From: Cymbomonas tetramitiformis
Taxonomy: Eukaryota > Chlorophyta > Pyramimonadophyceae > Pyramimonadales > Pyramimonadaceae
Length of the DNA stretch: 64,000 bases
Assembly (NCBI GenBank): GCA_001247695.2
Contig: LGRX02027204.1
Span: forward strand, 25,184 to 89,183
Direction: 5' to 3'
Shown here: positions 1 to 64,000 of the stretch, piece after piece
Position numbering within the stretch: the stretch's first letter is position 1
Layout: the number at the start of each line of letters is the position of its first letter
Translations under genes and position numbers: made by a program
The notes under the pieces: generated by a model
Told to the model about the DNA's origin: nothing
The model's database searches: none
What the model saw: the letters and a program-made list of their open reading frames with translations, nothing else

Positions 1-2293
1 GTAACCCCGTACGGGCAACAATCTTTGATTGTTGCTTTTCTTTGAGTTTATAATTCCTCTTCCCATCTGAATCTATAACAAGCTTCGCCGACGTTGTATG
101 AACTATATAATCCAACCATTGATTCTCTTTGATCGATGCATTTTGAGATTTCGTCAATGATTGAAGTATGCCTACCGAGTCTTTTGGCATACATTCATGT
201 CGCCATATGTTCACCGCCAATTGAGCCAAAGTTAGATAGCTGAATGGATCGAACTTATTATCGGTGATTTTAAGAAAACAATCTCTGAAATCGAAGACAG
301 CTCGTCGAAGAATCGTAACATCATCGTGACAATATCTCGCAAGCTCTTTTGGATGTTCAAAAATACAACATTTACTCTTTCTCTCAAACCACCAATGATA
401 TAACTTTGTATAAGCTTCAGGTTGTAAGATTTCTGGATTGTAATATTTGATATCGGGATAAAGACCCATGTAGTGTTCGTTCTCTTTAGTATTGAAAAGA
501 TGGGGGTAGTATCCTTTTGATATTTCATGATCGAAACCGAACATTTCTGGAAGACTATGCAATGGTCTTGCCATGAACATATAAGAATCGATAAATCGTA
601 CATTTCCAACTTTCATACATAGAATGTCTGCACCTGTATATAATATATCTTGTGGAGGTTTTCGTTGTACATTGATGATATGTTCAACTATTAATCTGAA
701 ATCGAATTTTGAACCGCAATGAGCCACAAAGGTATGATCGGCATGCTTCTTCAAATACACCCATTCCAAAAAGTCATCTATTGTTTTGTGAATCACAAAT
801 GAACCATCGTAATATTGGCTCTCACAATGATTGACAATCAATTTGCCGTTGTCATTCATTGTTTCAAAATCAAAACAAACAATGGTTTTATAGTCCAATA
901 CAGGTTTTGGATCAACCTTGGTCATGTAACACTTGTGCTCGTGTAGGTTACAAACGATTTTACAATTAGGACATGCCTTATATCCACATATATGTTTTTC
1001 TTTAGAATTAAAGATAACATTACACAATTTACATTTGTGTACATTAGCACAGGTCACTAATTCCTTATGGAGATTATAACACTCTTCATTCATGAACTTA
1101 CGATTGCATATCTCACAATGGTGCCATTGTTTATTGCCTGATGACAATCGTGTATCCTTGTTTGCAAAGATGCATTTTTGAGACTTGCACTGAGGACACG
1201 ATGGTCTATAGGTTTTGCCTCTGAAGCAATCGATCCTTGTGATCGGTTCATAGTGATTGTCATGTAAGAGTATGTGATAACTATCATTATAACTTGAATA
1301 GTCATTGTGTTCGTTGAAGTACGGCGGGTAATACATGATTGGCTCACCGCCAAGTCGTTCGGTAATACCCCAAACAAATATATTAGTTTCATAATGTTTT
1401 TCTAAAATAGAAAAGTCTTCTATATTGATTCCATTTTGATCCATTTTCGGAAACAATTTGAAACGCAGCTGATTAGATATCGTTGTAATATTGCCTTTAT
1501 GATTACTGGCATCTCTCTTGAGTTGTTTCCATTTATTTTCATATTGATTCTTTTGAATGAGATTATCACTTAACATTTTATCTAATTTTCGTTTACGATG
1601 TAACAGTTCCAAAGATTTGATACCACAATTGTTACGAGATTCAATCTTAATCACACATTGCTTCAATCGTAATTCTACACCATTCTTCGGAGCTGCCGTA
1701 CATTTGCTACCTTTACCTTCTGGTGGTTTTGATGAATAATACTCAACTTCGATGTCTTTAGCAACTTCTACAGACTTTTTCGAACTGTCTCCGCCTTTTG
1801 GACTTTGTAACATCTCTTCAAATTTCATCATCACATCTTGGCGATCTGAACCTTTGACCCATTTTGATGTAGTCCCATCCTCGAAGATAGCTCTCATCGA
1901 AATTTGTTCGGTTCCCTTTGTCTTTTCGGGTAACCAATAGTTGAGAGAACTACCATCAGGTCCTGCTCTTTGAAGAAACGTTGAAAAGGGAACCTTGAGT
2001 TTTTCAACATCAGTACTGAATTTCTTGATATGTCTTTTAGAATCTCCGACGGTATACTTTTCGATCTCATCAAGTTTGCTTTGTTCTTTGACAGGTTTTT
2101 TACCTATTTTGGTCCACTGTCGTCTTGTAACTTTCTCTACCTTCTCTTTCGATTTCCGATACTTCTTCTTGTAATTACGTATAGCTTTCGTCCGATCGTC
2201 ACCGGTTAGGTTTTTACTTTGTAAATCTTCCCAATCTGCAGCAGTGAGCTTATGGCGTGCCTCAGGATTTTGCTTTCTCAATTTGGGGGGCAT
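1..2293 (-). CDS. B-family DNA polymerase, N-terminal/exonuclease half (partial, viral)
   Basis: The frame stays open from an ATG at 2293 to the window edge, giving about 764 residues. The N-terminus is Lys-rich. A cluster of Cys/His fingers follows at about residues 360-440 (CPQC, CEIC, CKLC, CPNC). Proofreading-exonuclease motifs come next: FDFET (Exo I, ~473), HCGSKFDF (Exo II, ~522) and YCHDD (Exo III, ~650). The layout of a long N-terminus, fingers and then exonuclease resembles protein-primed polymerases of Polintons and Polinton-like viruses (family knowledge). The catalytic palm (SLYP, YxDTD) would lie left of the window, so protein priming is inferred. It follows the 149-aa gene on the same strand with an 18-nt gap, so the two may share a transcript. 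I am confident of PolB, less so of the subfamily. Confidence 0.85.
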   Translation of the reverse strand, partial: MPPKLRKQNPEARHKLTAADWEDLQSKNLTGDDRTKAIRNYKKKYRKSKEKVEKVTRRQWTKIGKKPVKEQSKLDEIEKYTVGDSKRHIKKFSTDVEKLKVPFSTFLQRAGPDGSSLNYWLPEKTKGTEQISMRAIFEDGTTSKWVKGSDRQDVMMKFEEMLQSPKGGDSSKKSVEVAKDIEVEYYSSKPPEGKGSKCTAAPKNGVELRLKQCVIKIESRNNCGIKSLELLHRKRKLDKMLSDNLIQKNQYENKWKQLKRDASNHKGNITTISNQLRFKLFPKMDQNGINIEDFSILEKHYETNIFVWGITERLGGEPIMYYPPYFNEHNDYSSYNDSYHILLHDNHYEPITRIDCFRGKTYRPSCPQCKSQKCIFANKDTRLSSGNKQWHHCEICNRKFMNEECYNLHKELVTCANVHKCKLCNVIFNSKEKHICGYKACPNCKIVCNLHEHKCYMTKVDPKPVLDYKTIVCFDFETMNDNGKLIVNHCESQYYDGSFVIHKTIDDFLEWVYLKKHADHTFVAHCGSKFDFRLIVEHIINVQRKPPQDILYTGADILCMKVGNVRFIDSYMFMARPLHSLPEMFGFDHEISKGYYPHLFNTKENEHYMGLYPDIKYYNPEILQPEAYTKLYHWWFERKSKCCIFEHPKELARYCHDDVTILRRAVFDFRDCFLKITDNKFDPFSYLTLAQLAVNIWRHECMPKDSVGILQSLTKSQNASIKENQWLDYIVHTTSAKLVIDSDGKRNYKLKEKQQSKIVARTGL

Positions 2294-2311
2294 CGTCCTA
2301 TATTATATAAA

Positions 2312-2761
2312 TTATATTTTTGTGGCATCACCACGACCGGTCTTTGTTCGTTTCCTCATTTGTTTTTTCATTCTTTCTCTTTTCTCAATAGTATCTATAG
2401 CTTTATGAAATGTTCTAACACCCGTAAATTCTTCCGTTGGTCTTTGAAAAACTGGGTTACCTGTTATTGTACCAATGCTTGTCTTGTCTAAGGGGGCGAC
2501 CATAATCGGTGCTATCCTACGAGGTACTTTGGAGGGTAGAGCGGTATCCTTGATCGGCGGTTGGTAAACTGATTGACCGCTGAGAGTTCCATGGTCTAAG
2601 GCTGTTCTACTTTTTATTGTTGTCTTTTTGACAACCGGACGACCACGTAAGCTTTTGAGTTTCTCGCCTTGTGTCATCTTACCCTTCTTTTTAATCCCGT
2701 GTTTGGCTCTATGTTCGGCTCCGCAAGATTTTAACTTTGTTATCCAAGTTTCTCTCGACAT
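2312..2761 (-). CDS. Small basic protein of the viral element, unknown function
   Basis: The 149-residue protein is strongly basic with Lys/Arg-rich ends (for example KKKGK near the start and KKQMRKRTK near the end). I see no signal peptide, membrane segment or known catalytic motif. The composition would suit a nucleic-acid-binding virion or core protein, but that is inference. It lies directly upstream of the DNA polymerase on the same strand. It diverges from the coiled-coil/ATPase pair at 2917, with a shared quasi-palindromic element between them. Its start is 30 nt from that element, which supports this ATG. Confidence 0.6.
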   Translation of the reverse strand: MSRETWITKLKSCGAEHRAKHGIKKKGKMTQGEKLKSLRGRPVVKKTTIKSRTALDHGTLSGQSVYQPPIKDTALPSKVPRRIAPIMVAPLDKTSIGTITGNPVFQRPTEEFTGVRTFHKAIDTIEKRERMKKQMRKRTKTGRGDATKI

Positions 2762-2790
2762 GTATATATATACTATACTAATATAAAATC

Positions 2791-2853
2791 ACGCAAAATG
2801 TTTCCCAAACACTAATATATATAATATAATTTAATATTGACAACATTTAACGT
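2791..2853. promoter_or_regulatory. Quasi-palindromic intergenic element, copy A (probable bidirectional promoter)
   Basis: A 63-bp element lies between divergent genes. Its outer arms, AAATGTTTCC and GACAACATTTAACG, are imperfect inverted repeats around an AT core with ACTAATATATATAATATAAT. The same element recurs at 4781, 7750 and three times at 13662-13881. The distance is 30 nt to the minus-strand start (2761) and 64 nt to the plus-strand start (2917). Promoter function is inferred from position and recurrence. Confidence 0.6.
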
Positions 2854-2916
2854 CTTTGCGATTGTCTTGGGTCAGATCAAGAAATTTTATTTCTTAGGGT
2901 ATCTTATAATTACTCA

Positions 2917-3390
2917 ATGCCAGTTAAAGGGGAGAAGATTACCGATTCTGCAACACTCGAGCGTCTCGCCAAAATGAGGGAGAAAGCTCTTGCAACTCGC
3001 CAAGCCAAAGCCAAACAAAAACAAGATCTCAAGATGGCCGAACAACTTAAGGAAACTCAAAAAATTGTCGAAGCCCAAGAGACTATTAAGAAAGCTACAA
3101 CTAAGATTCCCGAACCCGAACCCGAACCCGAAAAAATGGAAGTAGAATCGGAAATAGAACATATTGTTGTCAAGAAACCTAAGGCCCCTAAGAAGAAACC
3201 AAAAAAGCAGGTTGTCATTGTTGAATCTGATAGCTCAGAATCAGAACCAGAACCGGAAGTGATCGTTAGGAAGTCTACTAGACAGAAACAAAGCCGAGTT
3301 GCATCGGAATCACCACCACCTCGAAAACGAGACGCTGAGATGGAACCGGGATATGATAAAGCTTACTCATCTCTATTTTTAAATCTATAG
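2917..3390 (+). CDS. Charged coiled-coil protein with acidic EP repeats, unknown function
   Basis: The 157-residue protein starts with a Lys/Ala/Gln-rich helical stretch (residues ~15-65, probably coiled coil). An EPEPEPEP run (~70), a KAPKKKPKK basic patch (~98-106, nuclear-signal-like) and an acidic SDSSESEPEPE segment follow. No enzyme motif is visible. Its stop is 3 nt before the ATPase start, so the two are almost certainly co-expressed. A structural or scaffold role is possible but unproven. Confidence 0.6.
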   Translation: MPVKGEKITDSATLERLAKMREKALATRQAKAKQKQDLKMAEQLKETQKIVEAQETIKKATTKIPEPEPEPEKMEVESEIEHIVVKKPKAPKKKPKKQVVIVESDSSESEPEPEVIVRKSTRQKQSRVASESPPPRKRDAEMEPGYDKAYSSLFLNL

Positions 3391-3393
3391 TAT

Positions 3394-4317
3394 ATGCAGT
3401 TCCAAAGACTGAAAGATAGATCATATGATATTCAAGTACCGAAGAATGGGGCCTTTAGCATACCGACACCCGATGATTTTATTCAATTGCACGGGGTTAT
3501 CTTGGCGTGTGCGAAACGTGGGACCGGGAAATCTTGTAGTCTTACACACCTATTACGATTAATGAAACAAAACAATGCTTTAGACAGACTTATTCTTGTA
3601 AGTCCAACTTATCATAACAATATGCATTATTACAAAGACTTACCGCTTGATGAAGGCGATGTATTAGAGCCTACCGTCAATGTCCCGCAACAGATTGAAG
3701 GTATCCTCGATACCGAAGCTCAAGAGTTTGATGAATATCAAGAAAAGATGGAACGTTATAAGAAGTTGACGAAGATGCTAAACAATAATAACATCAGTGT
3801 TTACGAGATTCCAGGTGAATTGCTATTGGAATTTGGAGACGAGAACGGAAACATTCTACCTCCTCAACACAAATATGGTGGCAAGCGGCCAGTGATTGCT
3901 GCTTTCTTTGATGACACCCAAGACACTGACATGATGAGACCATCAAGCAAGATCAGTAACATGGTTATTAAACATAGACATCTTGGGAAATTAAAGGACG
4001 GTGCCCTTGGAGTGACATTGCTATTTGCAACTCAAAACTACACTTCAAGCTCAGGCGGTCTTCTGAAATCTATAAGAGGTAATCTTACACATATGTTAGT
4101 TTTTAAAAATAAGAATCAAAAAGAGATCGATCAAATTGGATCAGAAGTTAGTGGCGAGATTCCCATCGAGGAATTCAACTCGGTGTACAATCAAGCCATT
4201 CAAGGGCCTCATGATTTCCTGTTTATTGACCTGCATCGGAAACCGAGTCATTTAAGTATGTTCAGAAGGAATTTCAACGAGTGGATCATTCCAGGTCAAC
4301 CTTTATTGACCCAATAG
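3394..4317 (+). CDS. DNA-packaging ATPase (A32/FtsK-HerA type)
   Basis: The 307-residue protein has a Walker A motif (KRGTGKS, residues 41-47) after a beta strand. A Walker B-like FFDDTQD lies at ~171-177, and a following strand ends in LLFATQNY (~211), where this family keeps its sensor residue. Length and motif spacing fit the genome-packaging ATPases of Polintons, virophages and giant viruses, which pump viral DNA into the capsid. This is the best evidence that the element once made virions. The ORF is intact. Its last 22 nt overlap the convergent SET-protein gene. Confidence 0.85.
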   Translation: MQFQRLKDRSYDIQVPKNGAFSIPTPDDFIQLHGVILACAKRGTGKSCSLTHLLRLMKQNNALDRLILVSPTYHNNMHYYKDLPLDEGDVLEPTVNVPQQIEGILDTEAQEFDEYQEKMERYKKLTKMLNNNNISVYEIPGELLLEFGDENGNILPPQHKYGGKRPVIAAFFDDTQDTDMMRPSSKISNMVIKHRHLGKLKDGALGVTLLFATQNYTSSSGGLLKSIRGNLTHMLVFKNKNQKEIDQIGSEVSGEIPIEEFNSVYNQAIQGPHDFLFIDLHRKPSHLSMFRRNFNEWIIPGQPLLTQ

Positions 4318-4769
4318 TCTTTTCCATATGGAACGAAAATCTCCTGACCTTTTTTAACATTCTTCGTGAGCTTCACATTTCCAACAGAATTTATTTTGGC
4401 ATTGTTTTTACAACCGGTTCGTTTTGCATCTTTTGAAGTACAAGAGTTAAATTTTCCACTGATTGAGTTGGTTTTTTCAGCATCAAAGAATGTATTGATA
4501 TTCTTTTGCCAAATGTGAGTTCTATCATTCATCGGTGGCAACTGGTCAGCATCAAGTTTGATCGTGCCCACGGTATATCGTCCTACCATGGTATCTTTTT
4601 TTAAATCAACTCTTGCAAATCCACCTTGACCTGAGTCGGCTAAAGTACTGTCTTGTACATTGACTTGTCTATGAGCGTAACACATTGGTGACCATTTGCA
4701 TGTCATGTTCTTACATCGTTGTCCATCCTTTTTGATAGCGATACATCGTTGACACGGTGTGCGTTTCAT
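4296..4769 (-). CDS. SET-domain protein (probable protein-lysine methyltransferase)
   Basis: The start is taken at the ATG at 4769, since an ATG ten codons upstream lies inside the promoter-like element. The product has 157 residues. A Cys/His module comes first (CQRC, then CK, CKW, CYAH), like small zinc modules in algal-virus proteins. A compact SET-like region follows: the GQGGFARVDLKK opening, an NSC motif (~106-108), KNNAKI (~118-123), KKGQEIFVPYGKDYW near the C-terminus. These match the NHxxxPN-like and GEELxxxYG elements in relaxed form; the canonical NHS is NSC here. SAM-dependent lysine methylation, for example of host histones, is a family-based inference. Confidence 0.65.
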   Translation of the reverse strand: MKRTPCQRCIAIKKDGQRCKNMTCKWSPMCYAHRQVNVQDSTLADSGQGGFARVDLKKDTMVGRYTVGTIKLDADQLPPMNDRTHIWQKNINTFFDAEKTNSISGKFNSCTSKDAKRTGCKNNAKINSVGNVKLTKNVKKGQEIFVPYGKDYWVNKG

Positions 4770-4780
4770 CTTATAGTATA

Positions 4781-4845
4781 GAACGTTAAATGTTTCCAAT
4801 ATTGAATTATATTATACATATTAGTGTTTTGGATACATTTAACGC
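4781..4845. promoter_or_regulatory. Quasi-palindromic intergenic element, copy B
   Basis: This is the inverted orientation of the 2791 element. It has AACGTTAAATGTTTCC on one side, GGATACATTTAACG on the other, and the AT core with ATATTAGTG between. It starts 12 nt upstream of the SET-protein ATG at 4769 and touches the stop of the primase-helicase gene at 4845. It could therefore serve both as promoter and as part of a 3' end. Confidence 0.55.
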
Positions 4846-7703
4846 TATTTTAGAAATTGTCTTATTGCTGGTACAAAATGATTCCACTTTCTTGTATGTA
4901 CATATTTATCAACAATGTTGTTACTTCCGGGGAGACGAATTCGAACACGCTTACCTTTTGTATCTCTCTCGATCGAGTACATATCTGTTCCAAAATATGC
5001 ATTCAACGCTTTACAAATAACACTTGGGTATATCTTTGAGCCCGTAAATCCTATCATAAAGAATTCTTTGAATTTCTCAATATCGATGTTCCAACATGGA
5101 TTGTTTGGTAATTCTAAGGTATCAATCGCTCCATTTTGATAAAACAAACTCCATAGTATATGATCTTCGTTTTGATAGAACATTTTGAATTTTCGAACAA
5201 AGTTGATCAATTTCCTATTCCACAAATCCTTGACAAAATGCTCAGGTATATCTTCTTTGAATTGATTTTGAAAATGATACTTGGCTATTTGAAGCTTATC
5301 GGTCATTGATGATTGATTCTTATATACTAAAGGGTTTAGTTTTTCATGTATATCTACAATATCGGTATTTTCGATGTTTCCATATGCAAAGTACGCCGTG
5401 GCATTGAACTCGTCCAATTTATTCCAAACGATTTCCTTTGATCCATTGTACATCTCAAAATCGATGTATCCACACTTTTCGAAAAAATGGCTGTATACCG
5501 AGTCATTCCTTGCTAAGAATTCTTCTTGATATATCAATGCTAATTTTCGATAGATTGGACAATCGGGTGCATTGTATGGCATCGTAAACCCTTTGGTTAC
5601 GGAGGACTTTTCATATTTCTTATAGAATAGATGTAATTCATTGGTATGATATTGTCTTACTCTCCCCAGGTTTTGGAAGAAGTTTCTCGGTTCTACGGTA
5701 TTTGGGTCGAGAAAGGCGAACTTTTTGTGGAAATGCAATCGTTCATAATTGACACCGACAGTTATTGATACATTGCTAATGATTAATCGTTTTGTCGACC
5801 AAACGGTATCCACATCACAAGTCGTTTGTTTATCGTTGTCATCGGACATTGCATGATAGCACATGATATCATCTTTTTCCAAGTTGGTCTCTTGTAAAAT
5901 GATATCTTTGAATGCATCCATTCCATAACAATAGATGCCTTTTCCTTTTTTGAAGTCAGTTTTGTATGGATAGAAGAGAGTGATGTTGTATCCTTTGTTC
6001 AATTCATCGATGAGAGATTGCCTCCATACATCTTTGTTATCGTACTTGATGACCCTTTGTGGTGGTGGAATGAACTCATTACCAAGTGTTAGCACTCTTT
6101 CAGGTCGCAATAAGCCAAGCCATTCTATCATAGCTTTATGAGGAAAGGCATCCATTATGATTATCTTTTTGGCATTCCTCATCAATTGGAGAAACACTCG
6201 CCAGTTTTCCGGAAGATGTTTATGGTGTGTTGTGTCATTTATCAATACCTGTTTGAAAGTTTCTAATTCATCCAAAACGATGATATCAAATGATTTTTCT
6301 TGTTCAGCAAATGGATCAATGACTTTGTATTGACTTTCCATAGACATGGTTAATCGTTTCTCTTTGGTAATCTTCGGGTCTTTCGGTTTGAATGACTTGT
6401 AGTTTTTGAATTTCAAATGATTTAACCGAAATGTAACGTTGTTGGCATAGGATATTCTTGGACTATACCACATGATACTCGATTGTTTTTCATATTTATC
6501 AAGATAGTTGATAGTCGCTTTCGTTTTTCCGACACCCATGTACGATGTAAGGTATATGATCGGTGATTGTTCCAATGCTTGATGAATGTCTTCACTTGAT
6601 AGATATCTTTCATCATTCATATATATGTTTGTTTCTACATCACAATTATTGATAAAGTTTACACAATTCCGATCATATTCAAACAACTTTGGATAGAATC
6701 GTATAAGTAAATTCTTGATAAAGTTATCGCCGGGATTAAAGGAATCCTTCGATCGATTCCAATAATCTTCGTACCTTTCAAGTCTCTTTTTATCGTCATC
6801 CTTTTGCGATACCCATTTCAAAAATTGTTCCATTGATATATTACTATGATATGACCAAATCATTATAATCCATGTGATTGTATGATGCAATGATTGTTCG
6901 TGACCTCTCGGCTTATTGGGTATCATCGATAGGATTTGTGGATACGATGTCGTATACCAATTGAAATCTTTTGGAATATCTAATTGAAAACCCACTATCT
7001 TGCTCAAATCAATAGTAGAATGTTGTTTCTCCAAATGTTCATTATCTTGAAATTCCCAATGCAATATACTTGCATCGATGCTATCTTCATCGAAATCTAC
7101 CAATACACAATGCTTTGTCAAGATCGGACTACCTTCAATATACTCTTGAATTCTTATTTCATTAGGTTTCGATTGATTGATACATTTGAAGTTTCTATTT
7201 GATGTGTAAATACCATTATCTACATATTTGATATCAGATGTCCATGTTCGAAAGGGTGCCATATCATTCAAATTTTTGAAGTAGTAATTTGATAAGACGA
7301 TATGGTATGACCAATTTGGTATTCCTTTTTTCGGAAGAATCGAACCACTAATTTGTATATTGGCATTTGGGAATTTATCAAGAATGATTGTTTTCAATAC
7401 GTTTAGATCTATTTCTTCTTTTCCATCAATATCGAAGAATACCTTTCTTTTCACATGAGATTGTATAACTTCATTGATACCATAATTACTTTCTAACAAT
7501 TTCGATAATTCTTGATCATTTACTTTTGTCCAAAGAGATGATTGATGATTTGGATTTTCGGCTTTAATTGAAATTTGTTGATCTTTTATGGTAGATAAAA
7601 CATAATCTTGAGCACCATACATTTTGGAAATATTCTTGATCCATTTGATACCGAGATAATTAACAATAGCATGCTTACTCTTATCAATGTTTGCGAAATC
7701 CAT
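4845..7703 (-). CDS. Primase-helicase: archaeo-eukaryotic primase fused to origin-binding-type SF2 helicase
   Basis: The 952-residue replication protein has an N-terminal AEP-type primase region. It shows the metal-binding FFDID (89-93), SYHIV (~132-136) and a nucleotide-binding Arg in YTSNRNFK (~166-173). A helicase follows with Walker A YMGVGKT (~388-394), Walker B IVLDELE (~475-481) and the motif VI-like QNLGRVRQ (~672-679). The helicase resembles the herpes origin-binding-protein superfamily found in several large DNA viruses (family knowledge). Primer synthesis coupled to unwinding at the fork is the likely role. It sits beside a PolB gene that may be protein-primed, which would make a primase redundant and is notable. 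The ORF is intact. A quasi-palindrome lies 47 nt upstream of the start. Confidence 0.75.
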   Translation of the reverse strand: MDFANIDKSKHAIVNYLGIKWIKNISKMYGAQDYVLSTIKDQQISIKAENPNHQSSLWTKVNDQELSKLLESNYGINEVIQSHVKRKVFFDIDGKEEIDLNVLKTIILDKFPNANIQISGSILPKKGIPNWSYHIVLSNYYFKNLNDMAPFRTWTSDIKYVDNGIYTSNRNFKCINQSKPNEIRIQEYIEGSPILTKHCVLVDFDEDSIDASILHWEFQDNEHLEKQHSTIDLSKIVGFQLDIPKDFNWYTTSYPQILSMIPNKPRGHEQSLHHTITWIIMIWSYHSNISMEQFLKWVSQKDDDKKRLERYEDYWNRSKDSFNPGDNFIKNLLIRFYPKLFEYDRNCVNFINNCDVETNIYMNDERYLSSEDIHQALEQSPIIYLTSYMGVGKTKATINYLDKYEKQSSIMWYSPRISYANNVTFRLNHLKFKNYKSFKPKDPKITKEKRLTMSMESQYKVIDPFAEQEKSFDIIVLDELETFKQVLINDTTHHKHLPENWRVFLQLMRNAKKIIIMDAFPHKAMIEWLGLLRPERVLTLGNEFIPPPQRVIKYDNKDVWRQSLIDELNKGYNITLFYPYKTDFKKGKGIYCYGMDAFKDIILQETNLEKDDIMCYHAMSDDNDKQTTCDVDTVWSTKRLIISNVSITVGVNYERLHFHKKFAFLDPNTVEPRNFFQNLGRVRQYHTNELHLFYKKYEKSSVTKGFTMPYNAPDCPIYRKLALIYQEEFLARNDSVYSHFFEKCGYIDFEMYNGSKEIVWNKLDEFNATAYFAYGNIENTDIVDIHEKLNPLVYKNQSSMTDKLQIAKYHFQNQFKEDIPEHFVKDLWNRKLINFVRKFKMFYQNEDHILWSLFYQNGAIDTLELPNNPCWNIDIEKFKEFFMIGFTGSKIYPSVICKALNAYFGTDMYSIERDTKGKRVRIRLPGSNNIVDKYVHTRKWNHFVPAIRQFLK

Positions 7704-7749
7704 ATATACTTATATATAAATAATATTCTTTAAATATGTTTATAAGAAT

Positions 7750-7814
7750 AAGCGTGAAATGTTGCCATATCACTAATATATATAATATAATTCAATTCTG
7801 GCAACATTTATCGC
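7750..7814. promoter_or_regulatory. Quasi-palindromic intergenic element, copy C
   Basis: Arms GTGAAATGTTGCC and GGCAACATTTATCGC flank the core CACTAATATATATAATATAA. It lies 47 nt upstream of the primase-helicase start. It also encodes the last few codons of the 64-aa gene, so gene ends abut or overlap these elements. Confidence 0.55.
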
Positions 7815-7986
7815 TTTTTAACATCGCTCGACGACGTCGTTGATATTCCCTCATTTTTTCTCGATGTAATTCTTTGTGATTTTCGTACCAAGTTTTTTGA
7901 TGTTTTCGGTTTAAAGCCCTCGTTTCTTCAATGTGAGCCTCTCTATACTTCCTTTGAGCTTTAAGTTGTGCCTCGGTCAGAGCCAT
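7792..7986 (-). CDS. Small basic helical protein, unknown function
   Basis: The 64-residue ORF has a periodic pattern of Lys/Arg/Glu with aromatic anchors (RKYREAH, KTWYENHKELHREK, YQRRRR). It resembles the basic helical repeats flanking HNH-type proteins in algal viruses, but no nuclease motif is present. DNA binding is possible. Its last codons lie within the quasi-palindrome, and it precedes the primase-helicase on the same strand. Confidence 0.5.
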   Translation of the reverse strand: MALTEAQLKAQRKYREAHIEETRALNRKHQKTWYENHKELHREKMREYQRRRRAMLKSDKCCQN

Positions 7987-8356
7987 CTTAATATATATAC
8001 TTATATTTATTTCTTAAATCAAAACAAAGAAAGAACGGTAAAAAGTCTTTCCAATTTTCTCTATCTCTTCGTATCGGAAAATACTTAGCGAAAATTATCG
8101 AAAGATCGGCGAGTACAGTACATACGGAGTACATTCTACATTAATTCAGTCGGTAACGTGGCGGTCGCCAGATCAAGTGACAAAAAGCGTCGGTCAAAGC
8201 GTCGGTCAAACCGGGGTCGAAGTGGCGGTCGCTGTGATGACGTTTGCTTTAACAATGTCGGCGAAGGAGCTATCTTCCTTTTTTTGATAAAAAGTGCCGC
8301 CGCCACAGTACAGCCGAATTTTTTAAAGCTTCTTTAACCTTCTTTAAGGTAACAAT
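7987..8356. other. Upstream region of the intron-rich locus
   Basis: No ORF is convincing here. The sequence turns GC-richer than the viral flank and holds a direct repeat (CGTCGGTCAAA twice near 8187-8210) and GTGGCGGTCGC twice. It probably carries the promoter and 5' leader of the 8357 gene. No TATA box can be assigned firmly. Confidence 0.4.
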
Positions 8357-9805
8357 ATGGACGAATCTCCTCCCCTTGTCGTTACTTCTCGCAAGCCTAA
8401 CAGTGCAGGTGCTATCTGGGACCCGCTGTGTCAGTTACCGACGTTTGCGACGCGGTCTAAAAAAGCCAGAGTCGGATCTGCTCGCTGTGTTTCGTTAAAG
8501 TTCGAGAACAATATGTATGTACGTTGCGACAATAAGTGTGCGTACGGTGGAGTTTTTTGTTTCGTGGATTCGCACCGTCTCGATACCTGCGAGAAAGTAT
8601 TAGCGATAGAAGGAGCTCCAGTGCTTTTTGTCAAGCAGTGTGACAGGCTGCAGGATTCGGAAGAACCAGTTGTTTATGCTTCTATTGTAGATACCTTACA
8701 CAGCAAAGTAGTAGCTCCGTGTTTTGCCGCTATTAAGGCCGCGGATCAAGAAGAAGCGTTCGAAAACTGTGCTGACGATAGCGAATTTTTAGCTTTGCGT
8801 GAAACGTGCAGTTCTTTTTTAGACAGTAGAGAGTTAACCAGTTCTTCTTTCTTTTCTAAACAAACAGAAAATACAGCACAGTTATCTCTTACTATGGCCA
8901 GACTGACAGTTGATTCGCCAGTGTCTTCTGTAAAGATTCGCCAGCCAGGCAGTAAACGCATCGCGAAAACACCGCCACCAGCCAGTTCCAGTTCGGTTCC
9001 GATAGTTTCAGTGCCAGAAACACCAGTTTCACAGTCTCCTTCAGTTTCAGTTCAGTGCAGTCCTCGCAGAGTTGAAAACACTGACCGGATCTTTGAGCTG
9101 GAAGCCCGGATCGCGGAACTGACGGCTGAAAACGCTGAGCTGAAAAGTAACGTTATTGATACTGAAGCTGAACTTGAGAGTGCTGAAAGTGACGTTCTTA
9201 AAAAACAGGAAAATATTGACCAACTTACCGAATCGAACCTCAGAAGTTGTGAACAGATAAACGAACTGAACGCTGAAGTGACTGCTTTGAAAAAAGCACC
9301 GGCCACCAAGATCCGGGTTTTGAAGTCCCCTGACAGAACACCGAATGTTCAAGACCAGCGGATCAAGGAACTTGAAACTGAAGTAAAAACTTTGCAGGAA
9401 AAATATGACGACAGTCAGGACGCTTTGGTAAACAGTGAGCATATATATGTGGAAGAAATAAACAGCCAGAGAAAACAGTTAAACGAGTTAGAGGACCAGA
9501 TCCGAGTCTTGAAAAAACAGTTAGCAGCAGTAACAACTGAACAGACCCCTCAAGAAAAAACTATAGCTATGGGTAACAAGAGAAAAGAACAGTTGGCAGC
9601 AGAAGAAAAGAAACTAAAAAAAGCAGTAGCAGCAGCAGAGAAGGTTAAAAAGAAAGCAGATCCGGAACCACAGTTGACAGAAGAAGAGAAAACAGCAAGG
9701 CTCTCTGACTATCACTTTAGAGAGTCCCCAGAGGAAAAGCCTGATAACTGGGTGTTTACAACTGACGCTGGTATCCACTTCGAAAAAAAGAAAACATTCG
9801 GGTGA
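8357..9805 (+). CDS. Coiled-coil protein, unknown function
   Basis: The 482-residue protein has a Cys-containing N-terminal domain (residues ~35-95, with RCDNKC and FCFVD). A low-complexity Pro/Ser linker (~205-240) follows. Residues ~245-350 and ~360-450 show long heptad coiled coils with frequent Leu/Ile and Glu/Lys. The C-terminus ends in WVFTTDAGIHF. No catalytic motif is recognised. The TGA stop (9803-9805) lies inside a strong splice donor, GGTGAGTAA, so the last codon and the 5' splice site overlap. Splicing to the acceptor at 9883 places a stop right after the junction and leaves the protein essentially unchanged. Possible roles (structural, tether) are guesses. Confidence 0.65.
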   Translation: MDESPPLVVTSRKPNSAGAIWDPLCQLPTFATRSKKARVGSARCVSLKFENNMYVRCDNKCAYGGVFCFVDSHRLDTCEKVLAIEGAPVLFVKQCDRLQDSEEPVVYASIVDTLHSKVVAPCFAAIKAADQEEAFENCADDSEFLALRETCSSFLDSRELTSSSFFSKQTENTAQLSLTMARLTVDSPVSSVKIRQPGSKRIAKTPPPASSSSVPIVSVPETPVSQSPSVSVQCSPRRVENTDRIFELEARIAELTAENAELKSNVIDTEAELESAESDVLKKQENIDQLTESNLRSCEQINELNAEVTALKKAPATKIRVLKSPDRTPNVQDQRIKELETEVKTLQEKYDDSQDALVNSEHIYVEEINSQRKQLNELEDQIRVLKKQLAAVTTEQTPQEKTIAMGNKRKEQLAAEEKKLKKAVAAAEKVKKKADPEPQLTEEEKTARLSDYHFRESPEEKPDNWVFTTDAGIHFEKKKTFG

Positions 9806-9883
9806 GTAACGGTGGTTTGGTTTGTTGTTTGTTTGCAGGTTTAAAACACTTCGTAACTCACTTCAAGTTATCCTTTTTTTCAG
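9802..9883 (+). other. Spliceosomal intron
   Basis: This 82-bp interval has the donor GTGAGT, a pyrimidine tract and the acceptor TTTTTTTCAG. It separates the coiled-coil CDS from the next ORF, whose ATG comes 6 nt after the acceptor. Confidence 0.65.
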
Positions 9884-9889
9884 GTAAAT

Positions 9890-10165
9890 ATGCCTGTTAC
9901 TACTCGGTCTATGACTGCAGCAGCCGATACTGTACCTCAGCACGAATCCAAAACTTTGGTGTTTAAATATAGTTATAGATATGACTTGGGATACCACATA
10001 CCGGATCTTTATAGGGGCAGCATAGAACGAGTAACAGGGAGACCCCCACCGACTGCAGAGGAATATAGGCTGAGAGACGAAGTGGACCACTGGAGAACTT
10101 GTTTTCTTAGAGCTGCGTCCGAACTGTATGACAAAGAGCAGGAGCTCAAAAAGTATCAGAGTTAG
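9890..10165 (+). CDS. Small hypothetical protein
   Basis: The 91-residue ORF starts 6 nt after a splice acceptor. It contains a Tyr-rich middle (FKYSYRYDLGYHIPDLYRG) and a C-terminal helix (LYDKEQELKKYQ). No motif is recognised. It may be a second cistron joined by splicing, or the coding exon of an alternative transcript starting upstream. An intron-like interval with donor GTATGT at 10180 follows its stop. Confidence 0.5.
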   Translation: MPVTTRSMTAAADTVPQHESKTLVFKYSYRYDLGYHIPDLYRGSIERVTGRPPPTAEEYRLRDEVDHWRTCFLRAASELYDKEQELKKYQS

Positions 10166-10179
10166 AGTAAACAATAATA

Positions 10180-10238
10180 GTATGTATTCTTTTTATAGAA
10201 ATAATAGTATTGTTGTATTATGTTGTTGTTTTGTGCAG
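10180..10238 (+). other. Short spliceosomal intron
   Basis: This 59-bp interval has the donor GTATGT and the acceptor TTTTGTGCAG. It ends 2 nt before the ATG of the membrane-protein ORF. Confidence 0.5.
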
Positions 10239-10240
10239 AT

Positions 10241-10810
10241 ATGGCTCCCAAACAATCTACTCTTGCTGGTGCTGGTGCAAGTGGCACTGCTGCAGCTGCC
10301 GAAGGCCTGGTCAGTCCCCGTGCCACCGATGGGGGGAAGCTTCTTTATGCTGTCCGTGGTGGTCCCCATCAAGGTGTATATGACCGTTGGTTCATGGCTA
10401 TTGATGCTGGCTTTAAGTACAAACAGGGAGTCGGTAATGGTGCATCTTTTTCCAAATCTGAAAGGGATATTGCTGAGAAATGGGCTTCGGACCTTTCCAA
10501 GATGCAACCTGAGGCCAAGGCTGCCCAGTTGCAGAAGATCATCAAGGATCAGCATATCCTTATTAGGTTGCTGGTTGTTGTAATCATCTTCACGGTGGTT
10601 TTCTTCATTGTCCATTTCTTTGTGGAGTGCATTGGCCATTGGTATGGCTGTTCTGAGAAAATCATGAAGACCCACCCTGTGTGCCTTGGAAATATGAAGG
10701 TGGACTTGTTCATGTCTGAAAATGCTGCATTACTGCAGACCCTTGTTTTCACCGAGATGCTTGCCGTTATGGCAGCATTCTTTGTTTGGCTTGTAGGTTG
10801 CATTGCTTAG
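10241..10810 (+). CDS. RNase H1-N-like (viroplasmin-type) domain protein with two membrane segments
   Basis: The start is the ATG 2 nt after the acceptor at 10238 (MAPKQ), giving 189 residues. An Ala/Gly-rich head leads into LYAVRGG..GVYDRW..A..GFKY...ASFSKSERDIAEKW (~36-87). This pattern (Y-A-V-x-G, G-V/I-Y, W, and a late F-x-S) matches the hybrid-binding N-domain of RNase H1 and caulimovirus viroplasmin; no RNase H catalytic domain follows. Two hydrophobic stretches come later, at ~108-128 and ~170-187. It is either an intact two-pass membrane protein or the read-through form of a first exon. A phase-0 donor (CTT|GTAGGT near 10792) would link the second membrane segment to the KGKRP exons downstream. 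Confidence 0.55.
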   Translation: MAPKQSTLAGAGASGTAAAAEGLVSPRATDGGKLLYAVRGGPHQGVYDRWFMAIDAGFKYKQGVGNGASFSKSERDIAEKWASDLSKMQPEAKAAQLQKIIKDQHILIRLLVVVIIFTVVFFIVHFFVECIGHWYGCSEKIMKTHPVCLGNMKVDLFMSENAALLQTLVFTEMLAVMAAFFVWLVGCIA

Positions 10811-10859
10811 ACAATACAATGTACTTATTATTTTTGGTAATTATGTTGTATAATACCAG

Positions 10860-11027
10860 GACAAAGGCAAACGGCCTGCAGAATCTGAACCTGATCCTGT
10901 CGAACAAGATTTTGATGAGGTACCATTAATAGAATTACTTCTCGGTTTACTGATCATGTTACTTATCCATTTAGTTTTATGGTTTATATATGCTCATGGT
11001 TATTGGTGGATCTTTGAGTTACCTTAA
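10860..11027 (+). CDS. Cassette exon B (60 nt) with read-through membrane tail
   Basis: This exon follows the acceptor TAATACCAG. Reading in phase 0 gives the basic patch DKGKRP, then acidic residues up to a phase-0 donor GAG|GTACC at 10919. If that donor is not used, the frame stays open for 35 more codons and encodes a hydrophobic segment (LLLGLLIMLLIHLVLWF) before TAA at 11025. One segment may thus give either a soluble linker or a membrane anchor. It shares KGKRP and its exact 60-nt length with the next exon, indicating exon duplication. Confidence 0.5.
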   Translation, partial: DKGKRPAESEPDPVEQDFDEVPLIELLLGLLIMLLIHLVLWFIYAHGYWWIFELP

Positions 11028-11089
11028 AAGGAGTTGTCCATTAAAACATACTGATTAATTATTGTATTCTTTGTAATTATTTGTTTCAG

Positions 11090-11209
11090 GGTAAAGGCAA
11101 GAGGCCAATGTCTGAACTTGAAAGTCAACCTGAGGAGCCTGCTGCTAAGGTAATAACATATCTATTCTTTGCTGTCTGTTTATTGTATAAACGTATCTTA
11201 TATACATAG
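11090..11209 (+). CDS. Cassette exon C (60 nt) with read-through hydrophobic tail
   Basis: This exon follows the acceptor TTTGTTTCAG. The phase-0 reading starts GKGKRP and ends at a strong donor AAG|GTAATA at 11149, exactly 60 nt. Without splicing, 19 more codons add a hydrophobic tail (VITYLFFAVCLLYK) before TAG. It is the donor exon best placed to feed the terminal exons D-H, all of which open in phase 0. Confidence 0.55.
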   Translation, partial: GKGKRPMSELESQPEEPAAKVITYLFFAVCLLYKRILYT

Positions 11210-11230
11210 GGTGTGTTTGTTTGTTTTCAG

Positions 11231-11638
11231 GGATGTATTTATTGTAAAAAAACAACTGCAATCATGTACAGTTGTCCCGAGAATTATTGCAGCAATGTTA
11301 GATGTGAAGATTGTATTGAAGATGATTATGTAGATGAATTTCGACATGGTGATGGGGAACATTGTTGTCAAAGATGCATAGAGGAGTATTGTGAAGACTG
11401 TAATGGTTATCACATTAAACCTTTGTGTGATTTAGGTCCTTTATCATGCTCTATTTTGTTCCCATGGGCTACCAGAAAGAGACTTTATTCTGAAGCCTAT
11501 TGGAAAGAATTAGAGCTGTTAGGTAGAGGTATTAACGTTAGGTATCAGGACAACAATGACTTTCAGGACAATAATGACTCTGATTCAGACTATGATCCTA
11601 TGTGTAATGTGTGTGATGAATATTATTGGACTGATTAA
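11231..11638 (+). CDS. Terminal exon D: Cys-rich zinc-binding domain
   Basis: This exon follows the acceptor TGTTTTCAG and is open in phase 0 for 135 codons. It encodes a Cys-rich module (CIYCKK, YSCPENYC, CEDC, CCQRC, CEDC..H) that probably binds two or more zinc ions in a RING/PHD-like way. An acidic tail with a repeated QDNND follows, then its own TAA. The stop lies 7 nt upstream of the next acceptor, so D and E are adjacent alternatives rather than consecutive exons. Confidence 0.55.
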   Translation, partial: GCIYCKKTTAIMYSCPENYCSNVRCEDCIEDDYVDEFRHGDGEHCCQRCIEEYCEDCNGYHIKPLCDLGPLSCSILFPWATRKRLYSEAYWKELELLGRGINVRYQDNNDFQDNNDSDSDYDPMCNVCDEYYWTD

Positions 11639-11645
11639 TGTACAG

Positions 11646-12050
11646 GTGACTCGTTCTGTTGCCAAGAAGCAGAAGAGGCTTCAAGAGAAGGCCGACACAG
11701 AGTCTGATAATGATGATTCCGACGATGATTCCGATAACAACGATGCCTTTGACAAGTTATTTGAATCGGTAAAATCTCAAAGCCCCATCAATAAGGATGA
11801 GTATGATGAACACGTCATTGACATTATGATGCATACCGCCCGGTATAGGATTTGGAAACACATTATCCCAAAGGGTATTCAAAACAAAACTTCATTAGTT
11901 CCTGATGTAGTTTTCCAAGACTTTCGGGAAGATCCTGCTATCAAAGAGCTTTTGAAGACTCATTTGAAGAATCTTAGAAATGAGATGAATGCATATCTTC
12001 GGAAAGTTTTTAGGGGTGGAATCGATCCCAAAACCCTTCGTGAATGGTAA
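11646..12050 (+). CDS. Terminal exon E: acidic/helical domain without zinc motif
   Basis: This exon follows the acceptor TGTACAG and is open in phase 0 for 134 codons. A basic, nuclear-signal-like start (VTRSVAKKQKR) is followed by a Ser/Asp-rich acidic stretch and a globular helical region (YDEHVIDIMMH... LREW). Its last codon and stop, TGG TAA, overlap a donor-like GGTAAAT. Function is unknown. It is the only non-Cys-rich member of the terminal set. Confidence 0.5.
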   Translation: MTRSVAKKQKRLQEKADTESDNDDSDDDSDNNDAFDKLFESVKSQSPINKDEYDEHVIDIMMHTARYRIWKHIIPKGIQNKTSLVPDVVFQDFREDPAIKELLKTHLKNLRNEMNAYLRKVFRGGIDPKTLREW

Positions 12051-12079
12051 ATTTGTTTTGAATTATTCATTTGTTACAG

Positions 12080-12286
12080 GATGATGATGAAGATTCTCCA
12101 TTTCTTTGTCGGAGTTGTAAAGTATTTATGTTTGACCAGTTAGCATACGGGTGCTGGATTTGTGAAGACGAACCATACTGTCCACAATGTGCCGATGCCA
12201 TGTTTTGTAATAAGTGTGGAGTCTTCTTGTGCAAAGATTGTCAGGAAAAGGAAAATGGTGTTGTTTTGTGTAAAGAATGTAAGTGA
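12080..12286 (+). CDS. Terminal exon F: Cys-rich zinc-binding domain
   Basis: This exon follows the acceptor TTGTTACAG and encodes 68 residues. It opens acidic (DDDEDS) and carries regularly spaced Cys pairs: CRSC, CWIC, CPQC, CNKC, CKDC, CKEC. That suits a cross-brace or treble-clef zinc module. The stop TGA sits within GTAAGTGAG, a strong donor overlapping the end of the ORF. Confidence 0.5.
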   Translation, partial: DDDEDSPFLCRSCKVFMFDQLAYGCWICEDEPYCPQCADAMFCNKCGVFLCKDCQEKENGVVLCKECK

Positions 12287-12381
12287 GGTAGAATCTTTTA
12301 TTGATTAGTTAGACATACCTACATATATACCTACATATACATAGTTAGACTAAATATTTTTGTTTTGGTTTGTATTTGCAG

Positions 12382-12534
12382 GAGTGTTATCGGTGTTATA
12401 CTGAATTTGGTAATCTGAGAATGTGTCGTCAGTGTAAACAATTAATTTGTACGGAGTGTGTCGGCCGATACAATGCCGATACAACACCAACATGTATTTC
12501 CTGTTTTGAAAAAATCTGGAATGCCACCTGGTAA
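12382..12534 (+). CDS. Terminal exon G: Cys-rich zinc-binding domain
   Basis: This exon follows the acceptor TATTTGCAG and encodes 50 residues with CYRC, CRQC, CTEC and CISC. It is probably paralogous to F and H. It ends TGG TAA, again overlapping a donor-like GGTAATT. Confidence 0.5.
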   Translation, partial: ECYRCYTEFGNLRMCRQCKQLICTECVGRYNADTTPTCISCFEKIWNATW

Positions 12535-12615
12535 TTACAATAAGTTCTCACATAGAGTAAATAGTTGTTAAGTAATATTTAGTAATATTGAGTGATTTCA
12601 GGTTTGTGTTTGCAG

Positions 12616-12816
12616 GATTCAGAATGGGAAGAATGTGAGGGTGAATTTGGCTGTCACCGGTGTTTTGCTGCTTGGAAGGAAAGATGTGTTTATTGTACTA
12701 AGAGTGTGTGTCGGAAGCATCGATTCTATTTAGAAAATATAGATGTATCTCCGCGTCATCAAGAGCCTAAATGTATTACCTGTCTTGAAGTGTATTGCAG
12801 TCATAAACATAAATAA
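12616..12816 (+). CDS. Terminal exon H: Cys/His-rich zinc-binding domain
   Basis: This exon follows the acceptor TGTTTGCAG and encodes 66 residues with CHRC, CVYC, CRKH, CITC and CSHKH. The mix of Cys and His is typical of small treble-clef fingers. It is the last of the series and overlaps the end of the convergent methyltransferase gene by 16 nt. Confidence 0.5.
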   Translation, partial: DSEWEECEGEFGCHRCFAAWKERCVYCTKSVCRKHRFYLENIDVSPRHQEPKCITCLEVYCSHKHK

Positions 12817-13496
12817 TATTTTTGATCAATTTCAATTCCAATAAAGTTTCGATTATTATCTTTGCATACCTTGCCAGTTGTTCCGATGCCCATAAATGGG
12901 TCAAGTACATTATCATTCTCATTTGAATAAGTTTTAACAATCCATTCTAATATATCATAAGGTTTGGCAGTTGGGTGTTTACTTTTGTAATTACCATTAG
13001 CAATACTTATTACAGATTTCGGAAACCGTTTCCCATTAGATATAGTATCGATTCTTGGACTGTTACCAGTATACAATTCAGTACGTCGACCAGGCTGTCT
13101 TGTGTAAGGAATTCCGTCAATCATTTGTGGATTATATATTGGTAACTTATCATAGAATATATATAACATTTCGTGCGATCGAAGTGGTTGGTGATTACAA
13201 TGATAGAATCCCGAACTCATTGATTTCTGCCATACAATATCATATTTGAACATTCTTTCATTACTAGATATTAATTTATGTCCGAACCGAGTTGTACAAA
13301 AAAATACATATGCAGTTCGAGGTTTACCGATACGTTTCAGTTCTTTCCATAATCGATCTAAATCAATAATTTGATTGTCAAATTTACATGCAGTTTGATT
13401 GTATGGTAAATCTAAAATAACTAAGTCAATAGAATTAGAATCGATGTTCGGTAATATATCAAAACAATCTGAGTTGTATATGTTTTGGGTTCCCAT
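12801..13496 (-). CDS. DNA methyltransferase (N6-adenine or N4-cytosine, beta-type order)
   Basis: The start is set at the ATG at 13496 (MGTQNIYNSDCF), where homology-like sequence begins; upstream in-frame codons are low-complexity. The product has 231 residues. The catalytic DLPY (29-32, a D-x-P-Y variant) precedes the SAM-binding DPFMGIGTTG (199-208), the beta-group order. HPTAKPY just before the SAM motif is typical of these enzymes. It probably methylates the viral DNA, or acts as an orphan methyltransferase, since no restriction partner is visible. Three quasi-palindromic elements lie upstream. Confidence 0.8.
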   Translation of the reverse strand: MGTQNIYNSDCFDILPNIDSNSIDLVILDLPYNQTACKFDNQIIDLDRLWKELKRIGKPRTAYVFFCTTRFGHKLISSNERMFKYDIVWQKSMSSGFYHCNHQPLRSHEMLYIFYDKLPIYNPQMIDGIPYTRQPGRRTELYTGNSPRIDTISNGKRFPKSVISIANGNYKSKHPTAKPYDILEWIVKTYSNENDNVLDPFMGIGTTGKVCKDNNRNFIGIEIDQKYYLCL

Positions 13497-13661
13497 AAGA
13501 TAATAGAAAAGAAAAGTGAGAAACGGTAACGGGAACAATCTCCGACCGGAAACAAATTTCATTTGTTTCAATTGTTCCTTGTATTGCCAGAACACCGGCA
13601 ACATTCTCTGAATGTTGCTATAATATATTAGATATATTCTAATATGGGTAGACTTATAAAT

Positions 13662-13881
13662 CACGGTAAATGTATCCAAAACAGTAATATGTTATATAAT
13701 ATATGATTCGGGCAACAATTAACGTATGGACTTATAAATTACGCGAAATGTTTCCAAAACAGTAATATGTTATATAATATATGATTCGGGCAACAATTAA
13801 CGTATGGACTTATAAATTACGCGAAATGTTTCCAAAACAGTAATATATATAATATAATTCAATATTGGAAACAATTAACGT
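13662..13881. repeat. Three tandem ~78-bp units of the quasi-palindromic element (copies D1-D3)
   Basis: Units start near 13662, 13741 and 13819 with a 78-bp period. D1 and D2 share a variant core (GTTATATAATATATGATTCG). D3 carries the core found elsewhere in the element (ATATATAATATAATTCAATA). They sit upstream of the methyltransferase and at the apparent right end of the viral genes. They may be promoter multimers or a subterminal repeat. Confidence 0.7.
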
Positions 13882-14137
13882 TCCGATGATCACTAATAGA
13901 TAACTAACTTGCGAGCTGGGAAGCGAGCAATGCAGGCGGGCAGGGGTAGGTAAGCAGGCGGTATTGTACGAAGATCACGGAGTCGACTTATGCAGATCTG
14001 CCATAGATAACCGTAGATACTCACTACATGGGAAGCGTTACGAAATACTGGTAAATCCTGGCAAAATACAGAAGGTACTTAAGGAATACAATTGTATTTA
14101 ATAAGGATGGTCCCCCTCTACACGCTTCCCATGTAGT
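13882..14137. other. Non-coding spacer with a 15-bp inverted repeat
   Basis: No gene is seen. CTACATGGGAAGCGT near 14024 recurs inverted as ACGCTTCCCATGTAG near 14120, about 90 bp apart. The interior contains AATACAATTGTATT, itself palindromic. This could be a MITE-like foldback of about 120 bp. Confidence 0.45.
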
Positions 14138-14492
14138 AACTGCTCATTAGGCTAATGAGGCTTTTTGTTCAAGTTTGGGTCAGTCATCGAATTTCTCGGG
14201 TAAAACAGTCACACATGTCATATAATGACAGTAGGTATCATACTAACTGTAAAAGAAATCCTAAAGGCCAGAAAGTTTGCAAAACTGCTCATTACGCTAA
14301 TGAGGCTTTTTGTTCAAGTTTTGGTCAGTCATCGAATTTCTCGGGTAAAACAGTCACACATGTCATATAATGACAGTAGGTATCATACTAACTGTAAAAA
14401 AAATCCTAAAGGCCAGAAAGTTTGCAAAACTGCTCATTAGGCTAATGAGGCTTTTTGTTCAAGTTTGGGTCAGTCATCGAATTTCTCGGGTA
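14138..14492. repeat. 145-bp tandem repeat, about 2.5 copies
   Basis: Units begin with AACTGCTCATTA at 14138, 14283 and 14428. They contain GGCTTTTTGTTCAAGTTT and TCTCGGGTAAAACAG, and differ by only a few substitutions (for example AGGC versus ACGC). Short ORFs across the units are artefacts of the repetition. Confidence 0.85.
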
Positions 14493-14951
14493 GAATGGTC
14501 GGACCCCCTGATGCTTGTCCGAGTGCATGCACGGATTGTCTACACGAAGGAGTTGAAGTACAAGTACCTGAAAGTGAAGACATACACGGACACTAAGGAG
14601 CGAAGACTCGGAAAGGTGTTGGCAGGGAAAGCGGGAGCCTTCTGGGAGAACGCATCCGATACGCCGTCAACTGAGCCCTTCAAAAGTGCAGAGATATTGC
14701 TAGCGTGGAACATCGCAGCTAACGAAGCAAAAGGTTGTATCCCAGAAGAACAGTATGGGCAACTTATAGTGGCACTGCTTGCGCAAAGAGCCAAGAAAAG
14801 ACGAATTGATAACGGGCAAATGGAAGAAACCGAAGGCGATGAAGACAATAGCGAAAACGAGGGAAATGAGGAAGTGCCGACCTGTCCCGACCGGTCCAGA
14901 CCTGACCAGAGGTGTAAAGACCTAGACGACGGTAGCGATGTTGAAATGTGA
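14493..14951 (+). CDS. Hypothetical ORF with acidic tail (possible gene fragment)
   Basis: The unique part of an open frame that starts in the 145-bp repeats gives about 150 residues. A mixed helical region (KELKYKYLKVKTYTDTKERR and AEILLAWNIAANEAKG) precedes a basic AKKRR patch and an acidic EETEGDEDNSENEGNEE stretch ending GSDVEM. No family is recognised. It could be the last exon of a larger gene or of a mobile element whose 3' LTR starts at 15313. Confidence 0.35.
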   Translation, partial: EWSDPLMLVRVHARIVYTKELKYKYLKVKTYTDTKERRLGKVLAGKAGAFWENASDTPSTEPFKSAEILLAWNIAANEAKGCIPEEQYGQLIVALLAQRAKKRRIDNGQMEETEGDEDNSENEGNEEVPTCPDRSRPDQRCKDLDDGSDVEM

Positions 14952-15312
14952 ATAGAATCAGTTGACTAAGACGCAAGAAATAGATGTACATAATGTAAAT
15001 ACGATTATTAGAGAAATCTGATATGGCAATTGCTCATTTCTTTTGTATGTCATGCTCGCTACCATTTACAGCACAGAAAATAAATTGCATGCTTCACCGT
15101 GTCTTGGAAACATTTTCGTACGTGTCTTGTAATTTTACCGTTGCGGAGGCCTGCGAGCAAAATTATTTTCAACATTAACATTTTCAGCACATATACTTTC
15201 TAAATATCGCCAAAAAACAGCTAATGTCAATTATCTACCCTAATGTCAATTTCATCGAATAGCGTGTTTAGGGTGGTGACTTGCACATCAAGCTGTAGAT
15301 TCACCTCAGATG
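14952..15312. other. AT-rich spacer ending in a hairpin upstream of an LTR-like sequence
   Basis: No gene is seen. Just before 15313 is CACCTCAGATGAGGTGGTG, a hairpin with the same placement as those before the LTRs at 29903 and 33006. Confidence 0.4.
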
Positions 15313-15985
15313 AGGTGGTGTGCTGGAATTGGCACTGTGACATGTTCGTACTGTCAAGTGTCACTTAATAATAATAATCGAATAATAATAAAACATTTAC
15401 GCTAGCAAAGGGGACAAAGTCCTGAGAGTGCGGTAACCCTGCAAAGCAGGCTAGTGAAAACACCAGGGGCTACTCCCTCTGCTATAGCGCGCCCACAAAG
15501 GGGCTCAACCCACTTTTCAGCAGGGTGACATCTAGAGAAAAAGCTAGGTGCTAAGCAAAAAACTCTAGAGGATGGAGAAGCACTTCCGGTGTGTCATCTT
15601 CGGTGACTCTGCTTGTGTCAGTCTAAGTATTTATTCCCGTATGTTATCGATTCTTGAGTTCGTTCTATCTCGCCGGGAGCGTTCTCCCCGTGGCTGCTGT
15701 GTTGTTTCCAACAGGGGCTGGTCATGGGGAGACAGACTTTCGCCCCCCCATAAAATGGGGGTGATTGTCTCTTCCTGTGTCACCCATCGCCGTGTAGTGT
15801 CACTTGCATCTTGCCTGCCGTCAGTTCCGACCGATAATAAAACACCTAAGTTATTTTATTATCTCATCTTAGTCTCCGTATGTCTCTGCGAGTGCCCGAC
15901 TGTTCTTGGAGTGCAACCGGCGTATATATATATATATATATATGATATATATATTTCAGGTTCTCCATCAGGTTATGGTGCCCTT
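15313..15985 (+). mobile_element. LTR-like relic (solo or 3' LTR of the same family as elements I and II)
   Basis: It begins TGCTGGAATTGGCACTGTGACA, resembling the LTR starts at 26400 and 33006. It carries a TATATATA run (15924-15942) and ends near CAGGTTATGGTGCCC. The segment 15395-15570 is rich in small hairpins and reads like a structured leader. No partner LTR or TSD was found, so its boundaries are approximate. Confidence 0.4.
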
Positions 15986-16039
15986 ACACGCTTATTTTTA
16001 CGTGCCTCGTTGACTCGTTGACAAGATCGCTTCACGCCC

Positions 16040-16290
16040 TGTGATTCTAACCGACATCTTTTTAGTACCGACATCAGCCGTAACGCGCTTTCGGCGCTAA
16101 CCCACCGACATCTTCCGACGTCTGATTCCGACATCTGCTTCCGACTTGATTTTCCGACGGTTGCTTCCGACATCTACGCCTTCGCTTTTAGCACAATTAT
16201 CAGCTTTCAGCAACACAGGCATTCCGACATCAGCCGTTTTTTGCACTACGCACAACAGCGGCAGCACAGACGTCCCGACATCTTTTGTTT
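16040..16290. repeat. Dispersed TTCCGACATCTGC-type short repeats
   Basis: CCGACATC or CCGACGTC with variable flanks recurs about ten times in 250 bp. No gene is seen. Confidence 0.6.
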
Positions 16291-16794
16291 CTGTTAGGGC
16301 TAGATAAGCGAGCCCTCAATATATCATATAAAATACAAGTATACGCTGCGTTGTAGAACGGCAACACAAACGTAAGATAATAGCGGGATGAGTGCAGAAC
16401 TTCTGTGTGAAGATACTGCTGAAGCACAACGCTTCGCTCATCTATACCATACGTCTCCCATCGCATAGATGGCACCGCCATTGGGTTGTGAACCCGAGAC
16501 GTTGGTTGAACGACCAGTATCGTCAGAACGAATAATTCGTTCGCTCCATAATACTGCGCATGCGTGTTCCGCACATGCTTAAAGCAAAGATGGTTCTTGT
16601 TTGTTACTTCAAGATGTATCTTGCTTTGCCATCTTCGAGTTCGACGTACGAACTCTCGATGACAAGTGTCATTCAAGTCTTTCCTTGAATAATGACAGAT
16701 GATGTGACTTATCATCTGACGACATGTACAGTCATAGTCGACCGTACTGACGACTGTCATTATAATATATGACATGACTCGACATGACATGACA
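16291..16794. other. Non-coding spacer
   Basis: Only short spurious ORFs occur here. The last 150 bp become rich in TGACA/TGTCA words leading into the 72-bp repeat. Confidence 0.4.
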
Positions 16795-16938
16795 TGGTAT
16801 GACATGTCTGACAGGTATGACACGTATGACATGTATGACACATATGTCATCGGTCATGACCCTGTATGGTATGACATGTCTGACAGGTATGACACGTATG
16901 ACATGTATGACACATATGTCATCGGTCATGACCCTGAC
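16795..16938. repeat. 72-bp direct repeat, two copies, built of TATGACA words
   Basis: Copies start at 16795 and 16867 with TGGTATGACATGTCTGACAG. Each contains CACATATGTCAT, which is nearly self-complementary. Confidence 0.8.
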
Positions 16939-19900
16939 AGATCTCCCCTCTTAAAAGAGTTGTGACCTCACAACGGGCATACCTTTGTATATGTCTATGA
17001 TGTCTTTGTTGTTGTTGCTTCTTGCTGGTACCAGTCTTCTTACACCGATTTGAGGCGTCCCTCATGGTGTTTTTAGGTTATTGGGGGGAACTGAGTCCAC
17101 TTTAGTCCCTCACCTTACAGTTCTTAGGATGTAGCCCCCTTTGAAGTTCGTATCGTATTTCAGAGTGACGTTTCAAGGTTCAATGAATTGCGTTTCGTGA
17201 TACAGATTGACGCTGGATTACTGATTAATCCACACGTATCGTGCGTCAGAGTGACGATTCAAAGCATCCGAGGTATACGTTACGGAATATTTGCGCTAGC
17301 CGTCGTCGCTTTGCGAACGATGATCCCACGATTTAACGATTTATAATCGAACGATTCTCGGCCTGATATAGTGCACCCAACCCTTCCTCCCCTCCTTAAG
17401 CTACTTTGGAGGATCATAGGCGGCAACGGGGAGCCCGTGTTTGTTTCCGGAGTTATTTCGCCGGGGGCTTGTTTTATTGCAAACAGAGTGGCCCTGCTTA
17501 ACGGGTTTGGACTTATAATCCTTACCCGGTCTGCTCACTCTTGATATGGTCCAGTACGCACGCTTTGACGAACATCTATCGCGATGAGTGAGAATGGATT
17601 CGCCACGTACTGATGTGAAATTTATTTAGTTATGTTTGTCAAGCACAACTTAGGATCACAACTCCGTCTACCTCAGTCGATATCTCCGGTAGCTTCGGAT
17701 GACTGGCCACAGAATCCGATGACAAACCACGGTCTTGGCAAAGGTAGCATTAGCAGTTTTTCACGGATATTGGTACCCGCATATGCGTATCTGTGTAAGG
17801 GTATGATTTATACAAGGCTCACTACACCTTAGCAAGGAAGGATCAATTCCTGCTCCTGTCATATCAATTTGATGCAGGGTAAAAATGTTAGGGATATAAC
17901 CCTGCAGTTCTCGGGTTGCAGCCCATTGCACCGAAGGCGCATCGCAGTTCTTGGGATGCAGCCCTGATATATATATATGACCGATGGACGAAAACCTCTT
18001 GGGTATATGTTTCCACGGCCTGATTATTATTTGGTCGGCAATTATTGGCAAAAGTCATTGGCTATCAGTTTTTGACTCAGAAGCCACAATGTTATAGAAG
18101 CTGCGACCTATTGTGATCATATGCGGCAGTTATGCCTTCAGCATACGTAGACAATATGATTATGTGGAACTTATAATCCCACTTAAGTTGCATCATGATA
18201 AATTTATCCAGGTGTTAACAAGTGTTCAGGATTTGATAAGGGGTTGACGCCCCACAAGCCAAAGGTCACTGTCTCATAAGGCTCGCCTCAAGTGTGCGGC
18301 TTTGAGGATTAGCGTCCTGGCGAGGCACAGTCATGATGCTTCCTAGTCCATAATGGAGCTGGAAATGAGAATGCTCAAGATATCCGAAGACAGGAAGGCT
18401 TTTGGTTGGCCAGAGTTACTGTCAAGATGCTTAACCTTGATGGAATGGCATTCGGATACAAACTGTGCAACCATGCATGTGACTTATGCATTGGTGTATG
18501 ACTTTGATGAATTGTCTCTTGTCATGAACCTGGAAGGAATGACGGGCAAATAGCTAGAGTGGCGGATTTACTCACTCGGCTTTGCTGTTTATAGAATTCG
18601 ATGCCTGATGGCACAACTGGTCCTTTGCTCAGATGCTTTCCTTAAGACATTGGCAACAACTTGTGTGCCAGCTTCTCTAGATTTGGGGAGAACCCATGGA
18701 TCAACAATTTATCAATCAAAACACATGTATCAAGGTTGATTCATCGAATCCTTCAACTCTTGAATTTCGACAATCAGCATCTCAGGCTGTTGACGTCAAA
18801 GTGATGGTCGTAAGCTTACAATATAGCTTATTCACATTTGAAAAACCATCGTTCTCCTATGTCAGTGCCCTTCATATAATATGATAGAGCCGGAGAAATG
18901 TGTATCTATGATTTCTTCACAATGAACTTTATGTGTCAGTAAGTCAAATAAGACTTCATTTGATGTTTCAATCGGCATGATGTACCGTGTCATCAACTTT
19001 ATGGCTGCTATACACAGATGCTGGAACTTTTGATAAGATTTTTAATCTTCCAAGCAAAATCACAATGATGTAAATCAATTTGTGGCAGCTGTATGAAAAA
19101 TGAATGAATCTATACTCTTCCTCCCCCTCGCAAAAAGAGATGTATCAAACCAATCAGATGGTGATGGAGGATGTTATTCAATCATTATGTTATGTGAAAA
19201 ATGGTTTGATAGAGAATCAGACTGAGATTACTCATCGAATGCTTTAGAGGTAACAATGTCAATCTGAACATTGATTTTCTCTACGTCATATTGGCAATAT
19301 GCCTGACGGTTTTGAATGTGGCAAATGCCAGATGATGTCAAATGCAGTCGTTGGGTTGCAGCCCACATACTTTGTCAGTTCAGGGTCACTATAGTGTACC
19401 CAAGTTAGACAATGGTTCTGGATAATGATTGTCATGATGAACAAAGAAATCAGTGATGGTACCGAAGTTAACTTTGGTATCGAAGCTAATGGAGAGTCAA
19501 TCAATAAGTGTCCGTAATAACAACAACTTACTACGAGTTGTATTTTCGTAGTTGATGGATGGCTGACATGTCATTTCATTATGAATAGAACATGGCATTG
19601 CATAGTGATATGTGTATATTCTTCAGCACATGATCACTTATCTCAATGGTGCCCATTTTATTTTTGGACAAACACTATTCAGAGACTTGTTATGATAAAG
19701 AAGTATGAATGATGAATGTGTCATTTCAATCCGATAGAATTGTGACTTGTTTTATGACTATAAAATTTCTGTCACTTTTCAGAATGAGGATGAACTGCGC
19801 TTAGAAACCAGCTGCAGATTGCGGGTTCAAGTCCCGACATGGCTTTTCCAAGACTTCGTGGCCTAATGGACGAGGCAACAAATTTCTAAACATTCCAGAA

Positions 19901-22900
19901 TGAGCTTTCAAAGAGTCTTTATTCCTCAATGAAGCATGCTTGTCTTATGCCAAAATGATATGAAATTACAAATATGGTGTCAATCTATATGTGGATGGTT
20001 TATACCATTGTATGCTATTCCACAAGTAAGTAGTGATGTCAGAATAAAAACTTTGGACAATTGCAACTCAGTACAAACCCGAGTGCATTCAAGTCCATTT
20101 GTATGCTCAGAATCTGAATCTAATGTACTTTCTATATGCACAGGATAGAACATATTTTTTATGCGATTCTGAATTCAGGAACTAGAGTCAATGTAAAACT
20201 CTTTTTCTATTTCAGACGATGAACCTTTATTCCCTTAGGTGCAATACCTTATTGTAAGGAATTTATTTCAATACAAGTTTCAATCGATTTTCTCAAATCT
20301 GTTACTTTTGTGATGATCAGATTGGTCAACTTTACAGCATAACTACTTCCCCTCGTTGAAGGAGATGACTCCCATCATAGGGCGGTATATTGGTTGTTTT
20401 GATATGACACATGGAAAACATGAATAACTCTTGGAGAATTTCGGGATAAACATCCTGGATTGGCTGTGCTTGATTGCTCTATGCCCAAGAATGACCGAAG
20501 AGATTGCTTGCCATCTTTCAGCCATACATCGTGGAGGCTGCTTAACAACGGTTGGGTCATAAGCTAAATAGCTATGTCAGCTATGTCGGAGGCTGAATAG
20601 CCATGATTGCACAGGCTCTGTCTTTCATGATGAATAGACCTCTGAGAAATGGTGTCTGAAAAATCAATTGACAACAACTCAACCTTTTGGTATGATGAAG
20701 AGCTGATGATCTTTGTTGCACTACAATTGTTTAATGTGCACTAATGAAATGCCTCGTGATATATAATCTCACAGAATAGGCATTGCTCAATGGCGATATG
20801 ATCAGATATGTAATGATCAATGAAGACAAGATGGTTGGTATGGCTCATTCAGTAGGCATAATTACCTCAAAGAGATGCCAATACACGGATACATATCAAG
20901 ACATAAGGGCAATAGGCTTATTGTATAGCCTTCAAGGCAGCTAGCATTTATGCTGCATTGGTTAGCTCAGTGGCTTTGACCTTTCTAGGTGTTGTACTAA
21001 GGCCGTAGCCTGCATATTGCATTGAGTACTCTTTACACCTTTAATGATACAATCAGATGATATGTATGAAATATCAAGAATGGTTGCCCTTTTCAATGAT
21101 CATCGGTGGCAGAGGCCATAGTGCTTGCACCGTGTCAATATACAATTCTTGTTTGGATACATGTCAAACTGGATGTATACAATGTCTAGGTCTTCAAAAT
21201 CAAGCTTATATGTATGTCATGGCTGATGACCTTAGAAATGTTTGATACATATATGTGTCAACTTCATGGAGTTCTGCATGGTTTGACTATATATAGTCAG
21301 GCTTACCAAAACAAAAACAATGATGCAACTTATATTTGTTTTATTATTTGTCTTTATTATTTATTTGGTTTTTAGTTGTATTTCTAGCTTATCATCTTCC
21401 CCCCTCAAGGAAGTGTATTGCTAGGCGGTTGTCAAGCGCCGTTCAAATACAACAGAGGTCCGACCTCTTTGTGATGACGTGGAAGCTTTCTATGAAGCTG
21501 GATATCAGTTCTCGGGTTGCAGCCCATTGCACCGAAGGTGCATTGCAGTTATTGGGATGCAGCCCGAATCCACGTCATTCGTGGGACATATAGTGCCCAA
21601 GCATGTGCTGTATATATACAACACTACCCTCCAGCGGCGAAGTGGTTTGCTATTACCATCATCGTATGCTGTGGGATATCAATATATAATCAGAGAGCAT
21701 GGTAATATATGTACCATGTTTGTCAATATCGGAGAGACTGTGTCTTCTTTAAAATCCTCATGACTATATGTATAATGGTGCTATACTGATGTCAACACCT
21801 TCTCTCTGAGTGATTTATTGATTTCAGATGTGATGTCGTGGCATAAAATATGTCCACGTCATTGGCACGAATCATGTTGTGTCCATGCATACACGATCTT
21901 AGCGCAGGTCACAATACAGTGCCCGAGCATACGCGATTTTAGCGCGCGTAGGTCACATTGTGCCTCTATTTATTACATCTGAGAATATATGTTACTCATC
22001 TTTGTGAGTCTAGACAGCATTGTGCTGATTGCAATGCTTTCTCTGGTGACTTATATATCACAGATTATACCAAATGTGGTGATCAGTCCAGTGCAATATT
22101 TTGTCACCGGAATGTACAGGGATTGTGAATGATTGCAATCCAGCCGGAGGAATAATCTCAACAGCTTATTCTGTACTAATGAATTCATTGGAGTTATACT
22201 CATTTCGACGATTCAAAACCCATGTCATTGTAGTGATGACAGCTCATATGAATATATAGGGTTTTTATCAGAATGCTTTTATGTGATGTCAACATATTAT
22301 GAACAATTCACTTGCATCTCAGGACAAAGGAGTTACGCTTGGAAGGTCTTGCATGGTGGTCACCAACAGTTATCAGCTGTTATTCGGGTGCCAAATTCTG
22401 CCTTCAGCACTGGGACTATATCAACCAGTCTTACAGCGATGCACTTGTCCTTCCCACTCTTATGTACGGCTATAGTGCCAAAGTGTATCAGGTGGGATAT
22501 ATATATATATACATTATATAACTATCATCTTCTGATCCAGGAAATGCAATTAAGCATGGTATCAGGTTATATGTTATGTATATAGTTCAGCATTCCAAAC
22601 TTACTCGAGAATGTAAATGCTGAGCAAGAGTCAACTTATAGTCATTGGGATATAGTTTCCCATCCGAGTTTACACTTTATTAGTGATGGTGGATTTAACG
22701 TTGTACAGATTTCAACGTTATTTGTGGATGCAGTGATTTTATCAAAAGCAATCCATCAGAAATCACCAGATCGGAATATGAAATGGATATGTGTGAATCC
22801 TATCCACCTTCTTCCCCCCTTGAGGAAGTGTGAACACATAGGCAGTCAGTTGCTTATATACCTTATAGCTTATAACTTATAGCTTGCAGTCCTTATAGGA

Positions 22901-22985
22901 AGCAGCTCATACAGTTTTAGGGTTGTTGCCCAACAGTTCTTGGGTTGTTGCCCGACAGTTCTTGGGTTGTTGCCCGAAATATTAT
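16939..22985. repeat. Long AT-rich non-coding tract with degenerate recurring modules
   Basis: No convincing coding region occurs in 6 kb. Two short motifs recur. A C-rich tract of the form TCTTCCCCCCTCAAGGAAG is seen at ~21402 and ~22810, with weaker versions near 16953, 17388, 19122 and 20345. A motif of the form CAGTTCTTGGGTTGCAGCCC is seen near 17119, 17905, 17951, 19340, 21509, 21547 and three times near 22910-22978. In the last two modules the second motif follows the first by about 100 bp. This probably represents decayed, partly tandem copies of an LTR-type element. Confidence 0.4.
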
Positions 22986-22989
22986 CATA

Positions 22990-23587
22990 TCTGTGTCGAT
23001 TACAGCATGATATGTTAATGCCAAACACGAAGTTTATCGAATATTTAGTGGCATTTTAGGGCATGTAAGGTTACAGTGGCCCATATTCCCAATAATGTGA
23101 TTAGGGTGTTACATGGTATCAGTAACCCTAAAATAGGTAAAAATAAAGCAGTATAAATATTTTGCAACCATTTTAAAGCAAAACTGCATTTAATACCACA
23201 CTGAATGTTATGTGGTTTTCAGTAGGTATGTTACACCCCTGATACACACATTCAATATTCAGGGTGTTACAGGGTGTTACACATGCTGCATAAATCAGGG
23301 ATTGTTTATTGATAGCTAAATATTCACATTAGCAAAAAAAATCAATCCGAAATTTTCAAAAAATTACACGTACAACATTTTGACGTATTTAGTTACAGCC
23401 AATATGTATACCCCTACATATTCCACACCTGCTATCTAGGGTGTTACATGAGATATGGCTATTGTCATTACGATTTTCTCATACCTCAATAGGTATAAAA
23501 TCATATTATCAAATAAAATAGGGTCCGATTTTCAATTTTCAAATCTATCGCAAACGGATTTTACCCATTTTGGCCGTTTTTGGCTAC
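22990..23587. mobile_element. LTR fragments with GGTGTTACA ends
   Basis: Several fragments carry TGTTACACCCCTG and its inverse AGGGTGTTACA, as in LTRs with TGT..ACA ends. At ~23105 AGGGTGTTACA is followed by TGGTATCAG, the start of a typical initiator-Met tRNA primer-binding site. No internal coding region survives. Confidence 0.4.
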
Positions 23588-23786
23588 TGTGACACTCAAA
23601 ACTGTCACATGTCACTTCCTATGGTAGGCTGGGTGACCGTCACCAGTAGACGGGAAACACCCGTTAGGTATTTATGTATGCCTCTCTTTTATCTATCACA
23701 CTTTTACCGTTCTGATTCCGTAACCCTTAACTCAGGGTTTATCTCACCAGTTAGATATATATTACCGCCGAACTATATATCTGCCA
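23588..23786 (+). repeat. 5' LTR of Gag-only element I (truncated at its start)
   Basis: These 199 bp read identically to 33021-33219, beginning TGTGACACTC and ending CTGCCA. The 3' copy has 15 extra leading bases (from TGCTGGA at 33006) that are missing here. Immediately downstream is TGGCCCCACTTGCGC, a plausible primer-binding site; element II has TGGCCCCATCCACGC at the same place. Confidence 0.7.
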
Positions 23787-24169
23787 GGTTTGGCCCCACT
23801 TGCGCTTTATTTAGCCACTGCGAGATTGCCACCATGAGTGGCTAAGCTTGAAGGCCTGGGATGGAGTGAGGCGCTCCGCGCGTGAGAGTGCCGGCAGTCA
23901 CGGGCATGGCCTAAATTTTATGGGTTGATTTACGGCACGCCACACCGGTTGGAGAACGATTTTCTTACGGGACTTAACGTTGGACTGGTTTACGTTTTCT
24001 GGTTGGATCCCACACCATTGAGTATTGGCCGCCGCTACCACACGACTTCCCGGAATTATTTGATCTCTCACGGCTGCCGTATCGGCGACCCACGCGTTTC
24101 TTGGCCGCCCGAAGCTGCCGCACATCTCACGTTCCATTGCCTCACTCCGCCCCTTCAGTCCTTCTCACA

Positions 24170-25055
24170 ATGGTTGCTTCTACTCGAGCCACCGCTAGCA
24201 TGGCGAATCGCCGACGCGCACTAGCCACGATTTCTGATTCAGCAGCTGCGAGACATGCCGACACTCCAGCCACACCGCCGGCGCGGCAGCTCAGCCAGCT
24301 GCCAATTCAGCAGGTGCTGCGTTCCTAGCCTCGGTACGTACACTTCAACGGGAACACTTCGACATGAAGGTCTCCAAGTCCGTTCGTCAAAAGTTATTCG
24401 AGGACAAGAACGGGCGATTTTCAGGGACTGAGTGCCACGCGTCCGCACTCTTCGCCAGGATGGTCTCTGCGCTGCAGACGGCATTTGTCACGGAGGACAT
24501 TGGTTTTGCACCCCTTTTCCTGCTGGACAATGCTACCCTTCCCGTCCGCGTGGAGGCCAACGCCTTGTTGTTCTCCGCGCTTGAGCTCATGGTTGATCCC
24601 ACGTCACCCGCAGCTGGCTGGATGGACTCCTCACACTCCACCTTTCCGAGCGACGGTAAGCGGGTACTGCTTGAGTTTGCCCGCCGCATGATCCCGGCGG
24701 GTGACCCCTTTCAGGGTCAAGCGGACATGTTGAGCATCCGCGTCTCTGCGGGCGTGGACCCGCATGACAAAATCGGCGACTTCAACGCCGCTCTGAAGGC
24801 TGCGAGGACGCGGGCAACACTCCAAGATGAGGACGTGAAGGCGCTGTTCATCAAGTCCCTCGACACCGTCTTCTACCAGCCGGTCGGTGGTGTCACTGCG
24901 GTTGCTTCTCCACGATCAACGAGCCGCTCACGACCTCCTCACGATTCAACAATGGGTGCGCGAATGCTACTCCGAGCACGTGTGGGCGGGCACCGCCACG
25001 GCGTCCGCACACCGCTACTCTCACGGCACGCATTTCATGGAGGGGGCCGCCGATT
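24170..25055 (+). pseudogene. Gag of element I, 5' part (interrupted, frameshifted)
   Basis: It starts at MVASTRATAS (24170). A frame change near 24320 leads into the ORF at 24364, which holds the recognisable Gag-like core (LFEDKNGRFSGTE, then LFIKSLDTVFYQP). That pattern aligns with element II Gag (ILGDKKHHFRGTD, LDPVFY). A second frame change near 24885 continues into RAAHDLLTIQQWVRE. The gene is then cut at 25056 by the TIR element and resumes at 31331. It encoded a capsid-type RNA-packaging protein and is non-functional here. Confidence 0.55.
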
Positions 25056-25099
25056 GGCTATTACCCGGCGGGAAAGTACTATTACAAGTACTTTGCTAA

Positions 25100-26094
25100 A
25101 ACTATGTGATATCCGGTATACTTGGTGATATGGGTCGTTTAACATTTTTGAAAATTCATTTACGACCCTTTTTAATTTCCCAAATGACTCACACGTGCCG
25201 TTATCAAGTTTAGGTTGGTATATTTATAGCACACTTTTAGGGTGTGAAAAACCAGAAAATAATTAATTTCTGAAAGTACTGTCACAAGTACTTTCGACTA
25301 GATGTGTTGTTAGGTGTTGTTAATGGGCCTAGGATGTCGAGTAAAGCGGTGCCCAACATTATTGGGACCTTGTTCGAACGTGTGCTACGTTGCATGCTAT
25401 TATGATAAAGGTTGGGGCTCAAAACACGTGGTGATGTGGGCCGCGCTCATCAAATACAGAAAAATTCGTGATTTCCATAGTCACCGTCCATATGGTGCAC
25501 GTCATATGTGGGTGCATGGTGACCGCATATGTGAATGTATAGAGCTCGTTAACATTTCTAAAATTCGATATACTGCCATAGATGAGTGTCCTTTGAGTTG
25601 AGGGGTTTGATCCATGTTTAGCTTGCACAATTTATGGCATTCCTCCCAAGCGGAATGCTGGTCACATACTCCACAATAATGCCATTTTGGCCACATTCAA
25701 ACCCAAACCCAAATTGCCATAACTGCCTCGATATTGCGATCCATGCGAGTTATAAAGTGATGTATATATCAAATATATCGATCTTAACATTAATGCATGA
25801 CCGTACTAGTATTACACCGCTTGCCGAACCGATTTGAATCAACCCTACTATTAAACAATAGATTTCCAGACACACTGCCACATTTAATTTCAGGAAAATT
25901 AATTTTGGAGCCTAATTACTCCAACTGCACGATTTTTTTAATTTTGACTTTCTTAAACTCTAATGTGAACACGTAGAGGCCACTATATTCCCACTCAGAA
26001 TGATAGCAGCGCACATTCCTAACATATTACACACTCAGTGGTTACTCTGGTAAGATAACATAAAAGTAGGGTCTTGCTATGGTGTTTCGATCAA
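25100..26094. other. Interior of the TIR element, non-coding
   Basis: Only short ORFs are present and none is convincing. A second AAAGTACT palindromic pair lies at 25271-25297. The satellite units start after about 26095. Confidence 0.4.
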
Positions 26095-26399
26095 GGTCCA
26101 AAAATGGGTCTCGTAGTCCACAACATCGTTACAAATCATCTCCGAGCGATACTCGGTACAAGGGTGCCCGTTGGGAGAATCCACGGCATGCTACTTGTGT
26201 ATGCGTACTGGTACGCTGTCTGTAGGCTCTGAACTCTCTTCAAAACTCAAATATGCACCTTAGACATCGATCGGGGTCCCAAAAATGGGTCTCGTAGTCC
26301 ACAACATCGTTACAAATCATCTCCGAGCGATACTCGGTACAAGGGTGCCCGTTGGGAGAATCCACGGCATGCTACTTGTGTATGCGTACTGGTACGCTG
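26095..26399. repeat. ~181-bp satellite, left block
   Basis: Two units (GGTCTCGTAGTCCACAACAT at 26107 and 26288) are present. The second stops in ACTGGTACGCTG, where element II inserted. The remainder of the interrupted unit resumes at 30158. Confidence 0.85.
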
Positions 26400-26654
26400 T
26401 GCTGGAATCTGTATAGGCAGCCCTGACTGGGAGTCCCGGTGCAGGCCCCTATGACAGACCCCTAGGACCAACACTGGACCGCTGACTGATCTATAGGTTC
26501 GTGCTGTGACACACGCTGTGTCACAGGTAGGCTAGTATCCGAGACCGTTGCGAGACCGTTCCGGGTATATCTAGCTTAGGGTTTATTATCTTATGACAGT
26601 TTATCCACACAGTTCGGGACCCTCTGATATCTAGTGAACTAGGATATTCCGGTA
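26400..26654 (+). repeat. 5' LTR of element II
   Basis: This 255-bp LTR contains the near-palindrome CTGTGACACACGCTGTGTCACAG. It is almost identical to the 3' LTR and is followed by the primer-binding-site candidate. Confidence 0.85.
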
Positions 26655-27054
26655 GGTCGTGGCCCCATCCACGCTTTATTCCACTTGCTAGTTTGGCCAT
26701 GATTGGCTAAACGGCCGCTCGGAGAGGTGGTGCGCGTTTGCGCGTTTGGGCATTAGTGGAGATTTTGAGATGAGCGGCTTGCGGTGAGCGACTTGGGCCG
26801 CAGCTATGGGGTGCCGGCTTGGATTGGGTTTCGTCGTCGCAATGTTCACTATTCGCGGTTCTCTGCTCGCTCTGATCCCGCCTGCTGCCGTGTTTTGGGC
26901 TGGTGACTTAAGCACCTTTGACTTCGACGACATCTTCCTTCGCCCCTCGCTAGCATGGCCCGACCGTTCGTTCCGTGTCCGTGACGTCGCATTTTCTCCG
27001 CGGCCCTACCCAAACGTGCTGCAGCGTACCGCCTCCCCTCAGGCTTTTCTAGAG

Positions 27055-28134
27055 ATGGGTATGACGACGAGATCCAAGAAGTCCCTCACGAGGGACAGTG
27101 ACATCGATGCCTCTTTGAGGTTGATCGACGAGGTGCGGAACACTCCGACGGCTGCTACGCCGGTGGTTCCCGCTCCTAACCCTGCATCGAACGTGGACGC
27201 GGACGTTGCCGTCAGACGTTATTTGCAGGAGCAGTCCAAATTGGTGGACGAGATTTACAAGGCACGGCTGCATCGGGCTTGGGCCAAGAGTATCCGTGAG
27301 GATATTCTTGGTGACAAGAAGCATCATTTTCGCGGTACGGACGACTCTGGCCTCCTGTCCGACCTGGTGGTGCAGCTACGCACGGAGTTTCAGTCTGCTG
27401 GTCTGGAGCTGCGTTCCTTTGACCTCGACGACCCTCTGGTGCCCGTGGTCAGCAGAGTGAATGGGCTGCTGTACGACGTTCTGGCTCTCGTGGTGGAGAA
27501 GCACAGCAACGCGTATGTCTGGCTGACTGGCACCGACTCCTCGACTGACCGAGATGGACGACGTGCTCTTGTCGACGTCATCAAGGGCTCTGTGCCGGTG
27601 GCGCTGCGGGAGTCGCAACAGGAGGAGCATGCGGCTTTACGTTATCCCGCAAACGTTGACCCGCAGCCGATTTTGGCTAAGGAGCAGCGTTTGGTGCGGG
27701 ATAACAGGACTTCAGACTGGACTCCGACCGAGGCGACACGGAAATTATCTCTCTACACCCGCCTCGACCCCGTGTTTTACGCGGCGGTAAAGGTCCGCTA
27801 TCCCATGGCTGCCGACCTGTCCCACGTGTCCCTTGCTTCTCTTCGCTCCTTGGTGGTCGAGATTTATCAGTCTTGGGCGCAGACGGACGGGGGGAAGGCA
27901 GCTTCTGGTGCGGGCGGGGTCTCCGCACACCTCTCCAGCAGTGAGTACGATGCGCTGCTCCAGAAGATCACGGAGCTGACGGAGCTCGTACAGCGGCAGC
28001 GGGGTGAGGCCGCTCCCGGTTGTGCGTCAACAACGGGAGCGGGTGCAGCAGCGGCAGCAGCAGCAGCGGGGGCAGCAGCCGCGAGGATTCCGTGTGGGGA
28101 CCCACAAGGCCCCACCGGTGGGATTCGACCGTGA
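27055..28134 (+). CDS. Gag (capsid-like) of element II
   Basis: The start at 27055 (MGMTTRSKKS) follows TTTTCTAG and avoids an unlikely upstream extension. The product has about 359 residues. It contains a helical capsid-type region (ILGDKKHHFRGTD, LVVQLRTEF, then LSLYTRLDPVFYAAV) and a coiled segment near the end (YDALLQKITELTELVQRQ). The frame then degenerates into an Ala run. The natural continuation, a Gln/Arg-rich stretch and a zinc knuckle, lies in the next frame. A 1-nt indel or a frameshift between ~27960 and 28134 is implied. Confidence 0.6.
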   Translation: MGMTTRSKKSLTRDSDIDASLRLIDEVRNTPTAATPVVPAPNPASNVDADVAVRRYLQEQSKLVDEIYKARLHRAWAKSIREDILGDKKHHFRGTDDSGLLSDLVVQLRTEFQSAGLELRSFDLDDPLVPVVSRVNGLLYDVLALVVEKHSNAYVWLTGTDSSTDRDGRRALVDVIKGSVPVALRESQQEEHAALRYPANVDPQPILAKEQRLVRDNRTSDWTPTEATRKLSLYTRLDPVFYAAVKVRYPMAADLSHVSLASLRSLVVEIYQSWAQTDGGKAASGAGGVSAHLSSSEYDALLQKITELTELVQRQRGEAAPGCASTTGAGAAAAAAAAGAAAARIPCGDPQGPTGGIRP

Positions 28135-29572
28135 CGATCAACGGGCAAGGCCGTTCTGCGGTAGGTGCAAGAAGGCGGGGAAAGGTGAGGCGTATCACTT
28201 CTACCGCGACTGCCCGTTGGGCGGGCGCCAACACCCGCCCACCTCTGCCGCGGCATTTTGCGTTCCCATCGACGAGGAGGACGCAGAGGGGGTGCACGCA
28301 CTCGCCATGTGTGCGTTGTTCCAGCAGGCGGCGGATGACGGAGCGGAGTCCTTCGCGCGTGCGGCGGCCGCGTACGGGCCGCCCGCGGTGCTTTGTGCGG
28401 GAGCGGTGGGCGGCATTGACGTGTCCGCCTACGGCTTCACCGTGGAGCAGCAGCCGGATTCCGAGGGGGACGACATTCTCCGCAGGCTCGACGATCTTGC
28501 CGCGGAGGTTCACTCCGCGGCCAACCCGCAGGTGCATTACACTCACGCATCTTTCCCGCCTCCTGCCGGTGACGGGCAGGGGGCTTCGGCTCTGGTGTGC
28601 GTGCCCGCCGCAGCGGTGGCCACACCGGAGGGGCAGGTTCCGGCAGGTGGTGCGGCGGCATCGGCATCCGCCGTGCCGGCCCCTGCTATGCCTGTCTCGC
28701 AGGGAGAAGATGTGAAGCCCGCGCCACTTCAATCGGCGCGGGTGACCACCACAGCGGACGCGGACGGTGAGTTCGCTGGGCTCGTTCAGACCGTGAACCA
28801 CGCCGCCATCGGACAGGTTGATCTCACGGGGTACGACACGGACGATTACGAGGACCTCGCTGACGGCAGCTTCGTCGTGAGGCCGCGGGCCTCGGCCATC
28901 TCAGCAAATCACTCGTCAACGCCCGCGGCCCAAGCACCTCACTCTGGTGGTGCTCTGGAGGATTGGCGTGAGGGTGCTCCCCGCAGCTATGGCTGTGGAA
29001 AGCCTCCGTGGGGCTTCCCCGCCCACGCGGGCTTGTGGGGGATGCCCTTCCTTCTCTCTTTCATTCTCTTGATCTCTGTCATGGGGGTAGGAGCAGCCAC
29101 CTACACGGTGGCCAACGACGTCGACCCTGTGCAGGTATCGGGTCGGGCTGCGCTGCGGCCTGTGCTGTGCAGGAGCGAGGGGTCGCCGCTTGACACGGTG
29201 CCATGTGCCATCCCGCCTCGTCGCCACCGGCGGGTGCAGCGGCAGCAGGGCCTCTATATGGCTCCGGTGCCGTGGCATCCCGGGCCGCCGCCGCCTGGCA
29301 TCTTATTTGAGGGCGGTCCTCCGTTGTCGCCGGCGTCGTCTTCGGATGACGAGGCGCCACCATCAGGTAGCACTTGGCAGCACCCTGGTGCGGTGCAGCC
29401 TCCCGTGATCGGCGAGTCAACAACACCGACTCCGTCAAATTCTCTGGCGAATGATTTCTCGGTGACCGACACCTTGCACTTTGGCAGCCCTGTGTTACTC
29501 CGCCGTGCTACTGCGGGCTACTACGGTGCTCATTGTGGTGACGGTGCTCCTCTGGCCATTGACCCCGAGTAG
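28004..29572 (+). CDS. Nucleocapsid / membrane-segment / proline-rich ORF of element II
   Basis: The 522-residue frame overlaps the Gag end. A Gln/Arg-rich RNA-binding-type start leads to a CCHC-like knuckle (CGRCKKAG...YHFYRDC, ~52-70). A long low-complexity region follows, then one hydrophobic membrane-like segment (LLSFILLISVMGVGAAT, ~350-366) and a Pro-rich tail (GLYMAPVPWHPGPPPP). The same tail and a comparable hydrophobic segment occur in element I. No protease or polymerase is visible. Confidence 0.6.
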   Translation: MRPLPVVRQQRERVQQRQQQQRGQQPRGFRVGTHKAPPVGFDRDDQRARPFCGRCKKAGKGEAYHFYRDCPLGGRQHPPTSAAAFCVPIDEEDAEGVHALAMCALFQQAADDGAESFARAAAAYGPPAVLCAGAVGGIDVSAYGFTVEQQPDSEGDDILRRLDDLAAEVHSAANPQVHYTHASFPPPAGDGQGASALVCVPAAAVATPEGQVPAGGAAASASAVPAPAMPVSQGEDVKPAPLQSARVTTTADADGEFAGLVQTVNHAAIGQVDLTGYDTDDYEDLADGSFVVRPRASAISANHSSTPAAQAPHSGGALEDWREGAPRSYGCGKPPWGFPAHAGLWGMPFLLSFILLISVMGVGAATYTVANDVDPVQVSGRAALRPVLCRSEGSPLDTVPCAIPPRRHRRVQRQQGLYMAPVPWHPGPPPPGILFEGGPPLSPASSSDDEAPPSGSTWQHPGAVQPPVIGESTTPTPSNSLANDFSVTDTLHFGSPVLLRRATAGYYGAHCGDGAPLAIDPE

Positions 29573-29902
29573 TTATGTTTCTGGTTCTGGCAGTGCACCA
29601 CTTTCATGGTGGTGTGCTGAGATGTACTTTGGCCTCAACACGGTCTTCATTCTGGTTTATGCTTTTACTTTGACAACTTTGAACTCTTCAATCTGACTTG
29701 CTGACACAGAGCTTTTCAGTAGTTTCGCAGGACTTGCATTGCCTGTATGTTTCTGCTCTTGTGCCGGCTAGAGGGTTTCAATTTGTGTATCAGAATTGCA
29801 CAGTTGAATTAGCAGTTAGGTTTGTCACCCTAGCTCCTACCCTAACTTATCTTAACATTCTGACTCTCCTAGACAGTCACCACCCACAGTGCTGGGGTGG
29901 TG
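29573..29902. other. 3' untranslated part of element II ending in a hairpin
   Basis: No gene is seen. Before the 3' LTR is CACCACCCACAGTGCTGGGG followed by TGGTG, a hairpin with the terminal GGTGGTG shared by three LTRs in this window. Confidence 0.5.
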
Positions 29903-30157
29903 TGCTGGAATCTGTATAGGCAGCCCTGACTGGGAGTCCCGGGGCAGGCCCCTATGACAGACCCCTAGGACCAACACTGGACCGCTGACTGATCTATAGG
30001 TGCGTGCTGTGACACACGCTGTGTCACAGGTAGGCTAGTATCCGAGACCGTTGCGAGACCGTTCCGGGTATATCTAGCTTAGGGTTTATTATCTTATGAC
30101 AGTTTATCCACACAGTTCGGGACCCTCTGATATCTAGTGAACTAGGATATTCCGGTA
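29903..30157 (+). repeat. 3' LTR of element II
   Basis: This 255-bp LTR is followed directly by the target duplication CGCTG. Confidence 0.85.
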
Positions 30158-30870
30158 CGCTGTCTGTAGGCTCTGAACTCTCTTCAAAACTCAAATATGC
30201 ACCTTAGACATCGATCGGGGTCCCGAAAATGGGTCTCATAGTCCACAACATCGTTACAAATCATCTCCGAGCGATACTCGGTACAAGGGTGCCCGTTGGG
30301 AGAATCCACGGCATGCTACTTGTGTATGCGTACTGGTACGCTGTCTGTAGGTTCTGAACTCTCTTCGAAACTCAAATATGCACCTTAGACATCGATCGGG
30401 GTCCCAAAAATGGGTCTCATAGTCCACAACATCGTTACAAATCATCTCCGAGCGATACTCGGTACAAGGGTGCCCGTTGGGAGAATCCACGGCATGCTAC
30501 TTGTGTATGCGTAATGGTACGTTGTCTGCTAGGCTCTGAACTCTCTTCGAAACTCAAATATGCACCTTAGACATCGATCGGGGTCCCAAAAATGGGTCTC
30601 ATAGTCCACAACATCGTTACAAATCATCTCCGAGCGATACTCGGTACAAGGGTTCCCGTTGGGAGAATCCACGGCATGCTACTTGTGTATGCGTACTGGT
30701 ACGCTGTCTGTAGGCTCTGAACTCTCTTCAAAACTCAAATATGCACCTTAGACATCGATCGGGGTCCCAAAAATGGGTCTCATAGTCCACAACATCGTTA
30801 CAAATCATCTCCGAGCGATACTCGGTACAAGGGTGCCCGTTGGGAGAATCCACGGCATGCTACTTGTGTA
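30158..30870. repeat. ~181-bp satellite, right block
   Basis: Four units are present, with the landmark ATGGGTCTC at 30229, 30410, 30592 and 30773 (periods 181, 182, 181). Units contain CACCTTAGACATCGATCGGG and GCATGCTACTTGTG. The array ends within a unit near 30870. Confidence 0.85.
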
Positions 30871-31260
30871 CCCTATCCTACCATAAGATCCCTTAGTTTA
30901 AACACACTTGTAGGGCTGGGTTTGACCCGCAACTTATCATACATGCCATCATGTCATCAGATTTATTGTCACATACATGATTAGATGCGATATATAGTTA
31001 TGATTTGAGTGATCGCCGGCTTGTTCATCGGCCAATGCGTGCTTTCAAAAAATTCAAAAGGAGAGGGCACTATCTTTGCAACTACAAAACAATGGAATGT
31101 AACAAAAAATGCTACCCCCTTGGCTTCTAGCATCCATTGAGAAGGCTACAAGTGGAAAGCCGACCAATGGGGCATAAGACAACTCAGTTTAGGTCCTTAG
31201 GGGACTGGGATATGATTGGCAGCCCCCCCCCAATAATGGGAAGACCCCGAAAAAAATTAT
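30871..31260. other. Right interior of the TIR element, non-coding
   Basis: Nothing recognisable is seen apart from CCCCCCCCC and AAAAAA runs near 31225-31257. Confidence 0.4.
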
Positions 31261-31330
31261 GCCGTGAAAGTACTTGTGACAGTACTTTCGGCGTCGAAAG
31301 TACTATTACCAGTACTTCCGGGTAATAGCC

Positions 31331-32766
31331 ACGATGACTCCGGTGGACCCGGCGAGCTCGCGGACTTGAGGACGATGGTCCTCGACTTGAAGCGTCAATT
31401 GGCCGCGTTCCTCGACACCGCCGGGTCCGAGCCGTCACCACGGGGATTTACCCCTCGCGCGGACAAGCCGGACCGCCGCGTCAAGACCCGCTTCGCGGCC
31501 TCACCCCTCCCCAAAGGGGGGAATTGGTCTCAATCCATCTCAAGGAAGGTGGCCTTCCACCGCGACAGCGGTGCGACCATCCCGTACTGCCAAAATCAGG
31601 TGTGTGCTAAGGAGAAGGCGAGGCATTGGCACCGGGACTGCCCGAACGGGGGCAGGACCGGACTCTCGGCCTTCGCCTTCGCCGAGGAGGCCGAGAACTC
31701 CGTGCTGGCCGCGAAGTTCCAACACGCCATCGACAACGGCGACCCCGTGGAATTCGACGCCCTCTGCATGCTTGCGGGCGGGAAGCCGGAGGTCTTCACC
31801 GATCTTTCCGCGTGCTCGTTCTGCGAGGAGGACGGTGAGGTCCTCGTGTCCGCTGTCACCGAGTTCTCTGAGATGGCACACGCGACTGGGGCTTCAACAA
31901 TCAACATCAACACCTTCACTGCCGACTTGCCGGTGGTGTCGGAGCCGACCGCGCACTCCCCGCCCGCGTCGGTTGAATCCGAGGAGGAATGGACCGGTCC
32001 GCCGAACCCCTTCTGCCCCCCCGTCACCCGCACGTTTGCCGACTTCATTGAGAGCACAGGGGTTGCATTGGGGGCGCCCGACGAGCCGGCCGCGAGCATG
32101 AACTTGCTCTCCGCGGTTGAGACACCGGAGCGCGTGAAGGACTACAAGCCCGCGACCTACGCCGCGAGCGACGATGACGACGAGGATGCCTCGGTGGCGC
32201 CGCCGCGGCCACGGTACGGCTGTGGGAACGCCATTCCGGGCTTCGGGAGGTCTCTTCTCACTTCATCCTTGGTGTGTGCACTGTTTGTGATTTGTGCCAC
32301 CGCCGCGCCGCACACCGTTGCCGATGTCGGTGGTGCCAGTGAGCGCACATGCACGGCTCCGCCGGTCGGTGGTGCTACGTGGACTGCCTCAGCAGTCCCG
32401 GCTACGGAGGCTTCGCCGACTGAAGTGGTTCGTGGTGTGCCGTGTGCTATTCCGCCTCGTCTCCACCGGCGGGAGCAGAGGCGGCAGGGCCTCTATATGG
32501 CTCCGGTGCCGTGGCATCCCGGGCCGCCGCCGCCTGCCGTGTTGTTTGAGGACGGTCCTCCGCTGTCGCCGGCATCGTCTTCAGATGACGAGGCCCCACC
32601 GTCGGGCAGCATTTGGCAGCACCCCGGTGCGGTGCAGCCTCCTGTGATCGAGGATTCAACAATTTCTTCTACGAATGTTTTACCACCGGCCCCGGAGGCC
32701 GGCAACTACTTCACCCTCACGCTGCTCCGAGCCGGACCGCCAGCTCTGGAGACCTCTAGTGGCTGA
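31331..32766 (+). pseudogene. Gag/nucleocapsid and proline-rich tail of element I (3' part)
   Basis: This continues element I after the TIR insertion, about 478 codons in one open frame. It has a coiled segment (LADLRTMVLDLKRQLAAFL), a Cys/His knuckle (CQNQVCAKEKARHWHRDC), an acidic low-complexity middle, a hydrophobic segment (SLVCALFVICATAAP) and the Pro-rich tail shared with element II (GLYMAPVPWHPGPPPP). The reading frame is intact, but its 5' part is lost to the insertion and frameshifts upstream. Confidence 0.55.
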
Positions 32767-33005
32767 GATTGATCACACCGTGCCTGCCTAGAGATTAGCT
32801 ATAGAGTAGCTTCCTAGATGTGCAGAAGAGCTCTCTGAATTTGAGCTGTGTTTAGGGTTTCGGCATCTGACAATCTTTGCTGTGAACTGGGACCGCCCTG
32901 ACCAAGAGTACAGGCCCCCAGTTGTGCTACAGTTTCCTCCTGAAGTTGAGTAGGGAGTTTGTTGCTTCGTTTCACTACTAGCTCCGGTCACCACCCTAGG
33001 TGGTG

Positions 33006-33219
33006 TGCTGGATTTGACACTGTGACACTCAAAACTGTCACATGTCACTTCCTATGGTAGGCTGGGTGACCGTCACCAGTAGACGGGAAACACCCGTTAG
33101 GTATTTATGTATGCCTCTCTTTTATCTATCACACTTTTACCGTTCTGATTCCGTAACCCTTAACTCAGGGTTTATCTCACCAGTTAGATATATATTACCG
33201 CCGAACTATATATCTGCCA
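33006..33219 (+). repeat. 3' LTR of element I
   Basis: It starts TGCTGGATTTGACAC, and from 33021 to 33219 it matches 23588-23786 without differences that I could see. It is preceded by the hairpin CACCACCCTAGGTGGTG. No TSD can be matched, because the 5' LTR start is lost. Confidence 0.7.
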
Positions 33220-34372
33220 TATTCCGTTTCCGAGCACCCGGCACTGTGTTTTCTGTGACATATCGTGCATATATATATATATCTTATATATATACCCTCA
33301 GATCACCCTTTCTGTCAGGTTATCGACCCACTTCACGCTAAGTGGTGTTTCGGTAAGCATCAGCTCGCTTTGGCAATTTGCCGATTCTAAAGTTCCCTCT
33401 AAAGTACCTTACGGTTAAAGCGCATTCGCCGCAACCGATTTCCTTGAGACAACACGTGGGCTGCCTACCGTCAACGAGAAAGGTTTTCCACGGTTTCCTT
33501 CGGCCAAAATTCCCTCTTTCCCTCTTATTCCTTCACCCTGACCGGCTATTTCCTTCCGATGTCTCAACACCGCCAATCAACCCTCGCAGAGGCGCTTCGA
33601 TCGGCACGACGGGCTAGTGCTACTCCTTCTCCGCCCCCCTGGAAATTCTGGCACTACGACGCCGGGTCCGACACGACCGAGACGCATTGTGTCCACCGCC
33701 TCTCTACGTTCGCGTCCTTTCTCATTGCGTCCTTCGCCCACGCCTTTCATGTTCTTCAACGATCCGTCGGTCCTTGTACCAGCGCATATCTGATAACTTT
33801 ATTCTTTCTTTTTCTTTTATTTTCTTATTCTTTTCTTTTATCTTTCTTCTTTTCTTTTTATCTTATTTACTGTTTTTGGTGCTTCATATAGGCTTCTAGC
33901 CTTACATTCCACTGTTTTACTTCATGACAAACACTGGCTATTCAGCCTAGTATTACAATCACTTTTCCGGTATATGTATGGTCTCGAACCTCCTACATCA
34001 TACCCTTATGTATAGTCTTGGCGCCATGCCTAATCCTAACATGTGAAACTTGCTTATTCCTTAATTCATTTGATCAACACTAACTGAGGTCCACTTTCCA
34101 AGCTTCCCTTTCAACATGTTGCTCTCTAACAATCACTAGCAGGATTCCTGTATTGACATCTGCCATCGACCAATCATGTGCACATATATGCCTGATTCTG
34201 GTACTCCTCCACCAATCATCAGGCAGATCACGATATTGCCATTGCAGATCTTTCTGGAATCCACCAGATCCTCAATATAATTATTGTCATTGCAGATCTT
34301 CTCCTGAAATCTGCCTTGCCATCAATTATTTCTTCATACAGCTGTGACCGGCATGTAACAAGGCCCTTGCAG
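33220..34372. other. Mostly non-coding; possible start of a further element
   Basis: After the LTR there is a TATATATA run (33269-33294) and CGACCCACTTCACGC, similar to leader sequences of related LTRs. A short ORF from 33559 (MSQHRQSTLAEALRSARRAS) looks like the start of another Gag, but runs into a polypyrimidine tract (33786-33880). The CATTGCAGATCTT motif repeats near 34240 and 34289. Nothing else is recognised. Confidence 0.4.
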
Positions 34373-35020
34373 CATGCAACCACCCGTCACCAGCATGCAA
34401 CCTGGCAGGTGTAGCATGCAACCTGGCCTCTGTCGCATGCAACCTGGCCTCTGTGGCATGCAACCAGACATCTGTAGCATGCAACCTGGCCTCCGTGGCA
34501 TGCAGCCTGGCGTATGTAGCATGCAACCTGACATTTGTAGCATGCAACCTGGCCTCTGTCGCATGCAACCTGGCCCCTGTGGCATGCAACCCGACATCTG
34601 TCGCATGCAACCTGGCCTCTGTCGCATGCAACCTGGCCTCTGTGGCATGCAACCCGACATCTGTAGCATGCAACCTGGCCTCTGTCGCATGCAACCTGGC
34701 CTCTGTGGCATGCATGCAACCCGACATCTGTAGCATGCAACCTGGCCTCCGTGGCATGCAACCTGGCCTCTGTAGCATGCAACCTGACATCTGTAGCATG
34801 CAACCTGGCCTCCGTGACATGCAACCGGGCCTCTGTAGCATGCAACCTGACATCTGTAGCATGCAACCTGGCCTCCGTGGCATGCAACCGGGCATCTGTA
34901 GCATGCAACCAGGCATCTGTGGCATGCAACCAGGCATACGCAGCATGCAACCAGGCATCTGTATCATGCAACCACTCGTCGGCAGCATGCAACCAGATCT
35001 CTGTAGCATGCAACCCCGCT
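34373..35020. repeat. GCATGC array 1: 21-bp units in the presumed 3' LTR of element III
   Basis: About 31 tandem units each start GCATGCAACC and continue with about 11 variable bases (often TGGCCTCTGT plus one). The period is almost always 21 bp. Because 21 is a multiple of three, several frames on both strands are open and encode CMQP heptads; these are not genes. Orientation is opposite to arrays 2 and 3. It lies immediately downstream (minus strand) of the Pol stop and PPT, within what should be the U3 of the LTR. Confidence 0.85.
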
Positions 35021-35040
35021 GCTCGTACCTCCCGGTACAA

Positions 35041-35056
35041 CTCCTCCCCCCTCAAG
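35041..35056 (-). promoter_or_regulatory. Polypurine tract of element III
   Basis: The minus strand reads CTTGAGGGGGGAGGAG, directly followed by TTGTACCGGGAGGTAC, a plausible LTR start (TG at 35039). It is 35 nt downstream of the Pol stop. It marks the plus-strand primer and hence the 3' LTR boundary. Confidence 0.6.
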
Positions 35057-35090
35057 AGCGGCCTATCTCCCGATGCCGCTCCCGGTGTCT

Positions 35091-38000
35091 TCAGGTATCA
35101 AGCTCCCCGAATTGAAGATGGTGGAAGAGATGACGCAGTAACGGAGCTGGTACGGGGTACACGGCGTGAGCATCTCGCGCCCCTGGTTGCTGTGAAGACG
35201 ATGGTCCAAGCTGAGCAGTCTCAGGGTGCCCTCCGGTGGCCCATTTACATGCGCAAGGTGTCCGCGAGGTACACTCCAGTAATGGCGTTGGTGGAGGTGA
35301 GCTAGTCCAGATACATGTCGGCTTACGATATCGCTCTCCATACTTACAGTAGGTGCAAAAAAGAGGCTGTGGCAGTTTGCGAACCACTGACCGCAACCGC
35401 AGTGCATTCGGGTATCTTCCCTCAGGGTTTTCAAGAAACCAGTGCTTGGGCTTCAAGTACTCGATAGCATCCAGGGTGCATTTCACACTCTTGTCTGCTC
35501 CTTCCAGATCAGGAGGGCCTCCCGTAGTGCGCGCCTGACTGTACTGGGTGCATGGAGGGCTGGCCCAGATGACATCAAAGAATCCCGGTGGATACTGAGT
35601 GGGGTCCCAGTCAGACTCCATTGATGCGAGATGGTTAGGTTGCCAACGTGGGTCGTTGTCGAGCGTAACCACCGAGGCAGACGGGAAGCACTTGGCAAAC
35701 TCCCTTTCCACCGATCCAGTCCCGCTGAACAACACCAAGATTCTCACTGGCCGGGTCTTCCGCTCTTCAAGGTCGGTGATCACCACTAGCTCTCCATTCC
35801 CCAAGGTTTCCACCCGCTCCCACGGCAGACAGAAGTCTTCTGGTGGAGAATCCACTTCCGGAACGTCACATGGGTGTTCCGTTAGCTGGGATAAGGTGAC
35901 GCCAAGGTGGACGGGCTGTCGCTGTTGACGTCGCCGTCGGTCATGCTCAGTGGATTTCAGCATGTCCGCCTGCATGCCTAATCGTCGTGCCTCGAACTCC
36001 TTGAGCTGCTGATTTTCCCCGCCTCTGTCCATCTTGTCTCTGGAGCGCCACTGGTCGGGAGCTGCCGAGTAGCCCGTCCAGCGTACCTTCCATTCCTCCA
36101 CAGATTTACCCTTGACCATGCGTACACGATACGCCAGGATTTTGTCCACGTGAGCTTCCGCTTGCTTATCTACCATTACCGGGTCAGGTACGGGCAGTTG
36201 TGCTCGAGATGCAAACTCATCCTTGCCGGAGATGTACGGCTTCAGGCGGTGCTGCGCAAACACGTCGTGAATGCGCCAGTGCGGCGGTAGGGCCAACCGA
36301 TATGCCACCGGTGCCCCGCGGTCCGCCTCTGCCAGCTCCGCCTGCAAATCGCTGTAGAAGCACTCCACCACGGTCACAGGTCCATGCCAGCGCTTACCGA
36401 GCTTTCGGCACAGCGCACGGTCCATCACCTTTTCCGTCAGATGACGAGCTTCGATCCACACCAGATCCCCCACTGCGTACTTATGCTGCTTGTGGCGCCG
36501 GTCGAACTGCTCCCGCTGGCGCTGCTGAGCCAACTCAAGGCGGCCACGCGCGTCTCGCAACTGCGACGAAAACTTCGCAGCCATTTCATGGGCGGTACCC
36601 ACCCCCCCTTTCCGTCGCGCAGAGCCAGGGAGAGTTGCAGCTTCCAGGAAAAGGTCTAATTGAGACATCGGGGACACCCCGTAGCATAGCTCAAAGGGCG
36701 TGAACCCGGTGACATCACTGCGCGAGTCGTTGATAGCGAACTCCACGTTCGTCATGTAGAGGTCCCAGTCATCAGGATTGGCACCCACGAACGAGCGCAA
36801 CATGTCCTCCACCACCCGGTTGGTGTGCTCCGCCTGTCCGTCTGAACGAGGGTTGTACGGAGTGGTAGAAGCCACCCGTACCCCCATAAGCCTCATTAGC
36901 TCGCGCCAGAACGAGTCCTGGAATCTGGGGTCACGGTCGCATACAATCTTCATGGGGGCTCCATGCTGCCTCCAGACAACGTCGAAGTAGATGCGGGCCA
37001 CCGTTTGCGCAGAGCTGTCCCCAAAGTTCATGGGCATAAGGCGCACCATTTTGCTCAGCTTGCACGTGAAGGTGACAAAGGCGTCGTTTCCTTGGGCGGT
37101 GAGCGGCAGCCCTGTAACGAAGTCCACGCTCACATCCTGCCAATTGCGTTGGGGAATAGCGTGCGGATTCAATAATCCATCGGGGTAGGATGCCCGGGGA
37201 CGAACCGCCTGACATGTAGGGCATGAGGCCACCCATCCTGCCACATCCTCGGAGGCATTCTTCCACCAGAACCTGCGGAGAACTCTCTCCAGTGTCTTCT
37301 CCCGGCCAGTGTGGCCTGCAGCGGTGGAGTCGTGGGCATCCTTGAAGACTACTTCTCGCAAAGGGGAGTCCTCGCCGAGAACCAGCTGGTACCGTCCTGC
37401 GGCTACACGCCATAGCACGTCCCCGCAACGATACGGAAATCCCTCGTGGCATGCATGGTGCGGGGCCGCAAGGATCTCATCCCGCAGCTGCCGAAGAGGG
37501 CCGGCACATGCATACTCATCGTGCAGGGACTCCAGGAATGTAACGTCTGTGGGGAGGCTCGTAGCATCGCGGGTCTCAGCAGCCTTACCCCGTCGCACTA
37601 TAGGAGGCGCCACTCGGGGATGCCGCACTCTCGGCAACAGCTGTCGGGTAGGGGGAGCATGTACCACCAGCACGGGCCACGGAAGGTCGTGAAGTACACC
37701 GTCAGGAGTCTCGAACAGCTGTGTGGGTACTCCTCGTTCGTCATGGGTAGGTATCACCTCCACCAGCCTCATACCAGCCATTCTGAAGAGCCGCCTCCAT
37801 TGAGGCATGCGGGCCTGGATGTCCGGTAGAAGGAACACTGCCGAGGTATGTGCGGGGTCTTGCCGCCATTCGTCCACATACTTACGCAACACCGCCTCGA
37901 TGGAGATATGACTGCTGGAGTATGGGGGGTTGCACCAGACGTGCTTTCCCCGCCACTGTTGTTGCAGACAATCAGTCCAGTAGGCGTCCACTTGGCGGTT

Positions 38001-41000
38001 CCGTCCACCCAGGTCACAACACGCGTCGACGTCGAAGCTGCCGGACTGTCGTTGGAGGCGCTCAAAGACCTCCTTGCGCACCTTCCAGTCTTGCCGATCG
38101 GCTGGGGGCTTGGCGGTTCGACTAGACGGCCGAGCTGGCTGCTTAGGCCTTCGAGAATCCATAGCAGGCCGTGTCGAGGTTTTCGGCGTGACGGAAGGAG
38201 CCGTCGTAGCAATGGGTTGTTGCAGCCGAGCACTACGACGCAATACCGGGGTGGTTCCCGGGGTGCTCGTTTCCTGCCGGTGCTTTCCAGATTCGGACAT
38301 ATCAGCGAAGTAGTCGGTGGGAGCTCGCAGCATCAGTTGTGCTTCAGGCTGCATGCTGCATGTTGCATGCTCAGCTGGGCGTGTTGCATGCTCAGCTGGG
38401 CAGGTTGCATGCGAAGCTGAGCTGGCTGTATGCGAAGCTGAGCTGGTTGCATGCGAAGCTGAGCTGGTTGCATGCTCAGCAAGGCATGCTGCATGCTCAG
38501 GCGAGCTGATTGCGTGCTCAGACAAGCGTGTTGCATGCTCAGCGGGGCAGGTTGCATGCGAAGCTGAGCTGGTTGCATGCGGAGCTGAGCTGGTTGCATG
38601 CGAAGCTGAGCTGGTTGCATGCGAAGCTGAGCTGGTTGCATGCGAAGCTGAGCTGGTTGCATGCTCAGCAAGGCGTGCTGCATGCTCAGGCGAGCTGGTT
38701 GCATGCTCAGGCAAGCGTGTTGCATGCTCAGCTGGGCAGGTTGCATGCAAAGCTGAGCTGGTTGCATGCTCAGCAAGGCATGCTGCATGCTCAGGCGAGC
38801 TGGTTGCATGCTCAGGCAAGCGTGTTGCATGCTCAGCTGGGCAGGTTGCATGCGAAGCTGAGCTGGTTGCATGCGAAGCTGAGCTGGTTGCATGCGAAGC
38901 TGAGCTGGTTGCATGCTCAGCAAGGCATGCTGCATGCTCAGGCGAGCTGGTTGCATGCTCAGGCAAGCGTGTTGCATGCTCAGCTGGGCAGGTTGCATGC
39001 TCAGCTGAGCTGGTTGCATGCTCAGTAAGGCATGCTGCATGCCAAGGCGCGCTGCCAGCCTGGAGCAGGCTTACCAGGGCTCGCTCCGCCACCTGAAGCG
39101 TCTCCACGCCATCCATCCATGACTCCATGGTGGCCACCCATCCTGGTACAGGGGGTGGCGGGTGGTCTTCAAAGATCTCCTCGACATCCAGCACGGAGAG
39201 CGGGTCCTTGGGGAGGTCCGTCTCCTTGTCTACAACACCGGCCTCCTTGAGCCCATCCCGCGGGTCCTTGGTCACGTAGTCAGGTCGGCGGGATAGCGCA
39301 TCGGGGACCAGAAGGAGGGCTCCCTTGACGTACTCCATTCGTGGGACACCGACCTCCACCAGGTCCATGTACCACCGTGCCTGCCGTCGGCTAAGCTCTC
39401 GTCCCGGGGACATTAGCCATTCCAGGGGGCGATGGTCACCTTGTAACCGGAAGTCGGAGGAGAACAAGTAGTGCCTCCAGGTGACGGTGGTGCAATGGTG
39501 CAACGCACAGAGCTCCCTTTCGCCGGTGTGGTAATTCTGCTCCGCTGCAGAAAACTGCCGACTATCGTAGGCGATCACCCTCATACCGTCTCCCGTATCT
39601 TGCATGAGTACGCCTCCCAAAGCAACTCCACTTGCGTCCGTTTGTACCAAAAACGGCGCTGACCCATCCGCGGCTGCCTTCATGTCGGGCAATGCCAATA
39701 CTGGGGCTGAGGAAAGAGCGGTCTTCAGCTCGTCGAAGGCCCATTGTTGGAGTTCTCCCCACTGCCACGGTACGTCGGTCTTGGTGAGCAAGGTCAAGGG
39801 TTGGGCAATCTCCGAGAACCGGTGCACAAACCGGCGGTAGTACCCCGCTAGTCCAAGGAACTGTCTGACGTGGGTTACTGTCTCCAGCTTCGGCCAGTCC
39901 TTGATGGAGGACACCTTGTCATGCTGAGGTTGGCATCCTTTGGCGGATAGAGTGTGACCCAAGAACCGTAGAGACTCCTTCAGCATCTGCGCCTTGGAAG
40001 CCTTCAGGTATACCCCTTTTTCTCGACAAGTGTCCAAGAACTGACGTACGTGGTCGTAATGTTCTTCCACCGTGCGTGAGAAGACCACCACATCGTCGAT
40101 AAAAATCCGTACAAAGGGGAGATGACCGAGTGCACGCTGCATTCGCCGCTGATACTGAGATGGAGAGTTCTGCAGGCCCTGGGGCATCACCAACCATTCG
40201 TAGGCCCCCATCTGGGTGGTGAACGCGGTCTTCTCCACGTCCTCCTCGGCCATTGGCACTTGCCAGAATCCGTCCACCGCGTCAAAGGAGGAGAAGAACG
40301 CTGCCCCTTGCATCTCGTCAAACATCAGTTGGATGTCCGGTAGTGGATACCGGTCCCGCACCGTCTGCTGATTCAATTGCCGGTAATCCACCACCAGACG
40401 CAATGTCTTCGGGTCACCAGGCTTGGGTACCATCAGACATGGGGCGGCATACGGGCTTGACGACGGCCGGATGTAACCCTTCTTCATGAGCTGCTCGATG
40501 CGTTCACGTAACTGACGTAGCTCTTCAGCGGTCATCTTGTATGGACGCCTACATGGTGGCCCACCCTCCGCGTCCGGCTTGCGATCAATGCGGGCCTTGT
40601 CCTCTTCAGTGCGACGCAACTTGGAGGCCTCCGGTAGAGCTGCACACAGGGTATCTAGATACTTCTCAAAGAAGGCGTCAAAGCGCTGCTTCCACGTGCT
40701 GCTTACCGGTGCATCTCGAGTATCTTGACGGGGTCCTTCCTTCTCCACGGGGGTGTGAGGTGGCGGTACTTCAGCAGCGGTAGCCGCAAAGGCTGCCTCA
40801 TGGTCGTTCCCGCGCGCGGCCATCATGAGCCACTGAGGTTGTGACTCTTCATCCCCGGCCAGGCGCCTGGTCTCGGCGTGGATGAGGTGCTGCTTCAGCT
40901 GCGCTGCCGTCAGGAATACCTCATCGAACAGCCCCGCGCCTTGGGCCTTGCCCTGACCCACCCCCGGACTACAGCCCGCGAGTGTCACCCGTTGCTGTCC

Positions 41001-41549
41001 TCCACCATTTGCTCGCGTGTTGAAGGATACGGAACCGTGACCGGCATAATCCAACGTGACCGGGGAAAGACTGCGAAGCCACTTACCCCCCAACACCACG
41101 TCTACTTGGATTCCTAGCGGCAAGACTCGCAGAGCCATTCGCTTCTCGCAGTAGTTTACTCCCGCCGCCGTGTGCGCGGTAAACTTGGTGTACGCCACCT
41201 CTCCAGCGGTCTTTACAGATCCATCTGACAGTGTGACCTTCATTGGCGTCCCTGAGCGCACTGTCAAGTCACAGGTACGGGCACAATCCGCCGAGATGAA
41301 GTTGTCCGAGGCGCCTGAGTCCACCAGCACCTTTACTCGGTGTCCACGAAGGTAGGCATAGAACACCAGGAGTAAGGGTCCTTCCTCGTCCCGCACCGCT
41401 GACAGTGTGTGTGCCAAGAGTGTCCCTGTTCGAGTGTTTGCTTTCCAGCGCACCCCCCCCATCCAGTTGAACACGCTTACATTTAAGAGCATCTTCAATT
41501 CGGGTGAGAGCTCAAAGCGGTTGCAGCCTCGTCCACCAAGGCGTTGCAC
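35091..41549 (-). CDS. Ty3/gypsy-type Pol polyprotein with adenine-MTase-like and C5-MTase domains (2152 aa)
   Basis: Domains run in order. An aspartic protease (VDSGASDNF, ~76-84) is followed by reverse transcriptase (~330-510; LRLVVDYRQLN and catalytic FIDD at 484-487) and RNase H (TDASGVALGG, ~637-646). A GCATGC-encoded heptad array (~840-1070) and an adenine-methyltransferase-like domain (~1152-1295; NPPYS near 1208) come next. The integrase has an HHCC finger (CPTCQAV) and the D..D..E residues VDFVTG, CDRDPRF and QAEHTNR. A chromodomain-like segment (EEWKVRWTGY) precedes a C-terminal C5-cytosine methyltransferase (~1933-2152). The frame is open throughout, so it may be young. Normal gypsy Pol is roughly half this length. 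Pol overlaps ORF2 by about 55 nt. Confidence 0.9.
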   Translation of the reverse strand: MQRLGGRGCNRFELSPELKMLLNVSVFNWMGGVRWKANTRTGTLLAHTLSAVRDEEGPLLLVFYAYLRGHRVKVLVDSGASDNFISADCARTCDLTVRSGTPMKVTLSDGSVKTAGEVAYTKFTAHTAAGVNYCEKRMALRVLPLGIQVDVVLGGKWLRSLSPVTLDYAGHGSVSFNTRANGGGQQRVTLAGCSPGVGQGKAQGAGLFDEVFLTAAQLKQHLIHAETRRLAGDEESQPQWLMMAARGNDHEAAFAATAAEVPPPHTPVEKEGPRQDTRDAPVSSTWKQRFDAFFEKYLDTLCAALPEASKLRRTEEDKARIDRKPDAEGGPPCRRPYKMTAEELRQLRERIEQLMKKGYIRPSSSPYAAPCLMVPKPGDPKTLRLVVDYRQLNQQTVRDRYPLPDIQLMFDEMQGAAFFSSFDAVDGFWQVPMAEEDVEKTAFTTQMGAYEWLVMPQGLQNSPSQYQRRMQRALGHLPFVRIFIDDVVVFSRTVEEHYDHVRQFLDTCREKGVYLKASKAQMLKESLRFLGHTLSAKGCQPQHDKVSSIKDWPKLETVTHVRQFLGLAGYYRRFVHRFSEIAQPLTLLTKTDVPWQWGELQQWAFDELKTALSSAPVLALPDMKAAADGSAPFLVQTDASGVALGGVLMQDTGDGMRVIAYDSRQFSAAEQNYHTGERELCALHHCTTVTWRHYLFSSDFRLQGDHRPLEWLMSPGRELSRRQARWYMDLVEVGVPRMEYVKGALLLVPDALSRRPDYVTKDPRDGLKEAGVVDKETDLPKDPLSVLDVEEIFEDHPPPPVPGWVATMESWMDGVETLQVAERALVSLLQAGSAPWHAACLTEHATSSAEHATCPAEHATRLPEHATSSPEHAACLAEHATSSASHATSSASHATSSASHATCPAEHATRLPEHATSSPEHAACLAEHATSSALHATCPAEHATRLPEHATSSPEHAARLAEHATSSASHATSSASHATSSASHATSSAPHATSSASHATCPAEHATRLSEHAISSPEHAACLAEHATSSASHATSSASHTASSASHATCPAEHATRPAEHATCSMQPEAQLMLRAPTDYFADMSESGKHRQETSTPGTTPVLRRSARLQQPIATTAPSVTPKTSTRPAMDSRRPKQPARPSSRTAKPPADRQDWKVRKEVFERLQRQSGSFDVDACCDLGGRNRQVDAYWTDCLQQQWRGKHVWCNPPYSSSHISIEAVLRKYVDEWRQDPAHTSAVFLLPDIQARMPQWRRLFRMAGMRLVEVIPTHDERGVPTQLFETPDGVLHDLPWPVLVVHAPPTRQLLPRVRHPRVAPPIVRRGKAAETRDATSLPTDVTFLESLHDEYACAGPLRQLRDEILAAPHHACHEGFPYRCGDVLWRVAAGRYQLVLGEDSPLREVVFKDAHDSTAAGHTGREKTLERVLRRFWWKNASEDVAGWVASCPTCQAVRPRASYPDGLLNPHAIPQRNWQDVSVDFVTGLPLTAQGNDAFVTFTCKLSKMVRLMPMNFGDSSAQTVARIYFDVVWRQHGAPMKIVCDRDPRFQDSFWRELMRLMGVRVASTTPYNPRSDGQAEHTNRVVEDMLRSFVGANPDDWDLYMTNVEFAINDSRSDVTGFTPFELCYGVSPMSQLDLFLEAATLPGSARRKGGVGTAHEMAAKFSSQLRDARGRLELAQQRQREQFDRRHKQHKYAVGDLVWIEARHLTEKVMDRALCRKLGKRWHGPVTVVECFYSDLQAELAEADRGAPVAYRLALPPHWRIHDVFAQHRLKPYISGKDEFASRAQLPVPDPVMVDKQAEAHVDKILAYRVRMVKGKSVEEWKVRWTGYSAAPDQWRSRDKMDRGGENQQLKEFEARRLGMQADMLKSTEHDRRRRQQRQPVHLGVTLSQLTEHPCDVPEVDSPPEDFCLPWERVETLGNGELVVITDLEERKTRPVRILVLFSGTGSVEREFAKCFPSASVVTLDNDPRWQPNHLASMESDWDPTQYPPGFFDVIWASPPCTQYSQARTTGGPPDLEGADKSVKCTLDAIEYLKPKHWFLENPEGRYPNALRLRSVVRKLPQPLFCTYCKYGERYRKPTCIWTSSPPPTPLLECTSRTPCACKWATGGHPETAQLGPSSSQQPGARDAHAVYPVPAPLLRHLFHHLQFGELDT
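35093..35756 (-). other. C5-cytosine methyltransferase domain of the Pol polyprotein
   Basis: Motif I is LVLFSGTGSVEREF. Motif IV is SPPCTQYS, with the catalytic Cys near residue 2000. ENP in place of ENV is seen in motif VI, and YRKPTCIWT lies in the motif VIII region. A CACKWATGG-containing tail and LRHLFHHL close the protein. The catalytic residues appear intact. C5 methyltransferases inside LTR retroelements are known from charophyte and dinoflagellate genomes (recalled knowledge). I cannot tell whether this one is related. Confidence 0.75.
37660..38095 (-). other. Adenine-methyltransferase-like (phage Dam-type) domain of Pol
   Basis: DWKVRKEVFERL leads into FDVDACCDLGGRNRQ, YWTD, W-R-G-K-HVWCNPPYS, then AVFLLPDIQA and W-RRLFRMAG. 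The order D-V-D-A, N-R-Q, Y-W-T, W, then NPPY and L-L-P matches the small phage DNA N6-adenine methyltransferases, where NPPY is the catalytic motif. It sits between the heptad array and the integrase, an unusual place. Activity is inferred from motif conservation. Confidence 0.65.
38340..39043. repeat. GCATGC array 2, inside the pol ORF
   Basis: About 33 units of 21 bp occur. On the coding (minus) strand each contains GCATGCAACC followed by 11 bases such as AGCTCAGCTTC. They encode seven-residue repeats of the EHATSSA type between RNase H and the adenine-methyltransferase-like domain. The frame is kept through all units. Confidence 0.85.
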
Positions 41550-44126
41550 TCGTGTTCTTCGCCACTACCATGTTCAGTGGCACCGACGTACGTGGTGGCG
41601 TTGGTCGAGACACTGACGTGAGTGGTGTCACTGTTGGTGTCGCTGACGTGTGTGGTGTCGCTGCCGGTGGCACTGACGTGCGTTGTGTCGCTGTCGGTGG
41701 CGCTAATGTGCGTCGTGTCGCTGTCGGTGGCGCTGACGTGAGTAGTGCCACTGTCGGTAGCGCTGACATGTGTAGAGTCACTGTCTGATCCGCTTTCCAG
41801 CGGCTGGGACCCACCGGTTGCATGCTGGGCCGAGCGCGTTGCATGCTTGGCGGAGCCGGTTGCATGCCCAGGCTGTCTGGTTGCATGCTCAGCCGGGCGT
41901 GTCGCATGCTCAGCCGGGCAGGTTGCATGCTTAGCCAGGCTGGTTGCATGCTCAACGAGGCAGGTTGCATGCTGAGACCCACTGGTTGCATGCTGAGCCG
42001 GGCGTGTTGCATGCCGGGCGAGGCGTGTTGCATGCTCAGCCGGGCGGGTTGCATGCTCAGCAAGGCATGCTGCATGCTCTGGCGAGCTGGTTGCATGCTC
42101 AGCGGGGCAGGTTGCATGCTCAGCTGGGCGTGTTGCATGCTCAGCTGGGCAGGTTGCATGCTGAGACCCACTGGTTGCATGCATAGGCCGGCTGGTTGCA
42201 TGCGCAGGCCGGCTGGTTGCATGCTCAGCAAGGCATGCTGCATGCTCAGGCGAGCTGGTAGCATGCTCAGCGAGGCGGGTTGCATGCTCAGCTGGGCGTG
42301 TTGCATGCTCAGCTGGGCAGGTTGCATGCTGAGACCCACTGGTTGCATGCGCAGGCCGGCTGGGTTGCATGCTCAGCAAGGCATGCTGCATGCTCAGGCG
42401 AGCCGGTCGCATGCTCAGCCGGACTGGTTGCATGCTGTGAGGCGCTGGTTGCATGCTGGAATCCACTGGTTGCATGCTGAACCAGGCGTGTTGCATGCTG
42501 GTCGGGGCGTGTTGCATGCGGGTACAGGCCCGTTGCATGCTCAGCCGGTCGAGTTGCATGCCGGCGTGGGCTGTCAGGTCCTCCCGCCAGCTGCTGGGTC
42601 ATGTTCAGCTCCTCCTCGGGCGGACTAGGGCAGGATGCAGCACGTTGGTTGCATGCTGGCGGTATGCTACCCGATCCGCCTGCCAGTTGCTGGGTCATAC
42701 TCAGCTCCTCCTCGAGGTGCTCAGGTTCGCCCGCCGGTTGCTGGGTCGTGCTCAGACCCTCCCAAGCAGCAAGACGCGCAGTCTCCCAAGCCGCAAGACG
42801 TGCAGCTTCATTCTTCCTCCAGGCTTTCATCCGCTGGTCCAAGGTCGTACGCTTCCTCCCACTCCTCGAAGGCTTCGAACGACGGGTAGGCGTATCCTCC
42901 CCCGAGGACTGCTCACGGTGTTGCTGCAACCGGTACTGGCTGCAATGAATCTCCATCTCGGACTCGTCCGTGCTGTGGGTTAGGTCCGAGGGGCTCGATC
43001 CCAGAGTTGCCGCAAGAACTGTCTCGTCTGGTTTGAGAGGAGCAGGATTGGGAGGTGGGTGTGCTCGTCGAACACGTCCGAACACAGCATGCACAATCGC
43101 CTTACCGCACTGCCTGACCCGCTGGACTGCCGTGGTCCATGTGGAGGCCGTCTTGAGCGCATGGGAGTCAAAGGGGGTGTCCTGCGCTCGTTGTGCCCGC
43201 CGACGTCGCCACAAGCGATAGGCTCGCTGTATTGATATCGCCGCTGACGCTTGACGCCGTCGAAGGCGACGGAGCCCAATCATCTCCCAAGGTCGGCCTT
43301 CTTGAGGTACATTCGTCTTCGGCCCGTATTCTTGCTCCACAGCCCGACGCTGCTCGCGTGGACTCAACTCCGCCCAGGCCAAGCCCAATGTGCCGCCCAT
43401 GCGACCACGCAAGCGGGCAAGTATAAGCTTGTCCAACTCGTACTTCCGTTGGCGACGGCTGAAGGGTGTAGTCGCGGGACGTCGTGTAGCATGGCGACGA
43501 CTGCGCTCAGCCATCTTGTGTGCCTCCGCCGGGGACTTCTTCTTGAGGGTCATGCGTAGTTGTCGTAGTAGGACACTTTCAGAGGTAGCCCCGGCCGGGC
43601 TTCTCCAGCTCCACGATGTCAACCGTCTACGCTGATCTGCCAGGGAACTCTGGTACACCTCGGAGGCCCCCGGTGCAGCTAGGTGCAGATCCTTGTAGTC
43701 GCTGGGCTGAACTGTGGGTGCCGCGTGATGAGCTCGGATACGTGGAGGAGGTCCATCAACATTACCGCGGTCAATTGGGACACCGTGTTCGGCACAGTAA
43801 GTCTCCCAACAAGGATGTGCTGTCGGTGGGGTTATCGGCGGAGTCAATGATCCCCGAGGAGGGGGGGGATCCTCCACTGAGAGGGGTCGTCTGCTCAAAA
43901 TGGTTGCGCGCCGTGCGCGCTCTCGGCCACTGAAGGCAATCCGTGATGAACGGGGCCTCGGGCTGACGGTGGAGGGGGGCCGTGCGGCCACACCATGGGA
44001 CGAATCTGATGAAGCCTCTGTGCTCACTGGGGCATGCAGCGCTCGCAGTGAGACGGGCTTTGTCGGGGTACAGGCGGTGGCCTCGTCACGTGACGTCCGC
44101 GAGGGCCATGAAGGACGGGCTGCCAC
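41495..44126 (-). pseudogene. ORF2 of element III: basic protein with IQ-like motif and GCATGC heptads (one frameshift)
   Basis: Two frames join if one G is removed from CTGGGTTGC at ~42361; all sister units read CTGGTTGC. The joined product would be about 875 residues. The N-terminal half is Arg/Ser/Pro-rich with a basic helix that looks like an IQ motif (ISIQRAYRLWRRRRAQ, ~295-310). QQLAGG linkers and about 35 heptads of the EHATxPA type follow. A Thr/Ser tail with repeated ATDSDTTHVS ends about 18 codons into pol. No enzyme is recognised. It lies between gag and pol, where gypsy elements normally have nothing. Confidence 0.5.
41815..42560. repeat. GCATGC array 3, inside ORF2
   Basis: About 35 units of 21 bp run in the same orientation as array 2. 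One unit has the single-base insertion at ~42361 that breaks the ORF. Confidence 0.85.
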
Positions 44127-44167
44127 ATTGGTATAGGGCTGCCTCTGTCCACGGGGTCGATGGAGAT

Positions 44168-45318
44168 TTACTCCTCTTGCCCGGGAGCCCCTGTCGGCTC
44201 CCCACTCCGAAAAGCTGGATCCTCGGTGCTCGTGATGTCACACAGGGCACACAGATCCCCATAGAGGTCCACGTCAACATCCGCCAGAGCGAGGACCTCC
44301 TCCATCATTTCAAGCTCTTCGGGGTTGAGGGAATCCTCCTCGACTCTCTCCTCAATGACCTCCACGCAAGCCGCCACTTGCCCTGGCCTTCGCGCCAACC
44401 GTGCCGGGGCGTTGGCCTTCCAGATTGCCAACTTCTTTTCGTCTGTGCAATTGGCCACCAAATGCTCGAGACTGCCACATGCAAAACAGGGCCGCTCCCT
44501 CACCGCAGGTGCCGGTCGGGATCCTTGGGTCGCCGCCGTGCTGACGGTCACCGGGGCCGCTGTTGCCGAGTCGCCCCCGGCAGTCCCCGGCTCCCACGTG
44601 AGTGCCGCCAACGCAGGCCTCCTCGGGGGCCATCTAGACCGCCCAGACGGGGTGCTGCGTGGTGGAACTTGCCGCTGTCGGTGTCCCATCTCCAACGCCA
44701 CCTTACGGGCGATGGTGTCGTGGAGAACCGCGTCCTCCATCACCTTAGCCGTCTCAATTTCCGTGGCCACGGAACGAACCTTCAAGATGGCGGAGGTGTC
44801 GGACCGTCCGAGTCGACGTTGTTCATCTTCCCACTGCTCCGGGTGACTGGTGTCCAGCCCCAGGTCCGCCAACTTGGAACCCACTTGAACGCTGTGACGT
44901 AGTCCACCCCAAAAAAGCTCGAGAAGTTCCAGCTTGGTAACCTTGCCGCAACCCCGTACTACGTCCGCCACAAAGTTGACAGTCGCGGTTCGGGTGGTGA
45001 TGCGGGTGTAGAAGGCACCGGTCTTCTCCTCCGATCGCTGCCTCGTTGAGAGTAGCTCCGACTTCAACCGCTTCAGGGCGTCCGTGGTGATGTCCACCGA
45101 CAAGGCAAGGTCGCCCATGAACCGTGGCACCGTTGCGTACCTCGCCTTCCACGCCTCTCCTTCGCTGCCTCCTGGCGCCATCTCCTCGACGTACAGCTTC
45201 TGGGCATGGCCAACTTGGCGGTCTTGACCATCCATAGCAAGGTGGAGACGCTGAGCTGGTTGCGTCCTTGCGCCTCACGCCGAAAGCTGGGAGTAGTGAG
45301 CGCCGCAATCACCGTCAT
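44168..45318 (-). CDS. Gag of element III (capsid-like plus zinc knuckle)
   Basis: An ATG at 45318 (MTVIAALTTPSFRRE) opens a frame that joins the long ORF (from 45235) after a 1-nt shift near 45210, so a frameshift is likely. The C-terminal part has a knuckle-type CFACGSLEHLVANC, basic residues before it, and an acidic tail (VEEDSLNPEELEMMEEV). The middle is helical (DALKRLKSELLSTRQR, FWGGLRHSVQVG). The layout fits a gypsy Gag with capsid and nucleocapsid parts. An intron acceptor (TATTTTGTAG) lies just upstream at 45352, so the 5' leader appears spliced. Confidence 0.65.
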
Positions 45319-45351
45319 GTGCTCCAGAAGCGCATTCACCGCCACAGACCC

Positions 45352-46809
45352 TACAAAATAAGGATTATTCCAAGGGCTTGGACCGTCGGCTTGGAACCCC
45401 ATAGGACCCGGTAGGACAGGTATGTGTTTGAGAGGCGTTGGCGTTAACACTGGGAATTCCAAGGGCTTGGACAGCAAATGTCCAGGTCCAAGCCCCGTCC
45501 AAGCCGCGGTCCAAGGGCTTGGACCTGGACATTTGCTATCCAAGCCCTTGGAACCCCCTTGGAATTTACATAAAATTCCAATCGGTTTCCAAGCCGTTGG
45601 ACCGTCGGTTTGGAATACCGTAGGACCCATTTGGACCGTCGGCTTGGAACCCCGTTGGACCCGCTTGGACCATCGGCTTGGATTCCCATAGGATTTTTTT
45701 AGATTGGCGATTCCAAGGGGGTTCCAAATGCTTGGACGGGGCTCGGACCTTGTTAAACGGGCATTCCAATGGGGTTCCAAAGGCTTGGACGGGGCTTAGA
45801 CTCTGCCAAACGGTGATTCCGAGGAGGGTCCAAGGGCTTGGACGCTGCAAAAAAACAGGTTCCAAAGGGGTTCCAAAGACTTGGACGGGTCTTGGACTCC
45901 GTCAAAAGAAGTTTCCGAGGGGGTTCCAAGGGCTTGGATAGGGCTTGGACTCAGTTAAACAGAGATTCCAACGTGATTCCAAGGGCTTGGAAGCTGTTAA
46001 ATTAAGGTTCCAAGCGAGTTCCGAGGGCTTGGACGGGGCTTAGAATCTGTTAAACGAGAATTGCATGGCCAGGTTCCATTGTTCCAAAGCTTTGGAACAA
46101 TGTTTCCAAAAGCTTGGACGGACATGTTCCAAAGGCTTGGAACCATGGTTCCAAATACATTTATTTTGCTTCATACATTTCATTAATTTCAAACGCTTGG
46201 AACCGCATTTCCAACGATTTGGAACAACGTTTCCAAAAGGCTTAAACATATATGGCTCCAAAGGCTTAAACGGACATGGTTCCAAAGACTTGGAACCATG
46301 GCTCCAAATACATTTACAGTGAGAATATGCAGGTATGCAGGGTTAAGGGGTACTGCGCAGTTCCAAAATACACTTGCAATTGTTGCTACATTGTTTTCAT
46401 GTTTCTTTGCACACATACATTATGATGTCGTGTGCATGCTGTGCACAGAAAGTTTAAAGGTTGCGATGCTAAGTTGCAAATACGTCGTCATCATTGGATA
46501 AATAACATTACTTGACAGAATTACAAGTGCGTGGGATCTAGGTTCAGGCTAATAATGCTATCACAAGTCAGGGATTCTACCGAAAGCTGCAAGCTTTCGA
46601 AACTACTCTTAAAACTACTCTAATTAGTTTGAAACTTTTAAATTGAAATCTGTTCCGCTAATTGCAAGCACTGACGCACTTGAAACACGACCTGCGAACA
46701 TGCCGTAAAACAGAACAAAATCAGCGTTCATCAGACGCCGAACCGCAAGTAAAATAATAAACTTCAGTCAACGAAACGCAAATCAGATCCAACGTTTAAA
46801 CAGTCTTAC
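45352..46809 (-). other. Probable leader intron packed with CCAAG/CTTGG quasi-palindromes
   Basis: The donor is CGCAG|GTAAG at 46809 and the acceptor TATTTTGTAG at 45352 (minus strand). Inside are many TCCAAGNNCTTGGA units (45365-46310). The joined exons keep the Gag-side frame open back to two codons before the micro-exon, where a stop occurs; the region would therefore be 5' leader. Splicing is predicted only. Confidence 0.4.
45365..46320. repeat. Quasi-palindrome field 1 (TCCAAG-NN-CTTGGA family)
   Basis: Dozens of 12-14-bp near-palindromes occur at irregular 25-75-bp spacing: CCAAGGGCTTGG, CCAAGCCCTTGG, CCAAAGCTTTGG, CCAAAGGCTTGG. They are linked by short semi-conserved spacers such as GACGGGGCTT and GGGGTTCC. 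Long ORFs here, in all frames, come from the repetition. Confidence 0.75.
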
Positions 46810-47460
46810 CTGCGATAGAGCAATTCTCGACCCGGGCGGTACCAATCCCTGAAAAAGTAAAACACAAAGCTCAGTTCTACACGCATATGTGGAAAACATA
46901 CCGGCGTGTTATGGCCGATTCTCGAGCATCGGTACTATTTTGGGCTGACGCTATTTTTAAAAGTGCAGGTTTGTGGGATTAATGATACGGTGTTGCTACT
47001 ACGATGATGCTGAACTGTTTTCAAACAAAATGCTGAAAACAACTCTGCGCGCGCAACATGCAAGGCTGCTAGATAACGGCAGGTACGTTCAAGAACTGTC
47101 GTTGCGGCATTCTCAGTGTCACAGCGAATTGAGCCCGTACCGTTTGAATAACTCCGCCGCAGAGATCTTTCAGACTTCCTGGAATCGCGTTTACGTCCCG
47201 GACCCGAGCGTCACCGGAGAATTTCCTGCAGATCTCCACAAAGTAATCTTGCGAAAAATGAGAAGAAAGAAGACACGGCTAAGCTCATATAGATAATTAC
47301 AGTACAAACCTGGACATACAATACTGCAAGTCTTCGACGGCGTTGAGGTGAAATATGAAGTTCCGTATTGTAAAGTGTCGGGTCTTCACTGTGTCCACAG
47401 TCCACAGTCACAGAGTACCGTTCGTCTAGCCATTTGAAAATCCATCGTCTTCAAAGGTCG
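46321..47460. other. Mostly non-coding spacer
   Basis: A 107-codon ORF at 46973-47296 has no recognised family and is probably not a gene. The minus-strand exon candidates at 46810-46848 and right of 46902 lie here. Nothing else is seen. Confidence 0.35.
46810..46848 (-). other. Micro-exon (39 nt) in the leader of element III or a host gene
   Basis: On the minus strand it is bounded by the acceptor TTTACTTTTTCAG and the donor GTAAGA. A further donor CCG|GTATGT at 46901 marks the exon upstream. Both junctions are strong matches to the consensus. Confidence 0.4.
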
Positions 47461-47580
47461 CGATACTCGCGATTACTCGCGATTACTCGCGATTACTAAC
47501 GATTACTCGCGATTACTCGCGATTACTCGCGATTACTCGCGATTACGATTACTCGCGATTACTCGCGATTACTCGCGATT
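47461..47580. repeat. 10-bp minisatellite (GATTACTCGC)
   Basis: About 12 units occur, with one ACTAAC variant and one shortened unit. Confidence 0.9.
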
Positions 47581-47947
47581 CTACTACGTACGGCGAAAGA
47601 CTGAGCAGTCGATCCAACCATTCGTGCACGACGAATCCAATTTAATCTTCGATCTGAGCAGTCCATCGCTATACTGTATATTTCTGTTTTCTGGACTGTT
47701 GCTTTTTATTTTTGGAGCAAGTCCTTCTACAGAATTCGTCGCAGCTCTATTTTTAGAAATTTCCCGTAAGATGTGCATAATTGACGGTAGAAAACAATTT
47801 TTCTGCATTTTTCACGTCGCTGCATATCAAAAACATCGGGGCCAAACATATGTCCACTTTTCAAAAAAACAGAAAATTTTCCGAAATTTTGTTTTTTGGG
47901 CTTTTTACACAAAAAACAGCCAAGTGTTAAGCTTTGAAATAAGAGGC

Positions 47948-48290
47948 TTCACTTTGGAATTCCAGGGGCATGGAATTTCTCAAGTGGGAGCAAATGTCCC
48001 ATTCCAATGGACTTCCAAGGGCTTGGATAAACCCCCAGAAGTGGACCTAGTCGATTTTTACCAAAAAAGTTCCATGCCATTGGTTTGAGTGGGCCAACCC
48101 GTTGGAATATTGGTCCTTAGGTGATTTTTGCAATCCTCAAAACGTTCTAAATAACTTTGTGCGATTCCAATGCTTCACTTTGGAATTCCAGAGGCATGGA
48201 ATTTTTCAAGTGGGAGCAAATGTCCCATTCCAATGGACTTCCAAGCCTCTGGATTAATCCCCAGAAGTGGACCTAGTCGATTTTTAAGAT
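47948..48290. repeat. ~110-bp direct repeat, two copies about 226 bp apart
   Basis: CTTCACTTTGGAATTCCAG begins copies at 47948 and 48174. Both run through AAGTGGGAGCAAATGTCCC to GTGGACCTAGTCGATTTTTA. Each contains a CCAAGGGCTTGG-like or CCAAGCCTCTGG core. Nearby (48335-48485) GTCCGGGCGCCCGGA-type palindromes recur. Confidence 0.75.
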
Positions 48291-48551
48291 GGCTTTTCCA
48301 AACCGATGGACACCGTAATCCCTGGCCTGTCCGGGCGCCCGGATTGTGCCTAAAAACGTAGAAACCCTGATGTAAAGGTGACAAACCGGACTTTTGCCGA
48401 ATGTTGAATGTTGAAGTACTGTATTTAATTCCGACCGCCCGGAACTACGTTCCCACGCGCCGGACCATGGGTCCGGGCGCCCGGAATGCATCTGAAAACC
48501 TTACAAGTCCGGTCAGACAACTCACACTTCTTACATGGATTCGCAGGAATA

Positions 48552-48899
48552 ATGGCTAGGCAAAGGCGTGGACTAGCTCGAAACGAGAACGCGGAAGGCA
48601 CTCCATGCCCATGCGATCAATGCAGACTCCGATTTTGCTACTCCAAAAAACAGATTAGGCGGCATTTGATCCTACATCCGCCCGTCGCACGCCTCTCCAA
48701 TGACCGAGATCATGAAGAAAACGACTCTCTTGACGGTGCCGAAAGTGTGAATGATGACGGTGAGACGGATCCACCATCAGAGACGGACGAAGAGGAAGAA
48801 CACGAGGATGACACATATCTTCATGACCATGCCGAACGGATGCTCCGGAAGATCCGTGAAAACTTCTTCAGCCCGATTGAGTATGCATCGTCCGACTCG
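48552..48899 (+). CDS. First exon of a zinc-finger protein, transposase-like
   Basis: The start MARQRRGLAR leads to CPCDQCRLRFCY...IRRHLILHPP, a C-x-C-x2-C and HLxxHP layout. That is typical of the N-terminal finger of large plant- and animal-type DNA transposases (TNP2/KDZ-like). An acidic stretch (ETDEEEEHEDD) follows. The frame meets a strong donor CG|GTGAGT at 48899-48905. The intron that follows contains CCAAGCCGTTGG repeats. No transposase catalytic domain is found downstream, so the gene is probably a remnant. Confidence 0.4.
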
Positions 48900-48904
48900 G
48901 TGAG

Positions 48905-49035
48905 TTCTAAATCCCGTCCAAGCCGTTGGAACCATTGTTTAACAATATCCAAGCCCCGTCCAAGCCTTTGGAACAACCTTGGATTCCCCCACGAAGAAGA
49001 GTCCAAGCATCGTCCAAGCCTTTGGAACACCTTTA
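48905..49035. repeat. Quasi-palindrome field 2, inside a predicted intron
   Basis: CCAAGCCGTTGG, CCAAGCCCCGTCCAAGCC and CCAAGCCTTTGG recur, all of the same family as field 1. Confidence 0.65.
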
Positions 49036-49062
49036 GAGCCATCACTTAATGTATCGGTCACG

Positions 49063-49350
49063 TTAAATTGACCTGGAAAGTGATTTTCGAATTTTGGATT
49101 TGGTTTTTTTGCTCTACGTTAGATTTCGAAATTTCGATTTGGCTGATTTTGCTCTACGTTAGATTTTCAGATTTCAGTCTTCGGGATGCTGGATTTTCGA
49201 ATTTTGGATTTGTTTTTTGCTCTACGTTAGATTTTCGAAATTTCGATTTGGCTGATTTTGCTCTACGTTAGATTTCAGATTTCAGTCTTCGGGATCCTGG
49301 ATTTCGAATTTGGATTTGTTTTTTTGCTCTACGTTAGATTTCGTGGGTCA
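49063..49350. repeat. ~110-bp tandem repeat rich in GCTCTACGTTAGATTT
   Basis: About 2.5 units occur (landmark GATTTTCGAATTTTGGATTT at ~49082 and ~49192). GCTCTACGTTAGATTT occurs five times. Confidence 0.8.
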
Positions 49351-49979
49351 GCTTCGGAACACTGGGTTTCGGACTTTGGGATGCATATCTTAAATTGGAG
49401 TGCTTCGCAAATACAGGCAATTAATGCCAATTATCTTGCCTGCACGGACCACCTGGTGCCCGTCCGTCATAGAAGCCTCCCTTTAACATGGGGATGCTGG
49501 ACGGTTAGAGTACTGACCACGACGGGTGGGTTACTCTACACGAGTAGCACACCGGAAGTGGCCAGGCTCGAAAATCGTCCATCCCTTTCCACAAGATTGG
49601 GGCCCGGTAGAGACCGGGGTGCGATTTTCGAGGAGCATTTCTCCTGAAAGGAAGAGTGCTCTGGTGTGGTTGTTGTCTCGAACAGGGACACGAGCCAGAC
49701 TCAGCCCCACGAAAGGGATTGCTTTTCTTCGATGGCGCATGCCGCTTTAACGCGTCGCCGGATTTGAGGCAAGCCTCGTTCGGAGTAGCACTCTGCTCAG
49801 AACAAGGTCAACAGTGGACCCGGGACTACGGGCGCCTTGGATCCAATTTAACAGCTTCCAAGTCACTTCACTTAGTGTATCGGTCTCGTTGAGCACCACG
49901 TGCTGCCAAGTCAGAACCTACCAGTTGTAAATATACTGTAATATATAACACGCATTGTACAGATAATACTAACTTACCT
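49351..49979. other. Spacer with short unconvincing ORFs
   Basis: ORFs of 130 and 79 codons overlap without recognisable domains. A minus-strand donor CCAG|GTAAGT lies at ~49978. No function is assigned. Confidence 0.35.
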
Positions 49980-50890
49980 GGAGTTCCAAAGGGGTTCCGA
50001 AGGCTTGGATGCGCCTTGGAATCCGTCAAACGCAAGTTCCGAAGCGGTTCCAAACCATTGGACTAAGCCTGGACACCATAAGATATCGCTTCCATAATCG
50101 TTCCAAAGGCTTGGACGGTCTTGAACTGCACGTAGCAAGAATGATCGGTCCAGAGAATTATCAGTCTATATATCAAGCACTTGCTCATAGCGTTCCGCTC
50201 TCAGATCGGGAAGTTCCAAGGGCTTGGAATTTCGGAACACGCTCCCGTGTTGCCCAAAGACTGGGCCTATGGGGTTCCAAGGGCTTGGAATCTTTTGAAA
50301 CCCGCGCTCGTGCTGCGCAGAGACCGGTCCTATGGGGTTCCAAGCCGTGGAGCCTCCGGGCTCGAGCTTCATTCCTCGTACTAACAAGGTCCAAGGGCTT
50401 GGAATCTTTTGAAACCCACGCCCGTGCTGCGCAGAGACCGATCCTATGGGGTTCCAAGCCGTTGAGCCTCCGGGTTTGAGCTTCATTCCTCGTACTAACA
50501 AGGTCCAAGGGCTTGGAATCTTTTGAAACCCTCGCACGTGCTGCGCTGAGACCGGTCCAATGGGGTTCCAAGCCGTTGAGCCTCCGGGTTCGAGCTTCAT
50601 TACTCGTACTAGCAAGTTCCAAAGGCTTGGAATCTTTTGAAACCACGCCCGTGCTGCGCGGAGACCGGTCCGATGGGGTTCCAAGCCGTTGAACCTCCGA
50701 TTTCAGACTGCCGACCTCAGACTGGAAAGTTCCAAAGGCTTGGAATTGTCCAAAATGAATTCCAAACCGTTGGAACCGCCTTGGACCGACGACTTCGGTC
50801 ATACGTAATCCGAGGACATAGGTCCAACGGCTTGGAATCGACCAGGACCCATTGGACTAACAAATTTCGGTCCAGCCCCTTGGAACCCCG
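49980..50890. repeat. Quasi-palindrome field 3 with ~120-bp higher-order units
   Basis: CCAAGGGCTTGG or CCAAAGGCTTGG, followed by AATCTTTTGAAACC, CGTGCTGCGC and GGGGTTCCAAGCCGTTGA, repeats about four times at ~120-bp spacing (50280-50700). Single motifs lie on both sides. The field ends abruptly at the LTR at 50892. Confidence 0.7.
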
Positions 50891-50891
50891 T

Positions 50892-51313
50892 TGTGCTAGG
50901 AGGCAAGCACAAGAGCAAGAAAAACGGCTAAGTACAAAACGCAAGAGTACTCAGTACGGAGTACAGTAGGACCGATCAGAATGATGTTGATGTGAGGTGC
51001 CTAGCCTGTTGTACGGAGTACTCAGTACAGTTGAGTTATGGAGAGAGTTCCTGAATGCATAAGAACTCTAAGTGTAACCAGTTTCGGGGATGAGAACTGA
51101 ACTGAGAATTGTAAGCCGTAACTGCTGTAAAAAGCATAGCTATAAAGATTTACGAAACCGAAGTCTTGTAGTAATAACTTGAAGGATTTACGAAACCGAA
51201 GTCCGATAGTTGACCATACGTAAGCATACCTCGTGCGGTCGTTTAATAAGTGTAGAATAGTATAAGCCCGAAAGTGTAAAGAAGAGAAGAAACTGGAGTG
51301 GTAGCCTCCTACA
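50892..51313 (+). repeat. 5' LTR of element IV
   Basis: The 10-bp terminal inverted motif is imperfect (TGTGCTAGGAGGC versus GCCTCCTACA). ATTTACGAAACCGAAGTC occurs twice inside. GAGTACTCAGTAC palindromic words are frequent. Confidence 0.85.
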
Positions 51314-51316
51314 AAA

Positions 51317-51330
51317 TGGTAATTGGATCG
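51317..51330 (+). promoter_or_regulatory. Primer-binding site of element IV
   Basis: TGGTAATTGGATCG lies 3 nt after the LTR. TGG fits pairing with a tRNA CCA end. The tRNA species was not identified. Confidence 0.55.
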
Positions 51331-52264
51331 TTTTTACCGGTCGCTTCCTGAAAATTTCTGTTTCTGCGTATTCTGATTGCACCCCCCTTGCGTGGTGCCT
51401 TTCGCCCGGCGTTTTGTTTTGCGAAATCGAGAACAGTGTGTCGTGCGTTTCTGCTTCGTGTTGGTGGGTGCGTGGTTGTGGGATTCGGGTGCTCTAGGAG
51501 TGGAATTCTCCGAATGCTTTGATCCGCGACGTAGTTTGGTACGACTACCTAGCAATGATGGAGGTGGCTTGGGGCCCTTGGTCCTCCCTCCCCTTTGCGA
51601 ATGTACTTTGAGTCTGTCCTCGAAAGGGACGGCTGCCCTGACGTGGCGTTGTAGCGTCCTTTGCGTATATGCAATTTGGAATTTGCGTGTATGACTTTGG
51701 AATTATTTTTACTTTTACGAACGAAAACGTGTTTTGCGTAGATTCTTTCTTTTGATCTAGGATGTTTTGTCGTGCGCTTTGGGCGGCGTGTCGGTTTGGC
51801 TGCGGGTTGGTGATGCCGGGTTTCAGGTGTTCTTGAGGTTCCGATCTCCGGGTACTTTGGGCCGCGAGGAGATTCAGGCGCGCTTCTGCCCTAGCATGTT
51901 TCTTGTTCACGCATACACTTGAGCTCGTGTCACGAGCGCACAGTTGCGCAAGGTCGGGCTTGGGATTTGAGATCGCGTGGATTTTTCGGCGGAACCGACC
52001 CTTCGCGGCGGGAGCGCTGCGCGATTTTTTTAAAATTGTGCGGCCTTTGCTGAATTGACCCCGTGTTTCTCAATCTCGGGTAGCCTAGGGCTTGCGCCCT
52101 CTATACTCAGGAATTGCCGCGCTTCGGCCGGTTTGACCACTCGGCTCGTGCCTGAGTGGTGAATTTCTGGGTGCGGCGTGTGCTTGTTGCTTTGCATGGG
52201 CGTAAGTGCCTTCACTACGTTAGTTAATTGGCACGTCACGGCCTAGGTCACGGCGGTCCCCGGG
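51331..52264. other. Leader region of element IV
   Basis: No convincing gene is found; short ORFs on both strands lack domains. GC content rises toward 52 kb. Confidence 0.4.
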
Positions 52265-55033
52265 ATGAGCGTCGGGGTGAGCCGTGCCAAGCGCGTGGCT
52301 TCGCGGTGCGCGGTGCGTATGGCTCAGCGGCGGGCTTGGGATCGGGCGGCATGGTTCATTCTGCGGCTTCAGGTGTTGCGGGATGTCCGTGTCGGGCGCG
52401 ACCGTTGCGTGGTTTGGCTTAGGGGTCAGGAGATGCGGGATCGGGCGGCGGGTTTGCGGGCGTGGCGGCGGGCGGCGTTTTTCGTTGCTAGGCTTGGCTT
52501 TTTGCGAGTGGCGTCCCGTGGGATTGTGCGCCGTGCGGTCTTGCGCCTGTCCGAAGGGGGGGGGAGTTACCTCAGATCGGACGAGCGCAGAGCGCACTCG
52601 GCGTACGGCCACGTCACCGGTGCTACCTTTAGGGGAGCGCGTGACCACAGCCACTGCGCGAGCGCTGCCCTAAGCGAGGCGTGCGGCCACATCGGCGTTG
52701 CCCCTAGCGAGGTGCGCGGCCACTGCCCTAGCACCAGCGCTGCCCCTGGCGAGGCGCGTGGTGGCAGTCGCGGCACTGGCGCTGCCCCTAGCGAGGCGCG
52801 TGGTGGCAGTCACGGCACTGGCGCTGCCCCTAGCGAGGCGCGTGGTGGCAGTCGCGGCACTGGCGCTGCCCCTTGCGAGGCGCGTGGTGGCAGTCGCGGC
52901 ACTGGCGCTGCCCCTAGCGAGGCGCGTGGTAGCAGTCGCAGCACTGGCGCTGCCCCTAGCGAGGCGCGCGGCCACATCGGCGCTGCCCCTAGCGAGGCGC
53001 GTGGTGGCAGTCGCGGCACTGGGGCTGCCCCTAGCGAGGCGCGCGGCCACATCGGCGCTGCCCCTGGCGAGGCGCGTGGTGGCAGTCGCGGCACTGGCGC
53101 TGCCCCTAGCGATGCACGCGGCCACAGCCACAGCATTGGCGCTGCCCCTAGCGAGGCGCGCGGCCACATCGGCGCTGCCCCTAGCGAGGCGCGTGGTGGC
53201 AGTCGCGGCACTGGCGCTGCCCCTAGCGAGGCGTGCGGTCACATCGGCGCCGCTCTGAGCGATGCACGCGGCCACAGCCACAGCATTGGCACTGCCCCTA
53301 GCGAGGCGCGCGGCCACTTCGGCGCCGCTCTGAGCGAGGCACGTGGCCACAGGCACGGCGCTGGCGCTGCCCCTAGCGAGGCGCGCAACCACATCGGCAT
53401 TGCCCCTAGCGAGGTGCGCGGCCACTGCCCTAGCACCAGCGCTGCCCCTGGCGAGGCGAGTGGTGGCAGTCGCAGCACGAGCGCTGCCCCTAGCGAGGCG
53501 CGTGGTGGCAGTCGCGGCACTGGCGCTGCCCCTAGCGAGGCGCGTGGTGGCAGTCGCGGCACTGGCGCTGCCCCTAGCGAGGCGCGCGGCCACATCGGCG
53601 CTGCCCCTAGCGAGGCGCGCGGCCACATCGGCGCCGCTCTGAGCGAGGCACGCGGCCACAGGCACGGCGCTGGCGCTGCCCCTAGCGAGGCGCGCAACCA
53701 CATTGGCGCTGCTCTGAGCATGGCGCACGGCCACGGCACGAGCGATGCCTCGAGCGAGGCGCGCGGCGACGGCCACAGCGCAAGCGCTGCCCAGAGCGAA
53801 GCGCACGGCTACTGTGCAAGTGCCGTCCCTAGCGGGGCGTGCAGTGGCAAGCATGGCGCGAGCATGCGCTACATATGCCCTGGCGCGAGGCGCACCCATA
53901 GCCATAGCGCTAGCACTGCCCCTAGCGAGCCCCGCGAGCACGGCCATGGCACCGGCGCAACCCCCTGTGAGGTGCACGGCCGCGGTCAGAGCGCTGGCAG
54001 TGACCAGAGCGAGGCGCTAGACCACAGCCAGAGCGCTGGCGGTGCCCCGAGCGAGGCGCGCGACCAAAGCCACGACACAGACGCGCGCGCTGGCGCGACA
54101 CGCACCCAGCTGTCCGTTGATGCGGAGCCTTGGAGGCCGCTCACGGCGCCACCACTAGGCCCATATCCGCAGCCGTCGGTGGAGGTGCTGCCCGGGGAGC
54201 GCACACAGTGGCCACCTGACGGTAGTAGAGCAGGAGTGTTGCCCCAAGAGCACACACTGCCGCCACCCGACGAGGAGGCGGAGGCGTCGCTCCGAGAGTG
54301 CGCACAGCTGGCCCCTGGCAGCACATTGGCGGTGGGGCCCGACGAGTGCGCGCAGCGGCCACCTGCCAGCAGAGTCGAGTCACCGCGTGAGGGGCGCACG
54401 CAGTCATCATCGGAGCGCACAGTCGAGGTGCAGCCCATGGAGTGTGCACGGAAGTCCTCTAGTGGCTCTGCCGAGGTGCTGCCCGAGGAGGTGTCATTGC
54501 CGCTACCTAGCGGCGAGGCGGAAGCGTTTCTCCGAGAGGGCGCACGGCTGCCCCCTAGCCACACGGACCTGTTAGGCTCGCAGGCTCTCGACGTTGCGGC
54601 CGCGTCGCCCGATGCGGGGAAGTGGTGCGGTGTCCCTGATGCGGCAGGCGCAGCACCCACGAGGCGAGCGAGCCGTAGAGGGAGGCGAGCAGGTCGCCGC
54701 GGGAGGCGAGGAGCCCGTGGTAGGCGAGGCGTGGTCGAGCCATCGGCCGAGGCGTTGGACTCGACAGGCTCGCAGGCTCTCGGCGTTGAGGCCGCTTCGC
54801 CGGATGCGAGGAGGTGGCATGATACCCGGGTTGCGGCAAGCGCAACACCCACGAGGCGGGCGAACCGTAGAGGAAGGCGAGCAGGTCGCCGCGGGAGGCG
54901 CGAGGGACCCATGATAGGCGAGGCGTGGTCGGGCCATCGGCCGAGGCATTGGACTCGACAGGCTTGCAGGCTCTCGGCGTCCAGGCCGCGTCGCAGGATG
55001 CGAGAGGGAGGAGCGATGCTCAGAGTGCAATAG
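52265..55033 (+). CDS. Long repetitive ORF of element IV (coding status doubtful)
   Basis: The frame is open for 922 codons. The first ~110 are Arg-rich without motifs. The middle consists of SEARGGSRGTGAAP and SEARGHIGAAP repeats. The end is Arg-rich (RRGRRAGRRGRRG). Other frames, including 435 codons on the minus strand, are open as well. That is expected from GC-rich repeats whose periods (42, 33) are multiples of three. It may be an RNA-binding low-complexity protein or no gene at all. Confidence 0.3.
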   Translation: MSVGVSRAKRVASRCAVRMAQRRAWDRAAWFILRLQVLRDVRVGRDRCVVWLRGQEMRDRAAGLRAWRRAAFFVARLGFLRVASRGIVRRAVLRLSEGGGSYLRSDERRAHSAYGHVTGATFRGARDHSHCASAALSEACGHIGVAPSEVRGHCPSTSAAPGEARGGSRGTGAAPSEARGGSHGTGAAPSEARGGSRGTGAAPCEARGGSRGTGAAPSEARGSSRSTGAAPSEARGHIGAAPSEARGGSRGTGAAPSEARGHIGAAPGEARGGSRGTGAAPSDARGHSHSIGAAPSEARGHIGAAPSEARGGSRGTGAAPSEACGHIGAALSDARGHSHSIGTAPSEARGHFGAALSEARGHRHGAGAAPSEARNHIGIAPSEVRGHCPSTSAAPGEASGGSRSTSAAPSEARGGSRGTGAAPSEARGGSRGTGAAPSEARGHIGAAPSEARGHIGAALSEARGHRHGAGAAPSEARNHIGAALSMAHGHGTSDASSEARGDGHSASAAQSEAHGYCASAVPSGACSGKHGASMRYICPGARRTHSHSASTAPSEPREHGHGTGATPCEVHGRGQSAGSDQSEALDHSQSAGGAPSEARDQSHDTDARAGATRTQLSVDAEPWRPLTAPPLGPYPQPSVEVLPGERTQWPPDGSRAGVLPQEHTLPPPDEEAEASLRECAQLAPGSTLAVGPDECAQRPPASRVESPREGRTQSSSERTVEVQPMECARKSSSGSAEVLPEEVSLPLPSGEAEAFLREGARLPPSHTDLLGSQALDVAAASPDAGKWCGVPDAAGAAPTRRASRRGRRAGRRGRRGARGRRGVVEPSAEALDSTGSQALGVEAASPDARRWHDTRVAASATPTRRANRRGRRAGRRGRREGPMIGEAWSGHRPRHWTRQACRLSASRPRRRMREGGAMLRVQ
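52735..53745. repeat. Array of mixed 42-bp and 33-bp units in element IV
   Basis: Units are built on GCTGCCCCTAGCGAGGCGCG followed by either TGGTGGCAGTCGCGGCACTG or GCCACATCGGC. The two unit types alternate irregularly, about 25 in total. Confidence 0.8.
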
Positions 55034-55500
55034 GCGCGACCCCCACGAGGCGAGCATGCCGTCGGGGGAGGCGAGCAGGTCGCCGCGGGAGGCGAGGGAC
55101 CCATGATAGGCGAGGCGTGGTCGGGCCATCAGCCGAGGCACTGGACTCGACAGGCTCGCAGGCTCTCGGCGTCCAGGCCGTGTCGCAGGATGCGAGAGGG
55201 AGGAGCGATGCTCAGAGTGCGATAGGCGCGACCCCCACGAGGCGAGCACGCCGTCGGGGGAGGCGAGCAGGTCGCCGCGGGAGGCGAGGGACCCATGATA
55301 GGCGAGGCGTGGTCGGGCCATCGGCCGAGGCATTGGACCCGACAGGCTCGCAGGCTCTCGGCGTCCAGGCCGTGTCGCAGGATGCGAGAGGGAGGAGCGA
55401 TGCTCGGAGTGCGATAGGCGCGACCCCCACGAGGCGAGCATGCCGTCGGAGGAGGCGAGCAGGTCGCCGCGGGAGACGAGGGGCCCGCGATAGAAGGCGG
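54560..55500. repeat. ~193-bp tandem array in element IV
   Basis: The landmark CGACAGGCTCGCAGGCTCTC recurs near 54761, 54954, 55147 and 55339, with a partial unit at 54573. Confidence 0.8.
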
Positions 55501-55799
55501 ATAGCCTCACGTAGGAGGCGAGGGGCCCGTGGCACGAGGAGCTCGGTGGGTGTCGCACCGGACCCTAGTGGCGTTGCTGAGCCAAAGGCAGGGAGCATAG
55601 CGCTCACGAGCCTAGCTAAGGGTGACTGTGAGCAGACAACTATCAGTTGCTCCATGCTCACATCCTTACGCACTCGGGGAAGCAAACGCCATCCGGAGAG
55701 TCCACCTCTACGAGGGGGCCCTCGAGGCGTACTAGGGAAGTATTAGGAGGTTTAGGACTTAGGGTAGGAACAGTAGGCGTACGCGGAGCGACCCTGCAA
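55501..55799. other. Unique spacer between arrays of element IV
   Basis: No gene is recognised. Confidence 0.4.
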
Positions 55800-57410
55800 G
55801 GAGGCCCACCCTTGTAGGCGTGTCGCCACGAGGTGAGCACACCGAGGTGCTCACCCGCGCCCTCCCCTTAGGGCCACCAAGAGAGTAGCGTCCGGGAGCG
55901 GACCGCTTTTCTTTTGGGGGGGAGAGAGCGCGCCGCGAGTGGCAGATGGCAGCCACCGCGAGCGCGCCAGGCGCACCGCCATGAGGCAGCAGCTCTCGCT
56001 GTGCTGTCTCGGGCTGCGTGACGCGCCGCTGCCCCGCCAGGCACACCAGACGCATGGTGCCTGGGGGTAGCGCGCAGCGTGTGCACCGCGTCCAGGCGCA
56101 TCGGGCCTCCTTGCAGAGGTTGATGCGCGTGCCTGGGAGCAGCACACCGCGCACGCATGCCCCGCCGCCGAGCGCGGAGCGCGGCACCCACACTCGGGGT
56201 GCTGATGAGGCCGGCGAGCCCCAAGCTCCGGGCGAGTGCACCCGTCTCGACGGGACGCATCGCCACGCGCGTGCAAGGAGGCCCACCCTTGCATGCGTGT
56301 CGCCACGAGGTGAGCACACCGAGGTGCTCACCCGCGCCCTCCCCTTAGGGCCACCGAGAGTGAAGCGTCCGGGAGCGGACCGCTTTTCTTTTGGGGGGGA
56401 GAGAGCGCGCCGCGAGTGGCAGATGGCAGCCACCGCGAGCGCGCCAGGCGCACCGCCATGAGGCAGCAGCTCTCGCTGTGCTGTCTCGGGTTGCGTGACG
56501 CGCCGCTGCCCCGCCAAGCGCACCAGACGCATGGTGCCCGGGAGTAGCGCGCAGCGTGTGCACCGCGTCCAGGCGCATCGGGCCTCCTTGCAGAGGTTGA
56601 TGCGCGTGCCTGGGAGCAGCACACCGCGCACGCATGCCTCGCCGCCGAGCGCGGAGCGCGGCACCCACACTCGGGGTGCTGATGAGGCCGGCGAGCCCCA
56701 AGCTCCGGGCGAGTGCACCCGTCCCGACGGGACGCATCGCCACGCGCCTGCAAGGAGGCCCACCCTTGCATGCGTGTCGCCACGCGGTGAGCACACTGAG
56801 GTACACCGAGGTGCTCACCCGCGCCCTCCCCTTAGGGCCACCGAGAGTGAAGCGTCCGGGAGCGGACCGCTTTTTCTTTTGGGGGGGAGAGAGCGCGCCG
56901 CGAGTGGCAGATGGCAGCCACCGCGAGCGCGCCAGGCGCACCGCCATGAGGCAGCAGCTCTCGCTGTGCTGTCTCGGGCTGCGTGACGCGCCGCTGCCCC
57001 GCCAGGCACACCAGACGCATGGTGCCTGGGGGTAGCGCGCAGCGTGTGCACCGCGTCCAGGCGCATCGGGCCTCCTTGCAGAGGTTGATGCGCGTGCCTG
57101 GGAGCAGCACACCGCGCACGCATGCCCCGCCGCCGAGCGCGGAGCGCGGCACCCACACTCGGGGTGCTGATGAGGCCGGCGAGCCCCAAGCTCCGGGCGA
57201 GTGCACCCGTCTCGACGGGACGCATCGCCACGCGCCCGCAAGGAGGCCCACCCTTGCATGCGTGTCGCCACGAGGTGAGCACACCGAGGTGCTCACCCGC
57301 GCCCTCCCCTTAGGGCCACCGAGAGTGAAGCGTCCGGGAGCGGACCGCTTTTCTTTTGGGGGGGAGAGAGCGCGCCGCGAGTGACAGATGGCAGCCACCG
57401 CGAGCGCGCC
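55800..57410. repeat. ~477-bp tandem array in element IV, about 3.4 units
   Basis: The landmark GAGCGGACCGC lies at about 55897, 56373, 56860 and 57338. One unit is ~10 bp longer because ACACTGAGGT/ACACCGAGGT is duplicated near 56795. Long ORFs on both strands repeat with the units and are not counted as genes. Confidence 0.85.
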
Positions 57411-57797
57411 AGGCGACAGGTGAGAACCTGTTTAATCCATCCACCAGAGCAGTGGCTCTAGCCTCGGCATAGCCAGGCGACAGGTGAGAACCTGTATAAT
57501 CCATCCACCAGAGCAGTGGCTCTAGCCTCGGCATAGCCAGGCGACAGGTGAGAACCTGTATAATCCATCCACCAGAGCAGTGGCTCTAGCCTCGGCATAG
57601 CCAGGCGACAGGTGAGAACCTGTATAATCCATCCACCAGAGCAGTGGCTCTAGCCTCGGCATAGCCAGGCGACAGGTGAGAACCTGTATAATCCATCCAC
57701 CAGAGCAGTGGCTCTAGCCTCGGCATAGCCAGGCGACAGGTGAGAACCTGGATAATCCATCCAACAGAGCGGTGGCTCTAGCCTCGGCATAGCCAGG
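57411..57797. repeat. 64-bp tandem array in element IV, six units
   Basis: Units start AGGCGACAGGTGAGAACCTG at 57411, 57475, 57539, 57603, 57667 and 57731. They contain CCACCAGAGCAGTGGCTC, itself hairpin-forming. Divergence is very low. Confidence 0.9.
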
Positions 57798-58211
57798 CGG
57801 CAGTTGGAGATCTGGATAAAAGCTCTGCGCATCCGAAGAGGCGGTAGGGGTTTAAAACCTTTCCTCCGGGCCGGCATCCCGAGAACTGTCAGGTAATTGG
57901 CAAACCTATTGTCATCACCTGTAAGTGTACCGTGTTGGAAGGTTTGAAACCTTGAGCGTGGTAATGGATGTGAGATCTCGAGCCTTGGGGGAGCCTGGTA
58001 GTGCAGATGGCAGACCGGTGAGAGGCCGACCCTTGTGCTTAAGAGGTTGATCTCCTTATTGCGGTGTGTCTTGGGAAGTGTAATGTCATCCCAGACAACA
58101 GGCGGCTGAGACCTGTATAATCATCCTGAGCAACAGTAGAAGATCTGTATAAAAACTTTACTGGTCCGACGTGGTCAGCGTGGACGTGACCTTCCCTAAG
58201 GGGGGGGGAGT
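57798..58211. other. 3' region of element IV with PPT
   Basis: No gene is present. It ends in the polypurine run AAGGGGGGGGGAG (58198-58210). Confidence 0.55.
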
Positions 58212-58633
58212 TGTGCTAGGAGGCAAGCACAAGAGCAAGAAAAACGGCTAAGTACAAAACGCAAGAGTACTCAGTACGGAGTACAGTAGGACCGATCAGA
58301 ATGATGTTGATGTGAGGTGCCTAGCCTGTTGTACGGAGTACTCAGTACAGTTGAGTTATGGAGAGAGTTCCTGAATGCATAAGAACTCTAAGTGTAACCA
58401 GTTTCGGAGATGAGAACTGAACTGAGAATTGTAAGCCGTAACTGCTGTAAAAAGCATAGCTATAAAGATTTACGAAACCGAAGTCTTGTAGTAATAACTT
58501 GAAGGATTTACGAAACCGAAGTCCGATAGTTGACCATACGTAAGCATACCTCGTGCGGTCGTTTAATAAGTGTAGAATAGTATAAGCCCGAAAGTGTAAA
58601 GAAGAGAAGAAACTGGAGTGGTAGCCTCCTACA
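58212..58633 (+). repeat. 3' LTR of element IV
   Basis: This 422-bp LTR abuts the truncated Helitron helicase exon on the right. Confidence 0.85.
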
Positions 58634-59304
58634 GGGAGTTCCTCGAGACGCTTGCGGATCTTAACTGGAAGTACGATACTGCGCGGACGAGTGACATGCT
58701 CACGCATATTTCCCTCACTCGCCGAGTCTCGAAGCTCGGGAGCTAATGTCGCTCGATCGGACCAGTTTGTGGAATCCAGATGCTCAATGAGAACATTGAC
58801 CGCGTAAGGCGGCTCGATCCACACCTCCTCGCCAGGATTCGCATTGTTGATTTTCGCCGCATCGGTGGACCTGCTTTCATCTCGGAGAATCAGGCTGTGG
58901 AATTTGGCGGGCGTGCCGTTCGCTAAACCACGCGAAGGATTTAGGTCGTTGTTTAGAATAATTCCAGGCGCACCGGCAACGAAAGTGCCTGTCAATTCGG
59001 GAAATTCCGACCGGATCACGTCTTCATGTCGGGAGTCCAAAAGTGTGGTTGCAATAGGTCGCTTCCAACGAATTATCGGTTGTCCACTGAGCCGCGCAAA
59101 ATGCCGTGCACGCACATCATTGATAGCTTGTCGTTGCCGATTGCCAGTCACGGCCACCGTCGCGAAGAGCCAATCGCGGTCCATTTGTACATCCGATGCC
59201 GTGAGCACCTTCAGCCGGTCCAAATCGGACTGCGTAATGGGTCGTTCCTCCGAACGGCATCGTTCAATGAAGCGGACGTGATCCGGGTCACTAGCTGCTC
59301 GAAC
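58634..59304 (-). pseudogene. Helitron PIF1-type helicase, exon after the intron (truncated)
   Basis: Starting at the acceptor (TACGCAG|GTTCGAGC), the frame reads VRAASDPDHVRFIERCRS, then PITQSDLDRLKVL and GNRQRQAINDVRARHF. This is the standard middle of a Helitron helicase. LANGTPAKFHSL follows, the usual N-G-T element before the last helicase motifs. The frame stops at KRLEEL where LTR element IV begins, so the C-terminal motif (the H-K-x-Q-G type) is missing. The enzyme cannot be active. Confidence 0.7.
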
Positions 59305-59420
59305 CTGCGTACGAACATCAACACACCAATAATGCTCGCGGTCGCATGCAAAAACCGCGGAAGGATTCGGTATTGAAAATAAATAAGATTTCCAGGAGGT
59401 ATTAAAGTGATCGGAAATAC
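59305..59420 (-). other. Spliceosomal intron in the Helitron gene
   Basis: The 116-bp intron has the donor ACAG|GTATTT and the acceptor GTACGCAG. Joining the exons restores LTEQ-VRAASDP, a continuous helicase sequence, which strongly supports it. Without splicing the frame runs into unrelated residues. Confidence 0.75.
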
Positions 59421-61110
59421 CTGTTCGGTTAATGGATAGCGCCGGATAGCTTGGAATAGACGACCAGCTTTCTCAGCCACATCAAATGATCGTTGGCCGG
59501 AAAAGACGTTTAAAGCTTGTTTGTACAACGATTTTCCCACGGGGGCTAGTTGTCCAAAATCGCCCACAGCCACCACCGCTAGTCCCCCCCATTCAGTTTT
59601 GGCCTGGTCGCCGACTCGTCGGATTTCGGCACAACGATCTTGAAGATGTCCATACAAGCATGCCTCAACCATGGAGATTTCGTCGATAAGTAATATGTAG
59701 GCGGTACCGGGGCCAAGGCGCACCGCGTACTCCGCCTTCGTGGCCGGATTCATGGCCTTCAAAGGCACCGCCCTGCAAGCTTCCGTGGGCTTCATATCAC
59801 CCAAGTTATGAATGGTCCGCGCACCTGGGATGAGAGCCGCCGCAACCCCGGACGGAGCGCAGCAAACCACGGTGCCATCATGACCGGATAAAAAATTCGC
59901 GGCGGTGCACAAGGCTTTGGCGACGTAACTCTTGCCGGTGCCCGGTCCGCCGTCCCACAAGGAAGTCATCGGTGGAGGTGGAGGAGGCTTGCTCTGCGCC
60001 TCGGCGGCCAGACATAGGGATAACCATGACAACACGGGGGTGACCGCATCACGTTGACCTGCGTTTAGATCGGTGGTGATTAAAAACGAAGCTCCGTCGA
60101 AGTCGCCTACCACCATTATGGCCAATCCGCCCCACGTATCACGCTCCTCCATAGGCATTCCTTCCACCGCCAACCTCCTCGCACAAAGTTGTTGTAAGCG
60201 GGCGAAGAGAGCGGCATCGTCGTATACGCACTTTGGAACGAGAAGCAGTCGACATTTGAAGATGGCATGATCCGCTGGGATGGGTCCGGTGCCAAACAAA
60301 GCGTCATATACGTTAGGGCACATCTCGTGAGCAAAGGCCCCAGATTCATCGGAGGGGGTGGAAGGCATGCGGAGGCATCCAATGTTGTCCGATGGAACGC
60401 CAAGACGGGATACCGATGAAAGAAATGTTGACACGCGAGGGTGAGGTCGTTTCGCGTCCGAAAGAATGACAAAGGGGCGTGCCGCTCGATGACGAGATGG
60501 ACCGTCGCCTGTTTGTAGTCGAAGCCACCCAAGGAGGTGATCGAAAATCTTGGCCTCGGTCTTGGATTGAAAGTCGGCGGGACAAACTCGAATGTGAGGA
60601 TCGACGCCTGCTCCAATATCATGAGGCGAAGCGGTCTCGTCCGTAGCGACAGTTCGTTGTTCCGGGATGGACGCGTCCGGCTCTTGTGCCATAACTTCCG
60701 CTACACGATTAGCATCTTGTTCGGTGTAGGATGAGACCAAATCAGGACGGCCTACGCGGGTGGGTCCCTGAACATCGGTGGACGGATTGTTCACGCGGTC
60801 ATCGCCGGTCGCCGGCATGGTCTCGGTGTGAATCCGCTCAAAGAAGTCGACGGAGCCCTGCACAAACTTGCGCTCCGCTTTCAACGCATCAAGCCGAGAA
60901 TCCCCATCAGCGCCCTCGGCATCTTCCAACACTTGAAGGTTGCGTGTACGGATTTCCTCGATCAACCCATCCAACTCCATATCTCGGTCACGCATAGGTA
61001 CTTTCTCTCCAGTAGGGTTTGCCGGGGGAACGTACGGACCTTGACCTGTCTCAGCTGCGGTTTCAAGCGTTTCCCAATCCACGACCGCTGGGCACGCCAC
61101 TGGGTCAGAA
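59421..61110 (-). pseudogene. Helitron PIF1-type helicase, main part
   Basis: About 560 codons are recognisable. An acidic linker (MELDGLIEEIRTRNL) and a conserved LNAGQRDAVTPVLSWL precede Walker A (GGPGTGKSYVAKAL). Then come CAPSGVAAALIPGARTIHNL (motif Ia), Walker B (ILLIDEISMV) and VAVGDFGQLAPV (motif III). This is the 5'-3' helicase that unwinds DNA during rolling-circle transposition. It connects to the Rep frame upstream only by a 1-nt shift near 61110-61130. Confidence 0.75.
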
Positions 61111-62995
61111 TCTTTTTCTTCCGCAAATTCACGTTGAGTCCAAAGGTCACATTCTCGACATACGCAAGGCGTGCCCGCATAATGAAAGGTGCATCAGGCC
61201 GGGAGGCGGCTTGGCACCAATCACAAAAAACGTCCCAGCCGGTGGCCGGACCCTTTAGATTTTGTGCTTCGACGGCGTCGCCGGTATCCATGCAAGCCTT
61301 CCATTGGGAAATATCCCAAGGCTTGATTAACGCGAGCATATATGCGCTGTATTTCTCGGCCTTCTTCGTCCAGGTCTTGTTCCCAATAATACGTGGTCCA
61401 GGATACTTAGGGGGAGGCCCACCTGCTAAGATGGGACATTTGAACTTAGATCGGATACGCTGCACGTGGGTGTGGTGCAAGGGATGATCGGGATGAAATC
61501 GAAATAGTCCGTTCACAGGCCGTCCACGTTGAGGAGCCGGCATTTCGACAACCAAGCCGGTTTCGGGAATGTTCTGGACGCAGCGTGGAGAGGTCGGTTC
61601 CGGCATTTCTTCATCCTCCGGTTTTTTGGGTTGCCGCACCACATCCACAAGGGCGCCATACTCCACCAAATTCAGATTAGCTAACTCGTTACCCCGGTAA
61701 AGGTAATGCGTATGCTGAGCGACCGGGATCGGTTCACCGTCGATGTCACGATATACGGTAGCGCCGGCATCACCTTGCACTCTGCGAGCTTGGCCGATGA
61801 CTTCCGCTTCCCCATAGTCAGGGACGACATCGTCGGCATCAATCCCGGGGAACATGTCGGCATCCTCGAGGTCTTCATCGTCACAATCGATATCATCGTC
61901 CGGTCGCTCTCCATGACCTCCGACGGTTTCGTCGCCTTGCGCCAAGCCAATGCCTTGCTCGCTAGCAAACGCCTTAACCGCCGCCCATATGTGCACGTAC
62001 CAAAAGCCCTCACTTGTCGGAACGGTTGGCAATCCGAGTAAGAAGGATGCCGCTTGTTCTACGCCAACTTCTTGAGCCCCCGTAATATTGTTCAGAGTGC
62101 GCGTGATAACATGTTGAGCGGTTCTCACTTCCGTACCCGAATTCTCGGCAACCGAGGGCCGGTGAGCGACGGACTTAGTGGCCTCGTATAAGCAAGATAA
62201 GGTAATAGCGGGTTCCCACGGATCCTTCACCATATACTTGAACATATAGTAGCCAGCAGTTTTCGCCTGCTCCGCAGACCCAAGCATGTACATGGCCGTG
62301 TTGCCCCCCATGACTGCGGTGAATGCACGATTGAAGGCCGTCATGAAGGTGTCGTCGTTTTCGGGTCTATAAGGTTCCCAAACTATTACGCGTTTGTCGG
62401 GTTCCACGAGAGGTGCATCGATGCTAGGAGTCGCAGGGTCACGAAGTTCACGGGGGGCAATAGACTCCGCCTCCATCACGTTGAACCGCGTAATTCCTTC
62501 GGTATCCACGTTGGAATCATTGCCATCACCAACCACAATGAGTTCGGTTGGCCCAGTATCCCGGGTACGTAGAGCTTGAGGCATGCATAGGCGACAACCG
62601 TATCGACCGTTTGGCGGCTTTCTACAAGTGAAGGTGTGTCGGTCATGACGATTCGAATAAGCCGACACTCGAGCCCAGCGAACATCGAACGGAGTGCCGT
62701 TCCGAGTATCCGGCGGCGGCGCATCCGGCGGCGGAGCGTTCGGATAGCACGGAGAACATATTACCTCGGGTTCCCGATCCAGCGGTAAGGGGGAATCGTA
62801 GAGTGCGAGCCGAGGTGCGGCTCTCTCTGCCGGGTCCTCTTTGGCGCGGCGTGCATGAACTTCTTCATGCGCCCATGTGGGCAAATGTGCTTGCACTACT
62901 GTATAGTGTCGAGCACTTTTCCCGCTCGGGAGGCGAGCTCCGGATCCTCGGCTATCTTCTCCAAAATAATGTCGGCGATAGCGCATCCAAAGAGG
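61105..62995 (-). pseudogene. Helitron Rep protein, C-terminal part
   Basis: It has a Helitron-type finger (HTFTCRKPPNGRYGCRLCMP) and, later, AGYYMFKYMVKDP, the tyrosine-bearing segment that nicks and joins DNA in Rep enzymes. RSKFKCPILAGGPPPKYPG and WTKKAEKYSAYMLAL follow, as in related elements. The joint to the HUH part needs a 2-nt correction near 62895-62905 (LDTIQ then VQAHLP). The joint to the helicase needs another near 61120. It is a degenerate copy. Confidence 0.7.
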
Positions 62996-63887
62996 CAACC
63001 GTGTAAGTGCAGAGCGCCCCGCTGTTGGGCTTCAATTACCGCCAAAAATGCGGCAAGCACGCCCCCAAAAACGCATGGATCCCGAGATCCCAGCGGTTGC
63101 GTTCTCTTTGTGTCTGCCTCGAGATGCAGCCCCAAAAGACCTTCGACCGCGGCCTTCATCAAAATTCTAAAACTCTCGGCCGCGGCAGCGGGGTGTTCAG
63201 CTAACAAGGCGGCGCGTTGTGCTGGCGTGGTTTGGATAGCAAATCCGAAGCCTTCCTCATCGGACGGCTTCATGGGGTCCTTCGAGGATGGCTTACAGAA
63301 GCGGATGGTGAGCATATTGTCCATGTCTGGTGGGGATATCGTGATGAAGAAGGTGGGGTTGCCATACATGTAACTCATGGCCATCATCTTGGAGATGTTC
63401 TGCGCCCGCTCGCCGGGCCCATAAGGGACAGTCCCGCCACTCAATCGGAGGATGGGAGTTATTTCCGCCAGAAGTTTTTTGGCGGCGTCACTTTCGGGGT
63501 CCTTGGCCGCTTCCTGCAGGGCCTTTCGAAACTCGGGTCGCCGAATGATCTCCATAAATCGATTGATGGAAGCATCATCCGACTTTACTTTCGCCGCGAC
63601 CTGGCGACATGCTGCGTGGCGTTGGGCTTGATTGAATAACGTGAGAATAACATCGGCGTTGTCGAAGCGGATGTCATATTGCAATAACAAATGCCGTGTA
63701 TGGCGCGATGACAATGACGACTTCGGCAAACCATGGTGCGCAGTAAAAAATAACCACGGGAATGCTCCATAGAAGAAGAAATCGTTCTCCGTGAATTCGT
63801 TGACGTGTTTGTCGCCAAAAGTGATCGGCACCTCTTGCACCGCCGCAGGACGAGCACGACCTTCCTGGCGTGGAGGTGGCGAGGTTC
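62896..63887 (-). pseudogene. Helitron Rep protein, N-terminal domain with HUH motif
   Basis: The exon begins after the acceptor TGTTTTCAG at 63888. It contains the Helitron N-domain (FFFYGAFPWLFFTAHHGLP, LLQYDIRF, GTVPYGPGERAQNISKMM, NPTFFITISPPDM) and the metal-binding HUH motif in RGALHLHG (~63003-63020). The frame ends prematurely at a TAG at 62898. The upstream intron runs off the right edge, so the gene start is outside the window. Confidence 0.75.
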
Positions 63888-64000
63888 CTGAAAACAAACA
63901 ACACGAAATTATTCAAAAACTTCCGCCGGGCCGCCAAAATCATGCGGGGAATCAGTGGGTCATTTTAAGAATGTGGACGGGACGGTGGGTGTGTTTAAGA
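63888..64000 (-). other. Intron of the Helitron gene, cut by the window edge
   Basis: Minus-strand acceptor TTGTTTGTTTTCAG lies at 63888. No donor is visible within the window. Confidence 0.5.

Follow-up and report, generated by a model that had tools for sequence, protein, structure and literature searches.

A Ty3/Gypsy retrotransposon of Cymbomonas tetramitiformis with predicted adenine and C5-cytosine methyltransferase domains in one Pol

Anatomy of the element copy

The window (the whole stretch of Cymbomonas tetramitiformis DNA analysed here, 64,000 nucleotides) contains a minus-strand retrotransposon copy whose Pol carries two domains resembling DNA methyltransferases (Table 1). In blastn comparisons, position 33775 is the lower limit of the homology common to the window copy and another genome copy, and it is the probable 3' end of the element; a close copy on contig C18885 and the window copy both end here with TGTACCAG and then continue into unlike flanks. 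At the other end, homology of the window copy stops at 45348, inside gag, while the C18885 copy continues in gag upstream. The upstream frame of that other copy (L052 plus L053) is at least 759 aa long and includes a CCHC motif (CX2CX4HX4C) that was spotted by eye and has no profile behind it. A 642-aa 5' part of gag-pol lies in a different frame from pol in the window copy and in the same frame as pol in some other copies. Since the copy is cut inside gag and its gag and pol frames differ, it is a damaged, 5'-truncated insertion in which the Pol frame is still open. We found no LTR pair in the window or in one other copy, which runs off its contig; for the window copy, the 5' truncation can explain the absence. 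The preliminary description of this locus had given an open Pol frame of 2152 aa, and its openness holds, while the strand is corrected to minus and the length to 2157 aa, reaching 41564. A 21-bp minisatellite occurs three times along the element, and one of these arrays is read in frame as part of Pol; at the linker position, the relative P0002 lacks it.

Table 1. Features of the element copy, in window coordinates
Feature	Position	Strand	Basis or remark
Element copy	33775..45348	-	limits from blastn against L051 and L052
21-bp minisatellite array, 3' end of pol and beyond	34246..35137	.	repeat search
Pol open frame, protease to C5 methyltransferase, 2157 aa stop to stop	35091..41564	-	stop included
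Small phage-like C5-cytosine methyltransferase domain	35112..35753	-	SPPC 35550-35561; ENP 35424-35432
Chromodomain	35985..36152	-	PF00385, residues 1805-1860
DDE-type integrase, H2C2 zinc finger and rve core	36849..37367	-	PF17921 and PF00665
Dam-type N6-adenine methyltransferase domain	37644..38102	-	PF05869; NPPY at 37920-37931
21-bp minisatellite, in frame within RNase H-Dam linker	38230..39110 (limits approximate)	-	repeat search; frame open
RNase H domain	39357..39761	-	PF17919/PF17917; residues 602-736
Reverse transcriptase domain	39948..40430	-	PF00078 (RVT_1), residues 379-539, E 1e-30
Aspartic protease domain	41088..41354	-	PF13650, 33.3 bits
21-bp minisatellite, third place in element	about 41480-42640
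5' part of gag-pol frame, 642 aa	42309..44237	-	frame differs from pol in window copy
C-terminal Gag part, 368-aa frame	44168..45274	-	copy homology ends at 45348

By its domain content, the element belongs to the Ty3/Gypsy group (Metaviridae), with protease, reverse transcriptase (RT), RNase H and DDE integrase following one another in Pol in that order. The same Gypsy order was found in copy L046, again in one frame, and the best solved match of Pol is Ty3 (7q5b, E 3.7e-108). In the Pfam scan, the H2C2 zinc finger of the integrase (PF17921) scored 69.8 bits over residues 1400-1457, and the rve core (PF00665) scored 25.3 bits over residues 1478-1572, below its cut-off of 32.6. The same scan gave no tyrosine recombinase in Pol, so that the defining feature of DIRS elements is absent and H2C2 and rve stand in its place. 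Behind the integrase, the element bears a chromodomain, as judged from profile matches: PF00385 reached 22.9 bits in the window copy, under the cut-off of 25.1, and passed it in L046 (26.5 bits), P0008 (28.7 bits) and P0032 (28.8 bits).

Elsewhere in the window, an AT-rich virus-like stretch (3-2302, 4848-7709 and 12804-13691, all minus) contains genes for a viral or organellar B-family DNA polymerase, a herpes-type origin-binding helicase and an N6/N4 DNA methylase. At 59214-63912 (minus), a PIF1 helicase and a Helitron-like N-terminal domain mark the remains of a Helitron.

Two methyltransferase domains in one Pol

The preliminary description had placed a phage Dam-like domain between RNase H and integrase, and the domain found there belongs to the PF05869 family on the strength of its profile score (41.6 bits against a cut-off of 28.1, residues 1153-1226) and its NPP[Y/F] motif, here NPPY; its predicted fold agrees. 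Against the stricter TIGR01712 model it scored 39 bits, below the cut-off of 97.05. The linker that separates it from RNase H is about 420 aa long, compared with about 130 aa in the relative P0030. A search among solved sequences gave no clear relative of the Dam domain, with a best E of 0.23. The nearest solved fold to the model of the domain (m9c1453771799) is PCIF1/CAPAM, an RNA cap enzyme.

Behind the chromodomain, where a C5 methyltransferase had been proposed, the model predicts a C5 methyltransferase fold with confidence, and the domain has both SPPC and ENP. PF00145 scored 15.5 bits in the window copy, below the cut-off of 22, and was passed by two of the eight relatives scanned (P0008 at 24.5 bits and P0028 at 24.7 bits), while TIGR00675 gave 16.1 bits against a cut-off of 100.65. 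The phage family phrog_757 covers most of the domain (residues 7-195 of 228, E 6.9e-17). Sequence matches are to phage-like and small stand-alone enzymes, most of the stand-alone proteins being without a name, and the best fold matches are to DNMT3. Among viral contigs, C5 relatives at 29-40% identity are common (at least 580 of 600 stretches, the best 80 being listed); when seven frames taken from two viral contigs were compared with Pfam, two were methylases and the other five had no match. The two domains of the element were also considered as duplicates of each other, and this was rejected, with an hhalign probability of 1.1%.

All three catalytic motifs (NPPY, SPPC and ENP) are present in the window copy, as first reported. 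A missing profile match for one of the domains, or motif loss in all copies, had been named as what would undo the preliminary description; the outcome was profile or fold support for each domain and, as described below, motifs that are kept in the main in copies and relatives.

Retention, selection and origin

Among 7257 candidates in a Dam profile search of the 852-Mb genome, at least 150 places exceeded the cut-off. Thirty loci were compared among the matches listed: 19 are close copies of the element at the DNA level (96-100% over the stretches listed), eight are DIRS-type (L001-L006, L010 and L014) and three look like diverged Gypsy elements (L012, L015 and L016). We examined 20 further genome copies, chosen by frames over 2000 aa, and found in their longest frames NPPY in all 20, SPPC in 17 (not in L034, L041 or L042) and the ENP pattern, scored as [FYW]F[LIMV]ENP, in 15, with L032 and L050 having SPPC without it. 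Five of these copies have one open frame each, of 3107, 3081, 3061, 3026 and 3016 aa. The family is multi-copy and, with copies about 98% alike, was probably active recently.

Pairwise dN/dS, summed over 18-21 copies including the window copy, was low for both methyltransferases, at 0.062 for Dam (codon bootstrap 0.015-0.150) and 0.118 for C5 (0.053-0.230), alongside 0.053 for protease, 0.096 for RT, 0.023 for RNase H, 0.096 for integrase and 0.253 for the chromodomain. We removed rows covering less than 93% of the full domain length, together with an integrase row interrupted by a stop (L030). Because a Dam match and a long frame were required of the copies, the values, above all that of Dam, may be too low; with 19 more loci, the Dam value was 0.119 (40 copies). 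Both methyltransferases are under purifying selection about as tight as that on RT and integrase, so the selection test suggested at the outset supports both domains.

Beyond these copies, the set of relatives comprises 80 proteins, namely the window Pol (P0001) and 79 matches, and all the named proteins among the top matches are from Cymbomonas. Dam is present in 42 of the 80 and C5 in 36, with both in 33 and both nearly full length in 26, P0001 included. The nearly full pairs all have SPPC and ENP (26 of 26) and mostly NPP[Y/F] (22 of 26), and because they reach down to 32% identity, the Dam and C5 pair in Pol is old and has long been retained together. Across all Dam domains, NPP[Y/F] is found in 34 of 42 and is missing in P0006, P0009, P0017, P0024, P0028, P0038, P0039 and P0047; alignment A1 excludes these eight, so that its invariant NPP is by choice. 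Among 36 C5 domains, 34 have SPPC, and those of P0023 and P0042 end before reaching it. In P0041, remnants of Dam and C5 are weakly recognisable and neither catalytic motif is present. A PHD finger lies between Dam and integrase in P0030, P0031 and P0033. A chromatin reader (chromodomain, PHD or Tudor) was matched in eight of nine Pfam-scanned proteins, P0001 and eight relatives, with none in P0028 and with the match only below cut-off in P0001, P0037 and P0045.

The label "phage Dam-like" stands as a family name, while by sequence the domain lies apart from the phage rows, and the nearest relatives we found for it come from DIRS-type elements in the same genome. The eight DIRS-type loci (L001, L002, L003, L004, L005, L006, L010 and L014) carry RT and have Dam behind RNase H; they were identified from their layout and by visual inspection, with a tyrosine recombinase motif seen by eye in L001, L004, L005, L006 and L010. 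For L001, Pfam gave Dam over its cut-off at 54.0, and RVT_1 (23.2) and phage integrase (18.7) both below theirs. A profile of the Gypsy Dam domains gave 104-128 bits for the eight DIRS-type loci, 118 for P0211 and 108 for P0213, compared with 67 and 63 for the best phage-side proteins (P0218 and P0219), while none of the viral contigs tested exceeded 61. Gypsy and DIRS Dam domains share 40% identity over 97 aa. In a tree of 51 chosen Dam rows, a 24-row group (13 Gypsy, six DIRS, two motif-less Gypsy, P0045, P0211 and P0213) is separated at 100/100 from 26 phage rows and P0218; the branching order inside the group is not settled, and P0045 and P0038 form long branches in it. Since DIRS1-like elements with an RT-RNase H-methyltransferase order occur in many eukaryotes, as the available text of PMC3266345 describes, transfer from DIRS to Gypsy would be the simpler direction.

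For C5, a tree of 64 chosen rows places the 14 forward-order Gypsy rows in one 22-row branch (99/92), together with a Prorocentrum protein and seven shorter ones, two of which bear the name Cymbomonas; the branch adjoins small stand-alone C5 enzymes. The Prorocentrum minimum protein, P0130, perhaps represents a related element in dinoflagellates.

One relative, P0045, has the order reversed, with C5 at 118-335, then the Gypsy domains, a Tudor-like domain (1805-1850, 22.5 bits, below the cut-off of 27.2) and Dam at 1871-2017. In a 55-row tree of chosen rows, its RT is a long branch that groups with ordinary Gypsy elements (100/100); this tree has an arbitrary outgroup (P0041), drew a program warning of long-branch meeting and includes one row, P0004, with residues in 42% of the columns. 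In the 64-row tree, the C5 domain of P0045 is placed beside P0165, apart from the Gypsy C5 branch, and a single origin with P0165 in the group gave p 0.069 in an AU test (37 chosen rows). An independent origin of this C5 domain is thus favoured by the tree and not proven, and the reversed-order Gypsy lineage perhaps acquired both enzymes independently.

Possible roles and comparison with known elements

On balance, we lean towards a history in which a Gypsy ancestor gained Dam and a phage-type C5 enzyme, both active DNA methyltransferases acting on the element's own cDNA or insertion. The adenine methyltransferase would have been gained as the next domain after RNase H, as in DIRS, and the small C5 enzyme behind the integrase-chromodomain end; both are putatively active on DNA. 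Our best guess, from the anatomy of Pol, is that they methylate the element itself, either as cDNA or as a newly made insertion. Because Dam is the next domain after RNase H, in the same place as in DIRS-type loci, it could act on cDNA in synthesis: tied to the RT end, it would mark new cDNA, perhaps while this is being made. C5, tied to the integrase-chromodomain end, would mark cDNA in the integration complex or the insertion site. Since members of the same Dam group stand beside a tyrosine recombinase in DIRS and a DDE integrase here, the role of Dam may precede, or stand apart from, integration chemistry. The gain might be that a new copy resembles host DNA, or starts in a mild silent state that spares damage or clearance.

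A wider idea, which we offer tentatively and hold to be possible rather than probable, is a two-mark system in which 6mA from the RT side, 5mC from the integrase side and a reader (chromodomain, PHD or Tudor) put a double signature on the element's own new copies. It would have arisen at least twice, in forward order in the Cymbomonas type and reversed in P0045, with the adenine enzyme exchanged between DIRS and Gypsy and the cytosine enzymes of phage or virus type.

Some observations count against self-methylation by active enzymes, namely a weak CpG signal, some lineages in which the Dam motif is gone, and the resemblance of the Dam fold to an RNA enzyme. In family copies, the fraction of C-to-T transitions was 0.0111 at CpG, 0.0108 at CHG and 0.0084 at CHH; with little extra C-to-T at CpG, we found no strong trace of CpG methylation. 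CpG observed/expected was 0.79 for the whole element, minisatellites included, and 0.84-0.86 for two pol stretches, against 0.84-1.16 for six other window stretches. In an alternative that we regard as unlikely while giving it some weight, the Dam domain methylates RNA and not DNA, for example adenines of the element transcript, and C5 methylates DNA or RNA.

We consider it rather improbable that the domains persist because of some role in structure or binding, with the enzyme function dispensable. The eight of 42 Dam domains that lost NPP[Y/F] are otherwise still recognisable, and P0041 retains remnants of both domains without motifs, as such a role would allow; however, the motifs persist in most domains (NPP[Y/F] in 34 of 42, SPPC in 34 of 36, the other two ending earlier), and selection on the two domains is comparable in strength to that on RT and integrase. 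Less probable again is action in trans against DNA viruses, which Morozov et al. proposed for retrotransposon methylases in the part of PMC6338049 available to us. Many DNA viruses are integrated in the host genome, according to the main text of PMC10675990, and the window itself has a virus-like stretch with a B-family polymerase, but no sequence link ties the enzymes to viruses, and fusion within Pol suggests action on the element's own nucleic acid. An assembly chimera or chance matches, for which only the weak PF00145 score of the window copy speaks, can practically be dismissed given the same layout on many contigs of the genome and in proteins from other sources, together with confident predicted folds.

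Methyltransferases are known singly in retrotransposons, with Dam in DIRS and C5 in DIRS, LINE and Gypsy elements (PMC5890265, in its available text, for C5), whereas here both occur in one polyprotein. The function of the DIRS methyltransferase was called unknown in 2011 in the text seen of PMC3266345. KnitGypsy-Dnmt3 of Klebsormidium nitens, as presented in the available part of PMC5890265, likewise has a C5 enzyme inside a Ty3/Gypsy Pol, with motifs kept and purifying selection; unlike our element, its enzyme is assigned to Dnmt3 and no adenine domain is mentioned there, while the Cymbomonas element has Dam and a small C5 that is phage-like by its sequence matches. SymbioDIRS-Dnmt3 and SymbioLINE-Dnmt of Symbiodinium also acquired C5 methyltransferases, on DIRS and LINE backbones, and the same part of that paper mentions no adenine domain in the same element. 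DIRS1-like retrotransposons (PMC3266345, in the text available; L001 and others here) likewise have the methyltransferase next after RNase H and share the Dam-tree group, but they use a tyrosine recombinase, whereas the element has a DDE integrase with a chromodomain, plus the C5 enzyme.

Within the same alga, Burns et al. 2015 described scaffolds of very high coverage that resemble chromodomain, RNase H and cytosine methyltransferase (PMC5741210), which are probably parts of the same family; in the available portion of the article they are not presented as one element, and the adenine domain is unmentioned. Chromodomain Gypsy elements of Cymbomonas, called Chlamyvir relatives (PMC10675990), likewise have a chromodomain Gypsy pol, and the word "methyltransferase" is absent from the main text of that paper. 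In other algae, an Ectocarpus Gypsy element with a Tudor domain resembles ours in having a chromatin reader, and Sola1 with a ParB-methyltransferase protein in having a predicted N4/N6 DNA methyltransferase, but the text seen of PMC12477816 describes none with two methyltransferases. The preliminary description knew of no adenine-type enzyme joined to a C5 enzyme, and a search of one full-text library of papers, judged by titles and the starts of abstracts, does not contradict it: no description of both enzymes in one retrotransposon appeared among the matches listed.

Within the literature covered, what is new is the pairing itself, together with a Dam domain that groups with DIRS-type enzymes, a small phage-like C5, relatives that bear a PHD finger and a reversed-order Gypsy lineage. 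A DIRS-type Dam beside a different integration enzyme would separate the role of Dam from tyrosine recombination. With many young copies in a genome that has been Nanopore-sequenced, as the main text of PMC10675990 reports, the question of self-marking becomes directly testable in Cymbomonas. That two unrelated enzymes are mostly kept together in the relatives may give a fresh way to ask why mobile elements have methyltransferases at all.
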